Positions 1-64,000 of a stretch of DNA of 64,000 nucleotides are shown piece after piece; position 1 is the stretch's first letter; every line of letters starts with the position of its first letter. This DNA comes from Kutzneria buriramensis. GTDB lineage: Bacteria > Actinomycetota > Actinomycetes > Mycobacteriales > Pseudonocardiaceae. Made by a program: the position numbers and the translations under genes. The notes beneath the pieces were generated by a model. The model was not told the DNA's origin and ran no database searches. It saw only the letters and a list, made by a program, of their open reading frames with translations. The stretch is from positions 62,001-126,000 of the forward strand of contig NZ_QUNO01000017.1 in assembly GCF_003387475.1 (NCBI RefSeq), given 5' to 3'.

Positions 1-489
1 TCCGTGACGGCGGTCGCCGCGTCGCGGGCGCGCCGGCCCAGCGACAGCAGCTCGTGCCGGATGGGGAAGACCGGCGCCCCGTCGGCGGTCTGGTACCGAC
101 TGTCGGAGTCGCGGCGGTGCACCGACACGCAGCCCAGCGCCGCGCCGATCAGGAAGGCGCGATTGGTGCACGCCCCGTACGAGACGCCGGCGGGCAACAT
201 GAGCTCCTGCACCAGCTCCGGCTTGGCCACACCGGAGCGGGCGACCACATCGGACAGGAACCGGTGCTGCCGGGCCTCGTCGAGATGGTGCACGACCACG
301 CCCGGCGCGGCGATCCCGCCGAGCACCGAGGCGTGGGCGGCCCGGTCACGCTCGCCGGCCGAGTCGAGAACCAGGAGGTGCACCTCGACGTCGAAGGTGC
401 GGGCGGCGTATTCGGCCTCCTCGGCCACGGCGGCGATCGTCCGGGCGCAGCCCCGGTTCGTCGGCAGGGTCAGGCAGACCGCACGCATG
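1..489 (-). CDS. DUF6271-like protein, possible GT-A-fold glycosyltransferase (3' end outside the window)
   Basis: The ATG is at 489 and the frame stays open to the left edge, so only about 160 N-terminal residues are visible. The protein begins MRAVCLTLPTNRGCART, has a middle segment LPAGVSYGACTNRAFLIGAA and then HRRDSDSRYQ. The RRDSDS segment resembles a DxD-type nucleotide-sugar motif. From memory this pattern matches DUF6271, a family found in actinomycete biosynthetic clusters with no established reaction; I cannot search to confirm. Its start overlaps the end of the upstream PhyH gene by 20 nt, so it is the last visible gene of the minus-strand operon that contains the small basic peptide. 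A sugar or amino-sugar transfer role is inference only. Confidence 0.6.
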
Positions 490-1534
490 CGACATCCCCG
501 TCGACCCGGTCCCACTCGTGCCCCGCCCACGGCTCCAGCCCCAGCAGCCGCGCCCCCAGCTCGGTCAGCTGTGCGCCGCGGTAGCGCTCCGCCTCCGGCT
601 TGATCGCGTCACCGAGCAGGGTCGGATTCCAGTCGGGGGTGCTCAACGTCCGCCAGGAGTCCACACGGGACCGTCGCAGCTCCTCATGGGACTCGAGCGC
701 CGGCATCATCGACAGGTACTGCACCGCCCGGACGCCGTCGGCGGAGGTGTTCGGGGCGACGCCGTGCGCCAGCATGCCGTTCCAGATCAGCAGATCGCCG
801 GCCGCCAACTGCGGGCGGACGATCGGAAACTCCGTGCGGTCGACGTCCGGCCGGATCGGGTCCCGGTGCGCCGGCTGGGTGGCGCACCACTTCTCGAACC
901 GCCGGAACAGCTCCGGGCAGCACTGGAAGCCGCCGAGTTCCGGGCTGGTGTCGGTCAGCGCGATCAGGCCCTGCACCCGCTGCGGCGGCTCCGCCGGCGT
1001 GCTGTCGACGTCCCAGTGCAGCTCGATGTCGAAGCCGCGTTCGGTCGGCGCGATCAGCGAGCGGCTGCGGTTGCCCACGTTGGGCGGGTTCAGGTTCAGC
1101 CGGTCCAGCGTGACCCACAGCTGCTCGCAGTCCCACACGTCCACGAAGGCGTCGTACACGCGTGGGTTCTGTCTGCTGTCCCAGATCAGCTGGTGATGGT
1201 AGGCCTCGACGAAGCCGTAGACGTGCAGGTCGCGGTCCAGCTCCGAGCGGAACTCCCGCTGCGGGTACCAGGTCTGCGGCCGCTCGGGGTCGAGACCCTG
1301 GAAGTCCCAGGCGAAGTCGAGCAGTCGCTTGGCCGCCGCGGTCGAGATCGCCTGCCGGACGATGACGTATCCGTAGGTGCGCCAGCAGTGCAGGTCCGCT
1401 TCGGACAGCACCCGCGACGGCAGCGACTTCGTCAGGTGTCGCAACTGGGTCGGGGCCCGGTAGGTGTCCGCGTCCGCGCTGAGGTAGGGCACCGGAGTCG
1501 CGGATCGATACAGCGTGGTTTCGGCTGTGCTCAT
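470..1534 (-). CDS. PhyH-type Fe(II)/2-oxoglutarate dioxygenase
   Basis: A 354-residue member of the phytanoyl-CoA dioxygenase superfamily. The facial triad is visible: H173-W-D175 in ELHWDVD and H257 in NGMLAHGVAPN. R269 follows in the position of the 2-oxoglutarate-binding Arg. Such enzymes hydroxylate aliphatic carbons of amino acids, peptides or acyl chains. A GTG start at 1633 is possible, but the ATG at 1534 gives the expected family length and N-terminus, although its ribosome-binding site is weak. It follows the glycosyltransferase after 135 nt and overlaps the DUF6271-like gene. A second, unrelated-looking oxygenase sits at 11622-12428, so two hydroxylations are plausible in this pathway. 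Substrate unknown; Lys or Arg side chains of the encoded peptide are candidates by context. Confidence 0.8.
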   Translation of the reverse strand: MSTAETTLYRSATPVPYLSADADTYRAPTQLRHLTKSLPSRVLSEADLHCWRTYGYVIVRQAISTAAAKRLLDFAWDFQGLDPERPQTWYPQREFRSELDRDLHVYGFVEAYHHQLIWDSRQNPRVYDAFVDVWDCEQLWVTLDRLNLNPPNVGNRSRSLIAPTERGFDIELHWDVDSTPAEPPQRVQGLIALTDTSPELGGFQCCPELFRRFEKWCATQPAHRDPIRPDVDRTEFPIVRPQLAAGDLLIWNGMLAHGVAPNTSADGVRAVQYLSMMPALESHEELRRSRVDSWRTLSTPDWNPTLLGDAIKPEAERYRGAQLTELGARLLGLEPWAGHEWDRVDGDVACVRSA

Positions 1535-1669
1535 GGGTTTTTCGTCCCGTGCTGAGAGTCGACGGTGTGCTCGGGTGAACGCTCCCACGAATCGGCGACC
1601 GTCGAAAGTACGGACTTCGATGTGCGCGGGCACCTCGAGGTGCGCAGTTTTCCTTGTGCGCCAGGGTAA

Positions 1670-2854
1670 TCAGGACACGATCCGGGCTACGGCGTCGAGC
1701 ACCGGCGTCATCCCGTCCTCGGCCCGGATCGCCGCCGCGAGTCGCTCGGCCCGCGCCCTGAGGCCGACGTCGGCCACCGCGCCACGGATCGCGGCACCGA
1801 GTTCCGCGCCGGAGACGGTGCGCAGCCGCAGCGCGCCGGTCGGCGCGACACCGAGATCGACGAGCCGGTCGGCCCAGAAGGGTTGGTCCGGAGAGGTGTA
1901 GGGCAGCGGCACCGCGGGGACACCGGCCCGCAGGCCGGCCGCGGTCACGCCCGCGCCGGCGGCGTGGACCACCGCGGCCGTGCGCGGGAACAGCCACTCG
2001 TACGGCACGTCCGCGATGGTCAGGACGTCCGGCCCGTGGACCGTCAGATCCGCCCAGCCGGACTGCACGACGCCACGGACCCCGGCGGCGCGCAACGCCT
2101 GCGACACCACGGCGGCGAGCCGGTCGGCGTCGCCGGGCATCATGCTGCCGAAGCCGACGAAGACGGGCGGCGGCCCGGCCGCGAGGAACTCGGTCAACTC
2201 GGCCGGCGGCCGCCAGCCGGGATCGAGGTGCGGCCACCAGAACCCGGCCATGGTGAACCACTCGGGCCATGACCCCGGCCGGGCCACCACGCTGGGGCTG
2301 AGTCCGAAGTGGATCGGCCAGCGCAGCTCCCGCTGCCGCCGGGCGGTGTCCTCCGGGGTGGTCGCCGGCAGGCCGTAGCGGTGCCGTAGATCGTTGACTC
2401 CCTTGAAGTACAGCCGTTCCGCCGACAGCGCGCCGCCGATGTGCATCGGCGCCACGTGCAGGCCGAGGCTGGGGATCCCGCGCGCCTCGGCGACGTGGTA
2501 GCCGGCGATGCCGAGTTCGCCGACGAGGACGGCATCGGCATCCACCATCGCCTCCGGCACGCCCACATTGACCTCGGCCAGATAGGCGCGCAGCAGCCGC
2601 GCCGCCGCTATCCGGCCCGACGAGATGACCCGTTCCGCCGGCTCGTGTCGGCGCGGCGACTCCCGGACACAGCTGCGGAAATCGCCGGGAAGCACCCGCA
2701 GCCCGAGCCCGGCCGACGTGACCAGGTCCGTGAACGCCCGGTCCACCGCGAGCGTCACGCGGTGGCCGGCGTCGCGAAGCCGGACACCCAGCCCCACACA
2801 CGGATCCACGTGGCCACGCGAGCCGGGCGCGATCAGCACCAGATGCGCGCCCAC
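1670..2854 (-). CDS. GT1-family (MGT-like) glycosyltransferase
   Basis: 394 residues from a GTG start at 2854, the usual size of actinomycete natural-product glycosyltransferases with the GT-B fold. The N-terminal domain has SRGHVDP, carrying the catalytic-type His. The C-terminal nucleotide-sugar signature reads HAAGAGVTAAGLRAGVPAVP followed by PDQPFWADRL, so the diphosphate-contacting His is kept. It begins 3 nt after the condensation-like gene, so it belongs to the basic-peptide operon and not to the distant glycosyltransferase group at 22-46 kb. No dedicated sugar biosynthesis genes lie nearby, so it either uses a primary-metabolic NDP-sugar or shares sugars with system 2. Acceptor unknown. 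Confidence 0.85.
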   Translation of the reverse strand: MGAHLVLIAPGSRGHVDPCVGLGVRLRDAGHRVTLAVDRAFTDLVTSAGLGLRVLPGDFRSCVRESPRRHEPAERVISSGRIAAARLLRAYLAEVNVGVPEAMVDADAVLVGELGIAGYHVAEARGIPSLGLHVAPMHIGGALSAERLYFKGVNDLRHRYGLPATTPEDTARRQRELRWPIHFGLSPSVVARPGSWPEWFTMAGFWWPHLDPGWRPPAELTEFLAAGPPPVFVGFGSMMPGDADRLAAVVSQALRAAGVRGVVQSGWADLTVHGPDVLTIADVPYEWLFPRTAAVVHAAGAGVTAAGLRAGVPAVPLPYTSPDQPFWADRLVDLGVAPTGALRLRTVSGAELGAAIRGAVADVGLRARAERLAAAIRAEDGMTPVLDAVARIVS

Positions 2855-2857
2855 GGC

Positions 2858-4117
2858 TCAGCCCCCGATCGGCCCGGCCGGGGCCAGGGTTCGGGCGTCG
2901 AGGGCGGCCGCCAGCGCGGCGACCGTCCGGTCGGTGGGGAACATGCCGGTGTTGATCACCGTGCGGAGGTGGATGCCGCCCTCCTGGCCGGTGGCGACCA
3001 CGTCCAGCATCGGCGCGGCCAGCGAGCCGGCCGGCACGCCGGGCCCGCGCCCGATCGCCAGCCCGGCCACCCGTGCCGTCTCGGCGGCCACGGCGGTGTG
3101 GTCGAGGTAGGAGAAGGAGATCGTGCCGGGCACCGACAGCCCGTGGGCGCGCGCCAGCTCCTGTTGGCAGTCGGCCATGGCGTCCGGCGGCACGTACCCG
3201 TGCACCCGGCCGCGGAGCAGCGTGCGCTGCACCTGCTGCGGGCTGATCCCGGCAACCGCGTCCCGGTCCAGCACGATCGGGACGCCGCGGGCGAAGGAGC
3301 CGATCACGTCACGGTCGTCGACCGTGCGGAAGTCGTTCAGGGTCAAGATGATCAGGCGAGACAGGTCGAGCACGTCCGCCACGGCGTCGCCGATCCGGGC
3401 CAGCAGCACCTCGAACTCCGTGCAGCGGAGCCGGTCCGCGTCCTGGGCGAGCGCCCGGCGCGCCGAGCCGGCGAGGAAGAAGTCCCGGACCACGGAGTCG
3501 CCCGATCGCCGCTGGAGCTCGCCGAGCGCGGCGAACGCCGGATCCGGGGCCAGGGCCTTGCGCCAGTACGCGGCGTTCGCGACGGCGCGCCGGCCCAGCG
3601 ACGCCATGGACCGGGTCGCGGCCGCCAGGAAGCCGGTCGCCGGCTCGGTCGGCGGTGTGCCGCCGGCCCGGAGGTCGGCGTAGGCCGCCCACAGCTCGGC
3701 GGCGAACAGCCGCTGGCCGCGGCCGTCCACGGCGAACCGGGCGAACACCGCGCACAGCACGTGGTGCTCGGGGGTGAAGCGGCACAGCAGGAATCGCGCC
3801 GGCGGCCCGTCGGCCAGGTCCCAGCGCGTGTCCAACTCCTCGACCAGCCGGGCCTCGACGTGGTCCAGGAACTCCGCCTCGGAGTCGCATTCCACCTGCT
3901 GGAGCTCGATCCGCGCGGACTCGTCCACGGCGTGCTGGCGCGGCGGCTCGCCCGGCAGCAACCGCAGGCGCAGGGCGTCGTGCCGGGTCACCACCGACTC
4001 CAGCGCCGCCACGAGCGCCTCGACGTCCAACTCGCCGCGCAGGTCGAAGGACTGCCAGACCCGGCTGTCGCCGTCCATGTCGGCTTGTTGCACGTAGGTC
4101 ACCGGTGCGGTGTCCAC
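2858..4117 (-). CDS. Condensation-fold (C-domain/PapA-like) protein lacking the catalytic His
   Basis: 419 residues from a GTG at 4117, with the purine-rich site AGGGGGCAGAC just upstream. The fold is recognisable from the N-terminal half (FDLRGELDVEALVAALE, TRHDALRLRLLPGE), as in stand-alone NRPS condensation domains and PapA acyltransferases. The active-site motif HHxxxDG is replaced by ARFAVDG at residues 126-132, so the general base is Arg127; the Asp and Gly are kept. Either it uses another mechanism, is a non-catalytic partner, or has been recruited for peptide binding. It overlaps the KASIII-like gene by 19 nt. With the adenylation enzyme and carrier protein nearby, transfer of a carrier-bound acyl group to the peptide is the natural hypothesis, but the lost His argues against ordinary condensation chemistry. 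Confidence 0.75.
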   Translation of the reverse strand: MDTAPVTYVQQADMDGDSRVWQSFDLRGELDVEALVAALESVVTRHDALRLRLLPGEPPRQHAVDESARIELQQVECDSEAEFLDHVEARLVEELDTRWDLADGPPARFLLCRFTPEHHVLCAVFARFAVDGRGQRLFAAELWAAYADLRAGGTPPTEPATGFLAAATRSMASLGRRAVANAAYWRKALAPDPAFAALGELQRRSGDSVVRDFFLAGSARRALAQDADRLRCTEFEVLLARIGDAVADVLDLSRLIILTLNDFRTVDDRDVIGSFARGVPIVLDRDAVAGISPQQVQRTLLRGRVHGYVPPDAMADCQQELARAHGLSVPGTISFSYLDHTAVAAETARVAGLAIGRGPGVPAGSLAAPMLDVVATGQEGGIHLRTVINTGMFPTDRTVAALAAALDARTLAPAGPIGG

Positions 4118-5031
4118 GTCTGCCCCCTGATGTGTCGTACGGCGATGGCGGACCAGGAACGCGGGCTCACGGTGAGCATCAGCGCCTGGTCGTCCCCGCC
4201 GAGCTGTCCGGTGTCCACAAGGGACGACAAGGTGATGAGCGGGTCGCCGGCGAAGCAGTGCCCGGCGTCGGCGAGCAGCGGCGCGGCCACCCGGTCCGTC
4301 GGCACGCCTGCTGACGTCGCCAGGAAATCCAGGGCCGAGCGGCCGTAGTTGCCGGTGACCAGGTGACGGAAGTCGTTGGTGGTCAAGGAGAGCCGCTCGG
4401 TGACGCCACGGACGGCGGAGCGGATCCCCTGCGTCGTCGCCCTCGCGACCAAGATGGGCCGGTCCGCGACAGTGCCGATGTCCACCCGGCAGCTGTCGGC
4501 GATCGCCCGGAGCTCGAAGCCGGCGCCGAACGCCTCGGCGCCGACCACGCAGCTGGCGGCGGCGTCGCTCATCACGGTCTGTCCGTTGGCCAGGTACCGA
4601 GTGCCCTCGCGAACCCGGTCGGCGGTCACCACCAGCACCGCGGACCGGTCGCCGGTCAGCACCATGCCGCGGGCGACGTTCAGCGCCGGGCCCAGGTTTC
4701 CACAGCCCGCGCCGCTGACGAAGGTGGCGGGCGTCCGGGGCAGGCCGACGGCGTCGAGGAAGTCCCAGATCTCGGCGGTGGGGCTGGGCTCGGGTGAGTT
4801 GTCGGAGCAGAACACCACGGCGTCCACCGTGTCCGGTGGCACGGCGGCGAGGGTGCGCCGCGCGCTGGCGGCGGCCAGTTCGACCACCGGCCGATCGGCC
4901 ACCCGGCAGTGCCGCAACCCCTGCTCGTGCAAGGCCTGCAGCTGTTCGCGCAGCGTCGGCTCGTCGACCTGCGCGAGCGGGGTCCGTGTGCCGAGCTCGT
5001 GGTCGAGGCCGGACAGGTGCACGGTGGCCAC
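4099..5031 (-). CDS. KASIII-like acyltransferase (CerJ/CloN2-type)
   Basis: 310 residues starting at GTG 5031, which has GGGAG six bases upstream. A longer reading frame to 5193 exists but would run through the small peptide gene, so I reject it. Cys110 sits in FVSGAGCGNLG at the position of the FabH nucleophile. The FabH His/Asn positions are altered: TGNYGRSALDF replaces the usual His-containing segment, and DAGHCFAGD carries a His near the former Asn. This pattern fits KASIII-fold acyl transferases that move an acyl group from a carrier protein to oxygen or nitrogen, as described for CerJ and CloN2, rather than a chain-starting ketosynthase. It follows the peptide gene and its hairpin. The acyl group is probably that loaded on the carrier protein at 15853-16104. 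Confidence 0.75.
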   Translation of the reverse strand: MATVHLSGLDHELGTRTPLAQVDEPTLREQLQALHEQGLRHCRVADRPVVELAAASARRTLAAVPPDTVDAVVFCSDNSPEPSPTAEIWDFLDAVGLPRTPATFVSGAGCGNLGPALNVARGMVLTGDRSAVLVVTADRVREGTRYLANGQTVMSDAAASCVVGAEAFGAGFELRAIADSCRVDIGTVADRPILVARATTQGIRSAVRGVTERLSLTTNDFRHLVTGNYGRSALDFLATSAGVPTDRVAAPLLADAGHCFAGDPLITLSSLVDTGQLGGDDQALMLTVSPRSWSAIAVRHIRGQTWTPHR

Positions 5032-5059
5032 AGCGTCTCCCGCTCGTCGTTGGGACGAT

Positions 5060-5092
5060 GGTGGTGCCGGCGCTGACAGCACCGGCACCACC
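5060..5092 (-). terminator. Hairpin behind the small peptide gene (attenuator or processing element)
   Basis: A perfect 11-bp inverted repeat (GGTGGTGCCGG, 5060-5070; CCGGCACCACC, 5082-5092) with an 11-nt loop lies 9 bases after the peptide stop codon and 28 bases before the KASIII-like start. There is no T-run, so partial termination or mRNA 3'-end protection is more likely than full termination. Such hairpins are common behind RiPP precursor genes, where they raise precursor dosage relative to enzymes. Confidence 0.7.
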
Positions 5093-5101
5093 GGAACTAA
5101 C

Positions 5102-5170
5102 TCACTGGCACAGCGAACGACGCTTGCCCACGCGAACCGCCTTCTTGGCGGCAACGGTCTTGAACTGCAT
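5102..5170 (-). CDS. 22-residue Lys/Arg-rich peptide, candidate RiPP precursor
   Basis: A 69-nt gene with ATG at 5170 and TGA at 5102. It begins MQFKTVAAKKAV and ends GKRRSLCQ; it has four Lys, three Arg, no acidic residue and a single Cys as the penultimate residue. The ribosome-binding site GGAAGGGGGG about 11 nt upstream is among the strongest in the window. It lies between the adenylation gene (52 nt away) and the KASIII-like gene, with a strong hairpin immediately behind it. Gene position, tight spacing, own ribosome-binding site and hairpin argue for real, dosage-sensitive expression. I do not recognise the peptide. It may be a precursor tailored by the radical SAM and dioxygenase enzymes and acylated by the KASIII/adenylation/carrier set, or a cationic active peptide. 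A translated regulatory leader is the main alternative. Confidence 0.6.
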   Translation of the reverse strand: MQFKTVAAKKAVRVGKRRSLCQ

Positions 5171-5222
5171 GACGAACACACCCCCCTTCCCACTTGCGCT
5201 TGCGGTGTCTCCCCGAGCCGCG

Positions 5223-6815
5223 TCAGCCGACGGCGGTCCGGGCAGTCTCGGGCTGCCGCAGCAGCCGGTAGTCGACCTTGCCGCTGTTGTTGAGCGGCAA
5301 GGCATCCAAGCGGGTCCAGTGCCGGGGCAGCATCGCCTTCGGCAGGTTCCGCTCGGTGGCCGCGCGGACGGCCGTCGGCGACACCGAAGGGTCCGCGGCG
5401 TAGTAGGCGCGGAGATGGAGGTCGCCCTCCTCCCCCTGCGTCACCACGGCGCAGCCGGCCACCCCGTGCGCCTCGGCCACAGCGGCCTCGACCTCGTCCA
5501 GCTCGATCCGCACCCCGGCGATCTTGACCTGCCGGTCCGCCCGGCCGAGGCAGTGCGCCTGGCCGTCGGCGAACACGGCGAGATCACCGGTGCGGTAGAG
5601 CCGGCCGGTCGGCGAGGCCGGGTCGAACTCGTCCACGACGAACGACGACCGGGTCAGCTCCGGCTCACCCCGGTAACCGAGTGCGACGCCGGCACCGCCG
5701 ACCCACAGTTCTCCCGGCTCGCCCGGCGCGGCCGCGCGCCAGACGCCGTCCTCGCGGACGAGCAGGTACAGACAGACGTTGGGCAGCGGCCGCCCGGCCG
5801 GGATCCGCCCCCGCTCGACGTCGACCGCGCACACCCGGTGCAGCGTCACGTCGTCGGAGCATTCCGTTGCCCCGTAAGCATTTACGAGGACGACTCCAGA
5901 ATAGACGGTCAGTAACTCCGCCGCCAGTCCCACCGGCAACTTCTCTCCGGTGGACATCAGGCAGCGCAGACGGGGCAGCCCCGACGTCGCCGGGCGGCGG
6001 CGAAACTCCTCCACCAGCCAACCCAACGCGGTCGGCACGAGCTCCGCAACCGTCACTCCGCCGCGGGACAGCGCCGCGACCAGGCGCCGGCCGAACACCG
6101 CGTCACCCTCGGATATCACCACTACCCGCCCGCCCACCAGCAACGCGGCGAGCATCTGCCAGATCGAGACGACGTATCCGGGCGCGGCGGAGAAGGCGAC
6201 CGCGTCGGACGGACCGAGGCCGAGTTCATCCACAATGGACCATAGATGGTTCAGCAGACCGGTCTGCGTGACGACCACGCCCTTCGGCCGGCCGGTACTG
6301 CCGGAAGTGGTTATGACGTAACGGGGTTCGTTCGGCGGCGCGGTGCGCGGCGGCTCGCCCCGCGCCAACGGCGCGTCCTCGGCCGGCGGCGCGACGACCG
6401 GCACGGGCAGGTCGGGCGCGCCGGGCGCCAGGACGCACCGCGGCCTGGTGCGGTCCAGCATGTCCGCCAGCCGGCCGGATGGCCAGTCGAGATCCACCGG
6501 CATGTAGGCGGCGCCGAGCGACTCGATGGCGAGCAGCGTCGCGATCGTGTCCACGCCGCGAGGGCCGGCCACGCCGACCAGGTCGCCCGGGCCGCAGTCG
6601 CGCAGCGCGGACCGGAGTTGACCCACCCGCCGACACAGCTGCCCGTACGTCACCGTCCGCGCACCGTCCACAATGGCCACAGCGGACGGGGCGATCCGAC
6701 TTACCTGCGCGAAGACACCACCGCCGGCAAGGGGCTTCGGGTTGCGCAGCGCCTGTCCGGCGGCTTCCTCGATCGTTCCCGGCCGCAACCGCAGCCGTCC
6801 CAGTGGTGTGTCCAC
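5223..6815 (-). CDS. Stand-alone adenylation enzyme (NRPS A-domain family)
   Basis: 530 residues from GTG 6815, preceded by GGGGGGAAGAACACG. Core motifs are intact: A3 TTSGSTGRPKGV (residues 169-180), A5 NAYGATECS (312-320), A7 YRTGDLA, and A10 NNSGKVDY with the catalytic Lys close to the C-terminus. The A4 segment FDxS is replaced by YVVS at 214-217, so the Asp that binds the alpha-amino group of amino acids is Val215. The substrate is therefore probably not an ordinary alpha-amino acid but an aryl, alkyl, hydroxy or beta-amino acid. No condensation or carrier domain is fused; the discrete carrier protein at 15853-16104 is the likely acceptor. It is followed by the basic peptide gene. Confidence 0.88.
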   Translation of the reverse strand: MDTPLGRLRLRPGTIEEAAGQALRNPKPLAGGGVFAQVSRIAPSAVAIVDGARTVTYGQLCRRVGQLRSALRDCGPGDLVGVAGPRGVDTIATLLAIESLGAAYMPVDLDWPSGRLADMLDRTRPRCVLAPGAPDLPVPVVAPPAEDAPLARGEPPRTAPPNEPRYVITTSGSTGRPKGVVVTQTGLLNHLWSIVDELGLGPSDAVAFSAAPGYVVSIWQMLAALLVGGRVVVISEGDAVFGRRLVAALSRGGVTVAELVPTALGWLVEEFRRRPATSGLPRLRCLMSTGEKLPVGLAAELLTVYSGVVLVNAYGATECSDDVTLHRVCAVDVERGRIPAGRPLPNVCLYLLVREDGVWRAAAPGEPGELWVGGAGVALGYRGEPELTRSSFVVDEFDPASPTGRLYRTGDLAVFADGQAHCLGRADRQVKIAGVRIELDEVEAAVAEAHGVAGCAVVTQGEEGDLHLRAYYAADPSVSPTAVRAATERNLPKAMLPRHWTRLDALPLNNSGKVDYRLLRQPETARTAVG

Positions 6816-6845
6816 CGTGTTCTTCCCCCCTTGGTGGTGACGTGC

Positions 6846-8725
<1,880 letters not shown>

Positions 8726-8729
<4 letters not shown>

Positions 8730-10459
8730 GCCAGCTCCTCGGTCAGCTGGGACTGCACGATCTCGCGGTAGACGGCGTTGTCGGCGAGCAGTTCGTCGTG
8801 TGTTCCGACGCCCGCGACCACACCGGCCTCCAGCACGACGATGCGCTCCGCGTGCCGGATGGCGGCCACGCGCTGGGACACCGTCACCACCGTCGCCTCG
8901 GCGATCTCGGTGGCGAGCGCCGCCCGCAGCCGCATCTCCGTGGCGTGGTCCAGCGCCGAGAAGGAGTCGTCGAACAGGTAGATCCCGGGCCGCGCCACCA
9001 GGGCGCGGGCGATGGCGAGCCGCTGGCGCTGGCCGCCGGAGAAGTTGCCGCCGCCCTGCGTGACCTCGCTGTCCAGGCCGCGGTCCATGGCCTCGACGAA
9101 GTCCCGCGCCTGGGCCGTCTCCAGGGCCCGCCACAGTTCGGCGTCGGCGGCGTCCGGCCGGCCGAAACGCAGGTTGGACGCGACGGTGCCGGCGAACAGC
9201 CACGCCTGCTGCGGCACCAGGGCGACCGCCCGGGACAGTGCCGACCGGTCGAGCTCCCGGACGTCCACCCCGCCCACCAGCACCTGGCCCGCGGCCACGT
9301 CGGCGAGCCGGGCGACCAGCGCGAGCAGGGTGCTCTTGCCGCTGCCGGTGGAGCCGACCACCGCGGTCGTCTCGCCCGGACGGGCCACCAGGTCCACCCC
9401 GCGCAGCATGGGCTCCTCGGCGCCGGGCAGCCGGTACTCGACGTCCCGCAGCTCGAGGTGCCCCGGTCGGGGCAGCACTGTGACGGGTTCGGCCGGCGGC
9501 GTCAGGGAGGTGCGGGTACGCAGCACCTCGGCGACCCGCTCGGCCGACGCCTCGGCGCGGGGCAGCGACATCAGCGCGAAGGTGGCGGAGATGATGCCGA
9601 CCAGGATCAGCGACAGGTAGCCGAGGAACGCGGTGAGCGCGCCGATCTGCATCTGGCCGGCATCCACCCGGTACGCCCCGAGCCACACCACCGGCACGCA
9701 GAACAGGTTGGTCACGGTGGCCGCCAGCGGAAGCATCATGGTGCTGAGCCGACCGCTGCGCACGCCGATCCCGGTCAGTTCCTCGTTCACGGCGGCGAAG
9801 CGCTGCCGCTCGTAGCCGTCACGGTTGAAGGCGCGGATCACTCGCACGCCGCCGACCTGCTCGCGCAGCACCCGGTTCATGGTGTCCGCGCACCGCTGAA
9901 CGACCCGTTGCAACGGTCGCAGCCGCCGGACAATCGCCAGCATCAGCACGCCGATCAGCGGCACCATCACCAGCAGCAGCAGGGCCAGCGGCACGTCCTG
10001 GCCCAGCGCGAGCAGCACGCCGCCGACGCCCATCACCGGGGCCGCGACCAGCATCGTCAGACCGGTCAGCAGGAACGTCTGGATCTGCTGCACGTCGTTG
10101 ACGCTGCGGGTGATCAGCGACGGCGTGCCCAGCCGCGCCAGTTCGGTCGCGGACAGGTCCAGCACTCGGGTGAAAGTCAGCTCGCGCAGGTCGCGGCCCA
10201 CTGACAGGGCGATGTAGGCGCCCAACCGCACGGCGCCGGCCAGGCACACCACCTGGAGCACCGTCACGGCGACCATCACCGCGCCGACGCGCACGATGTG
10301 GCCCGTGTCGCCGGTGAGCACACCGTTGTTGATGATGTCGGCGTTCAGCGTCGGCAGGTAGAGCAGCGCGGAGGCCTGGAGCAATTGCAGCACGACCAGC
10401 AGCGCCAAGCGGCCGCGGTGCCCGCGCAGGGGACCTCGCAGGAGGGCGGTCAGCTCCAT
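8726..10459 (-). CDS. ABC exporter half-transporter (degenerate-site subunit)
   Basis: 577 residues with transmembrane domain followed by nucleotide-binding domain. Walker A is GSTGSGKSTL and the signature FSGGQRQRLAIARAL is canonical. Walker B reads IYLFDDSFSALD, so the catalytic Glu is Asp. Together with the non-canonical signature of its partner this predicts one consensus and one degenerate ATP site, the hallmark of asymmetric heterodimeric exporters. The start overlaps the nucleotidyltransferase stop as TGATG; a GTG one codon earlier is possible. Confidence 0.92.
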
Positions 10460-11625
10460 CACACCACCGCCCGCGGTCCGGGCACGGTGCTGTGCGTGGT
10501 GAGCGACGCCCAGCGCCGGGTGTCGAACAGGCGCTCGCCGAAGTCGCGGTCCCAGCGTCGCGGCTGGTCGTCCAGCACGCCGTACAGGTCGAGCAGCGCC
10601 GGGTCGCCGGTGTCGAACCGGGCGACCAGGCCGGCGTCGACATCATCGGGGTAGACATGGGCGGCGTGGTGCAACGCGTAGTGCACGCTGTCGGCGCAGT
10701 CGAGTTCCCGCACCCGGGCAGCCAGCTCGTCGACCTCGGCCTGCGTCAACTGCCGGATCACCTCGGCCAGGTCGAGGAACTTGAGCAGGGTGAGGTCCTT
10801 GCCCAGCTCGATGTACATCAGGGTGGTCGCCTCCACGTGCAGCTGCACGCACATGTCCACGACCTGGTCCACGCGGTGCAGCATGCGGCTCGGCTCGCCG
10901 AAGTGCGTCGCGGGCGCGGACCGCGCCAGCAGTTCCGCCGGATCCACCGACCGCCCGGAGCGCGGCTGGAACAGGTTGAAACAAGGGTCCAGCACGAACA
11001 CCTCGACGTCGTCGCGCTGCGCCGGCTTCAGGAACGGCAGCGTGGAGTTGGTCAGGTTCACCTTCCACACCAGCTGCGTGCGTCGGTCGAAGGGAACCAC
11101 CGTCTCCGCGTTGCGGGACAGGTGCCCCTGCTCGTAGCCGAGGTCGCCGACCACCGACACGAACCGGGGCAGGCTCTCCGGCGCCAGCAGCACGTCCAGG
11201 TCTCCCATCCGCCGGACGCCGGGGTCGGGATAGACGCCCTCGGTGAGCACCGGCCCCTTGCGCACGGCGTAGTCGACACCGGCGGCGTTCAGGCCGCGCA
11301 GCACCTTGCCGTACTCGTCCCGCAGGGCGAGGTTGCGGCGGCGGTTGCCCTCGTAGGCGTAGGCGTAGATCCAGCGGTACGGCGCGAGCGTGCGGCCCTC
11401 CGCCGAGTGCACCAGCCGCTGCGTGACCAGGTTGCGGCCGACCAGCGGCAGCACTCCGTGCGCGCAGGCGAGTTCGAGGAACCGGCCCCAGTCCAGCGAC
11501 CGGCCCCGCTCGGCGAGGAAGTCGTGCACGCGGTCCTGCTCGGCGGCGCTGAGCCGCGCCCGGGACAGCGCGACCAGCAGGTCCGCCTCGGGCGTCAGGC
11601 CGCGCAGCGCGGTACGCGCGATCAC
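10459..11625 (-). CDS. NTP_transf_5-type nucleotidyltransferase
   Basis: 388 residues from GTG 11625, which overlaps the upstream stop (GTGA) with GGAGGTG as the ribosome-binding site. The characteristic segment RKGPVLTEGVYPDPGVRRMG leads into DLDVLLAPE, the two-Asp metal motif of the family (PF14907 from memory). Members occur in lasso-peptide and other RiPP clusters, often beside a kinase or sugar enzyme, and are thought to transfer a nucleotide or phosphosugar to a phosphorylated or hydroxylated substrate. Here a P-loop kinase (12425-13114) lies two genes upstream, which supports sequential phosphorylation and nucleotidyl transfer. Substrate unknown. Confidence 0.75.
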   Translation of the reverse strand: MIARTALRGLTPEADLLVALSRARLSAAEQDRVHDFLAERGRSLDWGRFLELACAHGVLPLVGRNLVTQRLVHSAEGRTLAPYRWIYAYAYEGNRRRNLALRDEYGKVLRGLNAAGVDYAVRKGPVLTEGVYPDPGVRRMGDLDVLLAPESLPRFVSVVGDLGYEQGHLSRNAETVVPFDRRTQLVWKVNLTNSTLPFLKPAQRDDVEVFVLDPCFNLFQPRSGRSVDPAELLARSAPATHFGEPSRMLHRVDQVVDMCVQLHVEATTLMYIELGKDLTLLKFLDLAEVIRQLTQAEVDELAARVRELDCADSVHYALHHAAHVYPDDVDAGLVARFDTGDPALLDLYGVLDDQPRRWDRDFGERLFDTRRWASLTTHSTVPGPRAVV

Positions 11626-12428
11626 GGCGACACCTCCTTCACGCTGCATCGGTGGTACTCACGGCGGAAGGCGGCGGCGTCGGTCACCTCGACGGGCCGC
11701 ACCCCGTGCAGGATCCCGGCGTCCGGCATGTTGTTGACGAACACGATCGCGTCCGGCCCGAGCGGACCCACGTCCACGCCGCACTCGGCCACCGCCGACC
11801 GGCAGTGCTCGGGCCGCAGCACCGGCTTGCTGCCCTCAGTGGACTCGCTGGACCACGTGAAGGCGTCGGCGAAGCCAAGCCCGCGGCCCCGCAGGTAGGG
11901 GCGGACGTCGACCAGCAGCAGTTCGCCGCCGGCGAACCCGGCGACCGGTCCGTACAGGTGGGAGAACAGCAGGACTTCGCGGTCGACGTGCAGGTCCTTG
12001 AAGCTCCAGCGGCTGCCGTAGAGCTCCTCGGGGATCGCGCCGTCCGCCACGGTCCCGGTCTTGATCCGGAATTCCCGGTCACCGCCGGGGATTCCGGCGC
12101 GGAACTCCGTCCACACGGCACGGAACAGGTCCTCGTGGAACTCCCGTGCGGCCGCCGGCCGGAAGTGCGCCGCCAGCCCGGTGACGAGCACCGCGCCCGG
12201 ACCGACCCGGTGGTCCGGGCGGGACAGCCGCCGCGCGACCGCCGCCGCCAGCCGGGGCAGTTCCCGGCCGGGCACGTCGTCCGGCGCGAGCCGGACCGTC
12301 ATGTCGGCGAACGGGCCGTCGACCGCCAGCGGCGCGACCGCGCACCGGTCGAGCCCTTCCCGTCGCAGCACCATCATGTCGGTGGCCTGCGTCGCCCCCA
12401 GTTCGATGGCGTTCCCCCTCCCCCTCAT
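11622..12428 (-). CDS. Fe(II)/2-oxoglutarate-dependent oxygenase
   Basis: 268 residues from ATG 12428, which overlaps the kinase stop (ATGA). Candidate metal ligands are H147 and D149 in DLHVDRE and H241 in GILHGVRPVEV, with a C-terminal Arg-rich segment REYHRCSV that could bind 2-oxoglutarate. The spacing fits the jelly-roll 2OG oxygenase family, though I cannot name the subfamily. A start at an internal Met near residue 18 is possible because the purine-rich stretch AGGGGGAGGGGG lies after the first Met. It overlaps the nucleotidyltransferase by GTGA. Likely hydroxylation of the peptide or its acyl group. Confidence 0.65.
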   Translation of the reverse strand: MRGRGNAIELGATQATDMMVLRREGLDRCAVAPLAVDGPFADMTVRLAPDDVPGRELPRLAAAVARRLSRPDHRVGPGAVLVTGLAAHFRPAAAREFHEDLFRAVWTEFRAGIPGGDREFRIKTGTVADGAIPEELYGSRWSFKDLHVDREVLLFSHLYGPVAGFAGGELLLVDVRPYLRGRGLGFADAFTWSSESTEGSKPVLRPEHCRSAVAECGVDVGPLGPDAIVFVNNMPDAGILHGVRPVEVTDAAAFRREYHRCSVKEVSP

Positions 12429-13114
12429 GGCCGCGGCCCCGCCAGGACCGCGCCGACCTCGATGCCGAGCACGCCGGCGAGGTCCGCCAGCACCCGCTCG
12501 GCCGGCTGGGCCCCGTCGACCTCGCGCAGCAGCCCCCGCGTGGCGAAGTAGTCGCGCGGACCCCGGCTCAGCCGGCGGAAGTCGGCCAGTCGCCGGTCCA
12601 GCGTGCCGGCCGCGTCGTCCCGCCGCCTGGCGAGAGCTCCCCCGCAGGCACCGCACCGCACCGCCATCATGGCATCGGTCGGAGCGCCGCAGCGAACGCA
12701 GATGCGCCGGCCTCGCACCCGTTGCCGCGCGAGGTCATCCGGAATGTCCACGATCACGTATCCGCCGACCCGCGCGCCCCGCGACGCGACGGCCGCCAGA
12801 AGCCCGTCGCACTGCCGCTCGTCCCGGGGGTAGCCCTCCACCGCGACCACCTCCGCCCGCGCCGGCGCCCGGTCCAGGAAATGCAGGAACTCCTCCTGCA
12901 CGAGCTCGTCGGTGAGAAGCTCCTGGCGCAGCAGGGGTTCGCGCAGGACCAGCCCCAGCGGGTCGCCCTCCGCGGCCAGGTGCAGGCCGTAGTCGCGGAC
13001 GCCGAAGCGGGCCAGCACGGGTGCGCGGCGGCCGAGTTCGATCAACGCGGAGGACTTGCCGGCGCCGGGCGGCCCGGTGACCGCGACGACGACCGGTGGC
13101 GCGGACGGCGACAT
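12425..13114 (-). CDS. P-loop kinase, adenylate-kinase-like with a zinc-type lid
   Basis: 229 residues. The N-terminal P-loop is GPPGAGKSS. A lid region carries paired Cys motifs (ICVRCG and RCGACGG), as in zinc-stabilised adenylate kinases, and RRLADFRRLS follows, the usual adenylate-kinase Arg segment. It is therefore a nucleoside-monophosphate-kinase fold protein, but sequence divergence and its place in a biosynthetic operon suggest a specialised small-molecule or peptide substrate. It starts 1 nt after the radical SAM stop and overlaps the oxygenase gene. Pairing with the nucleotidyltransferase suggests phosphoryl/nucleotidyl tailoring. Confidence 0.7.
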   Translation of the reverse strand: MSPSAPPVVVAVTGPPGAGKSSALIELGRRAPVLARFGVRDYGLHLAAEGDPLGLVLREPLLRQELLTDELVQEEFLHFLDRAPARAEVVAVEGYPRDERQCDGLLAAVASRGARVGGYVIVDIPDDLARQRVRGRRICVRCGAPTDAMMAVRCGACGGALARRRDDAAGTLDRRLADFRRLSRGPRDYFATRGLLREVDGAQPAERVLADLAGVLGIEVGAVLAGPRP

Positions 13115-13115
13115 G

Positions 13116-14417
13116 TCAGGCCGCCCCGCCGAAACCCGCGTCGGCCAGCAGCTTCCAACCGCGGTCGACCAGCTCGGCGGGGGCCTCGATCCGCCCCTCG
13201 GCGGCGTGCAGCTCCAGCACGCGCAGTGTGCCGTACAGCCGACGCTCCGGCCGGCCCAACAACTGTTCGGTGAGGTGGTAGAGCTGGTTGGTGTCAGCGG
13301 CGAGCGAGGCTGCCTCGGGAAACGCGTCGGACAGCAGCTCGGCCAGGTCCTGCGGGCCGTTGTCCACCAGGAACACGGTCAGCGGATCGGCGTACAGGAA
13401 CCGGACGGCGTCGGCCCAGTCGTCCGTCCGGCGCACGTCGGCGCACCGGTTCGGCGCGTTGCCCTCCAGGATGCGGGCCTTGCCGTCGTCGTCGACCAGG
13501 CAGGCGAGGCCGTCCAGGTGCTTGACGGTCGGCCCGTTGTAGGTCCGCGCCGGCACGCTCTTGCCTCGGCCGTCGAGGAAGCGCCGGCCGAACACGTCGG
13601 CCCGGGACTGGGTGGGCAGCGCGACCGGCAGCCGGGACAGCTTCCGGTCGTTCATGCGGCCCTCGACGATGAGGTTCTTGTGGTAGACGAGGATCGTCCG
13701 CCCGTCCGGCAGCTCGATCTCCTGCTGGTAGTCCCGGATCGGGCCGACCCGGCCGCCGAGCGCGTCGGCCAGCCGCTGCGTCGTCGGGTCGTTGTCCAGC
13801 AGCACGGACCGCACGTAGCAGCCGACGTCGCGCAGGTCGTCCTCGCCGAGCAGCTCGATGACCCGGGCCGCCGGCTCGACGCCGATGCGCTGCGCGTGGA
13901 ACCAGTCCAGGCTGATCCGGATGGTGAAGCTCGCCTTCGCCGCGCCGGGCGCCCGGTCCCGCCACGCCCGCACCAGCCGTCGGACGCGGTCGCGGGTCTC
14001 CTGCGGGGTGGCCGCGAAGTGGGCGCTGGTGATGAGCTCGATCTCGGCCAGGTCGGGCGAGTCGATCTCGTTCACGAACAGCTCGCAGAACTCCGGCTCC
14101 ACCATGGGCTCGCCGCCGCCGGACAGCACCGCCTTCCACAGGCCCATGCCGTTCATCAGCCGCAGCACCGGCGCGGGATCGCGGGCCACGCTGTACCGGC
14201 TGAGCCGGTCGGTGGACATCGGCGAGGCGTAGTTGCAGTGCCCACAGCCCACCGGGCACTCCGCCGACGGCCACACGTAGCAGGTGGACGCGTGCGTCGG
14301 CCCGTGCTCGGCGTAGCCGGGCAGCGCATCGATGATCAGGTCGCGGTGCCGGTCGAGCTCGGCGAGCTCGGGCGCGGCGGCGCGACCCGTCCGCTGCTTG
14401 AACAACGACTCCGGCAT
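13116..14417 (-). CDS. Radical SAM enzyme without a visible SPASM domain
   Basis: 433 residues from ATG 14417, preceded by AAAGGGGGGCAC. The [4Fe-4S] motif CPVGCGHC gives Cys54, Cys58 and Cys61, and SGGGEPMVEPEF is the GGE SAM-binding motif. The C-terminal half has few Cys and no SPASM/twitch pattern, so one cluster is expected. It is the first gene of the long minus-strand operon. The visible residues do not reveal the reaction; candidates include epimerisation, C-C or C-S bond formation, or side-chain rearrangement on the 22-residue peptide. A longer frame reaches upstream to 14495, but the ribosome-binding site decides for 14417. Confidence 0.88.
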   Translation of the reverse strand: MPESLFKQRTGRAAAPELAELDRHRDLIIDALPGYAEHGPTHASTCYVWPSAECPVGCGHCNYASPMSTDRLSRYSVARDPAPVLRLMNGMGLWKAVLSGGGEPMVEPEFCELFVNEIDSPDLAEIELITSAHFAATPQETRDRVRRLVRAWRDRAPGAAKASFTIRISLDWFHAQRIGVEPAARVIELLGEDDLRDVGCYVRSVLLDNDPTTQRLADALGGRVGPIRDYQQEIELPDGRTILVYHKNLIVEGRMNDRKLSRLPVALPTQSRADVFGRRFLDGRGKSVPARTYNGPTVKHLDGLACLVDDDGKARILEGNAPNRCADVRRTDDWADAVRFLYADPLTVFLVDNGPQDLAELLSDAFPEAASLAADTNQLYHLTEQLLGRPERRLYGTLRVLELHAAEGRIEAPAELVDRGWKLLADAGFGGAA

Positions 14418-14485
14418 GTGCCCCCCTTTGGCGAAAACATTTCGTCGCGGCGGTGAATCCGTGCCCCCCTGGCATCTGGCGACAG

Positions 14486-14514
14486 ATTTCAGCAACGGCC
14501 AACGAAATCGTCAA
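14486..14514 (-). promoter_or_regulatory. Candidate promoter for the radical SAM operon
   Basis: On the minus strand TTGACG (14514-14509) is followed after 17 nt by TGAAAT (14491-14486), a fair sigma-70/HrdB-like pair about 70 nt upstream of the start codon. Prediction from sequence only. Confidence 0.35.
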
Positions 14515-14570
14515 GCGGCGTTCGAACGCCGAGTTGAACGGAATCCCCACAATTGCGTTCAACGTTGTCG

Positions 14571-14599
14571 TTGCCACCGTGGTCACGCCTGCATACGGT
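14571..14599 (+). promoter_or_regulatory. Candidate promoter for the dehydrogenase-carrier-PLP operon
   Basis: TTGCCA (14571-14576), a 17-nt spacer and TACGGT (14594-14599) lie 37 nt upstream of the ATG at 14636. With the opposing pair at 14486-14514 this 218-bp gap is a divergent promoter region between the two system-1 operons. Confidence 0.45.
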
Positions 14600-14635
14600 G
14601 ACGTGCACTCAATTGCCCGAGGGGGGATCGACGTA

Positions 14636-15814
14636 ATGGAAGAAGAACTGGCCTCCGCCTACGACGCGGCCCGTGCCGTGCTGCCGGTGCTCGAGGACCA
14701 GGCGGCGGACACCGACCGCTCGGCGGAGTTCCCGGTCAAGGCGGTCGACGCGCTTCGCGCCGCCGGGCTGATGGGGCTGCTGGTGCCGGTGGAGCACGGC
14801 GGATCCGGCGGCGACCTCGGCGACCTGGTGGCGATCGCCGGCCTGTTCGGCTCGCGGTGCGTGTCCACGGCGCTGATCTGGGCAATGCACTGCCAGCAGG
14901 TCGACTGCGTGGTGCGGTTCGGCGGCGAGCGGCTGCGCGCCGGCCTGCTGCCCCGGATCGCGGCCGGCGAGGTGTACCTCGCCTCGGTGACGACGGAGGC
15001 GGGCAAGGGCGGGCACCTGCTCAGCGGCGACGCCGCCCTGGTCGGCGACGGCGACCAGCTGCGCATCGACCGGCAGGCGCCGATCGTCACCGGCGGCGGC
15101 CACGCCGAGGGCTTTCTCGTCACCATGCGGGAGTCGCCGGACGCCGACGACCACCGGGTCACCCTCTGCTACGCCGAGCGCGACCAGCTGACGCTGGAAA
15201 CCACCGGCGAGTGGGACCCGCTGGGGATGCGAGGCACCGCGAGCGCCGGCATGCGGCTGCGCGGCGCGGTGCCGCCGCACCAGGTGGTCGGCGAACCCGG
15301 CGGGTTCCGGGCCGTCGCGGTGGAGAGCATGATCCCGGCCGGGCACCTGGGCTGGTCGGCGGTGTGGCTGGGGGCGGCCCGCCGGGTGCTGTCCGACGTG
15401 CTGGGCATGGTCCGTGCCCGCGGCGCGGAGAAGGTGTCCGACCTGACCGCCGACCGGCTGGCCCGGGCCCGGATCGACGTCGAGCTGGTCGCCTCCTATC
15501 TGGCCTCGGTGCGCGACGAGGTGCTCGCGCACCGGCGGGCCGGCACGTCGCTGGCCGGCATGCCGACCCAGATCCACCTCAACAACCTCAAGGTCGCCGC
15601 CTCGGAGCTGACCTTCCGCGCGGTGGACGGCCTGATGCAGGTCGCCGGCCTGGCCAAGGGCTACCTGCGGGACTCCCCGATCCCGGTGGAGCGGGTGTTC
15701 CGGGATCTGCGGTCGGCGGCGCTGAACTACGGCAACGACCGCCTGACCACGATGACCGGCGCGCTGGCCCTGCTGGACCGCGACGTCACGTTCGCCCCCG
15801 CCGGCCTGCTGTAG
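14636..15814 (+). CDS. Acyl-CoA-dehydrogenase-family flavoprotein (probably acts on carrier-bound substrate)
   Basis: 392 residues from ATG 14636, with GGGGGG ten bases upstream. N-terminal helical domain (VKAVDALRAAGLMGLLVPVE), middle beta domain, and C-terminal flavin-binding helices with the family ending VFRDLRSAALNYGNDR. In biosynthetic clusters such enzymes oxidise acyl groups tethered to a carrier protein, for example prolyl to pyrrolyl on PCP. The next gene is a carrier protein, so alpha,beta-desaturation of the acyl group loaded by the adenylation enzyme is the best guess. The adenylation enzyme lacks the amino-acid-binding Asp, so a simple proline/pyrrole route is not assured. Confidence 0.85.
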   Translation: MEEELASAYDAARAVLPVLEDQAADTDRSAEFPVKAVDALRAAGLMGLLVPVEHGGSGGDLGDLVAIAGLFGSRCVSTALIWAMHCQQVDCVVRFGGERLRAGLLPRIAAGEVYLASVTTEAGKGGHLLSGDAALVGDGDQLRIDRQAPIVTGGGHAEGFLVTMRESPDADDHRVTLCYAERDQLTLETTGEWDPLGMRGTASAGMRLRGAVPPHQVVGEPGGFRAVAVESMIPAGHLGWSAVWLGAARRVLSDVLGMVRARGAEKVSDLTADRLARARIDVELVASYLASVRDEVLAHRRAGTSLAGMPTQIHLNNLKVAASELTFRAVDGLMQVAGLAKGYLRDSPIPVERVFRDLRSAALNYGNDRLTTMTGALALLDRDVTFAPAGLL

Positions 15815-15852
15815 GCCGCGGCGTCCCGTACCGACGACGAAAGGAACGCACG

Positions 15853-16104
15853 TTGTCCGAGACACCCTGGCCGGCCGCCTTCGCGGACATCCTGGCCCGC
15901 CACCTGCCGCTGGCCGAGGGGCCGGTGCCCGGCGACGCGGCCCTGTCCGACCTGGGCCTGGACTCGCTCGGCACCGTCAGCCTGGTGATGGAGCTGGAGG
16001 ACAGCCTCGACATCGCCATCCCGGACGAGCTGCTGGTGGCCGAGACCTTCCACACCGCGGCGACGCTGTGGGCCGCCACGTCGGACCTGCTGGCGCGGGC
16101 CTGA
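15853..16104 (+). CDS. Discrete acyl/peptidyl carrier protein
   Basis: 83 residues from a TTG start (15853) with AAAGGAACG upstream; no ATG fits. The phosphopantetheine attachment motif is DLGLDSLGTVSL, with Ser38 as the modified residue, followed by the helix III segment AIPDELLVAETF. It lies 38 nt after the dehydrogenase and 2 nt before the PLP enzyme. It is the only carrier protein in system 1, so it should serve the adenylation enzyme (5223-6815), the dehydrogenase and the KASIII-like transferase. No phosphopantetheinyl transferase gene is in the window. Confidence 0.9.
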   Translation: MSETPWPAAFADILARHLPLAEGPVPGDAALSDLGLDSLGTVSLVMELEDSLDIAIPDELLVAETFHTAATLWAATSDLLARA

Positions 16105-16106
16105 CG

Positions 16107-17489
16107 ATGGCCGGGTCCACCGCCACTCCGTTCGCCGACGCGGTGCTGCGCCTGCGCGGACGCGACCGGCCCGAGCTGGACGTCGCCTCCTTCCACGCGC
16201 TGCCGTGGTCGCAGGCGGCGCCCGGTCCGCTGCGGGACAAGTACCTCGACCTCTTCGGGTCCTTCCCCCTGGCCGACCTGACCTGCTCGGGAGTGGGGCT
16301 GGACTCGTTCTTCCGGCCGACCGGCCCGCTGGCCCGCGCACAGCGGCTGGCCGCCGACGCCTTCGGCAGCGACCACACGTACTTCCTCACCTGCGGCACC
16401 ACGGCGGCCAACCAGGTCGCCATGGACGCGATCGACGCGCCGGGCCGGCGGATCCTGCTGGACCGCACGGCCCACCAGTCGCTGCACGCCGCGGCGGCCC
16501 GCGCCGCCGCCCAGGTCGACCACGCCCCGGCCGGCCCGCTGCTCGACGTCGACGCGCTGGCCGCTCGGTTAGCGGCCGCAGCGGCCGACGGCCGGCCGTA
16601 CGACGCCGTCGTGGTGGGCGCCTCCACGTACGACGGCGTGCTGTGCGACGTGCCGGCGCTGGTGCGGATGTGCCGGGCCGCGAGCCCCGCCACCAGGACG
16701 TTCCTCGTCGACGAGGCGTGGTCGGCGATCAACGCGTTCCACCCGGAGCTGCGCGCGCTCGGTGGTCTGGCGGCGGCCCGGGCGTCGGCCGGTGAGGTCC
16801 GGATGCTGGTGACCCAGTCGGCGCACAAGTCCATGAACGCCGCCCGCCAGGGCTCCTACCTGCACGTCGTCGGCCATCCGGGATTCGTGGAGCAGGTCGG
16901 GGCGTGTCTTCGGGGCCGGCACACGACGTCGCCGAGCATCCCCATCCTGGCGTCGCTGGACCTGTGCCGGGCGCACGCCGAGGCCGACGGCGAGCGGCTG
17001 GTGCGCCGCGCCATCGAGCTGGCCGACGGCGTGCGGCGCGCCCTGGCCGACGATCCCGCGCTCAAGGCCGCCTTCGCGGCGGTCCCGCCGCCGGTCGGCC
17101 CGGCGCTGGTGGCGGACCCGACCAAACTGATGGTCGACGTGTCCCGGTTGGAGATGACCGGCGAGCAGGTCCGCGCCGCGCTGTTCGACCGGCACCGGAT
17201 CTACGTCGCCCGCGTGGTGCGCGACGGCTTCCTGCTCAACTTCCACATCGGCGTCGACGGGGTGCGGGTCCGCCGCCTGCTCGACGCGCTGCGTGACCTG
17301 GCCGACCGGCCCGCGCCGCCGACCGGCGGCCCGTTTCCCGAGCCCGGGTCGGTGGTGACCCAGGCGATCGTGGCGTACCCGCCGGGCGTGCCGGTGGCCG
17401 TGCCCGGCGAGCTGTGGACCGCCGCGCACCGGCGGCACGTCGAGGACCTGCGCCGGGACGGCATAGACGTCTTCGTGCTGAAGGGATAG
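16107..17489 (+). CDS. Orn/Lys/Arg decarboxylase-fold PLP enzyme
   Basis: 460 residues. The fold-type-I PLP features of the group are present: HQSLHAAAARAAA stacks on the cofactor, FLVDEAWSA holds the Asp contacting the pyridine nitrogen, and TQSAHKSMNAARQGSYLHV supplies the Schiff-base Lys. It is shorter than bacterial biodegradative decarboxylases because the N-terminal wing domain is missing, as in small actinomycete members. It starts 2 nt after the carrier protein stop. It may decarboxylate Arg, Lys or ornithine to supply an amine, or act on a carrier- or peptide-bound basic residue; the Lys/Arg-rich peptide next door makes the latter worth testing. Confidence 0.82.
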   Translation: MAGSTATPFADAVLRLRGRDRPELDVASFHALPWSQAAPGPLRDKYLDLFGSFPLADLTCSGVGLDSFFRPTGPLARAQRLAADAFGSDHTYFLTCGTTAANQVAMDAIDAPGRRILLDRTAHQSLHAAAARAAAQVDHAPAGPLLDVDALAARLAAAAADGRPYDAVVVGASTYDGVLCDVPALVRMCRAASPATRTFLVDEAWSAINAFHPELRALGGLAAARASAGEVRMLVTQSAHKSMNAARQGSYLHVVGHPGFVEQVGACLRGRHTTSPSIPILASLDLCRAHAEADGERLVRRAIELADGVRRALADDPALKAAFAAVPPPVGPALVADPTKLMVDVSRLEMTGEQVRAALFDRHRIYVARVVRDGFLLNFHIGVDGVRVRRLLDALRDLADRPAPPTGGPFPEPGSVVTQAIVAYPPGVPVAVPGELWTAAHRRHVEDLRRDGIDVFVLKG

Positions 17490-17494
17490 CGGGC

Positions 17495-18433
17495 TCAGCC
17501 GCCGACGCGCCGTTCGAAGGCGGCCGCGAGCTGCTGCCAGGTGTCCGCGTAGCCGCGGGCCAGCCGCGCCATCGCCGGCAGGCAGTGCCGCGGCGCGGCG
17601 CGCACGATGCCCTCCCACTCGGCACAGCCGAGCGCATGGGCGCTGACCAGCCGCAACAGCAGCCGGCCGGCCTGGCTGAAGCGCAGCGTGGGGTCGGTGT
17701 GCAGCGCCTCGGCGAGCCGGGCCCGCTCCGCCTCGGCGGAGCCGGCGGCCGGCGGTCGCGGCTCGGCCGGCACGGCGGAGCGGAACCGGTCAGGCACCGG
17801 ATCGTCGCCGCGCAGCACGCGGTCCCGCACGTCCTTGGCCGTGCCGACGGAGATGCCGGCGATCCGGGCCACCTCGCGCAGCGGCGTGTCCGGGCGTTCG
17901 GCGAGCACCGTACCGGCCCGCCGTCGGCCGTCCGCGCTGTTCACCGGCCGGATCCGGCCGTCGCGGCCGATCCGGACGTTCAACTGCTGGGGCTGTTCGG
18001 TTGAACAGCGCCGGACCGCGGCCACGGTGGCCGCGCACAGGCCGGTCGCGGCGGCGACAGCGCGGTCCGACCACTGCGGATGCGACGCGACGATGCGCGC
18101 CGCGGCGGCCTGCCGCTCCGCCGAGGACAGCGGAAGGCCGTGTGAGACATTCGCCTGCACCGCGTGCAGGAAAGCCATTTCCGGGCTGTCATCGAAGAAC
18201 CGGACGGCGATTTCCTCGTCGCCCCGAAGTTCCGCGGCACGCAATCGGTGCATGCCGTCGACCACTTTCATCGTGGCCCGATGCACGACAATGGGCGGCA
18301 AAGCCTCACCTAGTGCGGCGAGCGTGCGAACGTGTTGTTCGTTCTCGCCGGTGAGCCGGGGCGTGTCCGCGGGCCGCAGTTCGGCGATCGGCACCACCGT
18401 CACCGTGTCGTCCGCGCCGCTGTGCTCCGTCAT
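17495..18433 (-). CDS. StrR/ParB-N-type pathway-specific regulator
   Basis: 312 residues. The start ATG 18433 is chosen over 18442 because the G-run lies at a proper distance only for the former. The N-terminal half is ParB-N-like (VVHRATMKVVDGMHRLRAA, then GDEEIAVRFFDD), and the middle has two helix-turn-helix regions (DRAVAAATGLCAATVAAVRR; VARIAGISVGTAKDVRDR). This architecture is shared by StrR, Bbr, Tei15* and NovG, activators of aminoglycoside, glycopeptide and aminocoumarin clusters. It converges on the PLP gene with 5 nt between the stops. Likely activator of one or both clusters. Confidence 0.85.
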   Translation of the reverse strand: MTEHSGADDTVTVVPIAELRPADTPRLTGENEQHVRTLAALGEALPPIVVHRATMKVVDGMHRLRAAELRGDEEIAVRFFDDSPEMAFLHAVQANVSHGLPLSSAERQAAAARIVASHPQWSDRAVAAATGLCAATVAAVRRCSTEQPQQLNVRIGRDGRIRPVNSADGRRRAGTVLAERPDTPLREVARIAGISVGTAKDVRDRVLRGDDPVPDRFRSAVPAEPRPPAAGSAEAERARLAEALHTDPTLRFSQAGRLLLRLVSAHALGCAEWEGIVRAAPRHCLPAMARLARGYADTWQQLAAAFERRVGG

Positions 18434-18469
18434 CTGTCGCATCCCCCCTGGACGCACGAAATAGACGTC

Positions 18470-18841
18470 TCAGGCGCGGGCCCGGTCGAACTCGTCGCGG
18501 GCCCGCCTCAGCTGGCCCCAGCGGTCCTCCGACCAGCAGCGGATCTCGTCGATCAGCTCGATCAGCTCGCAGCCGACCGGAGTGAGCAGGTACTCGGTCA
18601 GCCGCGGATCGGTCAGCGGCCCCCGGACGAAGCCGTCCCGCTGGAGCGAGCGCAGCGTGTCGATGAGCACCTTGTGGCTGATGCCGGCCAGCCGCCGCTG
18701 CAGTTCGTTGAACCGCGCGCCGCCCTCGAGCACCGCCTCCAGCGTGAGCACGCCCCACCTGGTCGACAGCAGGTTGATCACCTGCGCGGTCGGCGTGCCG
18801 GTGAAGCGGACCGCCTCCGACGCCTTACGACAAGTCTCCAT
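18470..18841 (-). CDS. HxlR-family winged-helix regulator
   Basis: 123 residues from ATG 18841, preceded by GGGGGAACG. The HxlR core is clear: VINLLSTRWGVLTLEAVLEG, FNELQRRLAGISHKVLIDTL (recognition region) and LTPVGCELIELIDEI. A Cys at position 4 and another at 91 could be redox- or ligand-responsive, as in some family members. It lies 36 nt upstream of the StrR-like gene in the same direction and is divergent from the LuxR-type regulator at 19188. Confidence 0.88.
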   Translation of the reverse strand: METCRKASEAVRFTGTPTAQVINLLSTRWGVLTLEAVLEGGARFNELQRRLAGISHKVLIDTLRSLQRDGFVRGPLTDPRLTEYLLTPVGCELIELIDEIRCWSEDRWGQLRRARDEFDRARA

Positions 18842-19030
18842 CGTTCCCCCCGGAACTGAGCATCCTACCGGACCCGCACCGCCGTGCGTGTCCACTGTCG
18901 ACTCAACGATATGGACCAGACCATCATGCACAACCAACCACGACTTGTCCCCCCCAACCGGTCCCATGGGCACGTGCCGCCGCGCCCGGAGTCTGGCAGC
19001 CCACCACCGAGCGCGCCAGTATGCACCTGC

Positions 19031-19060
19031 AAGTACGCGGGTACCGGGAAGTACGTACTT
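19031..19060. promoter_or_regulatory. Candidate HxlR operator
   Basis: Between the divergent HxlR and LuxR genes lie AAGTACGCGGGTAC (19031-19044) and the perfect 12-bp palindrome AAGTACGTACTT (19049-19060), 18 bases apart start to start. Repeated AAGTAC/GTACTT half-sites suit a dimeric winged-helix repressor such as the adjacent HxlR protein. The surrounding 346-bp gap (18842-19187) shows no gene. Confidence 0.4.
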
Positions 19061-19187
19061 TTCGTCCGTCCATCCCGAATGCCATAGTCGGCGACGACGC
19101 ACCGACGGGCGCGGCGCCCGGCGCCGCCGCCACAACCGTCCACTCTGGACAATGCGGATTTCCGGCACTTTCGTTCCGAGGTTTGTT

Positions 19188-19874
19188 ATGGACCAGCTCA
19201 GAGAAGAAGACCGAACACGGGTCGTGGTCTGCGACACCCAGCCGGTGATGCGCGAGGGCCTGCTGGCCATCGTCGCCCGCGACCCCCACCTGACCGTCGT
19301 CGGCACGGCGGCCACCACGGCGGAGGCGATCGACGTGGCCCGGCGCACCGAGCCGGAGATCGTGGTGGTCACGCACGAGCCGCCCGACGTGAACGGCATC
19401 GTGGTCGGCCGTGCGCTCACCGGGAACGGCCCGCCACCCGGCGTCGTGCTGTTGCTCAACGACGGTCGGCAGGAGACGCTGCTGGAGGCGTTGCAGGCGG
19501 GCGTGCGCGGCCTGCTGGCGAAGCGGACCGCCTCGCACGAGCTGGCGCCGGCCATCCGGACGGTCGCGTCCGGCTCGACGGTCCTCGCGCTGCCCGACGC
19601 GATCGGGCTGCTCGGCCGGCTGGTGCACCGGTTCCCGGTCGCGTTCGTCGGGCGCTCCCGCGAGCTGAGCGAGTTGACGCGACGGGAGATCGAGGTGCTC
19701 CAGCTGATCGCCAAGGGCCAGTCCAACCACCGCATCGCCCGCGACCTGTCGCTCAGTGAAGCCACCGTGAAGTCGCACGTCTATCACATGTGTCGCAAGC
19801 TCAACATCCGCGACCGGACCCAGGCGGTCATCCTGGCCTACGAGAGCGGCCTGGTGAAGGCGTGGGGCGCCTGA
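19188..19874 (+). CDS. LuxR/NarL-family response regulator with an atypical receiver domain
   Basis: 228 residues. An N-terminal receiver-like domain (residues 10-130) precedes a C-terminal NarL HTH (ELTRREIEVLQLIAKGQSNH, then RIARDLSLSEATVKSHVYHM). In the receiver the phosphoacceptor Asp is Thr62 (PEIVVVTHEPPDVNG), so control by phosphorylation is unlikely; such regulators often respond to pathway products. No sensor kinase gene is adjacent. It precedes the methyltransferase at 20032, with the direct-repeat element at 19893-19912 between them. Likely a cluster-situated activator for system 2. Confidence 0.85.
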   Translation: MDQLREEDRTRVVVCDTQPVMREGLLAIVARDPHLTVVGTAATTAEAIDVARRTEPEIVVVTHEPPDVNGIVVGRALTGNGPPPGVVLLLNDGRQETLLEALQAGVRGLLAKRTASHELAPAIRTVASGSTVLALPDAIGLLGRLVHRFPVAFVGRSRELSELTRREIEVLQLIAKGQSNHRIARDLSLSEATVKSHVYHMCRKLNIRDRTQAVILAYESGLVKAWGA

Positions 19875-19892
19875 GGGCATCCGTCCCGGTGC

Positions 19893-19912
19893 TGAGTCCG
19901 AAGATCAGTCCG
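19893..19912 (+). promoter_or_regulatory. Direct-repeat regulatory element, copy 1
   Basis: TGAGTCCGAAGATCAGTCCG; the reverse complement reads CGGACT-N6-CGGACT-CA. It differs in two bases from copy 2 at 44975-44994 and resembles a relaxed version at 29097-29120. All three have the same orientation toward a downstream system-2 gene. Probably an activator site; here it lies 119 nt upstream of the methyltransferase. Confidence 0.5.
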
Positions 19913-19992
19913 CGGCCCGACGACGCGGGGCCGGCCGCCCTGCCATTCTTCGGCCTGTCCACGAAAAAACGCCAGATCCGGGGGAAACAGCC

Positions 19993-20025
19993 ATGCCCAC
20001 AACGGTTCCGACGACCGGGCACTGA
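19993..20025 (+). CDS. Ten-residue upstream reading frame before the methyltransferase
   Basis: ATG 19993 to TGA 20025 encodes MPTTVPTTGH. It has a better ribosome-binding site (GGGGGAAACAGCC) than the methyltransferase itself, which starts 6 nt after this stop. Translational coupling or a leader-peptide control is likely; a functional peptide is not implied. Confidence 0.4.
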   Translation: MPTTVPTTGH

Positions 20026-20031
20026 CATTCC

Positions 20032-21177
20032 ATGGACGACAACAAGGTTCTCCGGCTCATCCACGCCGCCGGGCTGCACGAGGCCGAACTGGTCGCGACC
20101 GTCGCCGAGCTCGGCCTGGCCGAGGTGGCCCGGATCCTGATCGACGAGGTGCTGTTCCGCGCGGCCGTCCCGCACAACCACTACCCCGTCGTGGTTCAGC
20201 TGACCATCGCCCACGAGGGCCGGCGCGTCGACAGCCAGCTGCGGGCCGTCGGCGGCAAGCCGTGGGAGCTGCTGCCGGTGGCGGCGGCGGACCAGCTCGT
20301 CGCGATGCGGATCGACTACGAGGCCCTCGACCTGATCCGCGCGGTGTTCGGCCCGGGCGAGGAGCGTTCCGTCGGCTATCGCACCACCTCCCTGCTGCCC
20401 TCGGGCTCCGCCGCCGCGCTGACCTCGGACGACCAGCGCATGAACTACCTCGGCGCGGCCACCCAGGCGGTCCAGTCGATCCTCGCGGCGTGCACCCGGG
20501 GCCGGCCGGACCTCGGCGAGCTGGCGACCCGGTACCACTCCGACAAGTACGGGCTGCTGCACTGGTTCACGCCGCACTACGAGCGCCATCTGGCCGGGCT
20601 GCGCGACGAGCCGGTGCGGGTGCTGGAGATCGGCATCGGCGGCTACAACTCGGCCTTCGGCGGCGGCTCCCTGAAGATGTGGAAGCACTACTTCCACCGC
20701 GGCCTGGTGTTCGGGATGGACATCTACGACAAGTCACACCTGGACGAGCAGCGCATCGTGACCATCCAGGGCGACCAGAGCGACCCGGACTCGCTGACCG
20801 AGATCGCCGAACGGCACGGGCCCTTCGACGTGATCATCGATGACGGCAGCCACATCAACGAGCACGTCCGCACCTCGTTCCGGGTGCTGCTGGCGCACCT
20901 GCGCCGAGGCGGCTTCTACGTCATCGAGGACCTCTGGACCTCGTACCAGCCGGGGTACGGCGGCGACCCGGACCCGCAGTCTGCCGCGGGCACCTCGCTC
21001 GCCCTGCTCAAGGACCTGATGGACAGCCTGCACTACGAGGAGCGGCCGCCCGGGCAGGAGCGCGAGCTGGTCTACTCCGACCTGCACGTCGGCGGTGTCC
21101 ACGTCTACCACAACATCGCGTTCATCGAGAAGAAGCTGAACGCGGAGGGCGGCATCCCGCCCTGGGTGCCGCGGTAG
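20032..21177 (+). CDS. MycE-like sugar O-methyltransferase
   Basis: 381 residues. An N-terminal domain of about 150 residues typical of macrolide-sugar methyltransferases precedes a SAM-dependent domain with VRVLEIGIGGYNSAFGGGSL, FGMDIYDKSHLD and FDVIIDDGSHINEH. MycE family members are metal-dependent and methylate a hydroxyl of a sugar already attached to an aglycone. The only genes around it that make a suitable acceptor are the deoxysugar/glycosyltransferase genes of system 2. The ribosome-binding site is poor and translation is probably coupled to the ten-residue frame just upstream. A hairpin follows the stop. Confidence 0.85.
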   Translation: MDDNKVLRLIHAAGLHEAELVATVAELGLAEVARILIDEVLFRAAVPHNHYPVVVQLTIAHEGRRVDSQLRAVGGKPWELLPVAAADQLVAMRIDYEALDLIRAVFGPGEERSVGYRTTSLLPSGSAAALTSDDQRMNYLGAATQAVQSILAACTRGRPDLGELATRYHSDKYGLLHWFTPHYERHLAGLRDEPVRVLEIGIGGYNSAFGGGSLKMWKHYFHRGLVFGMDIYDKSHLDEQRIVTIQGDQSDPDSLTEIAERHGPFDVIIDDGSHINEHVRTSFRVLLAHLRRGGFYVIEDLWTSYQPGYGGDPDPQSAAGTSLALLKDLMDSLHYEERPPGQERELVYSDLHVGGVHVYHNIAFIEKKLNAEGGIPPWVPR

Positions 21178-21189
21178 CGCCGACCCGGA

Positions 21190-21220
21190 GAAGCCCCTTG
21201 CCACCGTGGCAGGGGGCTTC
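21190..21220. terminator. Bidirectional terminator-like hairpin
   Basis: GAAGCCCCTTGCCA (21190-21203) and TGGCAGGGGGCTTC (21207-21220) form a 14-bp stem with one G-T pair and a 3-nt loop. It lies exactly between the converging methyltransferase (+) and P450 (-) stop codons. Confidence 0.7.
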
Positions 21221-21221
21221 C

Positions 21222-22388
21222 TCAGTTGAGCCGCGCCGGCAGCGTGATCAGGCCACGGGCCAGACCGGTCGGCAGCCACTGCGCGGCCCGGTCGTCGAGG
21301 GCCAGCCCGGGAAGGCGGCGCAGCAGCGTGCCGATCGCGACCGCGCCCTGCAGCCGGGCCAGCGGCGCCCCCAGGCAGAAGTGGATGCCGTGCCCGAAGG
21401 CCAGGTGCTTGCCGTCGGACCGGCCGATGTCGAGCCGGTCGGCGTCGGTGAATCGGTCGCCGTCCCGGTTGGCGGCCGCCAGACCGACGCTGACCACCGC
21501 GCCGGCCGGAACAAGCGTGCCCGCGATGGTGATGTCCTCGGTGGCGACGCGGAGCGTGGCCCGGCCGAGCGGACCGTCGTGGCGCAGCACCTCCTCCACC
21601 ACCGCCGGCAGCAGCCCCGGGTCGGCGCGGAGCGCGGCCAGCTGCTCCGGATGTCGCAGCAACGCGAGCATCGCGTTGCCGATGAGGTTGGTCGTCGTCT
21701 CGTGGCCGGCGATCAGCAGCAGCACGCACAGTTGGACCAGCTCGTCCTCGGACAGGCGATGCTCGCCGTCGCGGGCGCAGATCAACGCGCTGAGCAGGTC
21801 CGGCTGGGCGTGGGCGCTGCCGGACACCAACGGTCGCTTGGCGGCGACCAGCTTGGTGAAGTAGGCGGCCAGCCGCCGCGCCCGCGCCCGCGGACTGTCC
21901 CCGTCGCCGACCTGAAGCACCCGGGCGGCCCAGCCGCGCAGCGCGGCCCGGTGCGCCGGCGGCACCCCCAGCAGCTCGCAGATCACCAGCACCGGCAGGG
22001 GAAAGGCGAACGCGTCGATCAGGTCGACGGTGGCGCCGTGCTGGAACTCGTCGACCAGGCCGTCGGCGATCTGCTCGATCCGCGGCCGCAGCGACTCGAC
22101 CCGCCGGGCGCTGAAGGCCGTGGTCACCAGTCGGCGCAGCCGGGTGTGGTCCGGCGGATCGCTGTTGACCATCGGCAGGAAGACGCCCTCGGCAAGGCCG
22201 GACGCCGCCCGGCGGGGATCCTTGGACAGGCGGGGGTCGCTCAGCGCCGCCTTCGCCTCGGCGTACCGGGTGATCAGCCAGTACTCGACGCCGTTCGGAT
22301 CGCGCACCGGCACCACCGGCCCGGTTTCGCGCAGCCGGGCGTACGCGGCATGCGGGTCGGCGAGGAACTCACGGTCGTCGATCAGCAC
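21222..22388 (-). CDS. Cytochrome P450
   Basis: 388 residues from GTG 22388, overlapping the end of the upstream glycosyltransferase by 7 nt. Diagnostic motifs: I-helix LLIAGHETTTNL, K-helix VVEEVLRHDG with the ExxR set, and heme loop FGHGIHFCLGAPLARL with the Cys ligand. It is of the actinomycete CYP105/107-like size class, which hydroxylates antibiotics and needs external ferredoxin; no ferredoxin gene is in the window. It is similar in segments to the second P450 at 32826-34028 (MINSDPPDHTRLR versus MVNSDPPDHTRLR). Probably hydroxylates the azole peptide to create a glycosylation site. Confidence 0.95.
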   Translation of the reverse strand: MLIDDREFLADPHAAYARLRETGPVVPVRDPNGVEYWLITRYAEAKAALSDPRLSKDPRRAASGLAEGVFLPMVNSDPPDHTRLRRLVTTAFSARRVESLRPRIEQIADGLVDEFQHGATVDLIDAFAFPLPVLVICELLGVPPAHRAALRGWAARVLQVGDGDSPRARARRLAAYFTKLVAAKRPLVSGSAHAQPDLLSALICARDGEHRLSEDELVQLCVLLLIAGHETTTNLIGNAMLALLRHPEQLAALRADPGLLPAVVEEVLRHDGPLGRATLRVATEDITIAGTLVPAGAVVSVGLAAANRDGDRFTDADRLDIGRSDGKHLAFGHGIHFCLGAPLARLQGAVAIGTLLRRLPGLALDDRAAQWLPTGLARGLITLPARLN

Positions 22389-23572
22389 TGCGCCAACACC
22401 TTCTCGATGACGTCGGCGGCGGCCGGCGCGCCGCCGGCGCGGCGGATCTCGTCCCGCATGGCCGACGTGGACGTGTGCGCGGCCACGAACTCGACCGCCT
22501 GGCGGACCGTCTCGGCGCGCACCCGCTCCCGGTCCAGCCGCGCGCCGAGACCGAGCTGGACGATCCGGTCGGCGGTCGCCCGATGCTCGGCGATCTGCGG
22601 CACGACCACCATCGGCACCCCGGCATGCAGGCTCTCCATCACCGTGCCCATGCCGCCGTGGTTGACGAAAACCGTGGTGTGGGCGAGGACATCGGCCTGT
22701 GGCACGAACGCGTGCGCCTCGACGGCCGCCGGCAGCGGGCCGAGTTCGGCGGCCGTGACGCCGCCGCCGTGGGCGATCACGACGCGCCACGGCAGGTCAG
22801 CCATCGCGTCGATGCAGCTGCGGAAGAACCGCGGCTGCCGGTTGTGGAAGGTGCCCAGCGACACCAGCACGAGCGGCTCGGCCGGGTGCCGCGGCATCCA
22901 CCTGCCGTGGAACGACCGCTCGCCGAGGCACGGACCGACGAAGTGCACCGAGTCGCCGAAGGTCTCCCCCGCGTACTGGAACGCCCGCGGCAGGTAGACC
23001 AACGCCGGCTCGGCCGGGTCTCCGGCGAGGAACTCCTCGACCGTCAGCGGCAGTCCCAGCCGCTCGATCAGCCCGCCTAGTCCCCGCAACACGGCCGCCG
23101 GATCGGCGACGCCGGCGGCGGTGTAGCCCGCCGCGAGCGACCAGTGCTCATTGGCGGCGAACGTGGGCATGCTCTGCACGGTGGGCACGCGCCAGCGCTC
23201 CGCGAGCAGCTTTCCCGTCCACCCGGACGGATCGTGCACGATCAGGTCCGGTTCGTCGCCGGCGAAGGCTCGCGCGGTCGGCGGCAACACCGCCACCGTC
23301 TCCCGCAGCGTGTTGCGCAGCACCCGGACGAAGTCGTCGGCCGTGAACGCCTCGCGGCGGGCGTAGCCGCGCATGTCGGCCGTGAAGGCCGCGGAACGGG
23401 TCGTGGTCTCGTACGGGATCGGCAGCGCGCCGGTGGCCGCGACCCGGTCGGCGAGTTCGGCGGTGATCGGGTAGCTGACCCGGTGGCCGCGCCGGACCAG
23501 CTCCGCGGCCACCGCGAGCGAAGGGTTGACGTGTCCGGCGAAGGGAATCACGAAGAACGCGATGTGCGCCAT
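22382..23572 (-). CDS. MGT-type glycosyltransferase 1 of the tandem array
   Basis: 396 residues of the macrolide-glycosyltransferase subgroup of GT1. The N-terminal domain starts MAHIAFFVIPFAGHVNPSLA (catalytic-type His in GHVNP), and the C-terminal signature FVNHGGMGTVMESLHAGVP keeps the diphosphate-binding His, followed by QIAEHRATADRI. Most similar in the window to the next gene upstream (23575-24750), with which it shares FAANEHWSLAAG and PRAFQYAG, so they are recent duplicates. It uses an NDP-sugar and acts in the cytoplasm before export. Two bases separate it from the preceding gene. Confidence 0.93.
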   Translation of the reverse strand: MAHIAFFVIPFAGHVNPSLAVAAELVRRGHRVSYPITAELADRVAATGALPIPYETTTRSAAFTADMRGYARREAFTADDFVRVLRNTLRETVAVLPPTARAFAGDEPDLIVHDPSGWTGKLLAERWRVPTVQSMPTFAANEHWSLAAGYTAAGVADPAAVLRGLGGLIERLGLPLTVEEFLAGDPAEPALVYLPRAFQYAGETFGDSVHFVGPCLGERSFHGRWMPRHPAEPLVLVSLGTFHNRQPRFFRSCIDAMADLPWRVVIAHGGGVTAAELGPLPAAVEAHAFVPQADVLAHTTVFVNHGGMGTVMESLHAGVPMVVVPQIAEHRATADRIVQLGLGARLDRERVRAETVRQAVEFVAAHTSTSAMRDEIRRAGGAPAAADVIEKVLAQC

Positions 23573-23574
23573 GG

Positions 23575-24750
23575 TCACGCCGCCTGTTCGACGAAGTCGG
23601 CGGCGGCGCGGGCGCCTCCGGCCGCGTGGATCTCCTGCCGCATCCACCGCAATCCGGCGTGCACGGCCTCGTCGGCCACGACCGCGTCGACGGCCCGTCG
23701 CAGCAGGCGCGGCGTCAGCTCGTCCGGCGCGATCAGCCGGCCCAGGCCGAGCGCCACCACCCGGTCCGCGGTGGCTCGGTGCTCGGCCATCTGCGGCACG
23801 ACCACCGTCGGCACGCCGGCGGCCAGCCCCTCCATCACCGTTCCGGTGCCGCCGTGGTTGACGAACACGTCGGCATGGCGCAGCACATCCCGTTGCGGCA
23901 CATAGGAGTGCAGCTCGGCGTGCGGCGCGATGCCGGCGAGCTCATCCGGCACCGGCCCGCCGAACGCCACCACGAGCCGCCACTGGCCGTCGGCGAACGC
24001 CTCCAGGCAACGGCGGAACGTCGCCAACTGTCGGTTGTGGACGGTTCCGAGCGAGACCAGCGCCACCGGACGGCGGTCGCCGGGCGGCCGCCAGGTCCCG
24101 TCCCTGCTTCCGACGCACGGGCCGACGAACCGGAATCGGTCGTCGAAGGTGTCACCGGCGTACTGAAACGCCCTCGGCACGTAGACCAGCGTCAGATCGC
24201 CTTCGCCGCCGAGGAACTCGTCGACACCGATGCCCGCGCCGCACCAGTCGAGCAACCGCGCGATGCCCCGGGTCAACGCGGCCAGCCCGGCATGCGGGCC
24301 GGCGGGGGTGGCGTGGCCGGCCGCGAGCGACCAGTGCTCGTTGGCGGCGAACACCGGCTGGCTGCGCAGCAACGGCACCCGGAGGCGTCGGGCCAGCAGC
24401 ACGCCCGCCCAGCACGCGGGATCGGCCACCACCACGTCCGGCCGGTCCCGGTCGAACGCCGCGGCGAACGCCGGCAGCGTGGCCACCGCGTCGGCCAGCT
24501 GCCAGCGCAGGTGCCGGGCCAGATCGTCGGCGGTGAACGAGGTACGGTCGGCGAAGGCGGTCGCCGGCTCGCTGCCCAGCACCGTCCGGTACGGCACGGC
24601 GACCGCGCCGGCGCGGCGGACCCGGTCGGCGAACTCCTCGCTCGTGGTGTAGCTGACCCGATGGCCGCGGGCCACCAGCTCGGCGGCCACCGCGAGCGTC
24701 GGGTTGACGTGCCCGGTGAACGGGATGACGAAAAAGGCGATGTGCGCCAT
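23575..24750 (-). CDS. MGT-type glycosyltransferase 2 of the tandem array
   Basis: 391 residues. N-terminus MAHIAFFVIPFTGHVNPTLA, middle FAANEHWSLAAG and PRAFQYAGDTF, C-terminal FVNHGGTGTVMEGLAAGVP with the conserved His and QMAEHRATADRV. All catalytic landmarks are intact. It is separated from its neighbour at 24758 by 7 nt and is part of the minus-strand run that starts with the WecE-like aminotransferase. Probably adds one of several 2,6-dideoxy or amino sugars; specificity cannot be read from sequence. Confidence 0.93.
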   Translation of the reverse strand: MAHIAFFVIPFTGHVNPTLAVAAELVARGHRVSYTTSEEFADRVRRAGAVAVPYRTVLGSEPATAFADRTSFTADDLARHLRWQLADAVATLPAFAAAFDRDRPDVVVADPACWAGVLLARRLRVPLLRSQPVFAANEHWSLAAGHATPAGPHAGLAALTRGIARLLDWCGAGIGVDEFLGGEGDLTLVYVPRAFQYAGDTFDDRFRFVGPCVGSRDGTWRPPGDRRPVALVSLGTVHNRQLATFRRCLEAFADGQWRLVVAFGGPVPDELAGIAPHAELHSYVPQRDVLRHADVFVNHGGTGTVMEGLAAGVPTVVVPQMAEHRATADRVVALGLGRLIAPDELTPRLLRRAVDAVVADEAVHAGLRWMRQEIHAAGGARAAADFVEQAA

Positions 24751-24757
24751 GGGTCTT

Positions 24758-25942
24758 TCAGCCTCCGCCCGCGCCGGTCACCACGTCCGCGGCGGCGGCG
24801 GCCCCGCCGGCGCGCCGGATCGCCGCTCGCATACTGTCGACTCGCATCCGAATGTCCTTGTCCTGCGCCACCGAGTACACGGCCGCTCGCAGCGTGTCCG
24901 CGGTCAGCCCGCGGCCGAGCTGTCGTCCCAGCCCCAGCTCGTCGATGCGGTCGGCGTTGGCCCGCTGCTCGGACATCTGCGGCACGGCCACGATCGGCAC
25001 CCCGAAGTGCAGGCTCTCCATGCTGCTGCGCATGCCGGCCTGGCTGACGAACGCCGTGGCGTGCCCCAGCACGTCGAGCTGGGGCACGGACCGGCGCAGT
25101 TCGACGTGGGCCGGCGCCGGTCCCAGGTCGGCCGGATCCGTGCCCGCGCCGACGGAGATGACCGCGCGCCAGTCCGATTCGGCGAACGCCTCGACGCACG
25201 TGCGATAGAAGTCCGGACGTCTGTTGTGGACGGTTCCCAGCGACACCAGCACCGTCGGGCGTCCGTCGTCCGGCGGCGACCACGCTCCGGCGCCGGGCGG
25301 CACGCACGGGCCGACGAAGTGGAACCGGCAGCCGAAGGTGTCGCCGGCGTACTGGAACTCCCTGGGCAGGAAGACCAGCGTCGGCTCGGCCCCGCTGCCC
25401 AGCAGGACATCCTCCACCGAGAGGTCCGACCGCAGCCGCGCCAGCAGTGCCGCGACGCCGCCGATCACCCTGCCCAGCGCCGGGTTTCCCGGTCGCACGT
25501 CGGTGTGGGCGTCGGCGAGCGACCACTGGTCGCCCATGGCGAACGTGGAACGGCTGGCCACGGCGGGAATCCCCAGCCGGTGGGCCGCCAGCCGCCCGGC
25601 CCACCCGGTCGGATCGTCGTACACGACCACGTCCGGCGGGTCGTCGGCGAAGGCCCGGGTCAGTTGAGGCAGCACCGTGACGGCCTCGGTGAGCAGTCCC
25701 GCGACGAGGTCGGCCAGGTCGTCGTCGGTGAAGGCCGGCCGCGCCGGGCGGGCCGCCTGCTCGGCCAACGCCATCGTGGTGCGGTAACGCACCGCTCGCG
25801 CGCCGACACGGGCCACCGCCCCGGCAAACTCGTCGGTGACGGCGAAACTGACCCGGTGGCCGCGATCGACCAACTCGGCCACCATGCCCAGCGGCGCGTG
25901 CACGTGGCCGGCGTCCGGGATCGCGTAGCAGGCTACGTGCAC
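24758..25942 (-). CDS. MGT-type glycosyltransferase 3, missing the diphosphate-binding His
   Basis: 394 residues from GTG 25942, overlapping the previous gene by 10 nt. The fold is the same as its neighbours (CYAIPDAGHVHAPLG at the N-terminus, LPREFQYAGDTF in the middle), but the signature reads FVSQAGMRSSMESLHFGVP: the usual His is Gln and the Gly pair is disturbed. QMSEQRANADRI follows. It may be weakened, have altered donor binding, or act as an auxiliary partner of an intact paralogue. The full-length frame shows no other damage, so selection seems to maintain it. Confidence 0.9.
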   Translation of the reverse strand: MHVACYAIPDAGHVHAPLGMVAELVDRGHRVSFAVTDEFAGAVARVGARAVRYRTTMALAEQAARPARPAFTDDDLADLVAGLLTEAVTVLPQLTRAFADDPPDVVVYDDPTGWAGRLAAHRLGIPAVASRSTFAMGDQWSLADAHTDVRPGNPALGRVIGGVAALLARLRSDLSVEDVLLGSGAEPTLVFLPREFQYAGDTFGCRFHFVGPCVPPGAGAWSPPDDGRPTVLVSLGTVHNRRPDFYRTCVEAFAESDWRAVISVGAGTDPADLGPAPAHVELRRSVPQLDVLGHATAFVSQAGMRSSMESLHFGVPIVAVPQMSEQRANADRIDELGLGRQLGRGLTADTLRAAVYSVAQDKDIRMRVDSMRAAIRRAGGAAAAADVVTGAGGG

Positions 25943-27138
25943 GGCTGACGGGCCTCCTCCAGGGCGAGCTCGACGACGTCGGCAGCGGCCGACGCGCCAC
26001 CGGCGGCGTCGATCTGACGCCGCATGTCGGCGACGCGGGCGCGGACGCCGGCGTCGGACGTCACCGCGTCGACCGTGCGCGCCAGGGCATCCACATCGTC
26101 CAGCCGGGCGCCCAGCCCCAGCTCGACGATCCGGTCGGCATTGGCCCGCTGCTCCGGCATCTGCGGCGCCGCCACCACCGGCACGCCGGCGTGCAGGCTC
26201 TCCATCACGCTGCCCATGCCCGCGCTGCTGACGAACACGTCGGCGCGCTTGAGCACGTCCAGCTGCGGCACGAACGGGTGCGCCTGGACGTTGCCCGGCA
26301 GCGGGCCGAGCGCGGCGGGATCCAGCCCGCCGCCGAGCGCGATGACGGCGTGCCAGTCGGTGTCGGCGAAGGAGTCCACGCAGCGTCGGAAGAACTCCGG
26401 CCGGTTGTTGTACGCGGTGCCCAGCGACACCAGCGCGAGCCGGCTGCCGGCCGGCGGCGGCTGCCAGCGTCCGTGGCGGCCACGGGGCCCGAGACAGGGC
26501 CCGACGAAGTGGGTCCGCGGGTCGAACGTGTCGCCGGCGGGCTGGAAAGCCCGCGGCAGATAGACCAGGGTCGCCCGGCCGCCCCGCTCGGTGAAGAACT
26601 CGTCGGCGCCCAGGTCCACGCCGAGCCGTTCGATCAGCCGGCCCAGCCCGGCGTGCACCGCCGCGAGCCCGGCGGACGAGCCGTCGCCGCCGTAGTTCCG
26701 GCCGAGCGACCAGTGCTCGTTGCCGGCGAAGGTGGGCACGCTGCGCACGGTCGGGACGGCCCAGCGGGCCGCCAGCAGCCGGGCGGCCCAGCACGGCGAG
26801 CTGTGCACGACCAGGTCGGGCCGGTCGCGGTCGAACTCGGCGGCCAGTGTGGGCAGGTTGGCCACCGCCTCGGCCAGCCGGCCGTGCTGGATGCGGGCCA
26901 GGTCCGTGCCGGCGAATCGGTCCCGGTCGGCGAAGGACGCCTTGTCCCGGCCGAAGAAGGACTTCATGGTGGCGGTGTAGCCGACCCGCCGCGCGCCGGC
27001 CAGCGCCACCCGGTCGGCGAACTCGTCGGCGGCCGCGTAGCTGACCCGGTGACCGCGGCGCACCAGCTCCTCGACCACGGCCAGGGTCGGGTGGACGTGG
27101 CCGGCGTCGGCGATGGCGAAGAAGGCCACATGGGCCAT
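25933..27138 (-). CDS. MGT-type glycosyltransferase 4, missing the diphosphate-binding His
   Basis: 401 residues from ATG 27138, with AGGGATC upstream. N-terminus MAHVAFFAIADAGHVHPTLA, middle FAGNEHWSLGRNYGG and LPRAFQPAGDTFD. The C-terminal signature is FVSSAGMGSVMESLHAGVP, so the His of the family is Ser here. Like the gene after it, it keeps an intact frame and the other binding segments (QMPEQRANADRI). The two His-less paralogues are adjacent and share the EQRANADRI variant, so they form one subfamily within the array. Confidence 0.9.
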   Translation of the reverse strand: MAHVAFFAIADAGHVHPTLAVVEELVRRGHRVSYAAADEFADRVALAGARRVGYTATMKSFFGRDKASFADRDRFAGTDLARIQHGRLAEAVANLPTLAAEFDRDRPDLVVHSSPCWAARLLAARWAVPTVRSVPTFAGNEHWSLGRNYGGDGSSAGLAAVHAGLGRLIERLGVDLGADEFFTERGGRATLVYLPRAFQPAGDTFDPRTHFVGPCLGPRGRHGRWQPPPAGSRLALVSLGTAYNNRPEFFRRCVDSFADTDWHAVIALGGGLDPAALGPLPGNVQAHPFVPQLDVLKRADVFVSSAGMGSVMESLHAGVPVVAAPQMPEQRANADRIVELGLGARLDDVDALARTVDAVTSDAGVRARVADMRRQIDAAGGASAAADVVELALEEARQPCT

Positions 27139-27151
27139 GGAGATCCCTGCC

Positions 27152-27913
27152 TCACAGTAGTTCCGACCGCACCAGGTGCACGGTCGCGAGCGGGTGCGCC
27201 GGCTCGAAGCCGTACCGGGCCCAGGCCCGCTGGCCGGCGATGTTGTGCCCCTGGGTGGGGCTGACCAGGAAGTCCGCGCCCAGCTCCGACGCGCGGTCCT
27301 CGACCGCCGCGATGAGCCGCGGGTACACCGCGCGGCCGCGGGCGGCCGGCGCCACCGCGGCCAGCAGCAGTTCGACCCGGTCGTCGTCCCGCTCCCAGGT
27401 GATCGCACCCAGTGGCCCGCGTCCGTCGTGCACGGCGATGGCGTGCCCGGACTTCGCGCTGCGGCACGCCCAGTCCGGATAGGCCACCGCGGACAGCGCG
27501 GGGTCGAACAGCGGGTTGGCCGCGTAGTGGTTGGCGTAGCCGGCGAAGCCGGTGGCCATCAGGTCCGCCACCATGTCCGGGTCCGGCTCCGCGACCACCG
27601 CGATCTCTTCCGACGGTGCGGGCCGCCGGCCGCCACCGACCCGGAGCCGCCAGTACGTCAGCGTGTCCGCGAAGATGGCGGCCCTCCCCGGCACGGCCCG
27701 CAGGCCCGCGAACCACGTCACGTTGCCGGCGGGATACCGCAGCACTACCACGTCCGCCGTGCTGTCCCGGGCCACCGCGAGGACCTCCTCCAGGCCGGCC
27801 GTCGAGGTCGCGGACACCGTGACGCGCGTGACGCCCACCCCGAACCGTTCGCCGTCCAGCGGCGAGTCCCGGACCGTGAGCCCCGGCGTCAGCACGGATT
27901 CCCGCCAGCTCAT
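27152..27913 (-). CDS. GNAT-family N-acyltransferase, WecD-like
   Basis: 253 residues. The GNAT acetyl-CoA-binding region is VELLLAAVAPAARGRAVYPR and the C-terminal half continues TQGHNIAGQRAWARYGFEPA, typical of WecD/FdtC-type sugar amine acetyltransferases. The N-terminal 100 residues form a second, weaker domain, as in WecD. Its ATG overlaps the stop of the WecE-like aminotransferase (ATGA), the same pairing used to make TDP-4-acetamido-4,6-dideoxygalactose. Inferred reaction: acylation of the 4-amino group of a TDP-4-amino-4,6-dideoxyhexose before or after transfer. Confidence 0.8.
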   Translation of the reverse strand: MSWRESVLTPGLTVRDSPLDGERFGVGVTRVTVSATSTAGLEEVLAVARDSTADVVVLRYPAGNVTWFAGLRAVPGRAAIFADTLTYWRLRVGGGRRPAPSEEIAVVAEPDPDMVADLMATGFAGYANHYAANPLFDPALSAVAYPDWACRSAKSGHAIAVHDGRGPLGAITWERDDDRVELLLAAVAPAARGRAVYPRLIAAVEDRASELGADFLVSPTQGHNIAGQRAWARYGFEPAHPLATVHLVRSELL

Positions 27914-29061
27914 CGGCTCACCTCGAAGGACAGCACGGCGTCGACCACCTGGTCCACATCGGACGGAGTGAGCCCGGCGTGCAGTGGGAGCCGCAGCAGC
28001 CGGTCGGCGATCCGTTCCGTCACCGGGCAGCCGGCGGCCGTGGTCCGGCCGAACCGCTGGCCGCCGGCGGACGTGTGCAGCGGCTGGTAGTGGAACGCTG
28101 CCAGCACGCTGCGGCGCTCGAGGTGCGCGAGCAGGGCCTGCCGGTTGGCGAGGTCGGGCAGCAGCAGGTAGTACAGGTGCGCCGGGTGGGCGCAGCCGTC
28201 CGGCACGGTCGGCTGGCCGATGCCCTGCTCCGCCGCCCAGCGGGCCAGCCGCGCGTGATACGCGGACCAGGCGGCGTGCCGGCGGCGCTGGATGTCGTCG
28301 AATCCCTCCAGCTGCGCGGTGAGGAACGCGGCGAGCAGTTCGGACGGCAGGAAGCTCGACCCGACGTCGACCCAGGTGTACTTGTCCACGACGCCGCGGA
28401 AGAACTGCCCGCGGTTGGTCCCCTTCTCTCGGATGATCTCGGCGCGGGAGGCGAGGTCGAGATCGTTGACGAGCAGGGCGCCGCCCTCGCCGCACTGGAC
28501 GTTCTTGGTGGCGTGAAAGCTCTGCGTGGCAAGGGCGCCGAGCGAGCCGAGCGGGCGGCCGCGGTAGCTGCCGCCCAGGCCGTGCGCGTTGTCCTCGACG
28601 ACGGTGAGGCCGTGCCGGGCCGCGACGGCCAGGATGGCGTCCATCTCGCAGGCGACGCCGGCGTAGTGCACGACGGCGATCGCCCGGGTCCGCGGGGTGA
28701 TGGCGGCCTCGATCAGCCGCTCGTCGATGTTCAACGTGTCCGGGCGGCAGTCCACGAACACCGGCACGGCGCCGCGCAGCACGAACGCGGTGGCCGTGGA
28801 CACGAACGCGAATGACGGCACGATCACCTCGTCGCCGGGCCGCAGGTCGAGCAGCAGGCCGCACATGTCCAACGCGCTCGTGCACGAGCAGGTCAGCAGC
28901 GTCCGGCCGGCGCCGGTCAGCTCGCCGATCAACGCGGCCGCGCGCGCGGTGAACGGCCCGTCGCCGGACAGCGCGCCGGCCATCGCCGCACCGAGGTACG
29001 CGTGTTCGCGACCGGTGAGAAAAGTGCCGTTCAGGCTGACGACCGAATTCACGTTGAGCAC
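27910..29061 (-). CDS. WecE-like DegT/DnrJ/EryC1 sugar aminotransferase
   Basis: 383 residues from a GTG at 29061; a second GTG three codons later is possible. DegT-family PLP motifs: CSCTSALDMCGLLLDLRPGD at the phosphate site, VVEDNAHGLGG (Asp to the pyridine N), and SFHATKNVQCGEGGAL with the Schiff-base Lys. The TKN-GEGG region and overall length match WecE/RffA (TDP-4-keto-6-deoxyglucose 4-aminotransferase). With the overlapping WecD-like acyltransferase it should yield a 4-acylamino-4,6-dideoxysugar. It is the first gene of the minus-strand glycosyltransferase run and is divergent from the precursor gene. Confidence 0.85.
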   Translation of the reverse strand: MLNVNSVVSLNGTFLTGREHAYLGAAMAGALSGDGPFTARAAALIGELTGAGRTLLTCSCTSALDMCGLLLDLRPGDEVIVPSFAFVSTATAFVLRGAVPVFVDCRPDTLNIDERLIEAAITPRTRAIAVVHYAGVACEMDAILAVAARHGLTVVEDNAHGLGGSYRGRPLGSLGALATQSFHATKNVQCGEGGALLVNDLDLASRAEIIREKGTNRGQFFRGVVDKYTWVDVGSSFLPSELLAAFLTAQLEGFDDIQRRRHAAWSAYHARLARWAAEQGIGQPTVPDGCAHPAHLYYLLLPDLANRQALLAHLERRSVLAAFHYQPLHTSAGGQRFGRTTAAGCPVTERIADRLLRLPLHAGLTPSDVDQVVDAVLSFEVSR

Positions 29062-29096
29062 ACAAAAATGCTATCAACGCCCCGGCCGCAATCGAA

Positions 29097-29120
29097 GACT
29101 GAAATTCAGAATCCGACTCA
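29097..29120 (-). promoter_or_regulatory. Relaxed copy of the system-2 direct-repeat element
   Basis: On the minus strand it reads TGAGTC, six extra bases, then TGAATTTCAGTC, 35 nt before the aminotransferase start and in the divergent gap to the precursor. It shares GAATTTCAGTC with the copy at 44975-44994. The 237-bp gap 29062-29298 holds no gene. Confidence 0.35.
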
Positions 29121-29298
29121 GGTATGAGCAGCGTCAGCCGAGGGGCGGAATTTTGCGGTCACTCCAACAACGCCGGACGGAGCGCCGAAACCAGCCGGAG
29201 AGCCGTAGCACGGCGCAGACTCAACCGGCATTCTCGATGCCAGGCCGAGGCCAGAAGGGACACGGCCGGTTACACCACAATTTATTTCGGAGGTATCC

Positions 29299-29433
29299 AT
29301 GTCGGACGCTTCGCTGTTGGCCGTCGATCTCGCGGACCTCGACGACCTCACCGTCGACGACCTGCTGGCGGGCGACAGCACGGACATCAGCCCGAAGATG
29401 GAGGCGTGCTGCTGCTCCTGGTGCGGCTGCTGA
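29299..29433 (+). CDS. Thiazolylpeptide-type RiPP precursor peptide (core ACCCSWCGC)
   Basis: 44 residues from ATG 29299, with GGAGG seven bases upstream. The leader (residues 1 to about 35) is acidic and amphipathic, with nine Asp and segments LADLDDLTVDDLLAGD and ISPKME, like thiopeptide leaders recognised by ocin-ThiF proteins. The core has Cys37-39, Ser40, Trp41, Cys42, Gly43 and a C-terminal Cys44. Five Cys and one Ser predict thiazoles, not the two Ser-derived dehydroalanines needed for a thiopeptide pyridine. The C-terminal Cys is the expected substrate of the flavoprotein decarboxylase two genes downstream. A 15-bp hairpin follows the gene. It sits in the middle of the cluster with YcaO and dehydrogenases 10 kb away. 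The cleavage site is not certain: before Cys37, or before Ala36. Confidence 0.88.
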   Translation: MSDASLLAVDLADLDDLTVDDLLAGDSTDISPKMEACCCSWCGC

Positions 29434-29473
29434 TTTCTGCCGTCCGGCGGTCTTCACCCGGGACCGCAGGTCA

Positions 29474-29514
29474 GGGTGTTTCCCGGGGCGTTCCCCTCAC
29501 CCCGGGAAACACCC
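29474..29514 (+). terminator. Hairpin behind the azole-peptide precursor
   Basis: A perfect 15-bp stem (GGGTGTTTCCCGGGG, 29474-29488; its complement at 29500-29514) with an 11-nt loop begins 40 nt after the precursor stop and ends 42 nt before the next gene. No T-run follows, so partial read-through into the glycosyltransferase and decarboxylase is expected. Confidence 0.75.
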
Positions 29515-29556
29515 ACCTGCCGGCCCCGTTCCGGCATTAAGGGGTGCTCCGGTCCG

Positions 29557-30684
29557 ATGCGTGTGCTGCTCGCCTCATGGGGATGGCCTTCGCACTATTT
29601 CCCGCTCGTCCCCACCGGCTGGGCATTCCGGTCGGCCGGGCACGACGTGCGGGTGGCCACCCAGCCCGGGCTGGTCGACGTCGTGCTGAATTCCGGCCTG
29701 CCCGCGGTCGCGGTCGGCCGGGACATCGACGTGCCCGATATCGTGCGCAAGGCGCGCGAACGCCTGGCCCCCGGGGCCCGGCCCGCGGCGCCGTTCTTCT
29801 TCGATCCCTATCTGGCCGCCGCCGAATCGATGGTCGACGACCTGCTCCGGCGGGCCGAGTCAGAGCGACCGGACCTGGTGGTCTACGAGCCGACGACATA
29901 TGCGGCCCCGCTGGTCGCCGCGCGACTGGGAATTCCGCGCGTCCGGCAGTTGTGGGGGCCGGACTTCCTGTGGCAGCTGCGTGACCGTGAACGCGCGGCA
30001 CTCGCCCCGCTGGCCGAGCGCCTGGGGCTCGACGGCATCAGCCCCGCGACCGACGACACGCTCGACCCCTGCCCGGCGGGCATGCGGGTGGCCACGGAGT
30101 ATCGCCGCCATCCGGTGCGTTACGTGCCCTACAACGGCAACGCCGCCGTCCCGGACCTGCCGCCGCGTGGCGACCGCCCCCGGGTGTGCGTGACCATCGG
30201 CAGTACCCTGCCCAAGATCGGCGGCCAGCCCGACTCGCTCGGCGAAACCCTTGCCGCACTTGCGGATTTTGACGTCGTCCTGGCCACCTCGGCACCGCCG
30301 TCGACGGCCGTGCCGCCGCACGTGACGGTGATGGAGTCCGTGCCGTTCACCGCGCTGCTGCCCACCTGCGACGTGCTCGTGCACCAGGGCGGGCCCGGCA
30401 CGATGATGACCGCGCTCGCCCTCGGAGTGCCGCAGCTCGTGCTGCCCTCCTTCCTCCCCGAGCAGCCCTTCTACGCCGACAAGATCGTCCGCCAGGGCGC
30501 CGCGCTGGCGCTGCGTCCCGCGTCGGCGACCGCGACGGCGGTCGCCGACCGGGTCGCCCGGCTGGTTCGGGACCCCGCGTTCCGGTCGGCGGCCGCACGC
30601 CTGCGCGCCGAGAACGACGCGCTGCCCAGCCCCGCCGACGCGGTGTCCGCCCTGGCCCACAACGGGAGTAGCCATGTCCTCTGA
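29557..30684 (+). CDS. DesVII/EryCIII-like glycosyltransferase
   Basis: 375 residues, GT1 family but of a different subgroup from the MGT array. N-terminus MRVLLASWGWPSHYFPLVPT, and C-terminal signature VHQGGPGTMMTALALGVPQ followed by PEQPFYADKI, as in macrolide/angucycline glycosyltransferases. The active-site His of the second domain is present; the N-terminal base is in a SHYFPL segment. It is the first enzyme gene after the precursor and overlaps the decarboxylase by 11 nt, so it may add the first sugar to the peptide. No DesVIII-type helper is visible nearby, though the two His-less MGTs could serve as partners (speculative). Confidence 0.9.
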   Translation: MRVLLASWGWPSHYFPLVPTGWAFRSAGHDVRVATQPGLVDVVLNSGLPAVAVGRDIDVPDIVRKARERLAPGARPAAPFFFDPYLAAAESMVDDLLRRAESERPDLVVYEPTTYAAPLVAARLGIPRVRQLWGPDFLWQLRDRERAALAPLAERLGLDGISPATDDTLDPCPAGMRVATEYRRHPVRYVPYNGNAAVPDLPPRGDRPRVCVTIGSTLPKIGGQPDSLGETLAALADFDVVLATSAPPSTAVPPHVTVMESVPFTALLPTCDVLVHQGGPGTMMTALALGVPQLVLPSFLPEQPFYADKIVRQGAALALRPASATATAVADRVARLVRDPAFRSAAARLRAENDALPSPADAVSALAHNGSSHVL

Positions 30685-31285
30685 TGCCCGGTGGAATCCG
30701 CGGGCGAACGCCGCCCCGCCGTTCGGCGCCCGCCGGCTGCTTCTGCTCGTCACCGGCTCGTCGGCGGCGGTGTTCCTGCCGCCGTGGCTGAGCTGGCTCT
30801 GCTTCGGCTACCCCGACCTGGAGTGCAAGGTCGTGCTGACCAGGTCCGCGCAGCACTTCGTGACCGCCGAGGGCCTTCGCCCGCTCGGGCCGTCCGAGGT
30901 GCTCGCCGACGACTGGTCCCCCGCGTCTCGGGACCGTTCGCTGCACGTCGAGCTCGCCCAGTGGCCCGACGCGGTGGCGGTCTACCCCGGCAGCATGAAC
31001 TTCCTCGCCCGCTTCGCCCTCGGCGCCGTGGACACTCCCGCCCTGCTCGCGCTCCAGTGCACGACCGCCCCGATCGCCATCGCGGCGGCCCTGCCGCCCG
31101 GCGGTTGGGACTGCGCCGCCATGCTCCGCCACCGCCGCGAGCTGGCCGATCGTCCCAACGTCGCCGTGCTGCCGCCGGTGCCCGGCCGCAGCATGACCAC
31201 CGGCCAGCAGAACGGGAACCAGCCGGGTTCCCTGCCGGAGCTGATCACCCTGCTGGAGCGCACCCGCACAGCCCTGGCGAGCTGA
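30674..31285 (+). CDS. HFCD-type flavoprotein Cys decarboxylase (EpiD/MrsD/TvaF family)
   Basis: 203 residues. FMN-binding start LLLLVTGSSAAVFLP, catalytic His91 in LHVELAQWPDAVAVYPGS and the flavin-site segment PGSMNFLARFALGAVD identify the homo-oligomeric flavin-containing Cys decarboxylases. The substrate-recognition clamp of EpiD is only loosely matched (PPGGWDCAAM). These enzymes oxidatively decarboxylate a C-terminal Cys of a RiPP precursor to an aminoenethiol. The precursor at 29299 ends in Cys, and the genes are co-directional, so this is the natural substrate. A 4'-phosphopantothenoylcysteine decarboxylase role is unlikely because the synthetase half is missing. ATG at 30674 with GGGAG upstream. 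Confidence 0.85.
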   Translation: MSSDARWNPRANAAPPFGARRLLLLVTGSSAAVFLPPWLSWLCFGYPDLECKVVLTRSAQHFVTAEGLRPLGPSEVLADDWSPASRDRSLHVELAQWPDAVAVYPGSMNFLARFALGAVDTPALLALQCTTAPIAIAAALPPGGWDCAAMLRHRRELADRPNVAVLPPVPGRSMTTGQQNGNQPGSLPELITLLERTRTALAS

Positions 31286-31297
31286 CACCCGGCGGCG

Positions 31298-32437
31298 CTA
31301 GCCGGCCGCAGCCTCCACATGGTCCGCCGCCGCCGCGGCGCCGCCACTCGCCCGCATCTCCGCCCCCATCGCCGCGAGCCGTTCCCGGGTCGCGGCGTCC
31401 TCGGCGACCGCGAGCACGGCCGACCGCAACGCCTCGGCGGTGGCCCTGCGCACACTCAACGCCCGGCCCAGCCCCAGCTCCACGAGCCGGCGGGCGTTGG
31501 TCACCTGCTCGGGCAGCCTGGGCACCGCAACGACCGGAACGCGCAGGTACAACGCCTCCATCAGGCTGTTCATCCCGGCATGCGTGACAAAGGCCCGTGC
31601 CGTCGACAGCAGCTCCATCTGCGGCACCCACGGCAGTGCCGTGACGTTGCGTGGGAGCGGGCCGAGCGCCGCGGCATCCGTGCGGGAGCCCACCGACATG
31701 ACCACCTCCCAGTCCAGGTCGGCGAAGGCGTCGGCGCATGTCCGGTAGAACTCGGGATGGGCGGTGTTGATCGAGCCGAGGGAGACCAGGAGCAGCGGCC
31801 GCCGTCCGTCCGCGCGCGCCCGGGCTGCTGGCGGATCGGCGAGGCACGGGCCGACGAAGGAGTAGCCGGCGCCGAACTCGTGGCCGGCGGGCTGATAACT
31901 CCGCGGCAGCAGCACGATCCCACCGTCGAAGCCGGCGGCGTAGTGCTGCTCCGCCGTCCGGTCGATGCCTTGGCGCCGCAGGAACTCCGTCAGGGTGGTC
32001 AGCAGCCGCGAGACGTCCTGGTGCCCGTGGCCGTACCGGGCGGTCCAGTGCGTGCGGGACGCGAGGAACGACCACACCTGCACCTGTGGGATGTCCCATC
32101 GCGTGGCCAGCAGCCGCAGCGCGGACGCGGGATCCTCGGACACCACCACGTCCGGCCGGTCGGTGGCGAAGGCGGCCGCCAGTTCGGGCAGCGTCGCGAT
32201 GGCCTCGTCGAGCAACAGCAGCGGCAGGCCGAAGAAGTCCTTGGGCCAGGCCCGCGGGTCACGCGGCAGCCGGGACCGGTAGCCGACCGGCCGCGCGCCG
32301 GCCGCGGCGACCCGGTCGGCGAACGCGTCCGTGACCGCGTAGCTGACGCGGTGTCCCCGGCGCCTGAGTTCGGCGACGATGCCCAGCATCGGACCGACAT
32401 GACTGGTCGTCATGCCGGTGGCGAAGGCGATGTGCAC
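31298..32437 (-). CDS. MGT-type glycosyltransferase 5
   Basis: 379 residues from GTG 32437. Intact landmarks: GMTTSHVGPMLG (catalytic-type His), LPRSYQPAGHEFG and FVTHAGMNSLMEALYLRVP with the diphosphate-binding His, then RLPEQVTNARRL. It is more diverged from the four tandem paralogues than they are from each other and is placed separately, converging on the decarboxylase gene with 12 nt between stops. Sugar and acceptor unknown; probably another step in assembling the oligosaccharide. Confidence 0.92.
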   Translation of the reverse strand: MHIAFATGMTTSHVGPMLGIVAELRRRGHRVSYAVTDAFADRVAAAGARPVGYRSRLPRDPRAWPKDFFGLPLLLLDEAIATLPELAAAFATDRPDVVVSEDPASALRLLATRWDIPQVQVWSFLASRTHWTARYGHGHQDVSRLLTTLTEFLRRQGIDRTAEQHYAAGFDGGIVLLPRSYQPAGHEFGAGYSFVGPCLADPPAARARADGRRPLLLVSLGSINTAHPEFYRTCADAFADLDWEVVMSVGSRTDAAALGPLPRNVTALPWVPQMELLSTARAFVTHAGMNSLMEALYLRVPVVAVPRLPEQVTNARRLVELGLGRALSVRRATAEALRSAVLAVAEDAATRERLAAMGAEMRASGGAAAAADHVEAAAG

Positions 32438-32450
32438 GAGGCATGCTCCA

Positions 32451-32479
32451 TTGTGGTCGTGTCCGGCAGCCGGTATAAT
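32451..32479 (+). promoter_or_regulatory. Near-consensus promoter for a leaderless transcript
   Basis: TTGTGG (32451-32456), 17 nt, TATAAT (32474-32479). The expected transcription start, about 7 nt further, coincides with the A of the ATG at 32486, so the mRNA would be leaderless. This is the clearest consensus promoter in the window. Confidence 0.7.
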
Positions 32480-32485
32480 TGGTCT

Positions 32486-32869
32486 ATGCCATTGCCCGAG
32501 GCGGTCCGGGAACGCTGCCGCCGCTTCCTGCGGCCCGGTGACCGGATCCGATACGTGTTCCCCGCGATGAGCCTGTCCATCGGCCGGTCCGCGGGCACCG
32601 CGCCGTTCCTGGTCGTCGTCGGTGAGGCCGAGGTGCTGGTGCTGGGCTGCGGCGTCTTCCGGCGCAACAACCCCAAGTCGGTCTGGGCCCGGCACCCGGC
32701 GACGGTGCGGCTGGGCCCGGTGGAGACCGGCGGCTCGCTCAAGCCCACCATCAGGCTCGGCGAGCTCGTGCTCGAACTGGACGAGGAGTACGCCGCGGTG
32801 GTGACCGCCGCGGACGCCGAACGGCTCAACACCGACCAGCTTCCCGCGGATCCGTTCCCCGACCTGTGA
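32486..32869 (+). CDS. Small conserved-looking protein of unknown function, leaderless mRNA
   Basis: 127 residues; I do not recognise the family with certainty. It has an amphipathic N-terminus (PEAVRERCRRFLRPGDRIRY), a beta-rich middle (FLVVVGEAEVLVLGCGVFRR) and a segment LGELVLELDEEYAAVVTAAD, resembling small PH-like or cyclic-nucleotide-type beta proteins. No signal peptide or membrane helix. There is no ribosome-binding site; the promoter places the start of transcription at the ATG. The last 44 nt overlap the 3' end of the convergent P450. It is the only single-gene plus-strand unit in the otherwise minus-strand second half of the cluster. It may be a housekeeping or resistance protein; no function is assigned. 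Confidence 0.65.
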   Translation: MPLPEAVRERCRRFLRPGDRIRYVFPAMSLSIGRSAGTAPFLVVVGEAEVLVLGCGVFRRNNPKSVWARHPATVRLGPVETGGSLKPTIRLGELVLELDEEYAAVVTAADAERLNTDQLPADPFPDL

Positions 32870-34028
32870 ACGTGACCGGCACCGCGTCGAGCCGGTGCAG
32901 CACGCTGACCTGACGCCACCGCAGCTCGTACGGCGGGCAGCCCAGCGCGAGATCGGGAAAGCGCCGCAGCAGGCCGTCGACGGCGACCCGCGCCTCCATC
33001 CGCGCCAGCGGCGCGCCGAGGCAGAAGTGGATGCCGTGCCCGAAGGCGAGGTGGCGCCGGTCGGGCCGGGTCACGTCGAGCCGGCTCGGGTCCCGGAACC
33101 GCCTCGGGTCGCGGTTGGCCGCCGCAAGTCCGATGTGGACCATGCTGCCGGCGTGGACCGGCGCCCCGCCGAGGTCGAGGTCCTCTGCGGCGATGCGAAC
33201 GGCGGTCTGGCCGGCCGATCCCTCGTAGCGGAGCAGTTCCTCCACCAGGGCCTCGGGATCCGCGCCCCGCATGCGATCCGGCTCACGCAGCAGCACGGCC
33301 ACGCCGTTGCTGATCAGGTTGGTCGTGGTCTCCAACCCCGCCATCACCAGCACCACGCACAGCGCGCTCAGCTCACGCTCGCTGAGCCGGTCGTCGGCGG
33401 TGACGAGGGCGCTGAGCAGGTCGTCACCGGGCGTCTCCCGCTTGGCGGCCACCAGCCGGGCGAAGTAGGCCCGGATCCGGCGTGCCCGCTCGCGCGGCGG
33501 CAGCGGCGCGCCGCGGACACCCAGCGTCCGGGCGGCCCAGGTGGCGAACGCGTCGCGGTCGCCGGCCGGCACGCCGAGCAGCGCGCAGAGGACCCGCACC
33601 GACAGCGGGAAGGCGAATTCCGATACCAGTTCGGCGGTTCCGCGGGGCGCCATGTCGTCCAGCAGCGTGCCGACGACGCGCCGCACCTCGGGCCGCAGCC
33701 GCTCGACCCGAGCCGGGGTGAACGTCCGGGACAGCAGCCCGCGCAGCCGTGTGTGGTCCGGCGGATCGCTGTTGATCATCGGCAGGAACGTGTCGTCGCC
33801 GTCGTCGACCAGCCCGGTGTGCCGGGGATCGTTGGACAGCCTGCGGTCGGTGAGCGCCGAGCGAGCCAGGTCGTAGCCGGTCACCAGCCAGTACTCGAAG
33901 CCGTCCGGCGTGCGGATCCGATGCACCGGGCCGATCTCGTGCAGCCGCGCGTAGATCTCGTCGGGACGGGTGAGCAGGTCGGCCGGCGCGATCTCGATCG
34001 CCTCGGCGCGGTGTCCGGTCAGCCCCAT
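32826..34028 (-). CDS. Cytochrome P450
   Basis: 400 residues from ATG 34028. I-helix VLVMAGLETTTNLIS (the usual acid/alcohol-pair region reads GLETT), ExxR helix LVEELLRYEG and heme loop FGHGIHFCLGAPLARM. Close in architecture to the P450 at 21222-22388. It overlaps the 4-ketoreductase gene by 10 nt, so it is co-expressed with the deoxysugar genes. Hydroxylation of the azole peptide, for example at Trp or a beta-carbon, would create attachment points for sugars; this is inference. The 3' end overlaps the leaderless gene on the other strand. Confidence 0.94.
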   Translation of the reverse strand: MGLTGHRAEAIEIAPADLLTRPDEIYARLHEIGPVHRIRTPDGFEYWLVTGYDLARSALTDRRLSNDPRHTGLVDDGDDTFLPMINSDPPDHTRLRGLLSRTFTPARVERLRPEVRRVVGTLLDDMAPRGTAELVSEFAFPLSVRVLCALLGVPAGDRDAFATWAARTLGVRGAPLPPRERARRIRAYFARLVAAKRETPGDDLLSALVTADDRLSERELSALCVVLVMAGLETTTNLISNGVAVLLREPDRMRGADPEALVEELLRYEGSAGQTAVRIAAEDLDLGGAPVHAGSMVHIGLAAANRDPRRFRDPSRLDVTRPDRRHLAFGHGIHFCLGAPLARMEARVAVDGLLRRFPDLALGCPPYELRWRQVSVLHRLDAVPVTFTGRGTDPREAGRC

Positions 34029-34819
34029 GCGCCGAGCTTGACAGTGGATCCGCCCCCGGTCTTCAGTCCCGAGGCTGAATCCGGCCAGGAGTTCAGGTAT
34101 CGGTCCAGCAGCGCCGGCAGGTGACGGACCCCGAAGTCGATCGCCGCGAATTCGGGCACCAGCTCGTGCAGCCGGCTCACATCGGCGACGGTCCGTCCGG
34201 CCCGGCCGGGCACCGCGATCCGCCGGGGCCGCACCCCCAGCCGCCGCTCGATCTCGGTCACGATCCGCTCCACCGGCTCCGGCGTCGCGGAGGCGACATT
34301 CACCGTCTGGCAACGGGTCTCGGCCAGCAGCCGGTCCACGGCGAGGACCAGGTGCCGCACGTCGAGCAGGTCGCGATGAGCTCCACTGTGGATGGACACG
34401 ACGCCGGAACGCACCTGGGCGGCCAGGAACGGCATCATCTGCCAGGGTTGCTGGGCGCGCCCGACCAGGTGACTGATCCGCAGGATCAGCCACGGCACGC
34501 CGGAGTCCCGGACGACGGACTCCATCGCGAGCTTGTGCCAGCCGTACGCACTGACCGGGTGCGCCGGCTCGTCCTCCGTCCGTGGCTCGCCGGTCGCGCC
34601 GTACAGCGCCGCCGAAGCCGTCGAGCAGAAGACCACCGTGTGCCCGAGCGCCCGGCACTCCCGCAGCGTCGCCAGCACGAGTTCGCGCTCCCGGGCGAAC
34701 TCGGCGTCGTCGGTGACGGACGTGCTGGACACGCCGGCGGCGATGACCGTCACCTGGGGATGACGGTCCCGCAGCGCGCCCAGCTCACGCGCGATGAAGC
34801 CGGTGCCGATGATCCTCAT
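34019..34819 (-). CDS. NDP-hexose 4-ketoreductase (extended SDR)
   Basis: 266 residues, short for the family. N-terminal nucleotide site MRIIGTGFIARELG (GxGxxA/G), catalytic YGWHK with the Ser/Thr in FCSTASAALYG, and LRISHLVGR. These match TDP-4-keto-6-deoxyhexose 4-ketoreductases. It overlaps the 3-ketoreductase gene (ATGA) in a four-gene sugar cassette with the P450. It would carry out the final reduction to a 2,6-dideoxyhexose; the stereochemistry at C4 cannot be deduced. Confidence 0.8.
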   Translation of the reverse strand: MRIIGTGFIARELGALRDRHPQVTVIAAGVSSTSVTDDAEFARERELVLATLRECRALGHTVVFCSTASAALYGATGEPRTEDEPAHPVSAYGWHKLAMESVVRDSGVPWLILRISHLVGRAQQPWQMMPFLAAQVRSGVVSIHSGAHRDLLDVRHLVLAVDRLLAETRCQTVNVASATPEPVERIVTEIERRLGVRPRRIAVPGRAGRTVADVSRLHELVPEFAAIDFGVRHLPALLDRYLNSWPDSASGLKTGGGSTVKLGAWG

Positions 34820-35805
34820 GCCACCCGCCACCCTCCGGTGATCGCCATCTCCCGGACCTGCTCGGCCAACTCGACAGTGCGCACCGCATGCGCGCACCAC
34901 CGGGCCTCGGCCGGGTGCCGCGCCGACCGGCCGGCGAGCACGGCATCGGCGAAGGATCCGACGGCCGCGGCGATCTGATCGGCCGGCTCCAGGGGCACGG
35001 CCTCATCCTCGATTCGCAACACCGGCCGCCAGTCCGCCGGCGGCGTGTACGCGCGGTCCAGTCGTGCCGCCGCGGCAGTGCCGTGCAACGAGTACGAACA
35101 TTCGTAGCTGTGCTCGAAACCGAAGCCGATGGTCGCCAGAACGCCGTCCTTGGTGACGAGCAACGCCTGACCGGCCACGTCCACGCCCCTGCGGTCATCC
35201 ACCAGCAGGCTCGCGCCGACCACCCGGATATCCCCGCCCAGCAGCAACTGGGCCGCCCGCAGTGGGTAGACGCCGACGTCGAGCAGCGCGCCGCCGCCCA
35301 GCTCGCGGCGGTAGCGAACGTCGTGCGGCGGCAGCGGCGGAATGCAGAACGAGCCATGGAAGGCCCGCAGCCGCCCGAGCCGCCCCGCCGCGAGCAACTC
35401 ACGGACCTGAGCGTGCTGGGGGTGGTGGGGAAAGAGGAAGTTGTCCCGCAGCAGCAGCCCGTGATTCGCGGCCAGGCGCACCAGTCGTCGGGCGTCCCAG
35501 GGCCGCAGCGCCAGTGGCTTCTCCGCCAACACGTGCTTTCCCGCGCGCAGCGCCGCCTCGATCCACCGGGGGCGGAGGGCGAGCGGCAGCGGCAGGTACA
35601 CCACGTCGATGTCGTCACGGCCGAGCAATTCATCGTAACCCGTTGCCGCACAGCGGAACTCGGCCGCGAAGCGGGCCGCCTTGGCCGGCTCGCGGCTGGC
35701 CACTGCGGCCACCTCCGTCCGCGGATGTGCCCGCAACGCCGGCAGCATCCGCCGCCACGCGAAGGAGGCGCACCCCAGCACCCCGAAGCGCACGACGCCG
35801 GTCAC
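34816..35805 (-). CDS. NDP-hexose 3-ketoreductase (Gfo/Idh/MocA family)
   Basis: 329 residues from GTG 35805, overlapping the dehydratase stop (GTGA). Rossmann start FGVLGCASFAWRRMLPAL, catalytic EKPLA in HVLAEKPLALRP, and the C-terminal beta-sheet domain with GGGALLDVGVYPLRAAQLLL. This family reduces the 3-keto intermediate made by the 2,3-dehydratase, as TylC1/KijD10-type enzymes do. Gene order dehydratase, 3-ketoreductase, 4-ketoreductase defines 2-deoxygenation and 2,6-dideoxysugar formation. Confidence 0.88.
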   Translation of the reverse strand: MTGVVRFGVLGCASFAWRRMLPALRAHPRTEVAAVASREPAKAARFAAEFRCAATGYDELLGRDDIDVVYLPLPLALRPRWIEAALRAGKHVLAEKPLALRPWDARRLVRLAANHGLLLRDNFLFPHHPQHAQVRELLAAGRLGRLRAFHGSFCIPPLPPHDVRYRRELGGGALLDVGVYPLRAAQLLLGGDIRVVGASLLVDDRRGVDVAGQALLVTKDGVLATIGFGFEHSYECSYSLHGTAAAARLDRAYTPPADWRPVLRIEDEAVPLEPADQIAAAVGSFADAVLAGRSARHPAEARWCAHAVRTVELAEQVREMAITGGWRVA

Positions 35806-37208
35806 CGCAGGCTCCGCAGACACGCGACCAGCGTCCGCGCCTCGACGTTGAGGTAGTGGCTGTGTCGCAGCAGCCCGGTGAGCTGGTGCACGGTCAGCCA
35901 GCGGAAGTCGTCTCGGCCGGCGGCCGGCTCGTCGTCCACCTCGATGATCAGGTACCGGCCGCGCGCGTGGTGGAACCGCCCGCCCTCCTCGGACAGCTCG
36001 GCGTCGAACAGCACCTGCTCCGGCCGCCGCCCCAGTACGAGATCCAGCAGGGGCGGCCGATCCAGCCGGGTGTAGTTGTCCGGCGTGCACTGCACCGTGG
36101 GGGCGAGTTCGACGGCGTCGAGGTAGCCGGGTTCGACCCTCGCGTTGACCAGCGCGTGCAGCACCCCGTCGATTCGCCGCACCAACAACGCGATGACGCC
36201 GATGCCGTGCGGTTCGAGCAGCGGCTGGGTCCACGAGCCGACCTCGCGGCTGTCGGCCCGCACGTCGACCGCCACGACGCTGAAATGCAGGCCCTGTTCG
36301 TGCGAGATGGCCATGTCCGACCGACGCCAGCAGCGGACGTCGACGAGCGGGATCGGCGTGGTGACCAGCTCGATCTCGCTGTGTTTGGCGGTGATCCAGC
36401 TGAGCACGTCGGTCGTGCTGTGCAGGCTGCCGAATCGGGGGTCGCAGGACCTGCGGACGGCTGCCGCGACGTCGTCACCGCCCGGCATGCCGGGCGCGGC
36501 GTCGGGCAGGCAGGACAGCACCGTCCGGGCATCCATGTTCACCAGGTTGTCCACGCGCAGCAGCTCGTGCAGCTGGCCGACGGTGAGCCAGCAGAAGTCC
36601 GGCCCGGCGTCGACCTCCGGCCCGACCTCCACCACCATGTTGCGGTTCCGCTTGCGGTAGAACCACGATCCCTGTTCGGACTGCAAAACATCCGCGAGCA
36701 CGCGGCCCGGTGCCACCGCGCGGAAGTGCGCCAGGTACGGGACCGCGGCTCCGCCGTGCGCGCCGGTGTAGTTGCTCCTGGTGGCCTGCACGGTCGGCGA
36801 GAGCTGCACCTTGTTGACGTTGCCCGGCTCGGCCTTGGCCTGCATCAGGCAGTGCAGCACGCCGCCGATGTCCCGCACGGCGATGCCCAGCACGCCGATC
36901 TCCGGCTGACTGATGATCGGCTGCGTCCACTGCCGGACCGGGCCGGCGCCGCCGCGCACCGCCAGCCCCATCACCGTGAAGAACCGGCCGGTGTGGTGGC
37001 CGAGGTTGCCGGTCGCCGGGTCGAACCCCCAGCCGCGCAGCTCGTCGAACGGGATCCGCCGCACCTCGTGGACCTGGGCTCGGCAGCGTTCGGCGTACCA
37101 GGCGTGGAACTCGGCGGTGCTGGTGGCGACGCCGTCCGTGGCCAGCGCGGACTCCGCGATGCGCCGCGCCAGGTCGGATTCGGCGCTGCGGGACAGGGTT
37201 GCGGTCAT
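35802..37208 (-). CDS. NDP-hexose 2,3-dehydratase
   Basis: 468 residues built from two homologous halves. Each half carries a VHEVRRIPFDELRGW / WLTVGQLHELL-type segment, a QP-I/L-E-x-G-V segment (SQPEIGVLGIAVRDIGGVLH and EPHGIGVIALLVRRIDGVLH) and an LSPTVQATRSNY / LAPTVQCTPDNY block. This duplicated architecture is specific to TDP-4-keto-6-deoxyglucose 2,3-dehydratases (TylCVI, EvaA, SpnO family). It catalyses the C2 deoxygenation entry step. TDP-glucose synthase and 4,6-dehydratase are not in the window, so the substrate must come from elsewhere in the genome. Overlaps the FAD enzyme gene by ATGA. Confidence 0.93.
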   Translation of the reverse strand: MTATLSRSAESDLARRIAESALATDGVATSTAEFHAWYAERCRAQVHEVRRIPFDELRGWGFDPATGNLGHHTGRFFTVMGLAVRGGAGPVRQWTQPIISQPEIGVLGIAVRDIGGVLHCLMQAKAEPGNVNKVQLSPTVQATRSNYTGAHGGAAVPYLAHFRAVAPGRVLADVLQSEQGSWFYRKRNRNMVVEVGPEVDAGPDFCWLTVGQLHELLRVDNLVNMDARTVLSCLPDAAPGMPGGDDVAAAVRRSCDPRFGSLHSTTDVLSWITAKHSEIELVTTPIPLVDVRCWRRSDMAISHEQGLHFSVVAVDVRADSREVGSWTQPLLEPHGIGVIALLVRRIDGVLHALVNARVEPGYLDAVELAPTVQCTPDNYTRLDRPPLLDLVLGRRPEQVLFDAELSEEGGRFHHARGRYLIIEVDDEPAAGRDDFRWLTVHQLTGLLRHSHYLNVEARTLVACLRSLR

Positions 37209-38389
37209 CGGGCGGCTCCTTCCAGGCTGGGCACGAAGTCCGCGGGCTCCAGCGCGCCCGCGACGGCGGCGACGAACATCGCCGTCGCGCTCCGGTCGGT
37301 CTGCATCCAGCGCAGCCGGTTCAGCTGCTCCTGCGGCACCTCCAGCCGTCCGAAGTCCAGTGTGGACCGGTAGCCGTCGGCCATCTCCTCGTCGCGTCGG
37401 GCGGCGAACCGGCGTAGGGCGGCGTCATCCAGGCCTGCCGCGGTCAGCTCGTCGGCCAGCACGGCGGCCTGGCGGAGGGCGTTGGTGATACCGGTGCCGA
37501 CGATGGAGTCCTTGCTGTGCCCGGCGTCGCCGACCAGCACCCAGCCCGGTCCGGCCGCGCGACGGAAGAAGTTGTGCTGGCTGCCGCTGCCGCGCAGCCG
37601 CTCGACCGGCCGGCTGCCGGCCATCCGGTCGGCGAGCTCCGGCGCGGCCGCGCGGATGCTGTCCAGGTACGCACTCATCGGGTCGTGCCGGATCCGGGCG
37701 AACTCCGCCTGCGGGAAGTAGCTGACGACCATGGTGAGCCCGTCGTGCGTCCGGGCGGCGCCGAGATGGCCGCCGTCGCGGGCGTACAGCTCGAAGTCGG
37801 TCGGCAGGTCGGCCCAGTAGGAGTAGTAGACGCAGGTCAGCCGGGGGTGCTCGGTCTCGATCGGCGCGCCGGCGAACCGGGCCACCGACGACCGCATGCC
37901 GTCCGCGCCGACTACCAGCGCCGCCCGGACGTGCCCTTCGGGACCGGTGTGGGAGCGGTAGCGGACGCCCGTGATGCGGTCGCCGTCGGCCAGCAGCCCC
38001 ACCACCGTGCAGCCCGGGCGGAAGTCCACCCCGGCGTCCACCGCCGCCCGCACGAGAAGGTCGTCCAGCACGCGCCGGCGCGGCGAGTAGATCCCGCGCA
38101 GCCGCTCGGTCGCCGGCACCTCGCCGGCCAGCCGCACGGTGTCGCCGGCGTGGTAGACGAGCCGGGTCATCGTGGGGCACCCGCCGTCCAGTAACGGATC
38201 CAGCAGTCCCCATTCATCCAGCAGCCGCATGCCCGGACGGGTCACGTGATGCGTACACAGGGTGTCGCTCGGAAAGTCCACGCGATCCAGCAACAACACC
38301 CGGAATCCGGCGCGGGCCAGCAGCAGCGCGGTCGACGCGCCCGCGCAGCGCGCTCCCACCACAACGACGTCACACCGGTCGGCGCTCAC
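37205..38389 (-). CDS. FAD-dependent oxidoreductase, geranylgeranyl-reductase/monooxygenase-like
   Basis: 394 residues from GTG 38389. FAD-binding start DVVVVGARCAGASTALLLAR, second motif VVGADGMRSSVARFAG and third WVLVGDAGHSKDSIVGTGIT. The WxWxIP motif of flavin halogenases is absent, so halogenation is not predicted. Enzymes of this group oxidise or reduce small molecules and occur in many clusters. It lies between the dehydrogenase and sugar genes with stop-start overlaps on both sides. It may hydroxylate the Trp or oxidise a sugar; the reaction is unknown. Confidence 0.82.
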   Translation of the reverse strand: MSADRCDVVVVGARCAGASTALLLARAGFRVLLLDRVDFPSDTLCTHHVTRPGMRLLDEWGLLDPLLDGGCPTMTRLVYHAGDTVRLAGEVPATERLRGIYSPRRRVLDDLLVRAAVDAGVDFRPGCTVVGLLADGDRITGVRYRSHTGPEGHVRAALVVGADGMRSSVARFAGAPIETEHPRLTCVYYSYWADLPTDFELYARDGGHLGAARTHDGLTMVVSYFPQAEFARIRHDPMSAYLDSIRAAAPELADRMAGSRPVERLRGSGSQHNFFRRAAGPGWVLVGDAGHSKDSIVGTGITNALRQAAVLADELTAAGLDDAALRRFAARRDEEMADGYRSTLDFGRLEVPQEQLNRLRWMQTDRSATAMFVAAVAGALEPADFVPSLEGAAR

Positions 38390-39708
38390 AGTTCCCCCTG
38401 TGGATCGGTACGTTCCGGCTGGCAGTAGCCGGCGGTCACCACCACGAGCGGCAGTCCTTCGTCGACCCCGAGCGCCCGAGCCATCGCCGTGACGTCGAAG
38501 TCGCAGTGCACGTGGCTGTCCATCCCCATGGCGGCAGCCGCCAGGCACACCCGCTGGGCGAGAATGCCCGCCTCGATGTTCCGCATCCGGTACCAGCGAT
38601 CGCCGTGCGACCGCAGCCCGCGTTCGTAGTCGCCGACAGGCACGACCGTCACGGCCGCGGTGCGGAATTCCTCGGCCAGCATGGCGCTCTGCGCGGCCGG
38701 GGCGAGCGGACCGCCCGCCGTCGGCACCAGCCCCCGGTCATACCGCCACGTACCCGACGCCTGGAGGTAGATCGTCGAGGGATCGGCGGCGACCGGGTCA
38801 GCCGGGACCGGGCGGTTCACGATGTCCAGCAGGCGATCCAGGTCGGCGCTGGGCACTGGCCGGCGGTTGAAGCGGTGGACGGTGCGGCGGCGCTCGGCCC
38901 CGGGCAGCGGTTCCGGCGGCGTGGTGTCCAGCGGGACGCCCGGCCGCGTCGACGCCAGTCGCGCCGCGGCGTGCAGCCGGGCGACATCCGCCAGTGCCGG
39001 AATGGTGTCGATCGCCGGCACGGCCGCCAGCTCGGCCGGTGCAGGCCCCGACCAGTCGGCCGACTCCCCTGCCGCGCCGGCGTTTCGAGTCAGCGTCACC
39101 GCCGCGTACACCGATTCCACGTACGGTTGCAGACCCAGCAGCTGGTCCAGTCGGTCGTCGTCGAACCGGAGGTGCACCCGCGCCCGATAACCGTGCGCCG
39201 AGGCGACGGCCAGTGTCTGACCGATGAGGACGCCGGCGTCCAGGCCCTGCAACCGGTAGCCGAACGGACCGTACTTCACGCAGTTGCGCCAGAACACCGT
39301 GCTCAGCAGCAAAACCAGCTCGGGTCGGCCCTCGGGCGGATCGACGAGGCAGTCGGCCAGCAGCGACCGCCCGTCGCCGGCGCGAAGCTGGTCGAGCCAG
39401 TGATGCGCGGGATCGTAGTGGTGCAGGCCGTCGCCGGTCGCGACGTACACCTCGATCGGATACCGCGCCCCGGAGGAAGGCGCTCGGCGGCCGGCGACCA
39501 GTTCGCCGCCGTCCGCCGCCGGCATCCACCGCATCCTGGTGAGGCCGTTGATCTCGCGTAGCATCCGGCCGAGTTCGCTGTCACCGAAGGGAACCCTCCC
39601 GGCCGCGGGATAGCGCTTGTACACGCCGGGCAGTCCGCGGGTGTCCGCGACGCCGGGCGCGCCGCGAGGTTGGTGCGGCCCGTCGAGGAAAGCGCGGGCG
39701 AGGGTCAT
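38386..39708 (-). CDS. SagB-type azoline dehydrogenase, double-domain (copy 1)
   Basis: 440 residues with two nitroreductase-like halves. The first contains SSGARYPIEVYVATGDGLHH and FWRNCVKYGPFGYRLQGLDA, the second RNIEAGILAQRVCLAAAAMG. These are FMN-dependent dehydrogenase features of SagB/TpdE proteins that oxidise thiazolines to thiazoles. Its ATG overlaps the stop of copy 2. The second half retains the FMN-contacting Arg-rich segment (RTVHRFNRRP), so it may be catalytic, with the first half structural. Confidence 0.85.
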   Translation of the reverse strand: MTLARAFLDGPHQPRGAPGVADTRGLPGVYKRYPAAGRVPFGDSELGRMLREINGLTRMRWMPAADGGELVAGRRAPSSGARYPIEVYVATGDGLHHYDPAHHWLDQLRAGDGRSLLADCLVDPPEGRPELVLLLSTVFWRNCVKYGPFGYRLQGLDAGVLIGQTLAVASAHGYRARVHLRFDDDRLDQLLGLQPYVESVYAAVTLTRNAGAAGESADWSGPAPAELAAVPAIDTIPALADVARLHAAARLASTRPGVPLDTTPPEPLPGAERRRTVHRFNRRPVPSADLDRLLDIVNRPVPADPVAADPSTIYLQASGTWRYDRGLVPTAGGPLAPAAQSAMLAEEFRTAAVTVVPVGDYERGLRSHGDRWYRMRNIEAGILAQRVCLAAAAMGMDSHVHCDFDVTAMARALGVDEGLPLVVVTAGYCQPERTDPQGEL

Positions 39709-41150
39709 CGGGCTCCTCCGACGAACGGGATCGGCATCTGGTAGCGGGCGCTGGGCCCGGCCGTGCCGACGACGATCTGGAACAGCGGCTGCCAGGCGGT
39801 CGGCAGCCCCAGCTCGGCCGAGATCTCCGCGGCCGGATAGCCGTTGTGCACCCGGCCGGCCAGCGACCGCGTCGCGGCGAGCACGCAGATCCGCTGGGCG
39901 ACGATGCCGGCTTCCTGGTTGAGCACCCGGAAGCTGCGGTCGCCGAGCCGGCGCTGGGCCTGCTCCTGGTCGGCCACGAGGAAGGCGACGAAGTTCGCGG
40001 TGCGGTAGTTCACGTTCGACGACCGGAGCCGGCCCGCCAGCGTGCCGCGCCGCCGCACGGGGGTCAGCCGCCCGTCCTGCAGCCGGTAGATGCCCGGCTC
40101 GCCGTCGGACGGCGTGATGGCCCATACGTAGCAGGCGACCGGCGGACAAGCGCCGGGCGCTACCGCGTCACTGACGTGCGGGCTCAGGGCCGGCGCCACG
40201 ATCTCCTCGACCGTATGCAGGGTGATCGGCCGGCGCACCGGGTTGAACGCCGGGCCGCCGGAACGCCGGGCTCGCAACACGTCCGCCAGGTTCGGCACGG
40301 TCAGCGGCTCGGCCTCGACGGCCGGACTGTCCAGTGTGGAGCGTATGGCGAGATCGGTCCGGCGGCTGGCGGCGTCGATCTCGATCAGCGGTCCGCACGT
40401 CCGGGGATCGAGGAATCCCGTTGCGGCGGGCTCGATCACCGGCGGTCGCGCGGGGGCCGCCAGCATCGGCCGCGGGCCGGGATAGAGCGCCACCACGCTC
40501 ATGGCGCTTTCCGCCGGCCAGTCCAGGCCGAGCAGCCGCTGCAAGTCGGCGTCGACGAACTGATGGTGCACATGTCCGTGCCGGCCCTGCGAGCCGGCGA
40601 CCAGCAGGGCGTTGCCGACGGTCATGCCGACTTCCTGTGCGCACAGCCGATACGCGTAGTCGCCGTAGCGAAATGCAGTACGCCAGAACACCGACGCGAA
40701 CACCAGCACACAGTCGGCGCCGGCGAGGTCCGCGCCGACGGCGGCCCCGAGGGCGTCGACGGCCACCCCGGCCCGCACCAGCACGAGGGCGTGGTGTGCG
40801 GCGTCGTACGCGTAGAGGCCGGCCGGCAGCCGTCCCGTTTCCGGCAGCCAGCAGTACAACTCGGTCGGGAAGAAGCACCGCGCGGACGGAACCAGCCGGT
40901 GGTACGGCCACATCGCCAGCGGCCCCAGCTCCAGCCGGGACACACCGTAGGTGTAGTGCAGCAGCTCGGACAGCCCATCGGTCAGCCGGCTCGCCGGCGT
41001 CGGCAATGGAAAGCGCGGCAGGCCCCGCCACGCCGTGAACCGCGCGGGCTCGTCGGGATCGCCCTCGTTGCCGTACTTGCCGCGCAGACCCGGCAGCGTC
41101 CCGAACTCGTGGAGCGTCCGGCGCCAGTAGCGCTCGCCCGTGCTCGTCAT
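39705..41150 (-). CDS. SagB-type azoline dehydrogenase, double-domain (copy 2)
   Basis: 481 residues. The first half has ARCFFPTELYCWLPETGRLP and FWRTAFRYGDYAYRLCAQEV, the second VLRARRSGGPAFNPVRRPIT (the FMN-phosphate Arg region of nitroreductases) and RVLNQEAGIVAQRICVLAA. This is the size and layout of thiopeptide dehydrogenases such as TbtE/TpdE. Two different full-length copies in tandem is unusual; they may form a heterodimer or divide the thiazolines between them. It begins 12 nt after the YcaO stop. Confidence 0.88.
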   Translation of the reverse strand: MTSTGERYWRRTLHEFGTLPGLRGKYGNEGDPDEPARFTAWRGLPRFPLPTPASRLTDGLSELLHYTYGVSRLELGPLAMWPYHRLVPSARCFFPTELYCWLPETGRLPAGLYAYDAAHHALVLVRAGVAVDALGAAVGADLAGADCVLVFASVFWRTAFRYGDYAYRLCAQEVGMTVGNALLVAGSQGRHGHVHHQFVDADLQRLLGLDWPAESAMSVVALYPGPRPMLAAPARPPVIEPAATGFLDPRTCGPLIEIDAASRRTDLAIRSTLDSPAVEAEPLTVPNLADVLRARRSGGPAFNPVRRPITLHTVEEIVAPALSPHVSDAVAPGACPPVACYVWAITPSDGEPGIYRLQDGRLTPVRRRGTLAGRLRSSNVNYRTANFVAFLVADQEQAQRRLGDRSFRVLNQEAGIVAQRICVLAATRSLAGRVHNGYPAAEISAELGLPTAWQPLFQIVVGTAGPSARYQMPIPFVGGAR

Positions 41151-41162
41151 CGTCCGGCCTGC

Positions 41163-43073
41163 TCAGGGAAAGGGGTGCGGGTGGGGGTTGAGGTCGGCGA
41201 CGGTCAGCTCCCGGTCGCGGTAGCCGAGCCGGTGCGGCACGGTGAGCAGCCGGGGCAGGTCGTCCAGTCGCCGGTTGGCGTGCCCGAAGGTCATCGGCAG
41301 CGTGCCCGGCACGATGACCTTGACGCAGGCGAAGCCGCCGGCGCGGTGGTCCGCCGTGGTCTGGTCGACGACCACCACGTCCAAGCCGGAGTCCCGATAG
41401 CGGCGGATCATCTCCCGCACGTCGTCGCGGAGGTCGTGGTGCCGGGGCCAGCGCCACCGGTCGGCCAGGTCGGCGAAGCTGTGGGTCCGCCGCGGCGCCA
41501 GCAGGAAATCGAATCGGTCGAAGGCGGCCTCGTGGCAGTACAGCAGCGAGTGGTCGTCCATGATCTTGACCTCGTGCGGGTCGTCGACCATCCGACGTGC
41601 CCGCTCCCGCGCCGACCCGTCATAGGTGTCCACGAGCTGGAGCAGATGGGCCAGCTCGTGCAGCAGATTGAGCACCGCCTTCTCCGGCCGGATCGCCGAC
41701 CCGCCCGCGCACAGCACCCGGGGCCGGTCGGGGCCCGGGGTGCGGTCCACGGCCATTCCCCAGAAGCTCGGGACACCCTGTTCCAGGGTGGTGCAGAAGA
41801 GCAGGATGTCGTAGCCGAATCGGCGCCGCAGGTGTTCGACCATCAGCGGGATGGTCCGGTCCGCGGCGGAGAACGGGTCCACCCGGGGCACCGGCATCCG
41901 GGCGTGCCAGGTCATCAGGAACGCGTCCCGCTCCGCGACCTCCAGCAGGCCGTAGAGGATCGCCTCCTCCAGACAGCCGCCCATGGCGCAGCCGTTGGAG
42001 ATCTCGTACACGAAGCGGGGATCCTCCGGCGAGTGCAGCGCGTAGTACGCGTGCCGCTCGGGCACCAGCACGGGTTCGTCCCGGCCGAACGAGTGTCCCC
42101 ACACCCATGAGCAGTCCAGATCCTCGTCGTAGCGCAGGAACCGGAAATCCGGGCTACCGTAACGGTCGTCCGGATACAGGCCGAGCGTCCTCGGGTCCAG
42201 CGCGCGGTCGGCCAGCTCGCGGTACGAGCCGTGCACGACCGTGCGCCGGCCGCCGGGCTTCTCGCCGCCGGCCCGCTCCAGGGCTTCCAGCACCGCCGTG
42301 AGCCGGGCGCTGGGCACGTCGTTCGTGCGGCCCCAACCGTTCTGCGACTGGGTTCCGCGCAGCGAGCTGACCGGCGCCACCACCCGCACGAGCGGGGCGT
42401 CCCGCTGTAGCAGCAACGGCCGCACGACACCGGCCGCGTCGTCGACGTACATGTCGATCAGCTCGTTGTCCATGGTGGACAGCTCGCGCACCCGGTGCAC
42501 GTCCGGCGACGGCTTCGGCCGGGACCGCAGCACGATCGGTTCGGCGACGTCGGCCGGCAGCCCGCCGCAGTCGGGGCAGGCCGGGTCCGGCAGGAAGCGA
42601 TGCCTGCTGACGCCGAGGTCCGTCAGATCGAGCCGCCGGAACGTCCGATCGGCCCGGCCGCGCACCACTTCGTCGAGGACGAGCCCGGCGGCCACGTCCG
42701 CGGCCATCGACGTGCACACCGCTGGCGCCGACACGTCGCCGTGCCGCCGCAGCGCTTCCCGCTCGGCGGCGTGCGGGTCCGCGAGCCGGCGGCGGTACGC
42801 GGCGCACGTCGGGCAACCGGTGTCGGTCCCGGTGGTAACCGGTCCGATGATCACCTTCCGGTGTTCGGTTCGCACGGGGATCAACCGCGTCCCGGTGTCA
42901 GCGCAGGCTTTGCACAGGTCCGCGTCCGCGTCGCCGTCCACCGACACCGCCGCCGACGCGCCGCGCAGTTGCGCCGGGTCGTCAACGACCGCGAAGTCCC
43001 GGCTCAGGGCGGCCCGGACGCGGTCGTGCAGGATGCCTCCGGCGCCGGTCAGGACGATCAGTTCGTCACGCAT
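41163..43073 (-). CDS. YcaO cyclodehydratase with an N-terminal E1-like domain (TbtG/TclJ type)
   Basis: 636 residues from ATG 43073, which overlaps the previous gene by 8 nt. The N-terminal 200 residues carry two zinc-type Cys pairs (CPTC, CPDC). The YcaO domain has the ATP-binding segment ISNGCAMGGCLEEAILYGLL followed by EVAERDAF, and a second nucleotide-site block AIRPEKAVLNLLHELAHLLQ. The C-terminus is HPHPFP, the PxPxP-type tail that identifies azoline-forming YcaO enzymes. It activates backbone amides with ATP so that Cys thiols close to thiazolines. Works with the ocin-ThiF protein at 43066-44892 and the precursor at 29299. Confidence 0.93.
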   Translation of the reverse strand: MRDELIVLTGAGGILHDRVRAALSRDFAVVDDPAQLRGASAAVSVDGDADADLCKACADTGTRLIPVRTEHRKVIIGPVTTGTDTGCPTCAAYRRRLADPHAAEREALRRHGDVSAPAVCTSMAADVAAGLVLDEVVRGRADRTFRRLDLTDLGVSRHRFLPDPACPDCGGLPADVAEPIVLRSRPKPSPDVHRVRELSTMDNELIDMYVDDAAGVVRPLLLQRDAPLVRVVAPVSSLRGTQSQNGWGRTNDVPSARLTAVLEALERAGGEKPGGRRTVVHGSYRELADRALDPRTLGLYPDDRYGSPDFRFLRYDEDLDCSWVWGHSFGRDEPVLVPERHAYYALHSPEDPRFVYEISNGCAMGGCLEEAILYGLLEVAERDAFLMTWHARMPVPRVDPFSAADRTIPLMVEHLRRRFGYDILLFCTTLEQGVPSFWGMAVDRTPGPDRPRVLCAGGSAIRPEKAVLNLLHELAHLLQLVDTYDGSARERARRMVDDPHEVKIMDDHSLLYCHEAAFDRFDFLLAPRRTHSFADLADRWRWPRHHDLRDDVREMIRRYRDSGLDVVVVDQTTADHRAGGFACVKVIVPGTLPMTFGHANRRLDDLPRLLTVPHRLGYRDRELTVADLNPHPHPFP

Positions 43074-44892
43074 TGAGCAACACCACTCGAAGCACGTAGG
43101 GCAGCAGCTCGGCCACCGCCGGGTCGTGGTCGAGCGGCACGACGACCGGTCCGTTGTCCCGCAACGCATCGACGAGCGCGGACTGCGGCGCTACGGCGCG
43201 AGCGACGCGTCCGGTGGAGTTCGAGCGTCGCCGGGCAGGCAGATCCGGCACCGGCGGCGGCGTCATCTGGTGCGCCAGCAGGGTTTGCATCAGGCCGTCC
43301 TCGACCGCGCTGGCCGGGTCGAGGTGGTTGCGATAGGCGACCGTCCTGCCGTCCAGGCAGAACGCGAACGTCGGCACGCCGGAATCGTCGGTCACGTCGT
43401 ATACGGTGACCGTGCGGCCGGCCGCGACGAGCAGGTCGAGGTGGTGGGAGGCCGGCAGTGCGACACCGGGGAACGGCTCCCCGACAGCAGAGATCGCGGT
43501 GACCGTACGGTGCAGGCAATGTGAGAGCAGCGCTTCCGTCAGCGCCGTCGACCAGTCCCGGCCGGCCGCCAGACCGGTCCGGCCGGCATTGAACACAAGC
43601 GAGGACGGCACCAGCTCGACCCCGCCGTCCACAAGGGACATTCCTAGGGTCCAGGCCTGCGCCGGAGGCTCGTCCAGCCACCGAGGGCCGATGTCCGACA
43701 GCGGCCAGCCCTCGTCGTCCAGCAGTCGCCGCGCGTCCACCACACTCGCCGCGTACTCGGCCACCGCGCTGAACACCGCGGCGGCCCGGGCGGACGCGCT
43801 GTCCGCGCCCACCCCGTGCACACCGTTACTTTCCAGCACCCGCAACGGGAACTGCGTGAGATCGCGCTCGTCGGGCGGGCTCAGGATGCCGAGCACCTCG
43901 TCGGTGAGCAGGGGCACGCGCTCGTCCAGCACGTCGTCGTCGAGCGTCGGGCCGCCGGCGAGTTCCGTGATACGCGCCAGCAGATCCTCGGCGGCCGCCG
44001 GCTTCACGGTCCAGGCCGCCGCATGTTCGGCCGCACGGTGCCGGCTGGTCCGCAGCGTCTCCAGGTCGATGCGCACGACCGTGCCCGCGCGGGACTCGGC
44101 CGTCACGCCGGTCAGGTGCTCGAAGCAGGCGAAAACGGCGTGGCTGGCCACGATCCCCGGCACCGGTCCGGTGAGGTATTCGGTCCGCCGGGACGTGTCG
44201 CGGTTCGGCAGCCGATGCCACACGCTGGTCCAGCGGTGCGGTCCGCAGACCGGGCCGACCCAGGCCTCGTCGCCGACGACCACCGCCGGCACGAACACCG
44301 TGGCCCGCTCCGCGCACCACTCGTCGAGATCGAGAATGTCCGCCACGACGGGATCTCCGCTGGCGTACAGCACCACGTCGACGTCGTCGATCATGCTCGC
44401 CGACACGGATTCCGCGACTGTGATGTCCCGCATCCCGGCTCGCTCGCCGGCTTCCACCGCCGCCGCCAGCACGGGACCCGCGCCCACGGCCAGCACTCTC
44501 GCCGTCCGGAACCGCTCGAACCGGCTCTCCGGCGAGTCGACGTACGCCTCGATGAAGCCGATCTCGGCGGCGTAGGCCCGCAGCTCGTCGGCCGACAGCG
44601 TGTGCGGCTCGTCCGCCGCCGCGTCTCGTAACAGCTTCGCGTCGTGCAGCGCCACCACCAAGCGTCGCACCATGTCCGCCTTCACCGGTGGCAGCGCCGC
44701 CGTCAACTGCTCAAGCGTGTGGTCACCGGTCAGCCGCGGTGCCAGCTTCTCCAGCCAGACATAGGTCGCCGCGCCACGCAGCGAGACCACCTCGCCACCG
44801 CTGCTCACCACCGCGCCGTCCCCGTTCGTGTTGGGCGCGAAGAACACCCCGGCCTTCAGTCGTGGGCGCATGGCTGCGATGGAGCTGGACAT
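43066..44892 (-). CDS. Ocin-ThiF-type leader-binding protein (TbtF/TclI type)
   Basis: 608 residues from ATG 44892, with GGAGTGACGCCC upstream. The N-terminal 85 residues resemble a RiPP recognition element (LRGAATYVWLEKLAPRL, LEQLTAALPPVKADMVRRLV), the middle is ThiF/E1-like without a clear catalytic Cys or ATP motif (RFRTARVLAVGAGPVLAAAV), and the C-terminal 250 residues are the TOMM-associated extension. Family members bind the leader and deliver the precursor to the YcaO enzyme. It is the first gene of the azole operon and has the direct-repeat element upstream. Confidence 0.87.
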   Translation of the reverse strand: MSSSIAAMRPRLKAGVFFAPNTNGDGAVVSSGGEVVSLRGAATYVWLEKLAPRLTGDHTLEQLTAALPPVKADMVRRLVVALHDAKLLRDAAADEPHTLSADELRAYAAEIGFIEAYVDSPESRFERFRTARVLAVGAGPVLAAAVEAGERAGMRDITVAESVSASMIDDVDVVLYASGDPVVADILDLDEWCAERATVFVPAVVVGDEAWVGPVCGPHRWTSVWHRLPNRDTSRRTEYLTGPVPGIVASHAVFACFEHLTGVTAESRAGTVVRIDLETLRTSRHRAAEHAAAWTVKPAAAEDLLARITELAGGPTLDDDVLDERVPLLTDEVLGILSPPDERDLTQFPLRVLESNGVHGVGADSASARAAAVFSAVAEYAASVVDARRLLDDEGWPLSDIGPRWLDEPPAQAWTLGMSLVDGGVELVPSSLVFNAGRTGLAAGRDWSTALTEALLSHCLHRTVTAISAVGEPFPGVALPASHHLDLLVAAGRTVTVYDVTDDSGVPTFAFCLDGRTVAYRNHLDPASAVEDGLMQTLLAHQMTPPPVPDLPARRRSNSTGRVARAVAPQSALVDALRDNGPVVVPLDHDPAVAELLPYVLRVVLLNA

Positions 44893-44974
44893 GGGCGTCA
44901 CTCCGGCGGTTGTCTGCGGATTGGGGCAACACAACGCACCTTGTCAGGAGCAGCGCGGGCGGTTCATCAGTCGC

Positions 44975-44994
44975 CGGACTGAAATTCGGACTCA
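44975..44994 (-). promoter_or_regulatory. Direct-repeat regulatory element, copy 2
   Basis: On the minus strand TGAGTCCGAATTTCAGTCCG, differing in two bases from the copy upstream of the methyltransferase (19893-19912). It lies 82 nt before the start of the ocin-ThiF gene and touches the stop codon of the glycosyltransferase at 44992. Confidence 0.5.
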
Positions 44995-46200
44995 CCGCCG
45001 GGCCGGGAAAGCGCTCTCCACGAGGTCCGCTGCGGCGACCGCGCCGCCGGCGACCGAGACGTCCCGGCGCATCGCGGCCAGGGCAGCGCGAGTGCCGGGA
45101 TCAGCGATCACCTGCCGGACCGCACGGCCGATGGCGCCGGCGTCGCAGTCGCCGGCCGAGACGTGCACGCCAAGGCGGAGCTCGGAGATCCGGTCCGCTG
45201 TCGCGCGGTGTTCGGCCATCCTCGGCACCACCACCTGGGGAACGCCGAATTCCAGGCCGTCCAGCACGCCGCCCATGCCGCCGTGGTGCACGAACACGTC
45301 GGCGTGGGCCAGCACGTCGCGCTGCCGCACGAATTGGTGTACCTCGACCGACGGCGGACAGGGGCCGAGCTCGTCGGGCTTGAGGCCGCCGCCCAGGGCG
45401 ATGACCAGCCGCCACGATTCGTCGGCGAGGGCGTCCACACAGGACCGGAAGAAGGCGACGTGTCTGTTGTAGACGGTTCCGAGCGAGACGAACGCCAGCG
45501 GGCCGCCGGGCCGCACCGGCCGCCACGGCTCCCCGCCGGGCCGGTGCGCGGCGCTCGGGCCGGCGAAGCAGACCTGCGGCCCGAACGTGTCGCCGGCGAA
45601 CTGGAAGGAGCGCGGCAGGTGGACGACGGCCGGCGTGCCGTCGTCGCCGGTGAGGAACTCGCCGCCGCCGCGATCGATGCCGAGCCGGCCCAGCAGCCGG
45701 CCGAGCCCGGCGATCGTCGACGCGAACTCCGGATCGGCGGGATCGAAGTCGGCGTAACCGTCGGCCAGCGACCACTTCCCGTTGGCGGCGAACGTGACGT
45801 GGCTGCGCACCGCCGGCACGCGCCACCTGTGGGCCAGCATGCGGCCCGCCCAGCAGGAGGGCGCGTCGTAGACGACGAGATCAGGACGGTCGTCGTGGTA
45901 GCGGGCGGACCACTGCGGCAGCACGTTCACGGCCTCTGTCAGCAGCATGCGCGTGATGCGGTTCATGTCGGCCTGCGTGAACCGGTCCGGATTCTCGAAG
46001 GCGCCCATGGCTCGTTCCGAGCCGGCCATCGTCGTGACGTAGTCGAGCGGCTCCGCGCCGGCATCGACGACACGCTGCCGATAGGCCGGTGTGCACGGAA
46101 AGCTCACCCGGTGCCCACGCCGGACCAGCTCGGCGACCATGCCGAGGGTGGGGTTGATGTGTCCCGCGAACGGAATGGCGCAGAGTGCCACGTGGGCCAT
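44992..46200 (-). CDS. MGT-type glycosyltransferase 6
   Basis: 402 residues from ATG 46200, preceded by GAGAGGATCAC. N-terminus MAHVALCAIPFAGHINPTLG, middle FAANGKWSLADGYADF and LPRSFQFAGDTFG, C-terminal signature FVHHGGMGGVLDGLEFGVPQ followed by RMAEHRATADRI. All conserved residues are present. It is the outermost gene of the cluster on this side and reads toward the ocin-ThiF gene with a 99-nt gap. The element CGACTGATGAA occurs about 80 nt upstream of both this gene and the ocin-ThiF gene. Confidence 0.93.
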   Translation of the reverse strand: MAHVALCAIPFAGHINPTLGMVAELVRRGHRVSFPCTPAYRQRVVDAGAEPLDYVTTMAGSERAMGAFENPDRFTQADMNRITRMLLTEAVNVLPQWSARYHDDRPDLVVYDAPSCWAGRMLAHRWRVPAVRSHVTFAANGKWSLADGYADFDPADPEFASTIAGLGRLLGRLGIDRGGGEFLTGDDGTPAVVHLPRSFQFAGDTFGPQVCFAGPSAAHRPGGEPWRPVRPGGPLAFVSLGTVYNRHVAFFRSCVDALADESWRLVIALGGGLKPDELGPCPPSVEVHQFVRQRDVLAHADVFVHHGGMGGVLDGLEFGVPQVVVPRMAEHRATADRISELRLGVHVSAGDCDAGAIGRAVRQVIADPGTRAALAAMRRDVSVAGGAVAAADLVESAFPARR

Positions 46201-47144
46201 GTGATCCTCTCAGCGATCGCCCGATGACGTCGGCCGCCGGCACGACCGGTTCACCGTCCCACAGGCAGTCGCCCCGATTCATCAGTCGAGGGTCTGGGCA
46301 GCGCGCTCAGCCACGAGGCTGACGCGCACAGCAGCCACAGCCCGGCGGGTCGATGCCGGCGCAGGTCGAGCCAGACGAGCTTCCCGCGCACCGCGACAAT
46401 CCACCCCACCTGCCGCTGGGCGGCGTCGAGGTCGCGACCGCGGCAACGTCAGGTGGCAGCCGACCGGCACCCGTACTCGATACCGGCCCTAACCAGCAAG
46501 ATCACGATCTACGGCTGGAGTACCACCCGGACCGCAGCCGTGGCAATGCGGGCCCGCCTACCCCATACCGCCAGCCGACCGTACCCGCCTACGGGCGTCC
46601 TACGAATTCGCCGCTGAAGAATCCTCGGCCGGGTGACATGAAACTGGACCAAAACCTGCCCCCGTTTCACATAGGGTCAACCCCTGCTCGGTTTTGCTCC
46701 CCCACGTTCAGTGTGAAGGCCTTGGATCCAGCCGCACATCCCTTGTACCACAAGGTATTCCGCCCACAGCATCGATGCGCCTCGCGATGCGCACAATCTT
46801 CGACGAGATCGTCACTCTCGTTCTCACGATGACGCGGCCAGCTCGCCTCGCTGCACCCGGCGACCACACCAGCCATGAGCCCGATCGGGGCTGGCCGGAG
46901 TTTGCTGGTAGCTCGTCGGCAAGTTGTCGAGGCGGGACAGGAATCTAACTGTCCAAGTCGGACACTAGGTGCCGACGGCCAAACGAGTACCAACCGGCAC
47001 CTAACCCTAGCTCACAGCTGGTGGCAGCGTCTTCGACCAGGACAATCCTCCACAAACTACGGTGCAGTTCCCACCGCGCCGGCCGCCGGGCCAAAGCCAT
47101 CCACGTCCTGCAGCCCGCGAACTCACCTCAGGATGAAAAGACGA
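46201..47144. other. 944-bp region without a supportable gene; right border of the azole cluster
   Basis: No reading frame here has convincing codon bias, a ribosome-binding site and a recognisable family. It contains the diverged repeat described at 46674-46838. GC content and codon pattern drop compared with the cluster, consistent with decayed sequence at a cluster boundary. Confidence 0.5.
46674..46838. repeat. Diverged ~165-bp repeat, copy A
   Basis: Shares colinear blocks with 50074-50245: CCCTGCTC, GTTTTGCTCC, CACGTTC then GTGTGAA, a middle ATCGA block, and TCTTCGA-GAG-TCG near the end followed by ATGACG. The two copies flank the two hydrolase genes in direct orientation. Probably the decayed end of a mobile element; no intact recombinase gene is associated. 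Confidence 0.45.
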
Positions 47145-48182
47145 TCAGTGTCCGACCATGCTGTCGGCCCAGTGCACGACGGCCTGATGGTAGCCGGGCG
47201 CGTTGGGCGCGTAATTGATCGAGTGGCCCCAGTCGGGCAGCACATAGGCCTGCAGCTTGGCCGCCGCCGAGTAGTACGGCGCCTCGGAGGCGAGCAGGCC
47301 GGCCGAGGAGGAGCAGTCGGTCGCGAGCGGGCCGCACAGGAGGCTGTCCCCGCCGCCGAGGACGACCAGTGCCGGCACGGTGATCCGCAAGGTGTACGGC
47401 AGGATCGTGGTCAGGGCCGCGGCGTCGAGCAGCTCGGCGGGCGCGACCACGTCCTTGGTGGCCTCGTCGTAGGCAACCACCTCGGGGATGTCCGGCCCGG
47501 GCGCCTGGAAAGCCTGGTAACGGGTGCCCGCCCGGGTGGTCAGGTACCCGGGGTCGAGCCCCCTTTGCGCCATCGCCGGGTCGAGCGTGACCGGGACGAA
47601 CGAGCCGAACACGGTCAGGTCACCGGGAGGATTGATGTGGTGCGCCAGCCCTGTGATCAGCACACCGTCCACATCGTGGTAGGTACCCGCCTCCAGCACG
47701 GTGATGGCCGAGCCGAGCGAATGGCCGCCGAGAATCACCTTGTCGAACTGCGATCCCACCTCGCCACGCCGGATCGCCTGGACCACCTGATGCACCACGT
47801 CGGCGTCGGTGACCGCGGTCAGCGACACGCTGGGCGGCGTGGAGCTGGCGCCGGTGCCGAGCCGGTCGAGGGCAAGAGTGGCGTACTCAGCTTCGTTCAT
47901 CGCGAGTCGGAACGAATTGGTCTCCGGCGTGAGCGTGGGATCCCAGTACACGCTGCTGTATGTGGCACCGGGGACCAGCAACCTGGACGGTGCGCGCGCC
48001 TCCCGCCGGTTCGCACAGCCTGCCGTGCATGGTCTCTGGCACCAGCCTGAGCAGCTGCACCGGGAGTTCACATCCTGGCAGGACGCCCCGTCGGCCTGGG
48101 CCTGCGCGGGCGCCAGCAGGGACCCGGCCAGCAGCAGGCCACAGGTCACCGCGCCGGCACGGCGCAGGGAATGGCGCTTCAC
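47145..48182 (-). CDS. Secreted alpha/beta hydrolase
   Basis: 345 residues taking GTG 48182 as start, which gives a good Sec signal peptide (MKRHSLRRAGAVTCGLLLAG, cleavage after AQAQA near residue 30). An ATG at 48203 adds seven residues that overlap a pseudogene fragment and is less likely. The mature N-terminus has six Cys within about 30 residues (CQDVNSRCSCSGWCQRPC), unusual for this fold. Nucleophile elbow GGHSLGS; catalytic His probably in LPDWGHSINYAPNAPG. Possible lipase or esterase; substrate unknown. It is divergent from another hydrolase at 48571. Confidence 0.8.
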   Translation of the reverse strand: MKRHSLRRAGAVTCGLLLAGSLLAPAQAQADGASCQDVNSRCSCSGWCQRPCTAGCANRREARAPSRLLVPGATYSSVYWDPTLTPETNSFRLAMNEAEYATLALDRLGTGASSTPPSVSLTAVTDADVVHQVVQAIRRGEVGSQFDKVILGGHSLGSAITVLEAGTYHDVDGVLITGLAHHINPPGDLTVFGSFVPVTLDPAMAQRGLDPGYLTTRAGTRYQAFQAPGPDIPEVVAYDEATKDVVAPAELLDAAALTTILPYTLRITVPALVVLGGGDSLLCGPLATDCSSSAGLLASEAPYYSAAAKLQAYVLPDWGHSINYAPNAPGYHQAVVHWADSMVGH

Positions 48183-48189
48183 GCCGCGA

Positions 48190-48366
48190 TGACGCCAACG
48201 CATGACAACTCGGCGACCCAGTCGACGCCGGCAACGACCGACGAGTCGGAGTCGAAGTCCGAACAATTGAGGACACGGACAGAGACCAGGTGTATGCCCT
48301 TGACGACGCCGAACTTCTCCCCGCCGATCAGGTCGGCGACGCTGGCGCCATGGCTGGAACATTTGT
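48190..48366 (-). pseudogene. Fragment of a subtilisin-like (S8) serine protease
   Basis: About 55 codons read [12 protein letters not shown], then EKFGVVKGIHLVSVRVLNC and VVAGVDWVAE. This matches the region of secreted actinomycete subtilases starting at the catalytic His (normally HGTHVAGTIGG ... GVAKGV-LVAVRVLNC ... GVIAGVDWV). Upstream and downstream parts of the protease are absent, and Thr-His of the motif has decayed to Ala-Ser. The 3' end runs into the start of the hydrolase gene. Confidence 0.7.
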
Positions 48367-48483
48367 TGGATTGGCCACGTAGTCAGGCGTGTAGAGGATG
48401 TCCCGGTCCGCCAGAACGGCATCCACCCCGGGCGCGGCCAACTGATTGTTCGCGCCACCACAGACGATCTCGGCTGCACCGGG
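48367..48483 (-). pseudogene. Fragment of a Glu/Leu/Phe/Val dehydrogenase
   Basis: About 39 codons read [20 protein letters not shown] followed by [17 protein letters not shown]. Amino-acid dehydrogenases of actinomycetes have [32 protein letters not shown] here. The match stops abruptly at the border with the protease fragment, and the coenzyme and catalytic domains are missing. The two fragments fill most of the 388-bp gap between the divergent hydrolases. Confidence 0.7.
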
Positions 48484-48570
48484 CACGAGCCGGTAGAGTG
48501 GGAAGTCCCGGGCCGGAGGTGAGAACCGATCGCCGCCGATGACGAACGTACCGACGAGCTGGCGACGACC

Positions 48571-49638
48571 GTGCGGCTGCTGTTCGACGCGGCCAGCGGC
48601 GTTGTCGGTCTGGTGTCCCGCACGCATCGGGCCATCGCACCGCCCGCCTTGCCCGACTTCTCCGGCTTCGTCTACGGCTGCGTCAACGCCGGTGTCACCA
48701 TCGCCGGCGCGGTAGCTGACCTGGCGCTCACCGCTACCGGTATCGGCCAGCACTACCGCCCCCTCCAGGCCACCATGACCGGCCGGCGCGTCGGCGCGGC
48801 GCTCAACGGGGCCATCGGCGACAGCCTCACCGGTCGATACGCAGCCCTCGCCACGCCGATGCGGCTGCGGCACAAGGGGATTGACCTGCCGACGACCGCT
48901 CTCGCCGAGCGGTGGCCCGATCCGTCACGACATGTGATCGTGATGATCCATGGTCTTGCGGAGAACGAGGAGTGGTGGCAGGGCGGTGACGCCGACGACC
49001 GGACCGACTTCGGCCGCTGCCTCACCGAGGACCTCGGCGCGTCCGTGCTGTACGTGCGTTACAACAGCGGCCGTCAGGTCACCGACAACGGACGGGAACT
49101 CGCGGAACTACTCGCCGACGTGTTCGACCACTGGCCGGTGCCAGTCGAGCGGCTCTCGCTGGTCGGCCACTCGATGGGCGGATTGGTGGCGCGCAGCGCC
49201 GTCCGGCACGCCGACGCGGGCGATTCGGCCTGGGTCGCTGCCCTCGGCGAGGTCATCTGTCTCGGCACGCCGCATCGGGGATCCCCGGTCGAACGCACCG
49301 CCGAGTTCGTCGGTCGCACGCTGGGCTCGTTCCACCAGTCCGCACCGCTCGCCACGCTGTTCACGCTGCGCAGCGCCGGCATCAAGGACCTGCGCCACGG
49401 CCTTCTCCACGACCCGGGCACGACGTCGCCCGGCCGTCAACTGTTCGTCGCCGCCACCCTCGCCCGGGATCCGGGCAGCTGGCCGGGTCGGGTGTTCGGC
49501 GACCTGCTGGTCACACCGGCGAGCGCGACCGATCCGGCCCAGCAAGCCGACCGGCACACGTTCGGCGGCATCGGTCACGCCGCCCTGTTACGGCATTCCC
49601 GGGTGTACGCCGAACTCCGCCGCTGGCTCAGCGACTGA
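48571..49638 (+). CDS. Alpha/beta hydrolase (PGAP1/lipase-like)
   Basis: 355 residues from GTG 48571; an in-frame stop lies 54 nt upstream, so the start cannot be much earlier. The N-terminal 100 residues are Ala/Gly-rich and helical, not a signal peptide ([20 protein letters not shown]). Core: [15 protein letters not shown] (oxyanion region), nucleophile [19 protein letters not shown], and His in [14 protein letters not shown]. The GTPHRGSP segment is typical of PGAP1-like and triacylglycerol-lipase-like cytoplasmic hydrolases. No operon partner; a long hairpin follows. Confidence 0.85.
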
Positions 49639-49698
49639 CCGCGCACCCGATCACCGTGTGGGGCTCGGCAAGTCATCGCTGCAGGTGGCAGCCGGGAA

Positions 49699-49749
49699 CC
49701 TTGGTCGGGTAGCCGGGAGGGATCTCACCTCCCGGCTACCCGACCAAGG
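49699..49749. terminator. Perfect 22-bp hairpin after the lipase-like gene
   Basis: Arms at 49699-49720 and 49728-49749 are exact reverse complements (start CCTTGGTCGGG) with a 7-nt loop, 61 nt after the stop. It lacks a T-run but is by far the longest perfect stem in the window; probably a terminator. Confidence 0.75.
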
Positions 49750-49947
49750 TGACGCGCCGGTGGGGCGCTGTCACCTGTCAGCGGCGAATCCAAAGGCCAA
49801 TGTTCAGAATCACCCGTCTGGGTTGCCGGTCCTGGAGATTATTCCTGACCCCATATGGTGCCCGAGAAAACGAACTCTCCAGATTTCCTCCACTTTGACC
49901 CCTCACACGCCACACACCATCCACAGTAGACGATCGATTGCGGGCAT

Positions 49948-49990
49948 AAAAATGGTCCCCGACCTGGACAAACATCAGGTCGAGGACCAT
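49948..49990 (-). terminator. Canonical intrinsic terminator with no intact gene upstream
   Basis: Read on the minus strand, ATGGTCCTCGACCTG and CAGGTCGGGGACCAT pair over 15 bp (one G-U) around a 9-nt loop and are followed by TTTTT. The transcript it ends would come from 50.0-50.6 kb, where only decayed sequence and the repeat copy B are found, so a lost gene is implied. Confidence 0.7.
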
Positions 49991-49991
49991 C

Positions 49992-50606
49992 ATCGAATTG
50001 TGGAGCTGAGGGGACCACGTCCAAACCCGTTGCGGCCACTGCACTCAAGTGCAGTACAGCGCGGTTCAATGTAGGTTCAACACGCATCCCTGCTCCAGTT
50101 TTGCTCCAGCACGTTCGGTGTGAACGCCCAGCACCATGCCGTGCATGCCTTGTGTCGCAGCACCCTCCGGCCACGACATCGAAACGACTCGCAACATGCC
50201 AGTCTTCGAAGAGGTCGCCATCCTCGTCACCATGACGACGCAGCCTGCGGGGTTCCAGACACAGGAACCCCTTGCGCCGCAGGACACTTTGACCCGACCG
50301 ACAACACGACTCTAGACATATCCACGTCCACGTGACGACGCGCAGAGCGACCAAGTCGTCCCGACTACCGACCCGACAGGTCTCCAAACCGCTACCGCGT
50401 TCATCAACAACCTCGCGTACGGCTTCCCCTACGACGACATCGCTGGCCAGTCGTCGCCCATCTCGCACGCAAGCCCGCAGTGACCGGAGGTCGCGGTCGG
50501 CTGGTGACACCGACCTGAACTGACCACCCCCAACAACAACACTGCGACTCAGGCAGATCAACCGGGCAGTCCGGGACGGCGCAACTGGCACCGCCCCGGA
50601 TCGCCG
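49992..50606. other. Decayed region including diverged repeat copy B (50074-50245)
   Basis: Copy B carries the blocks listed for 46674-46838, for example TGCTCCAGTTTTGCTCCAGC then ACGTTCGGTGTGAACGCC. A minus-strand frame across it ends HTERAGAKLEQGCVLNLH and looks like the tail of a lost protein. On the plus strand a frame of about 50 codons around 50333-50482 contains QTATAFINNLAYGFPYDDIA, protein-like but without start signals. No intact gene. Confidence 0.45.
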
Positions 50607-51098
50607 TTAGGCGGCGGGCTTGCTGGTGCCGACGAGGATGCCGCGGCCGACCGTGTGCGGGATCATCGCGATGTTCAGCATGGCCAGGCTGGCGTCCTCC
50701 GGCAGGTCCAGGATGTCGACCCCGAGCGCGGTCACGCAGATGACCAGCCGGTGGGTTCCGGTGCCCGGCGGCGGGTTCACGCCGGTGTACGCCCGTTGCC
50801 CCAGGTCGTTGGCCAGCGGCATGCCTATGCCGGTGACGTTGTGCGCGAGGCCGCTGGCGGTCGCCGGGATGTCCTTGACCGCCCAGTGCCACAACCCACC
50901 CGGGATCGGGGCGTCCGCGTCGAAAGCCGTCACGACCAGGCTCCTCGCTTCCGACGGCAACACCCCCCAGGACAGTTCGGGCGACTCGTTGGCCGGCTGG
51001 TAGGACCAGATCGGCAGCGGGCCACCGGCGTCGAACTCCCTGCTGGTGACCGGGAACGCCGGCGCGGGGAACGCGAGCGCGTAGGGGTCATAGCTCAT
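50607..51098 (-). CDS. PEBP-family protein (YbhB/YbcL, Raf-kinase-inhibitor-like)
   Basis: 163 residues from ATG 51098, with GAAGGAGTGACG upstream; a longer frame into the operator region is rejected. Family marks: SPELSWGVLPSEARSLVVTA, FDADAPIPGGLWHWAVKDIP and YTGVNPPPGTGTHRLVICVT, the anion-binding pocket of bacterial PEBP proteins. Cytoplasmic, function poorly known in bacteria. It is divergent from a MarR regulator with two operator copies between them and is probably its target. Confidence 0.92.
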   Translation of the reverse strand: MSYDPYALAFPAPAFPVTSREFDAGGPLPIWSYQPANESPELSWGVLPSEARSLVVTAFDADAPIPGGLWHWAVKDIPATASGLAHNVTGIGMPLANDLGQRAYTGVNPPPGTGTHRLVICVTALGVDILDLPEDASLAMLNIAMIPHTVGRGILVGTSKPAA

Positions 51099-51113
51099 CG
51101 TCACTCCTTCGAT

Positions 51114-51156
51114 ATCTACAGCATTGCTGTAGATCTGAGAGTACAGCATTGCTGTA
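51114..51156. promoter_or_regulatory. Tandem MarR operators
   Basis: Palindrome 1: ATCTACAGCA-T-TGCTGTAGAT (51114-51134). Palindrome 2: TACAGCA-T-TGCTGTA (51142-51156). Centres are 25 bp apart, both in the gap between the PEBP and MarR genes, so the MarR protein should repress both. Confidence 0.8.
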
Positions 51157-51167
51157 TAGTTTGGTCA

Positions 51168-51575
51168 ATGAGCGACCTCGACCTGGCCGAAGACCTCCGC
51201 GCCGCCATGGGCGAATTCGTCCGCCGCGCCCGTCGACACGACACCGTGCGCCCGGGTCAGGCCGCGGTGCTGGGCCATCTGGACCGCACCGGCCCGCTGT
51301 CGATCGCCGAGCTGGCCCGAGTGGAGCAGGTCAAGCACCAGTCCATGACTCGCACCGTCAATCTGCTCGTCGACCAGGGCTTGGTCACGACAGCGCCGGA
51401 TGAGAAGGACCGCCGGCAGCAGGTCGTGACGATCGCCGACACCGGCCGACACCTGCTGGCGGAGGAACGCCACCGTCGCTCATCGGCCATCTCCCGCGCG
51501 ATCGCCGGCCTGGACGCCCAGGAGCAGGAGATCGTCCGCCGCATCCCGGACATCCTGCGCAAGCTCGAGCCGTGA
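51168..51575 (+). CDS. MarR-family regulator
   Basis: 135 residues from ATG 51168. Winged helix: LDRTGPLSIAELARVEQVKH, QSMTRTVNLLVDQGLVTTAP and the wing DEKDRRQQVVTIADTG, typical MarR. It is divergent from the PEBP gene and likely autoregulated through the two palindromes just upstream. There is no purine-rich ribosome-binding site, so translation may be from a short leader. Confidence 0.92.
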   Translation: MSDLDLAEDLRAAMGEFVRRARRHDTVRPGQAAVLGHLDRTGPLSIAELARVEQVKHQSMTRTVNLLVDQGLVTTAPDEKDRRQQVVTIADTGRHLLAEERHRRSSAISRAIAGLDAQEQEIVRRIPDILRKLEP

Positions 51576-51707
51576 CCGGGACCGGATGAACCATCCGGAC
51601 TACCGCGAACGGCGTGGCGCGCCCACTACACCCAAATGCACTCGAAGGGCCCCTCACGGGTGGCGCCGGCAGGTGTCGACGCCACCCGTCACGATCCGTC
51701 AGGCGGC

Positions 51708-51872
51708 CTAGCGGGCGGCCTGGTTCAGCAGGTCGTGGGCCTGGTCCAGCAGCTGACAGCCCTGCCGGTCGACGGGACGACCGTGGAAGGCGGCGTCCAC
51801 CAGCACGGCGCCGATCCGATTGGTCAGCTTGTGGCAATCAAACACAGCGACGCTGCCGAGGCCGGCCTCCGA
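51708..51872 (-). pseudogene. Possible C-terminal fragment of a lost protein
   Basis: An open stretch of about 54 codons ends FHGRPVDRQGCQLLDQAHDL followed by LNQAAR and a TAG. Codon use is GC-biased and the sequence looks protein-like, but there is no start signal and no family is recognised. A 45-residue GTG-started gene is the alternative. The 344-bp gap 51576-51919 otherwise holds only the terminator. Confidence 0.25.
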
Positions 51873-51881
51873 TCAGCGCAC

Positions 51882-51915
51882 GGGTCTGGCCGGGGCGCAC
51901 GCCCCGGCCAGACCC
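51882..51915 (-). terminator. Strong hairpin at the end of the secreted-protein gene
   Basis: Perfect 15-bp stem (GGGTCTGGCCGGGGC, 51882-51896; complement 51901-51915) with a 4-nt loop, directly after the stop at 51920 of the minus-strand gene. Confidence 0.8.
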
Positions 51916-51919
51916 CGGT

Positions 51920-54280
51920 TCAGTTGGTCAGTGTCACGTCGTCGAACAGGGTGTAGGTGGCGTCTCCGGTGTAGTTGTCGTCGTGGCTGGTCAGGGTCAG
52001 CGTGTAGCGGTGCCCGGCGACGACCTTCGCGCCCGCGCGCTGCCAGCCGGTGCCGTCCGTGCAGGTCTTGGCCAATGGTGTGGTGGTCACGCCGGTGGTG
52101 TTGTCCTTCAACGTCGCCGTCGCCCAGTCCGAGTACAGCTGGTCCGGGCAGTTGACGTCGTACCAGAACGACAGCGCGGTCGACCCGGTCGGCACGGTGA
52201 AGGTCTGCGTCAGCGTGGAGTCGCCCTTGGTCGGGGTCGGAGCGCCGGCCTGCGCGGCATAGGCGCCGCTGTGCGCTCCACTGTGGACGACCGTGACAGT
52301 GCCGGTGTGCTTCCAGTCCGTCAGATCCGCGGTCTCGAAGCCGCCGTTGCTGATCCCGCCGTTGCCGGACTCGACGGTGAGCAGGTAACTGGTGACGTGG
52401 GTGGCCGACGGGCCGGTGCCGACGACGGTGATCGGGAAGCTGCCCGACGGGGTCAGCGTCGAGGTGGTGATCGTCAGCGTCGACGAGCCGCCGGCCGTGA
52501 CCGAAGTGGGGTTGAACGAGGCCGTCGTGCCGGCGGGCAGGCCGGTGGCGGCCAGGTTGACCTGCTGCGCGGAGCCGGAGGTGACGGCCGTGGAGACCGT
52601 GGTCGCGGCGGCCTTGCCGGCGGTGACGACGGCCGAGCCCGGGTTGACCGCGACCGAGAAGTCGTCCTGGGTCTTGCTGGTGCAGCCGGGCAGGGTGAAC
52701 GAGGTGTCCCGGGTCCGCCAGGTGAAGTCCCCGTCGATGGGGAGGTACTCGTGGGTGTACCAGAAGGTGCAGTTGTCGACCGGGTCGACGCTCATGCTCG
52801 AGTAGTCGCCCCAGCGCGAGTGCTTGGTCTGCGAGCCGTCGCCGGCCACCGTGGTCGTCTCGGCCTGGGTCAGCTGGCCGGGCGGATCGGCGGCGATCCG
52901 CCCGGTGAGCCGGATCGACGGGTGTTGGTCGGCCGCCGACGCCGTGTAGCCGAGGGCGAGGTTGCCGGCTTTGTCCATCGCCGCCGAGCCCAGCCACCGG
53001 TAGGTCGCGTCCGGCGCGTACGTGCCCTGCTGGAACACAGTGGGATCACCGGTCGCGCCCAGCCGGAACTCGTACCAACGCTCGCCGACCGACCCGCCCG
53101 CGGCGACCGAGTGACTGACCACCAGTGACTGGTGGTCGCCGAAGTTGCGGTAGGCCAGCCGGTACATCAGCCGGTCCGACAGTGCGTCCAGTTGCTGGGT
53201 GGTGTCCGCCTGCGGGACGCACGTTCCGCTGGTACCGCAGGCCGGGGTGTACGCGGCGACGGTCAGCGGCGTCGGCCCGGTGAACGTGGTGTTCGCCGGC
53301 GTGGTCCAGTCGACGTGGAACCGCCAGTACACCAGCGTGGTGTTGGTGGTGCCCAACGCCATCTGGACGTTGGGCGCGCCGGTCGGTGGCGCGGTGCCGC
53401 CGTCGACGTCGGCCGGCAGGATTCCGCCGTAGGCGTTGGAGGTGGTGAAGCACTGCTGGACGGCGGTCTGCCCGGCGAGCATCGCCGCTCGGTTGAGCGC
53501 GCAGCTCTCGGCGCCGAGGAAGGTGGTGCCCGAGGTGTCGAACAGGTTGTAGGTGACGTAGTAGGCGTCCGGCCACACCGAGAGCTTCGGGTAGTCCGGG
53601 AAGCTATTGTACTGGAAGGAATAACGGTTGTACGCGCCGGTGGCATCGGAGGTCTGACTGACCGCGACGCACTCGTAGTAGGGCCCCTTGCTGTTCACGT
53701 TGGCGAACTGCGCCAACACCCAGCGGCCGGCCAGCGTGTCGTAGCGGACGACCGCGTCGCCGTCGTCGGTGGTCTCGCACGGACCGCCGAAGCCGGTGAA
53801 CAGGGTGTTGGTGGTGGCCGGTCCGTACTCGGCGGCGCCGGTCTTGGCGAACACCGCGAACGCGCTGTTGACGATCTCCACGACCTGGCTCGCGCCGACG
53901 GCCGAGTTCGGATCCGGCGGCTCGCTGGTGACGTTGAAGACGCCGCCCGGGCCGGTGAATCCCTGCCCGACCCCGTCGAAGTTGAGGCCGACTTCCGTCT
54001 TCGGCCCCGATCCCGGCGCGGACTGTCGCACCGGGTCAGGGGCCTTGCTCACGGCGTGCGGCAATGTTCCCGGCCGGTCGTCCTCCTCCGGCCCACCGAC
54101 GGCGTGCCGGGGTTTGATCGTCTGCAGCACGGGTGACGTGTCGTGGTGCAGTTCGGTGATGACGGCGGGGGCCGTGCGGCCGGCGGTCGGATCCGGTGCG
54201 GCGGTGGCCGGTTGCGCCGTCAACAGGGTCACCGCCGTCGCGATGACGATGATGGCGGACCGGGGCGGCATTCGTCTCAT
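51920..54280 (-). CDS. Large secreted protein with Ig-like and C-terminal carbohydrate-binding-type domains
   Basis: 786 residues from ATG 54280 (GGAGCCTTCC upstream). Sec signal peptide: PPRSAIIVIATAVTLLTAQP, cleavage after ATAAP near residue 28. Residues about 100-520 form a repeat-free beta-rich domain resembling secreted actinomycete sialidase/propeller-like proteins (WVLAQFANVNSKGPYYECVA, YVTYNLFDTSGTTFLGAESC). An Ig-like segment (DDFSVAVNPGSAVVTAGK, LAATGLPAGTTASFNP) follows, and a C-terminal jelly-roll domain of about 150 residues (GNGGISNGGFETADLTDW ... YTGDATYTLFDDVTLTN) like carbohydrate-binding modules. No protease or glycosidase active site is recognised. Confidence 0.8.
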   Translation of the reverse strand: MRRMPPRSAIIVIATAVTLLTAQPATAAPDPTAGRTAPAVITELHHDTSPVLQTIKPRHAVGGPEEDDRPGTLPHAVSKAPDPVRQSAPGSGPKTEVGLNFDGVGQGFTGPGGVFNVTSEPPDPNSAVGASQVVEIVNSAFAVFAKTGAAEYGPATTNTLFTGFGGPCETTDDGDAVVRYDTLAGRWVLAQFANVNSKGPYYECVAVSQTSDATGAYNRYSFQYNSFPDYPKLSVWPDAYYVTYNLFDTSGTTFLGAESCALNRAAMLAGQTAVQQCFTTSNAYGGILPADVDGGTAPPTGAPNVQMALGTTNTTLVYWRFHVDWTTPANTTFTGPTPLTVAAYTPACGTSGTCVPQADTTQQLDALSDRLMYRLAYRNFGDHQSLVVSHSVAAGGSVGERWYEFRLGATGDPTVFQQGTYAPDATYRWLGSAAMDKAGNLALGYTASAADQHPSIRLTGRIAADPPGQLTQAETTTVAGDGSQTKHSRWGDYSSMSVDPVDNCTFWYTHEYLPIDGDFTWRTRDTSFTLPGCTSKTQDDFSVAVNPGSAVVTAGKAAATTVSTAVTSGSAQQVNLAATGLPAGTTASFNPTSVTAGGSSTLTITTSTLTPSGSFPITVVGTGPSATHVTSYLLTVESGNGGISNGGFETADLTDWKHTGTVTVVHSGAHSGAYAAQAGAPTPTKGDSTLTQTFTVPTGSTALSFWYDVNCPDQLYSDWATATLKDNTTGVTTTPLAKTCTDGTGWQRAGAKVVAGHRYTLTLTSHDDNYTGDATYTLFDDVTLTN

Positions 54281-54760
54281 GGAAGGCTCCAGAGGAATGC
54301 GCCGCGGCGGAAGCGCGTGGTCGACAGGGTCGAACGCGGATACTAGGAACCTTCGACGATGCCGAACAACCCCGGTTCGGCAAGAGGCGACGAAGGAGAT
54401 TCCCTTGCTGGACCGAAAGGTTCACGACGATCGTCGTGAACCTCGGAAATCCGGCGCGCCGCGGCGACCACGCCGTGATCGGCACCGACCGCGAGCGGGA
54501 CCAGAACAGCGGGAGGTGGGCCAGCAGCAGCACCGGCAGGGCGATGTCGACGGCGAGACGGCCGGCCGGCGAGCCCTGTTGCAACCCGAAGCGCCGTCGG
54601 CGGCGCGAGCGCCCGTTCGTCACGAGATTGACGAGGACGCCGCCGACGGCACCGCACTGTTGATTCGGTCCGTCCTGTGCTCGACGCCCCGCATGGCCAT
54701 GAGCCTGAACTCCGCAGACCTTGATCCCCGTTGAGGCCGACGTGGTCTGCCCGATGGCCG
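54281..54760. other. 480-bp gap with a 24-bp perfect palindrome
   Basis: No supportable gene. The palindrome at 54419-54442 consists of GGTTCACGACGA and its exact reverse complement without a loop, more like a protein-binding site than a terminator. Minus-strand frames across 54440-54560 look partly protein-like (LAVDIALPVLLLAHLPLFW) but lack start signals. Confidence 0.45.
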
Positions 54761-55783
54761 TCAGGTGGTCATACCTTTCAGCGTGAGCAGGCTCTCCGCC
54801 GTGTCGGCGATGGTGTCCTCGATCGGCCTCGGCGACCAGCCCAGCATCCGCTGAGCCTTCTCCGAGGTGGCGTCGAAGTTCCGGCCCAGCTGTGGGCGCA
54901 GAAGGCGCAGTCCCGGGTTGACGCGTGCAAGGGCTCGCGCCGTCCACAACGGCAGTTCACGCGTGGGCACCTTCGAGGCGCGGTCGCCGAGACGGTCACG
55001 CAGGATGGCCGCGATCTCACGCACCCACAGGCTGTGCCCGGAGATCGCGAGAAACCGCTCTCCCGCCGCGGCTGGATCGGTCATCGCCCGCAGGTGCAGG
55101 TCCGCGACGTCGCGCACGTCCACGTATCCCATCGCGAACTTCGGCAGGGCGGGCAGATCACCGTCCAGCATCCGCTGCACCAGCCCGAGCGACGGTGAGT
55201 AGTCGGAGCCGAGAACCGGCCCGAACACTCCGACGGGGTTCACCACAGCCAGCTCGATACCACCGTGCTGGGCGACGAAGTCCCACGCCGCCTTCTCCGA
55301 CAGCGTCTTGGACTTCTGATACGGCGGGATACCGGCGTCCACATTGCTCCAATCCGCCTCGGTGAACACCCGCGACCTCTCGGGGTGTCCCATCCCGACT
55401 GCCCCGAACGCCGACGTCAGAACGACCCGTTTCACGCCGGCCTCGCGCGCGGCCCGCAGGACGCGCAACACCCCGTCCCGAGCGGGCACGACCATCTCGT
55501 CGTCGTTCTTGGGCAGGCTGGTCAGGGTCGGGGAGGCGACGTGCAGCACGTAGTCGCAACCCTCGACCGCCTCGCGCCACCCCGCGTCCTGCTGGAGGTC
55601 GGCCTGGCACACGGTCAGCTTCGCGTCCTCGGACGCCCCTCCGGCGCGCAGCATCGCCCGCACCGCGGGCTCCTTCTTCAGGTCCCGCACCGTGGTGCGT
55701 ACCGTGTGCCCGTTCGCCAGCAGCGCGAGAACACACCAGCTGCCAATGTATCCCGAACCGCCCGTGACCAGTACTTCTGACAT
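54761..55783 (-). CDS. NAD(P)-dependent extended SDR (dihydroflavonol-reductase-like)
   Basis: 340 residues from ATG 55783, with GAGGTG upstream. N-terminal GGSGYIGSW, catalytic YQKSK with TSAFGAVG, and NPVGVFGPVLG of the DFR/cinnamyl-reductase subgroup. Likely reduces an aldehyde or ketone. It is third in a minus-strand set with an aldo-keto reductase and a DUF998 membrane protein that a divergent TetR repressor appears to control, a typical inducible carbonyl detoxification set. Confidence 0.9.
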   Translation of the reverse strand: MSEVLVTGGSGYIGSWCVLALLANGHTVRTTVRDLKKEPAVRAMLRAGGASEDAKLTVCQADLQQDAGWREAVEGCDYVLHVASPTLTSLPKNDDEMVVPARDGVLRVLRAAREAGVKRVVLTSAFGAVGMGHPERSRVFTEADWSNVDAGIPPYQKSKTLSEKAAWDFVAQHGGIELAVVNPVGVFGPVLGSDYSPSLGLVQRMLDGDLPALPKFAMGYVDVRDVADLHLRAMTDPAAAGERFLAISGHSLWVREIAAILRDRLGDRASKVPTRELPLWTARALARVNPGLRLLRPQLGRNFDATSEKAQRMLGWSPRPIEDTIADTAESLLTLKGMTT

Positions 55784-55854
55784 GACTGCACCTCACAAAA
55801 TCTCAGCGGAGAAAGCGTCGGGCGGACCGGCGCCGGTGCCGGCCCTACCCAGGG

Positions 55855-56559
55855 CTACCGGCCGACGGCGACCGGCTGGCGGAGTGATGTCTGCCGGGCG
55901 ACCAGCAGACCGCTGCCGAGCAGGACATGGCCGATCATGATCGGGTAGATCACCGCGCGTTCGAACATGCCGATGTTCCACGCCCAACCAGTGAACACGT
56001 CGGCCATGAACACGGGGAACGCGACCAGGCCGACGATGCCCAGCACGATGCTCGCGATCCGGCGGCCGCGGCCCAGCCCGATCCGGGCGCCACTGGCGCC
56101 GACGACGATCGCCATGACGTTGCCGGCGAGCATCACGCCCTGCGCACCGAACTGGTGGAACGCGATCAAGCCGTTCGCGACGTCCGCGTTGGATCCCTGG
56201 AAGATCCCCACCAGGGACACGCCGAGGCCGGACACGATCGCCAGCACGAGGATCGTGATGGGCCGCGGGCCCCGGCGCAGATCGAAGGTCAGCAGCGCGC
56301 CGACGATGAGCAGGATGCCGTAGAGGACCCAGCCGGTGTCCATGACCGCGCCCAGCGGGGAGTTCCCGATCTGCCCGAAGGCGACCTGGCTCGGTCCGGT
56401 CAGACCGAGGTGGCTGACCCAGTTGTAGAACGGCGAGTAGTGGGGGTGCTGCCAGGCTGCCGCCGTGATGAGCTCGGCCGCCCACGACACCAGTGGGCCG
56501 AGGAACAACAAGATCGCGCCGAGACGGGCAGTCGGGCCGGAGCGGATGATGGTCCTCAC
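55855..56559 (-). CDS. DUF998 integral membrane protein
   Basis: 234 residues with about six transmembrane segments (for example LGAILLFLGPLVSWAAELI, TILVLAIVSGLGVSLVGIF, IASIVLGIVGLVAFPVFMA). The motif NWVSHLGLTG near residue 45 and the overall pattern match DUF998. The GTG start overlaps the aldo-keto reductase stop (GTGA), so translation is coupled. Function unknown. Confidence 0.85.
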   Translation of the reverse strand: MRTIIRSGPTARLGAILLFLGPLVSWAAELITAAAWQHPHYSPFYNWVSHLGLTGPSQVAFGQIGNSPLGAVMDTGWVLYGILLIVGALLTFDLRRGPRPITILVLAIVSGLGVSLVGIFQGSNADVANGLIAFHQFGAQGVMLAGNVMAIVVGASGARIGLGRGRRIASIVLGIVGLVAFPVFMADVFTGWAWNIGMFERAVIYPIMIGHVLLGSGLLVARQTSLRQPVAVGR

Positions 56560-57605
56560 CGTAGGGCCATTCCCGGCACGCGGGCGCGGATCGCGTCCAA
56601 CTCGGCCTCGTCGGAGATGCCCTGCCAGTCATAGCGCGGCGTGTACGGCGCGATCAGCGCGCGCACCTGCTCGTCGGTGAGTACCACGTCCAGGGACGCC
56701 ACGGCGTCGTCGATCTGCTGCACCGAACCCGCACCGACCAACGGAGCGGTGACCACCGGCTGGCGCCGCAGCCAGGCCAGGGCGATCTGGGCGCGGCTGA
56801 CGCCGTGTGCGTCGGCGACCTGCCCGACTGCGTCCACGATCGCGCGGTTGGACGCCTCCTCGGTGGGCGAGTAGAGCATGTCAGCGAACGCGCCGTCGGT
56901 CGCGGCCCGTGCGGTGGACTTCGCGTCGCCCCAAGCCCGGGCCAGTCGGCCGCGCGCCAGTGGGCTCCAGATGATCGTGCCGACGCCCTCGTCCAGGCAC
57001 AGCGGGATCATCTCGCGCTCTTCCTCGCGGTGCAGCAGGTTGTAGTGGTTCTGCATGGACACGAACCGGGCCCAGCCGTGCTGCTTCTGCAGGTGCAGGG
57101 CCTTCGCGAACTCCCATGCGGGCATCGACGAGGCGCCCAGGTAGCGGACCTTGCCGGCCTTGACCAGGTCGCTGAGCGCTTCGAGCGTTTCTTCCAGCGG
57201 TGTCGCGTGGTCGTTGCGGTGCACCTGGTAGAGGTCGATGTAGTCGGTGCCCAGCCGGCGCAGCGAGTGGTCGACCTCGGTCATGATCGCCTTGCGGGAC
57301 AGGCCCTTGCCGTTGGGGCCGGGGCGCATCGGGTGGCGCAGCTTGGTGGCGATCACCACCTCGTCCCGGTCGGCGAAGTCCCTCAGCGCGCGGCCGAGGA
57401 TCTCCTCGCTGGAGCCGAGCGAGTACATGTTCGCGGTGTCGAAGAAGTTGATGCCGGCGTCGAGGGCGTGCTTGATCAGGGGACGCGCGTCCTGTTCGCC
57501 GAGCGACCAGACGGGGTGGCCTCGGTCGGGCTGGCCGTAGGTCATCGCGCCGATCGCGATGGGTGAGACGTCCAGGCCGGTGGTGCCGAGCTTCACGTAG
57601 CGCAT
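56556..57605 (-). CDS. Aldo/keto reductase
   Basis: 349 residues from ATG 57605 (AGGAG upstream). AKR signatures: FFDTANMYSLGSSEEILGRA (catalytic Asp and Tyr), catalytic Lys in ATKLRHPM, YIDLYQVHRND with the His, and the NADPH site LVGAGSVQQIDDAVAS. Similar to the YghZ/Gpr-like group. First gene of the operon and separated from the divergent TetR gene by two operator-like repeats. Confidence 0.93.
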   Translation of the reverse strand: MRYVKLGTTGLDVSPIAIGAMTYGQPDRGHPVWSLGEQDARPLIKHALDAGINFFDTANMYSLGSSEEILGRALRDFADRDEVVIATKLRHPMRPGPNGKGLSRKAIMTEVDHSLRRLGTDYIDLYQVHRNDHATPLEETLEALSDLVKAGKVRYLGASSMPAWEFAKALHLQKQHGWARFVSMQNHYNLLHREEEREMIPLCLDEGVGTIIWSPLARGRLARAWGDAKSTARAATDGAFADMLYSPTEEASNRAIVDAVGQVADAHGVSRAQIALAWLRRQPVVTAPLVGAGSVQQIDDAVASLDVVLTDEQVRALIAPYTPRYDWQGISDEAELDAIRARVPGMALR

Positions 57606-57625
57606 GGGGGGCTCCTGCGAGAATG

Positions 57626-57679
57626 AACTTGCGGAGGATTCTCCGCAAGTTCTGCCCAAACTAGCGGAGGATTGTCCGC
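57626..57679. promoter_or_regulatory. TetR operators
   Basis: Palindrome 1: AACTTGCGGAG-GATT-CTCCGCAAGTT (57626-57651), perfect 11-bp arms. Palindrome 2: GCGGAGGATTGTCCGC (57664-57679), a shorter copy with the same core. Both lie between the aldo-keto reductase and TetR starts and probably bind the TetR protein. Confidence 0.8.
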
Positions 57680-57706
57680 ATGTCAAAGGTGGGGCATCAT
57701 CGAGAC

Positions 57707-58291
57707 ATGACCGATGGGACCCCGAGCACCTACGGCACGCAGCGCAAGGCCGCCGCGCGCAACCGGGTCGCGATCATCGAGGCCGCCCACGAACTGTTCT
57801 CGGACAACCCGCTCGTGCCGCTGAGCGAGGTCGCCAAACGCGCCGGCGTCGGCGCCGGAACGCTCTACCGCCACTTCCCCACCCGCGAGGACCTGATCCT
57901 GGCGGCCTACCAGCACGACATCGAGCGCCTGACCGTCACCGCGGACGAGGTGCTGGCGCGTCATTCGTCGGCCAAGGCCGCGTTCATCGAGTGGTTCGAG
58001 ACGCTGTCGGCCTACATCCGCATCAAGCACGGTCTCGGTGACGCCTTGCACAGTGCTGCGGCCCAGGAGGTGATCAGCGCGTCCTGGGCGCCGACCACCG
58101 CCGCGGTGGCGAAGCTCGTCGACGCCTGCGTGGCCGAGGGCACCATCGCCGCGGGACACGACCCCGCCGACATCATCATGCTGATGAGCTTCCTGTGGCG
58201 CGTCGCGAACAACGACGACGGCATGGCTCAGGGACGGCGCCTGATCGCCGCAGTGTTCTCCGGCCTGAAGGAAGTGCCCCAGCCGATCTGA
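57707..58291 (+). CDS. TetR-family repressor
   Basis: 194 residues. ATG 57707 is preferred (AAAGGTGGGG upstream); the earlier ATG at 57680 touches the second operator. HTH: AIIEAAHELFSDNPLVPLSE, VAKRAGVGAGTLYRHFPTRE. The C-terminal half is the TetR_C-type domain (SSAKAAFIEWFETLSAYIRI) found next to reductases. Likely represses the divergent aldo-keto reductase operon and itself until a reactive carbonyl or drug is bound. Confidence 0.93.
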   Translation: MTDGTPSTYGTQRKAAARNRVAIIEAAHELFSDNPLVPLSEVAKRAGVGAGTLYRHFPTREDLILAAYQHDIERLTVTADEVLARHSSAKAAFIEWFETLSAYIRIKHGLGDALHSAAAQEVISASWAPTTAAVAKLVDACVAEGTIAAGHDPADIIMLMSFLWRVANNDDGMAQGRRLIAAVFSGLKEVPQPI

Positions 58292-58687
58292 CCACGACCG
58301 AGTTGAGCCGTCGCGACTCCTCGGTAGCTCGACTCGAACCAGGGGCGGGCTGCCGCCGGAGGTCGCGGGCAATGGATATCGCGCTGTTGGTCGCGTCCAG
58401 TTTGTTCGCCTTGCGGGAGTCCACAGTGGTCAGCTACCTGCCAACCGGATGCGCGCGCCGGAACACCTGTCAGTCGATCACCGTGGGGGCGTGAGCCACA
58501 TTGGCGTGTCCGGTTTGAGCAGACCGGCCGACGCCGTGCGATTCGGCGATCTTGGCCCCGCGTATTCGCCGGCCGAACTCCTCCCGGTCGACCGACGCCG
58601 CCGAGGCTGTACGTGCCGAGAACTGCGTCCGCGCAGGTCAGCAAGCATCGGAACGTGACTGGTCGCCCTCCGGCATGATCGCGGCTC

Positions 58688-58837
58688 GTGCCGGTCCGCT
58701 TCGCCTACCTCGCCGTCACCCACGCCTTCGCCGCGCTGCGGCTACTGCGCATGACCGACCGCGAGAAGGTGATCTTGAAGTGGACGGATCGGCGGTCGGC
58801 ACATTTCAGCACAGCGGGATGGTCCGGGACGCGATAG
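58688..58837 (+). pseudogene. N-terminal remnant of an integrase-core (IS3/IS481-like) transposase
   Basis: Forty-nine codons from GTG read VRFAYLAVTHAFAALRLLRM followed by TDREK. Actinomycete integrase-core transposases commonly begin with R-YL-VTHAFAALRLLPMSDRDK-AEILVLRHQ; here the reading diverges right after DREK and stops at TAG. The rest of the element is missing. No terminal inverted repeats were found. Confidence 0.55.
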
Positions 58838-59031
58838 CCGGATCGTGCTTTCGGCGCGCGTGGTGGTTCGGCGAGACCAGCGGTGGTGAACCTGATCAAC
58901 TCAGCAAGCTCCACCGTATCTCTCGGGCTCCGGGCGATGGCCCATTCCTCACAGGGCTCGATCGACGCGGGTGAACCCGGTCGCCTCCGGCTGCTTCTAC
59001 CCGATCGACGGCACGATCGGAGGGAACACGG

Positions 59032-59199
59032 ATGCGCGTGGCTTCACGGGGTACGGCGGTGGCAGCCGTAATACTCGTTTTGGTCGGAGCCGGGGCCCTG
59101 CTGTCGCTCCGTGGCGAATGCGCATCCGGACCAGCCCGGCCGGGTGGCCCCGTTCGCGGTTCCTCGCGTGGCAGGCCAGATGTGAGGGGTTCTCGGTGA
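59032..59199 (+). CDS. Possible 55-residue single-helix membrane or secreted peptide
   Basis: ATG 59032 follows GGAGGGAACACGG, a strong ribosome-binding site. One hydrophobic helix (TAVAAVILVLVGAGALLSL) is followed by a Gly/Arg/Pro-rich tail ending RPDVRGSR. It could be a small membrane protein, or the start of a larger lost lipoprotein since a Cys lies at residue 30. No family recognised. Confidence 0.35.
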   Translation: MRVASRGTAVAAVILVLVGAGALLSLRGECASGPARPGGPVRGSSRGRPDVRGSR

Positions 59200-59394
59200 C
59201 ATACGGGTCGATCCCGGTGTCGACGGCACGCGCACCATCCTGACGGCTAATCACATTCGCCCAGCCAGTGCAGAGGACGCCTTGCTCGGCGCCCATGGAA
59301 GGCAGGCCATCGACTGAGTCGACTCGGCAACCTCGCGTCTACGCCTTGGACCGCTGTAGGAGGGACCAGTTGTTATTCACGGGTCCGGCTGCGT

Positions 59395-59607
59395 TCAGAG
59401 TTCGATCGGTCGGTAGGCCAGCGCCTTGTCCACGATCTCCTCGGGCGACAGTTCTTCGTCGGAGTAGAAGATCAGGTCGCTGATCGCCGGGTGCGGAACC
59501 GACTGGTTGAGCTGGTCGATCCACTCGCCGGCCTGCTCGTCGTCCCCCTCGCCGCGCTGGAGGCGGTCGACCAGCGCGATCATCTCGTCTCGGGTGAGGC
59601 GTTCCAT
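59395..59607 (-). CDS. Colicin/pyocin-type DNase immunity protein (Im9-like)
   Basis: 70 residues from ATG 59607 (AGGAAAAGG upstream); an ATG at 59625, overlapping the toxin stop as ATGA, would add six residues. The diagnostic segment HPAISDLIFYSDEELSPEEI corresponds to HPSGSDLIYYP ... SP-GIV of Im7/Im9, including the toxin-binding Asp-Leu-Ile-Tyr-Tyr helix III region. The protein is acidic. It lies immediately downstream of the Rhs toxin gene whose tip is a colicin-E9-like DNase, so it is the cognate antidote. Im-type immunity proteins are mostly known from proteobacteria. Confidence 0.88.
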   Translation of the reverse strand: MERLTRDEMIALVDRLQRGEGDDEQAGEWIDQLNQSVPHPAISDLIFYSDEELSPEEIVDKALAYRPIEL

Positions 59608-59621
59608 GGTGCCTTTTCCTG

Positions 59622-62600
59622 TCATCCGAAGTGGTAGCCGCGGTCGAGGACGTCGCGGTGGAACTGCGGGGTCACGACGACGATGTTGCGCATGTCGTAC
59701 ACGGCGCCGCCGTGCTGGATGGGTGTCACGTGGTGCAGCGCGTAGCTTTTGACCTTACCGACGTGTTGGCTGGAGTGCGCGATCGGCGCGTTCTCGTTCT
59801 GCATGCGCCGGACGTTGCTGGGGCTGAACTGGGAGGACAGCTGCGGGTCGTTGCCCACGGCCTTCCAGAATGCCTTGCGGAAGTCGTCGAAGGTGTTGAA
59901 CTGCTGGCCTTGGAGCTGGCGGGCGATCTGGCCGGGGATGCGGCCGGCGTTGCCGTGTGAGCCGCGCAGCCACTTGCCGTTGACGTCGGGCAGGTCCCCG
60001 GCGCCGGTGGCCCGGCCGGGCTGGTTGCGCGGGTCGTCGCAGCCAGCCAGGCCCAGCGGGTCCAGCCAGCCGATCGGGTTCGGCACGTACGCGTTCGGGT
60101 TGGGGCCGGCGTCGAGCCCGAGCGGGTCGGGTGCGAGATAGGAAGCGGCCTCGGGGTCGTAGTAGCGGAACAGGTTGTAGTTGTTGCCCGTTTCGGGATC
60201 GAAGTACTGGCCGGGGAAGCGCAGCGGGCACTGCGTCTGCTGCGCGGGCGCCGTGAGCTGGCCGCCCCACAGCGCGGCCGGCTGCCGCCACGCCACTGTG
60301 CCGTAGGGGTCGACGAGTTCGTGCGGGGTGCCGATCAGGTCGGTGACGATGGCGTAGAACCGGCTGTCGACCCATTCCTGCGGGGTCTGGATCCGTTCGG
60401 TCTGGGTGATCGGGGTGAAGCCGCCGGGCTGGTAGTCCCAGGTCAGTGCCTGCCCGCCGGAGTGGATCTGCTCGACGAGGGTCGCGCCGTCCCAGACGAA
60501 CACGGTCTGCTCGGCGATCTGCCCGTCCGGGCCCAGGCGCAGCTTGGCGATGCGGCGGCCGAGCGGGTCGTAGCGGTACCGCCAGGCGATGCCGTCGGGG
60601 GTGGTGACGGCGACGAGGCGGTCGTCGCCGTTCCAGGCGTAGCGCCAGGTTCGGGTCTGCCCGGACAGCGTGCGCGTGTGCCGGGCGACGGCCCGGCCCT
60701 GGCCGTCGTGGTCATACCGGCTCGCGCCGGCGGCGCGGGGCAGGGTGCCGGCGTGGGTCCGGTCGGGCCCGGTGAGCACGCCGTTGGGGCCGTAGGCGTA
60801 CTGCTCACGATGGTCAGGTGCGGTGACGGCGGTGACGCGGCCGGCCAGGTCGAGGTCGAATTCCCGGATCCCGGCGAGCTGGTCGACGATCGCGGTCACC
60901 GCGGAGTCCGCACGCAGGCGGTAGGCGCGCCGCTGGACCAGCCGTTCCTGGCCGGCCGGGCCGGCGATGGTCAGGGCCTGGGTGTGCAGGCGGTGGTTGA
61001 CGTCCCAGGTCTGGGTCAGGGTGGCCGTGCCGAACCGGCGGGTGGTCTCGTTGCCGGCGGCGTCGTAGCCGAAGCTGAGGGTCTGCCCGCCGGCGGTGAG
61101 CTGGGTGGCCAGGCCGGTGGGGTCGTAGCTCCAGCGGGACACCGCGCCGGTCGGGGTGGTGCAGGCGACCTTGCGGCCCATCGCGTCGAACGCGCTGAGC
61201 AGCGTGCGGCCCTCGCAGGTCTCGGCGATCACCTGGCCGAGCACGTCCCGGGTGAAGGTGAGCTCGGCGTCTTGGTTGGTGGCCTGGATGAGCCGGTCGG
61301 CCGGGTCGTAGGCGAACGTGGTGACGGCGTCGGCGGACTCGCGGCGCACGAGCCGGCCCAGCACGTCATGGGTGAACGTCGTGATCTGGCCAGCGACGTT
61401 GGTGCGGGTGAGGATCTGGCCGGCGGCGTCGCGGGTGTAGGCCTGGTGGCGGCCGTTGACGTCGGTCTCGCCGACGATATTGCCGGCGGCGTCGTGCTCG
61501 TAGCGCCACACCAGCCCGGCCGGGTCGGTGACCGTGGTGAGCCGCAGCTCGGTGTCGTAGGCGTACGCGGTGCGCGCGCCGCCCGGCTCGGTCCCGGCCA
61601 GCGGAAGGTCGAAGCCGCCGTACTCGGTGGTGACGGTCTGCCCGATTCCGTTGGTGTAGGAGGTTTCGTTGCCTTCGCCGTCGTAGGTCCACCGCTCGAC
61701 CGTCCCATCCGGCAGGACCCGCTCGGTGGGGCGGCCATCGACCGTCCACGAGAAGCGGGTGAGGCCGCCGAGCGCGTCGGTGACGGCAACGACCTGGCCC
61801 AGATCATTGCGCTCATACCGGGTCACCGCGCCCAGCGGGTCGGTCACGGCGAGGATCTGGCCGGCGGCGTCGCACTCGAACCGGGTGGTCGCGCCAGTCG
61901 GGTCGGTCACGGCCGCGATGTGCCCGTGCTCGTCGTAATCCAGACGGGTCATGGTCCCGGTCGGGTCGGTGACGGCGATCGTGTTGCCGTTGTGGTCGAA
62001 CGCCCGCCGCCACTGTGCCCCGTCCGGCTCGACCACGATGTCGGGCAGCCGGTTCTCTCCGTACACCGCGACGGTCTGGGTGCCGTCCGGGCGGGTGAGC
62101 CGGTGCAGGTAGCCGGTGACGGTGTACTCGTATCGGGTGGTGCGGCCCAGCGGATCGGTGCGGGCAAGGAGCCGGTCGTAGGCGTCCCACTCCGAAACGG
62201 TCTCGCCGCCGAGCGGGTCGACGATCTTCACGACCTGCAGTGCGTCGTTGAAGTGGTAGGTCGTGGCCTGCCCGAGCGAGTTGGTCATGGTCGTGACCGT
62301 GTCGCCGTAGTCGAAGGTGGCGTTGAGCAGGCCGTCGTCGCCTTCGCCGGCCACGCAGCGACCTGTGGCGTCGTAGCGGTAGCGGTAGGAGTGACCGTTG
62401 CGGTCGGTCCACTGCGTCAGGCGGCCGGCGGCGTCGTAGTCGAAGCGGTAGGAGCGTCCTTCGGGATCGGCGACCTCGACGAGGTTGCGGTCCTCGTCGT
62501 AGCCGTAGCGGGCGACCGGCGCGCCGCCGGCCGACAGCCCGACGACCAGCCCGTCGGCGGTGACGACATCGACCACGTAGCCGCCGGAATGCCGCAGCCG

Positions 62601-63485
62601 GGTCGGACTGCTGGACGCATCACGGTCGAACTCCACCCGGTGCCCGATCCGGTCGCCGATCCACGTCAACGATCCGTCCGCGGCGAAGGCCAGTTCCCGG
62701 CCGGCGTCGAGGTCGGCCAAAACGTAGCCGTCGCGGGCGCGCCGCAGCGGCCAGCGCGGGCCGTCGGCCGGCAGCACCGGGTCGGCGTCCGGGGTGGGGA
62801 AGGCCAGCAGCAGGCCGTCCTCGCCGACGAACACCACGCCCTCGGCGTCGATCTCCAGCCGCTGGTCGAGCGTGGAGGCCCAGGACGGGCCGAACAGGCG
62901 GCCGGCGCGGTAGGACGACTGGTGCGTGCGGGACAACAGCAGCGCCAGCACGCCCGGTAATGCCAGGTCGAGCTGGGTCATCAGCACATCGCCGGTGACC
63001 AGGTCGACCGGGTCGCCGCCGGTGCACTTCTTCACCTTCGGGATGCCGCCGGGCCTCGTGTCCTCGCCCACCTGCTGACGAGCCGACCTCTCTGAGCCCC
63101 GCGACCCTCCGACTCGGCTACCGGCCCGGCTGCCGCCGCCCATCGGGTCGATATCGCCCTTGGCGTCCGGGTGCAGCCGCCTCAACCGACTGGTGCCCTG
63201 GCCGTCGGCCTCTTCGTACAGGTCGGCGGTGGTGCCCAGCCGCTTGCCAGCGCCTTCCACGACACGGCCGCCCTCGCTGAACACCTTGCCGGTGATCTGG
63301 ACGCCCCTGCCCATGGCCTTGGCAACCACCGCACCAACGCCGGAGCGGTCACTGCTGGCGTGCGAGACCAAGTTCTGGCCTGCGGTTTCCAGCTTCTGGC
63401 CGCCCTCGGCTAGCTTGCCGCCGAAGTCGCTGAGCTTGCTCCCGGATCGACGTAAGTGATCGGGATGCGCGTTGATCTTGCTCAC
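59622..63485 (-). CDS. Rhs/YD-repeat polymorphic toxin with WXG100-like N-terminus and colicin-E9-like HNH DNase tip
   Basis: 1287 residues from GTG 63485. Residues 1-110 are helical and WXG100/LXG-like (HPDHLRRSGSKLSDFGGKL), the usual type VII export module. The entry segment CTGGDPVDLVTGDVLMTQLD opens the Rhs shell, more than 20 YD repeats follow (for example YEHDAAGNIVGETDVNG), and the core ends at NPNAYVPNPIGWLDPLGLAG. The C-terminal 140 residues are the toxin: FDDFRKAFWKAVGNDPQLSS, then YALHHVTPIQHGGAVYDMRN and FHRDVLDRGYHFG, matching colicin E9/pyocin S DNases (HH1251-1252, His1276). The third zinc His position (+4) is Leu1280, with His1285 nearby. The immunity gene follows, and an EspG-like chaperone precedes it. 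Confidence 0.9.
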   Translation of the reverse strand: MSKINAHPDHLRRSGSKLSDFGGKLAEGGQKLETAGQNLVSHASSDRSGVGAVVAKAMGRGVQITGKVFSEGGRVVEGAGKRLGTTADLYEEADGQGTSRLRRLHPDAKGDIDPMGGGSRAGSRVGGSRGSERSARQQVGEDTRPGGIPKVKKCTGGDPVDLVTGDVLMTQLDLALPGVLALLLSRTHQSSYRAGRLFGPSWASTLDQRLEIDAEGVVFVGEDGLLLAFPTPDADPVLPADGPRWPLRRARDGYVLADLDAGRELAFAADGSLTWIGDRIGHRVEFDRDASSSPTRLRHSGGYVVDVVTADGLVVGLSAGGAPVARYGYDEDRNLVEVADPEGRSYRFDYDAAGRLTQWTDRNGHSYRYRYDATGRCVAGEGDDGLLNATFDYGDTVTTMTNSLGQATTYHFNDALQVVKIVDPLGGETVSEWDAYDRLLARTDPLGRTTRYEYTVTGYLHRLTRPDGTQTVAVYGENRLPDIVVEPDGAQWRRAFDHNGNTIAVTDPTGTMTRLDYDEHGHIAAVTDPTGATTRFECDAAGQILAVTDPLGAVTRYERNDLGQVVAVTDALGGLTRFSWTVDGRPTERVLPDGTVERWTYDGEGNETSYTNGIGQTVTTEYGGFDLPLAGTEPGGARTAYAYDTELRLTTVTDPAGLVWRYEHDAAGNIVGETDVNGRHQAYTRDAAGQILTRTNVAGQITTFTHDVLGRLVRRESADAVTTFAYDPADRLIQATNQDAELTFTRDVLGQVIAETCEGRTLLSAFDAMGRKVACTTPTGAVSRWSYDPTGLATQLTAGGQTLSFGYDAAGNETTRRFGTATLTQTWDVNHRLHTQALTIAGPAGQERLVQRRAYRLRADSAVTAIVDQLAGIREFDLDLAGRVTAVTAPDHREQYAYGPNGVLTGPDRTHAGTLPRAAGASRYDHDGQGRAVARHTRTLSGQTRTWRYAWNGDDRLVAVTTPDGIAWRYRYDPLGRRIAKLRLGPDGQIAEQTVFVWDGATLVEQIHSGGQALTWDYQPGGFTPITQTERIQTPQEWVDSRFYAIVTDLIGTPHELVDPYGTVAWRQPAALWGGQLTAPAQQTQCPLRFPGQYFDPETGNNYNLFRYYDPEAASYLAPDPLGLDAGPNPNAYVPNPIGWLDPLGLAGCDDPRNQPGRATGAGDLPDVNGKWLRGSHGNAGRIPGQIARQLQGQQFNTFDDFRKAFWKAVGNDPQLSSQFSPSNVRRMQNENAPIAHSSQHVGKVKSYALHHVTPIQHGGAVYDMRNIVVVTPQFHRDVLDRGYHFG

Positions 63486-63569
63486 GGCGACCTCCTCCAG
63501 CGCCCAGGCCTTGAGAACATCACGCCGAGTGCGATCACCTCAACCGCTCGGCGGCGGCCGCGGCCGCTA

Positions 63570-64000
63570 TCAGCGACCGCCTATCAGAGCGCTGTGCATC
63601 TCGTACAGCTTGGCCGACAGCACCTGCGGCGTGGCCGGCGCGGCGGTCAACCACGCCTGACCACCGGCGTTGTGCTGGCGCTGCACAAACCAGCGCCCCG
63701 CGTCGGTGTCGATCACGTTGAGCGGGAACGGACACCGATGCCGCCGGCCCAGCCGGTCCCGGACCGCGACATACAACTGCGCCCCACTCGTGCGGGGCAG
63801 CCCCACCAGGCGCCGCAGCTGCTGCACTGCGGGATTGCGCTGCTGGCCGGCGAACACGCTGAACTCCTCGTCCCCACCGACGCTGCGAGCAGTGCCGTCG
63901 ATCTCGCTGGCCGGCACCGTGATCGACTGCCCGTGTCCGGCGGGGGCCGCCGGGAGTTGCGCGACCAGAGCGTCCGCGAGTGCGTCATGGCGCACCGGGT
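63570..64000 (-). CDS. EspG-like type VII secretion chaperone (5' end outside the window)
   Basis: About 143 C-terminal residues are visible. Segments AVQQLRRLVGLPRTSGAQLY, PFPLNVIDTDAGRWFVQ and APATPQVLSAKLYEMHSALI follow the EspG pattern (a hydrophobic-basic region, then DT-xGR, then a C-terminal helix). EspG proteins bind type VII substrates in the cytoplasm. Its stop is 84 nt upstream of the Rhs toxin start, so it likely escorts the WXG100-like N-terminus. A GTG at 63995 is in frame, but the family length of about 250 residues means the true start lies beyond the edge. Confidence 0.7.
   Translation of the reverse strand, partial: PVRHDALADALVAQLPAAPAGHGQSITVPASEIDGTARSVGGDEEFSVFAGQQRNPAVQQLRRLVGLPRTSGAQLYVAVRDRLGRRHRCPFPLNVIDTDAGRWFVQRQHNAGGQAWLTAAPATPQVLSAKLYEMHSALIGGR

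Follow-up and report, generated by a model that had tools for sequence, protein, structure and literature searches.

Bottromycin carries a decarboxylated C-terminus with a terminal thiazole, and the C-terminal decarboxylation of bottromycin and micrococcin is carried out by a P450 and a short-chain dehydrogenase, respectively, rather than by a LanD flavoprotein. Micrococcin is described as an azole RiPP with a decarboxylated C-terminus (PMC10634744), which likens it to the product that we predict for the locus analyzed here. Decarboxylases of the CypD/LanD type act on the C-terminal Cys of cypemycin, lexapeptide, the rosins and cacaoidin (PMC8068269, PMC12291118), which is also the reaction predicted in our case. 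Cacaoidin is glycosylated as well, with a deoxysugar disaccharide, but its glycosyltransferases (GTs) are described as GT-2 and GT-4 members (PMC8068269, PMC12291118), whereas those of our locus are of the EryCIII type. From the AviCys RiPPs our locus differs by its azole machinery, by the absence of HopA1 from the genome and by the absence of LanB nearby. Thiopeptides of the thiomuracin/GE37468 type (e.g. from a plasmid of Streptomyces sp. NBC_01471, L255) have the YcaO-type azole machinery in common with our locus and possess a short acidic leader that, judged by eye, is similar to the one found here; in contrast to them, neither a LanB pair nor a pyridine synthase nor a match to the precursor model was found for our locus, and its core contains one Ser. 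Persiathiacins resemble our locus in the presence of several GTs and deoxysugar genes, together with P450s, around a thiazole-containing RiPP, but are described as built on a nocathiacin-type thiopeptide core with four GTs (PMC11406533); the string "decarboxylat" does not occur in the main text of that paper. A 2015 survey mentions a TOMM F protein outside heterocycloanthracin (HCA) or thiopeptide clusters in just two cases (PMC4603692); the cyclodehydratase of our locus is of the F-protein-dependent type and has a LanD and GTs alongside.

Azole formation, decarboxylation of a C-terminal Cys and multiple glycosylation are each known in RiPPs. We found no report of all three together in the titles and abstracts of open-licence papers, which is weak evidence; the cluster is built from known RiPP parts in a combination that we have not found described.

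The precursor and a homologous cluster in another bacterial family

The stretch that we analyzed, hereafter the window, comprises 64 kb (bases 62001-126000 of contig C17, in a genome of 11.97 Mb). Its central feature is a small gene with two associated elements:

29289..29293, plus strand: Shine-Dalgarno sequence GGAGG directly 5' of the precursor ATG
29299..29433, plus strand: precursor gene, an ORF of 44 aa whose translation ends with ACCCSWCGC and a stop
29474..29514, plus strand: perfect inverted repeat of 15 bp between the precursor and the glycosyltransferase gene

The peptide can be divided into a leader (approximately residues 1-34) and a core (approximately 35-44, EACCCSWCGC), the putative cleavage site being placed from the alignment of Met34 with the homolog described below. 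A single match to CCC-x-WC-x-C-stop is present in the window and 0 of 100 shuffles contain one, while CCCS-x-CGC-stop has a single occurrence in the entire 11.97-Mb genome. The preliminary description of this DNA had reported the ORF with its ACCCSWCGC end and single Ser, and its translation, the Shine-Dalgarno sequence and a homolog elsewhere all agree with that report. We confirmed the ORF at 29299-29433 as a real gene, the strongest evidence being that a homologous precursor occurs among corresponding genes in a different bacterial family. A search of the window's genome with the precursor matches only the precursor itself (E <= 10). Two terms of the preliminary description are less apt: the core is only loosely "Cys-only", since it has one Ser, retained in the homolog, and the "thiopeptide-type leader" reflects a likeness seen by eye, as neither the window precursor nor its homolog matches any NCBIfam family (0 families, E <= 10), whereas three control precursors in the same search match NF033399, the thiomuracin/GE37468 precursor model.

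The homologous cluster is located in a genome (G726) from another bacterial family and is the only one of 29 LanD loci that also carries azole genes. Its proteins are identical to those of the window at 34% (F protein), 53% (YcaO), 43% and 44% (SagBs), 54% (FAD enzyme), 51% (glycosyltransferase), 55% (LanD), 52% (2,3-dehydratase) and 54% (Gfo/Idh). In both clusters the genes run precursor-GT-LanD in one direction and F protein-YcaO-SagB-SagB-FAD enzyme-2,3-dehydratase-Gfo/Idh in the opposite direction. The G726 precursor (47 aa, TTG start preceded by an AGGAGG site) ends with CSCCCSSCGC and is 61% identical to that of the window, with 27 of 47 alignment columns invariant and the CCCS-x-CGC pattern retained. 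Ser40 and all five Cys residues are conserved; the Trp, in place of which G726 has a Ser, cannot be regarded as a defining trait. Judging from these alignments, the core of the cluster is conserved in a second bacterial family.

The G726 cluster additionally possesses three tandem glycosyltransferases and one more, as well as RmlA-, RmlB- and RmlD-like genes and an O-methyltransferase (Pfam names). Its ends are marked by two genes of housekeeping type, a PTS EIIC gene and secA, between which the recognised genes are those for azole formation, LanD, sugars, methyl transfer and glycosyl transfer; in this interval we recognised neither a PKS nor an NRPS gene as a potential source of a different aglycone. 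Searches (tblastn) of the G726 loci with the window P450 (32826-34028), the DegT-type aminotransferase, the epimerase and the MycE-like methyltransferase gave no match, hence part of the decoration of the window product would not be shared.

The gap between the precursor and the GT gene (29434-29556) is predicted to fold strongly (z -3.8, 0 of 200 shuffles as low), and so is the corresponding gap in G726 (z -3.7, 0 of 200 shuffles as low). The hairpin at 29474-29514 may perhaps serve to keep the precursor mRNA more abundant than the mRNA of the genes that follow.

Further relatives of the precursor appear to be rare. In the family of the window's genome 15 of 390 genomes match the precursor at E <= 0.1, the own genome included, and the 15 other rows contain no Cys-terminal ORF with a leader. 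The two-row precursor alignment retrieved one of 341 genomes in the family of G726, namely G726 itself. A scan of genome contigs with the F protein yielded 237 stretches fitting the peptide pattern, none of them a relative, in a single-protein search that detects close relatives only. None of 80 loci, out of at least 118 with the core pattern in genome contigs, is a precursor; this pattern demanded the Trp, so that the G726 homolog could not have been found in this way. The core DNA had 0 matches in viral contigs. The 394 genomes of the class were searched with LanD alone, so further clusters may exist.

Azole, putative decarboxylase and sugar genes

The genes assigned to azole formation are:

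38386..39708, minus strand: double-domain SagB-type azoline dehydrogenase 2 (Pfam Nitroreductase; start inferred; 44% identical to G726)
39705..41150, minus strand: double-domain SagB-type azoline dehydrogenase 1 (NCBIfam SagB above cut-off; 43% to G726)
41163..43073, minus strand: fused E1-like/YcaO cyclodehydratase, SagD family (NCBIfam TIGR03604 and TIGR03882 above cut-off; 53% to G726)
43066..44892, minus strand: ocin-ThiF-like F protein (NCBIfam TIGR03693, E 1.6e-35, score 122.5 against a model cut-off of 561.9; 34% to G726)

A YcaO with an E1-like or F-protein partner, as found here with NCBIfam models, is characteristic of linear azol(in)e-containing peptides, and the Pfam and NCBIfam assignments support the earlier view of an azole-type precursor accompanied by a thiopeptide-like cyclodehydratase set. 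Relatives of the F protein are present in 30 of 390 genomes of the family, the own genome included. Seven of nine relative loci that we examined contain LanB/SpaB_C genes, and none (0/9) has a LanD match; the other two, L061 and L065, show no LanB within the examined stretch. A YcaO search of plasmids matched 104 records, the two best of which are 45% and 49% identical; the 49% match (over 73% of the length) belongs to an annotated thiopeptide cluster, and the 45% record carries no annotation.

Some of the loci with related F proteins have features of their own. L061 (G247:C7:144000-163900), with an F protein, YcaO and SagB genes and no LanB match in the stretch, also contains a 41-aa Cys-terminal ORF, detected in the control scan, and is possibly another dehydratase-less azole system. 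L059 (5889-6053, minus strand) and L060 (5890-6057, minus strand), from two genomes of one genus, have precursors with SCNTCQCWASCVA-type cores adjoining F protein, YcaO, SagB and LanB genes.

Two genes downstream of the precursor lies the putative decarboxylase gene:

30674..31285, plus strand: LanD/CypD-type flavoprotein, predicted peptidyl-cysteine decarboxylase (Pfam Flavoprotein; 55% identical to G726)

Its best NCBIfam match is NF033753, the CypD peptide-cysteine decarboxylase (E 2.6e-25), with a score of 88.8 that stays below the model cut-off of 215, and its best PDB match is CypD, the cypemycin decarboxylase (6jdd). Relatives were found in 14 of 390 genomes of the family (E <= 1e-16) and in 13 of 394 genomes of the class (E <= 1e-25), the own genome being included in both counts. 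His91, which by analogy with EpiD-type enzymes we take to be the catalytic residue, is conserved without exception in the alignment (30/30 rows).

For the analysis of gene neighborhoods we used the loci of 29 of the 30 non-window matches (G522:C1:555574 was left out). A small, acidic, Cys-terminal ORF preceded by a Shine-Dalgarno sequence is present in 24 of the 29 LanD loci (23/28 without the G726 homolog), as compared to 1 of 12 azole/flank control loci and 3 of 80 unrelated ones; reading the LanD loci backwards gives 1 of 29. The filter was fixed after the LanD loci, including the homolog, had been inspected, and was applied identically to all sets. As most of the unrelated loci span 8 kb instead of 20 kb, rates per 100 kb make the fair comparison: 6.99 for the LanD loci versus 0.43 and 0.50 for the controls. 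Azole genes (matches to F protein, YcaO or SagB) occur near LanD relatives in 0 of 16 and 1 of 13 loci, the sole case being G726. In the tree, the window LanD pairs with that of G726 weakly (support 76/28), so the link between LanD and azole genes could have arisen twice. The invariant His91 and the habitual Cys-terminal partners support an oxidative decarboxylation of Cys44, the C-terminal residue of the precursor, which this flavoprotein should catalyze.

The remaining genes between 20 and 46 kb code mostly for glycosyl transfer and for synthesis or modification of sugars:

20032..21177, plus strand: MycE-like methyltransferase (Pfam; no match in the G726 loci, where a different O-methyltransferase is present)
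21222..22400, minus strand: second cytochrome P450 (Pfam, heme motif; start approximate)
22382..27138, minus strand: four tandem related glycosyltransferases (Pfam, tblastn; starts inferred)
27152..27800, minus strand: GNAT-type acetyltransferase (start approximate; Pfam Acetyltransf_1, E 7.8e-06, residues 533-624 of frame 27152-29077)
27910..29061, minus strand: DegT-type sugar aminotransferase (Pfam, E 1.3e-86; no match in the G726 loci)
29557..30684, plus strand: EryCIII-type glycosyltransferase (Pfam, PDB; adjoins the precursor in both clusters; 51% to G726)
31298..32437, minus strand: glycosyltransferase (Pfam; start inferred)
32826..34028, minus strand: cytochrome P450 (Pfam, heme motif FGHGIHFC; start inferred; no match in the G726 loci)
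34019..34900, minus strand: NAD-dependent epimerase/ketoreductase (Pfam; start uncertain; no match in the G726 loci)
34816..35823, minus strand: Gfo/Idh-type oxidoreductase, probable NDP-hexose 3-ketoreductase (Pfam; 54% to G726)
35802..37208, minus strand: NDP-hexose 2,3-dehydratase (Pfam, E 1e-158; 52% to G726)
37205..38389, minus strand: FAD-dependent monooxygenase-like protein (Pfam; in both clusters; 54% to G726)
44992..46200, minus strand: glycosyltransferase (Pfam)

Seven glycosyltransferases are thus encoded from 20 to 46 kb, and an eighth at 1670-2854. As expected for a glycosylated RiPP, a GT and sugar genes are tied to the precursor, with the GT gene adjoining it in both clusters. 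The GNAT-type acetyltransferase may perhaps act on an amino sugar or on the N-terminus. In the PDB, the FAD-dependent protein matches flavin halogenases best (E 4.7e-17 and weaker). A halogenase function was nonetheless rejected: HLGAAR stands opposite the WLWYIP segment of 8zop, a motif typical of halogenases, and on the basis of this replacement we prefer to regard the protein as a monooxygenase.

Proposed product and alternatives

We consider it quite probable that the precursor at 29299-29433 would be converted to a polyglycosylated polythiazole RiPP by azole formation, C-terminal decarboxylation and glycosylation, whatever the fate of the enethiol. In the proposed pathway, the F protein (43066-44892) would first bind the leader, the YcaO protein (41163-43073) would cyclodehydrate Cys37, 38, 39 and 42 and possibly Ser40, and the two SagB enzymes would then act as dehydrogenases on the resulting azolines, giving azoles. 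From Cys44 the LanD-type flavoprotein (30674-31285) would release CO2 and 2 H (a shift of about -46.0 Da) to leave an enethiol, which would most simply close onto the Gly43 carbonyl to give a terminal 4,5-unsubstituted thiazole, or be capped with a sugar. A core EACCCSWCGC has a calculated neutral mass of 1063.27 before modification, 983.16 once four thiazoles are present, 937.16 after the additional decarboxylation and 919.15 if the enethiol then cyclizes to a thiazole. The FAD enzyme and the P450s would introduce hydroxyl groups, and the seven glycosyltransferases would assemble 2,6-dideoxy- and aminodeoxysugars into chains, the first sugar probably being placed on Ser40 or on a hydroxylated site. 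We infer all the chemical steps, the sugars and where they are attached, and what becomes of the enethiol; the evidence in hand consists of gene content, the homologous cluster, conservation of the core, invariance of the LanD His and the Cys-terminal partners.

The preliminary description had predicted a linear thiazole peptide with an embedded Trp. Its azole precursor, its thiopeptide-like gene set and its lack of dehydratases and pyridine synthase stand, while the simple linear chain is not supported: that reading overlooked the LanD two genes downstream, the GT between it and the precursor and the deoxysugar genes, and the Trp is not fixed. The cluster is more unusual than that reading implied because it combines genes for azoles, LanD and polyglycosylation.

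Six LanB/SpaB_C queries (tblastn, 1e-2) found no match in the window or in 40 kb of G726, whereas the positive-control loci were matched. In the whole genome, PF04738 and PF14028 (E <= 0.01) match on contigs C3, C6, C14 and C30 only and not on C17, where the PF14028 search, aimed at a pyridine synthase, likewise had no match. In these searches neither a LanB-type dehydratase pair nor, by tblastn as well as PF14028, a pyridine synthase was found in the window, just as had been claimed. Dehydratase and pyridine-synthase genes for this precursor located elsewhere had been named as a finding that would contradict the original reading, and LanB matches do exist on the four contigs, but the thiopeptide-like set on C14, with a LanB and two SpaB_C domains, comes with a separate precursor (82 aa, thiomuracin/GE37468 type by NCBIfam). 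The G726 genome also contains LanBs outside the cluster, and the LanBs located elsewhere in both genomes could act in trans. The precursor of the C14 cluster (L056:7723-18242, G000) carries a long Gly/His/Trp-rich tail past its Cys/Ser part.

Since no recognised dehydratase is encoded nearby, the enethiol would most simply be closed as a terminal thiazole or capped with a sugar. The terminal thiazole is a tentative suggestion, which we hold to be somewhat on the doubtful side; its 4,5-unsubstituted ring would need no dehydrogenase. A variant of the same proposal is that the enethiol adds to a Dha, derived from Ser40 or from a core Cys that loses its sulfur, to form an azole/AviCys hybrid macrocycle. 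LanD relatives accompany Cys-terminal precursors like those of AviCys RiPPs, Ser40 is retained in both precursors, and the window encodes both a flavin Cys decarboxylase with the active-site His, although under the CypD cut-off, and a precursor with a C-terminal Cys that is kept in the homolog. The AviCys ring would require a partner made otherwise, again for want of a recognised dehydratase nearby, as in cypemycin, the Dha of which is reported to derive from Cys and the cluster of which is described as devoid of a Lan-like dehydratase (PMC4979651). As to enzymes that make Dha or Dhb, however, LanB has no match in either locus and HopA1 none in either genome. Moreover, the ring step is described as using a kinase-fold cyclase, with an unstable enethiol (PMC12291118), and Pfam matches revealed no LanC or protein-kinase-fold protein among the genes called at 20-46 kb. 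On balance we regard the hybrid macrocycle as unlikely.

Another variant, which we consider less likely still, takes the LanD for an amidating enzyme, the labile enethiol being hydrolysed to a C-terminal Gly43 amide. The enethiol is described as unstable and prone to hydrolytic side reactions, which are mentioned for the rosins (PMC12291118), and no protecting kinase-fold protein was found by Pfam among the genes called at 20-46 kb; the conserved Cys44, on the other hand, shows only that LanD requires Cys44.

It is improbable that the product is merely a linear polyazole, with the flavoprotein and the glycosyltransferases belonging to an unrelated neighboring pathway. Such a product could be made by F protein, YcaO and SagBs without further enzymes, and two of the nine related F-protein loci (L061, L065) are without LanB in the examined stretch; yet in two bacterial families the precursor, GT and LanD genes sit side by side in the same orientation, LanD proteins of this kind are accompanied by Cys-terminal precursors, and the G726 cluster, delimited by the PTS gene and secA, contains no other recognised aglycone gene.

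We find it hardly credible that the product is a thiopeptide made with dehydratases and a pyridine synthase encoded at other places in the genome. In favor of this reading are the 49% identity (over 73% of the length) between the YcaO and its counterpart in the annotated plasmid thiopeptide cluster, and the matches on C14 (LanB and two SpaB_C domains), C3, C6 and C30. Against it, the C14 set is accompanied by a thiomuracin/GE37468-type precursor of its own, no LanB pair, pyridine synthase or precursor-model match (E <= 10) was found for the window cluster, and the single core Ser contrasts with the at least two Ser needed for cycloaddition, the thiopeptide ring being described as formed from two dehydroalanines (PMC4603692); the G726 core CSCCCSSCGC, with three Ser, would alone have enough of them.

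The polyglycosylated, decarboxylated polythiazole is thus the reading that we prefer. That the two clusters represent a new RiPP class, in which a recruited LanD yields an enethiol that becomes a YcaO-made terminal thiazole or an S-glycoside on a deoxysugar-bearing polythiazole, is a serious possibility, to which we would give somewhat less than an even chance. Conversion of the enethiol to a thiazole or an S-glycoside, if true, would be a new outcome of LanD action and a simple route to C-terminal heteroaromatics. Sugars on a polythiazole might ease low solubility, named as an obstacle for thiopeptides (PMC11406533), and the two clusters with their different cores are ready test pairs.

The left part of the window

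The eighth glycosyltransferase lies in this part, together with further genes:

1670-6815, minus strand: eighth glycosyltransferase (1670-2854) and others
13116-14495, minus strand: further genes
14453-17489, plus strand: further genes
17495-18457, minus strand: ParB/StrR-like protein (assigned from its sequence; without a match in Pfam or NCBIfam)

The ParB/StrR-like protein is perhaps a regulator of the pathway, as far as its sequence suggests; a search for a StrR-type operator as its binding site gave 0 matches. Among the other products in this part we noted a condensation domain, a KASIII-like enzyme, a stand-alone (NRPS-like) A domain, a radical SAM protein, an acyl-CoA dehydrogenase with some likeness to prolyl-carrier dehydrogenases, and an OKR-type decarboxylase, as well as a free carrier-protein motif near 15943. 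The A domain, the carrier-protein motif and the KASIII-like enzyme all fall within approximately 2.8-17.5 kb. Six left-side proteins used as queries had no match in the G726 loci; given this and the presence of the A domain, carrier and KASIII-like enzyme, some of the window GTs could serve another product. The left-part genes possibly provide an acyl (pyrrole-like) unit for a sugar, or else constitute a separate pathway.
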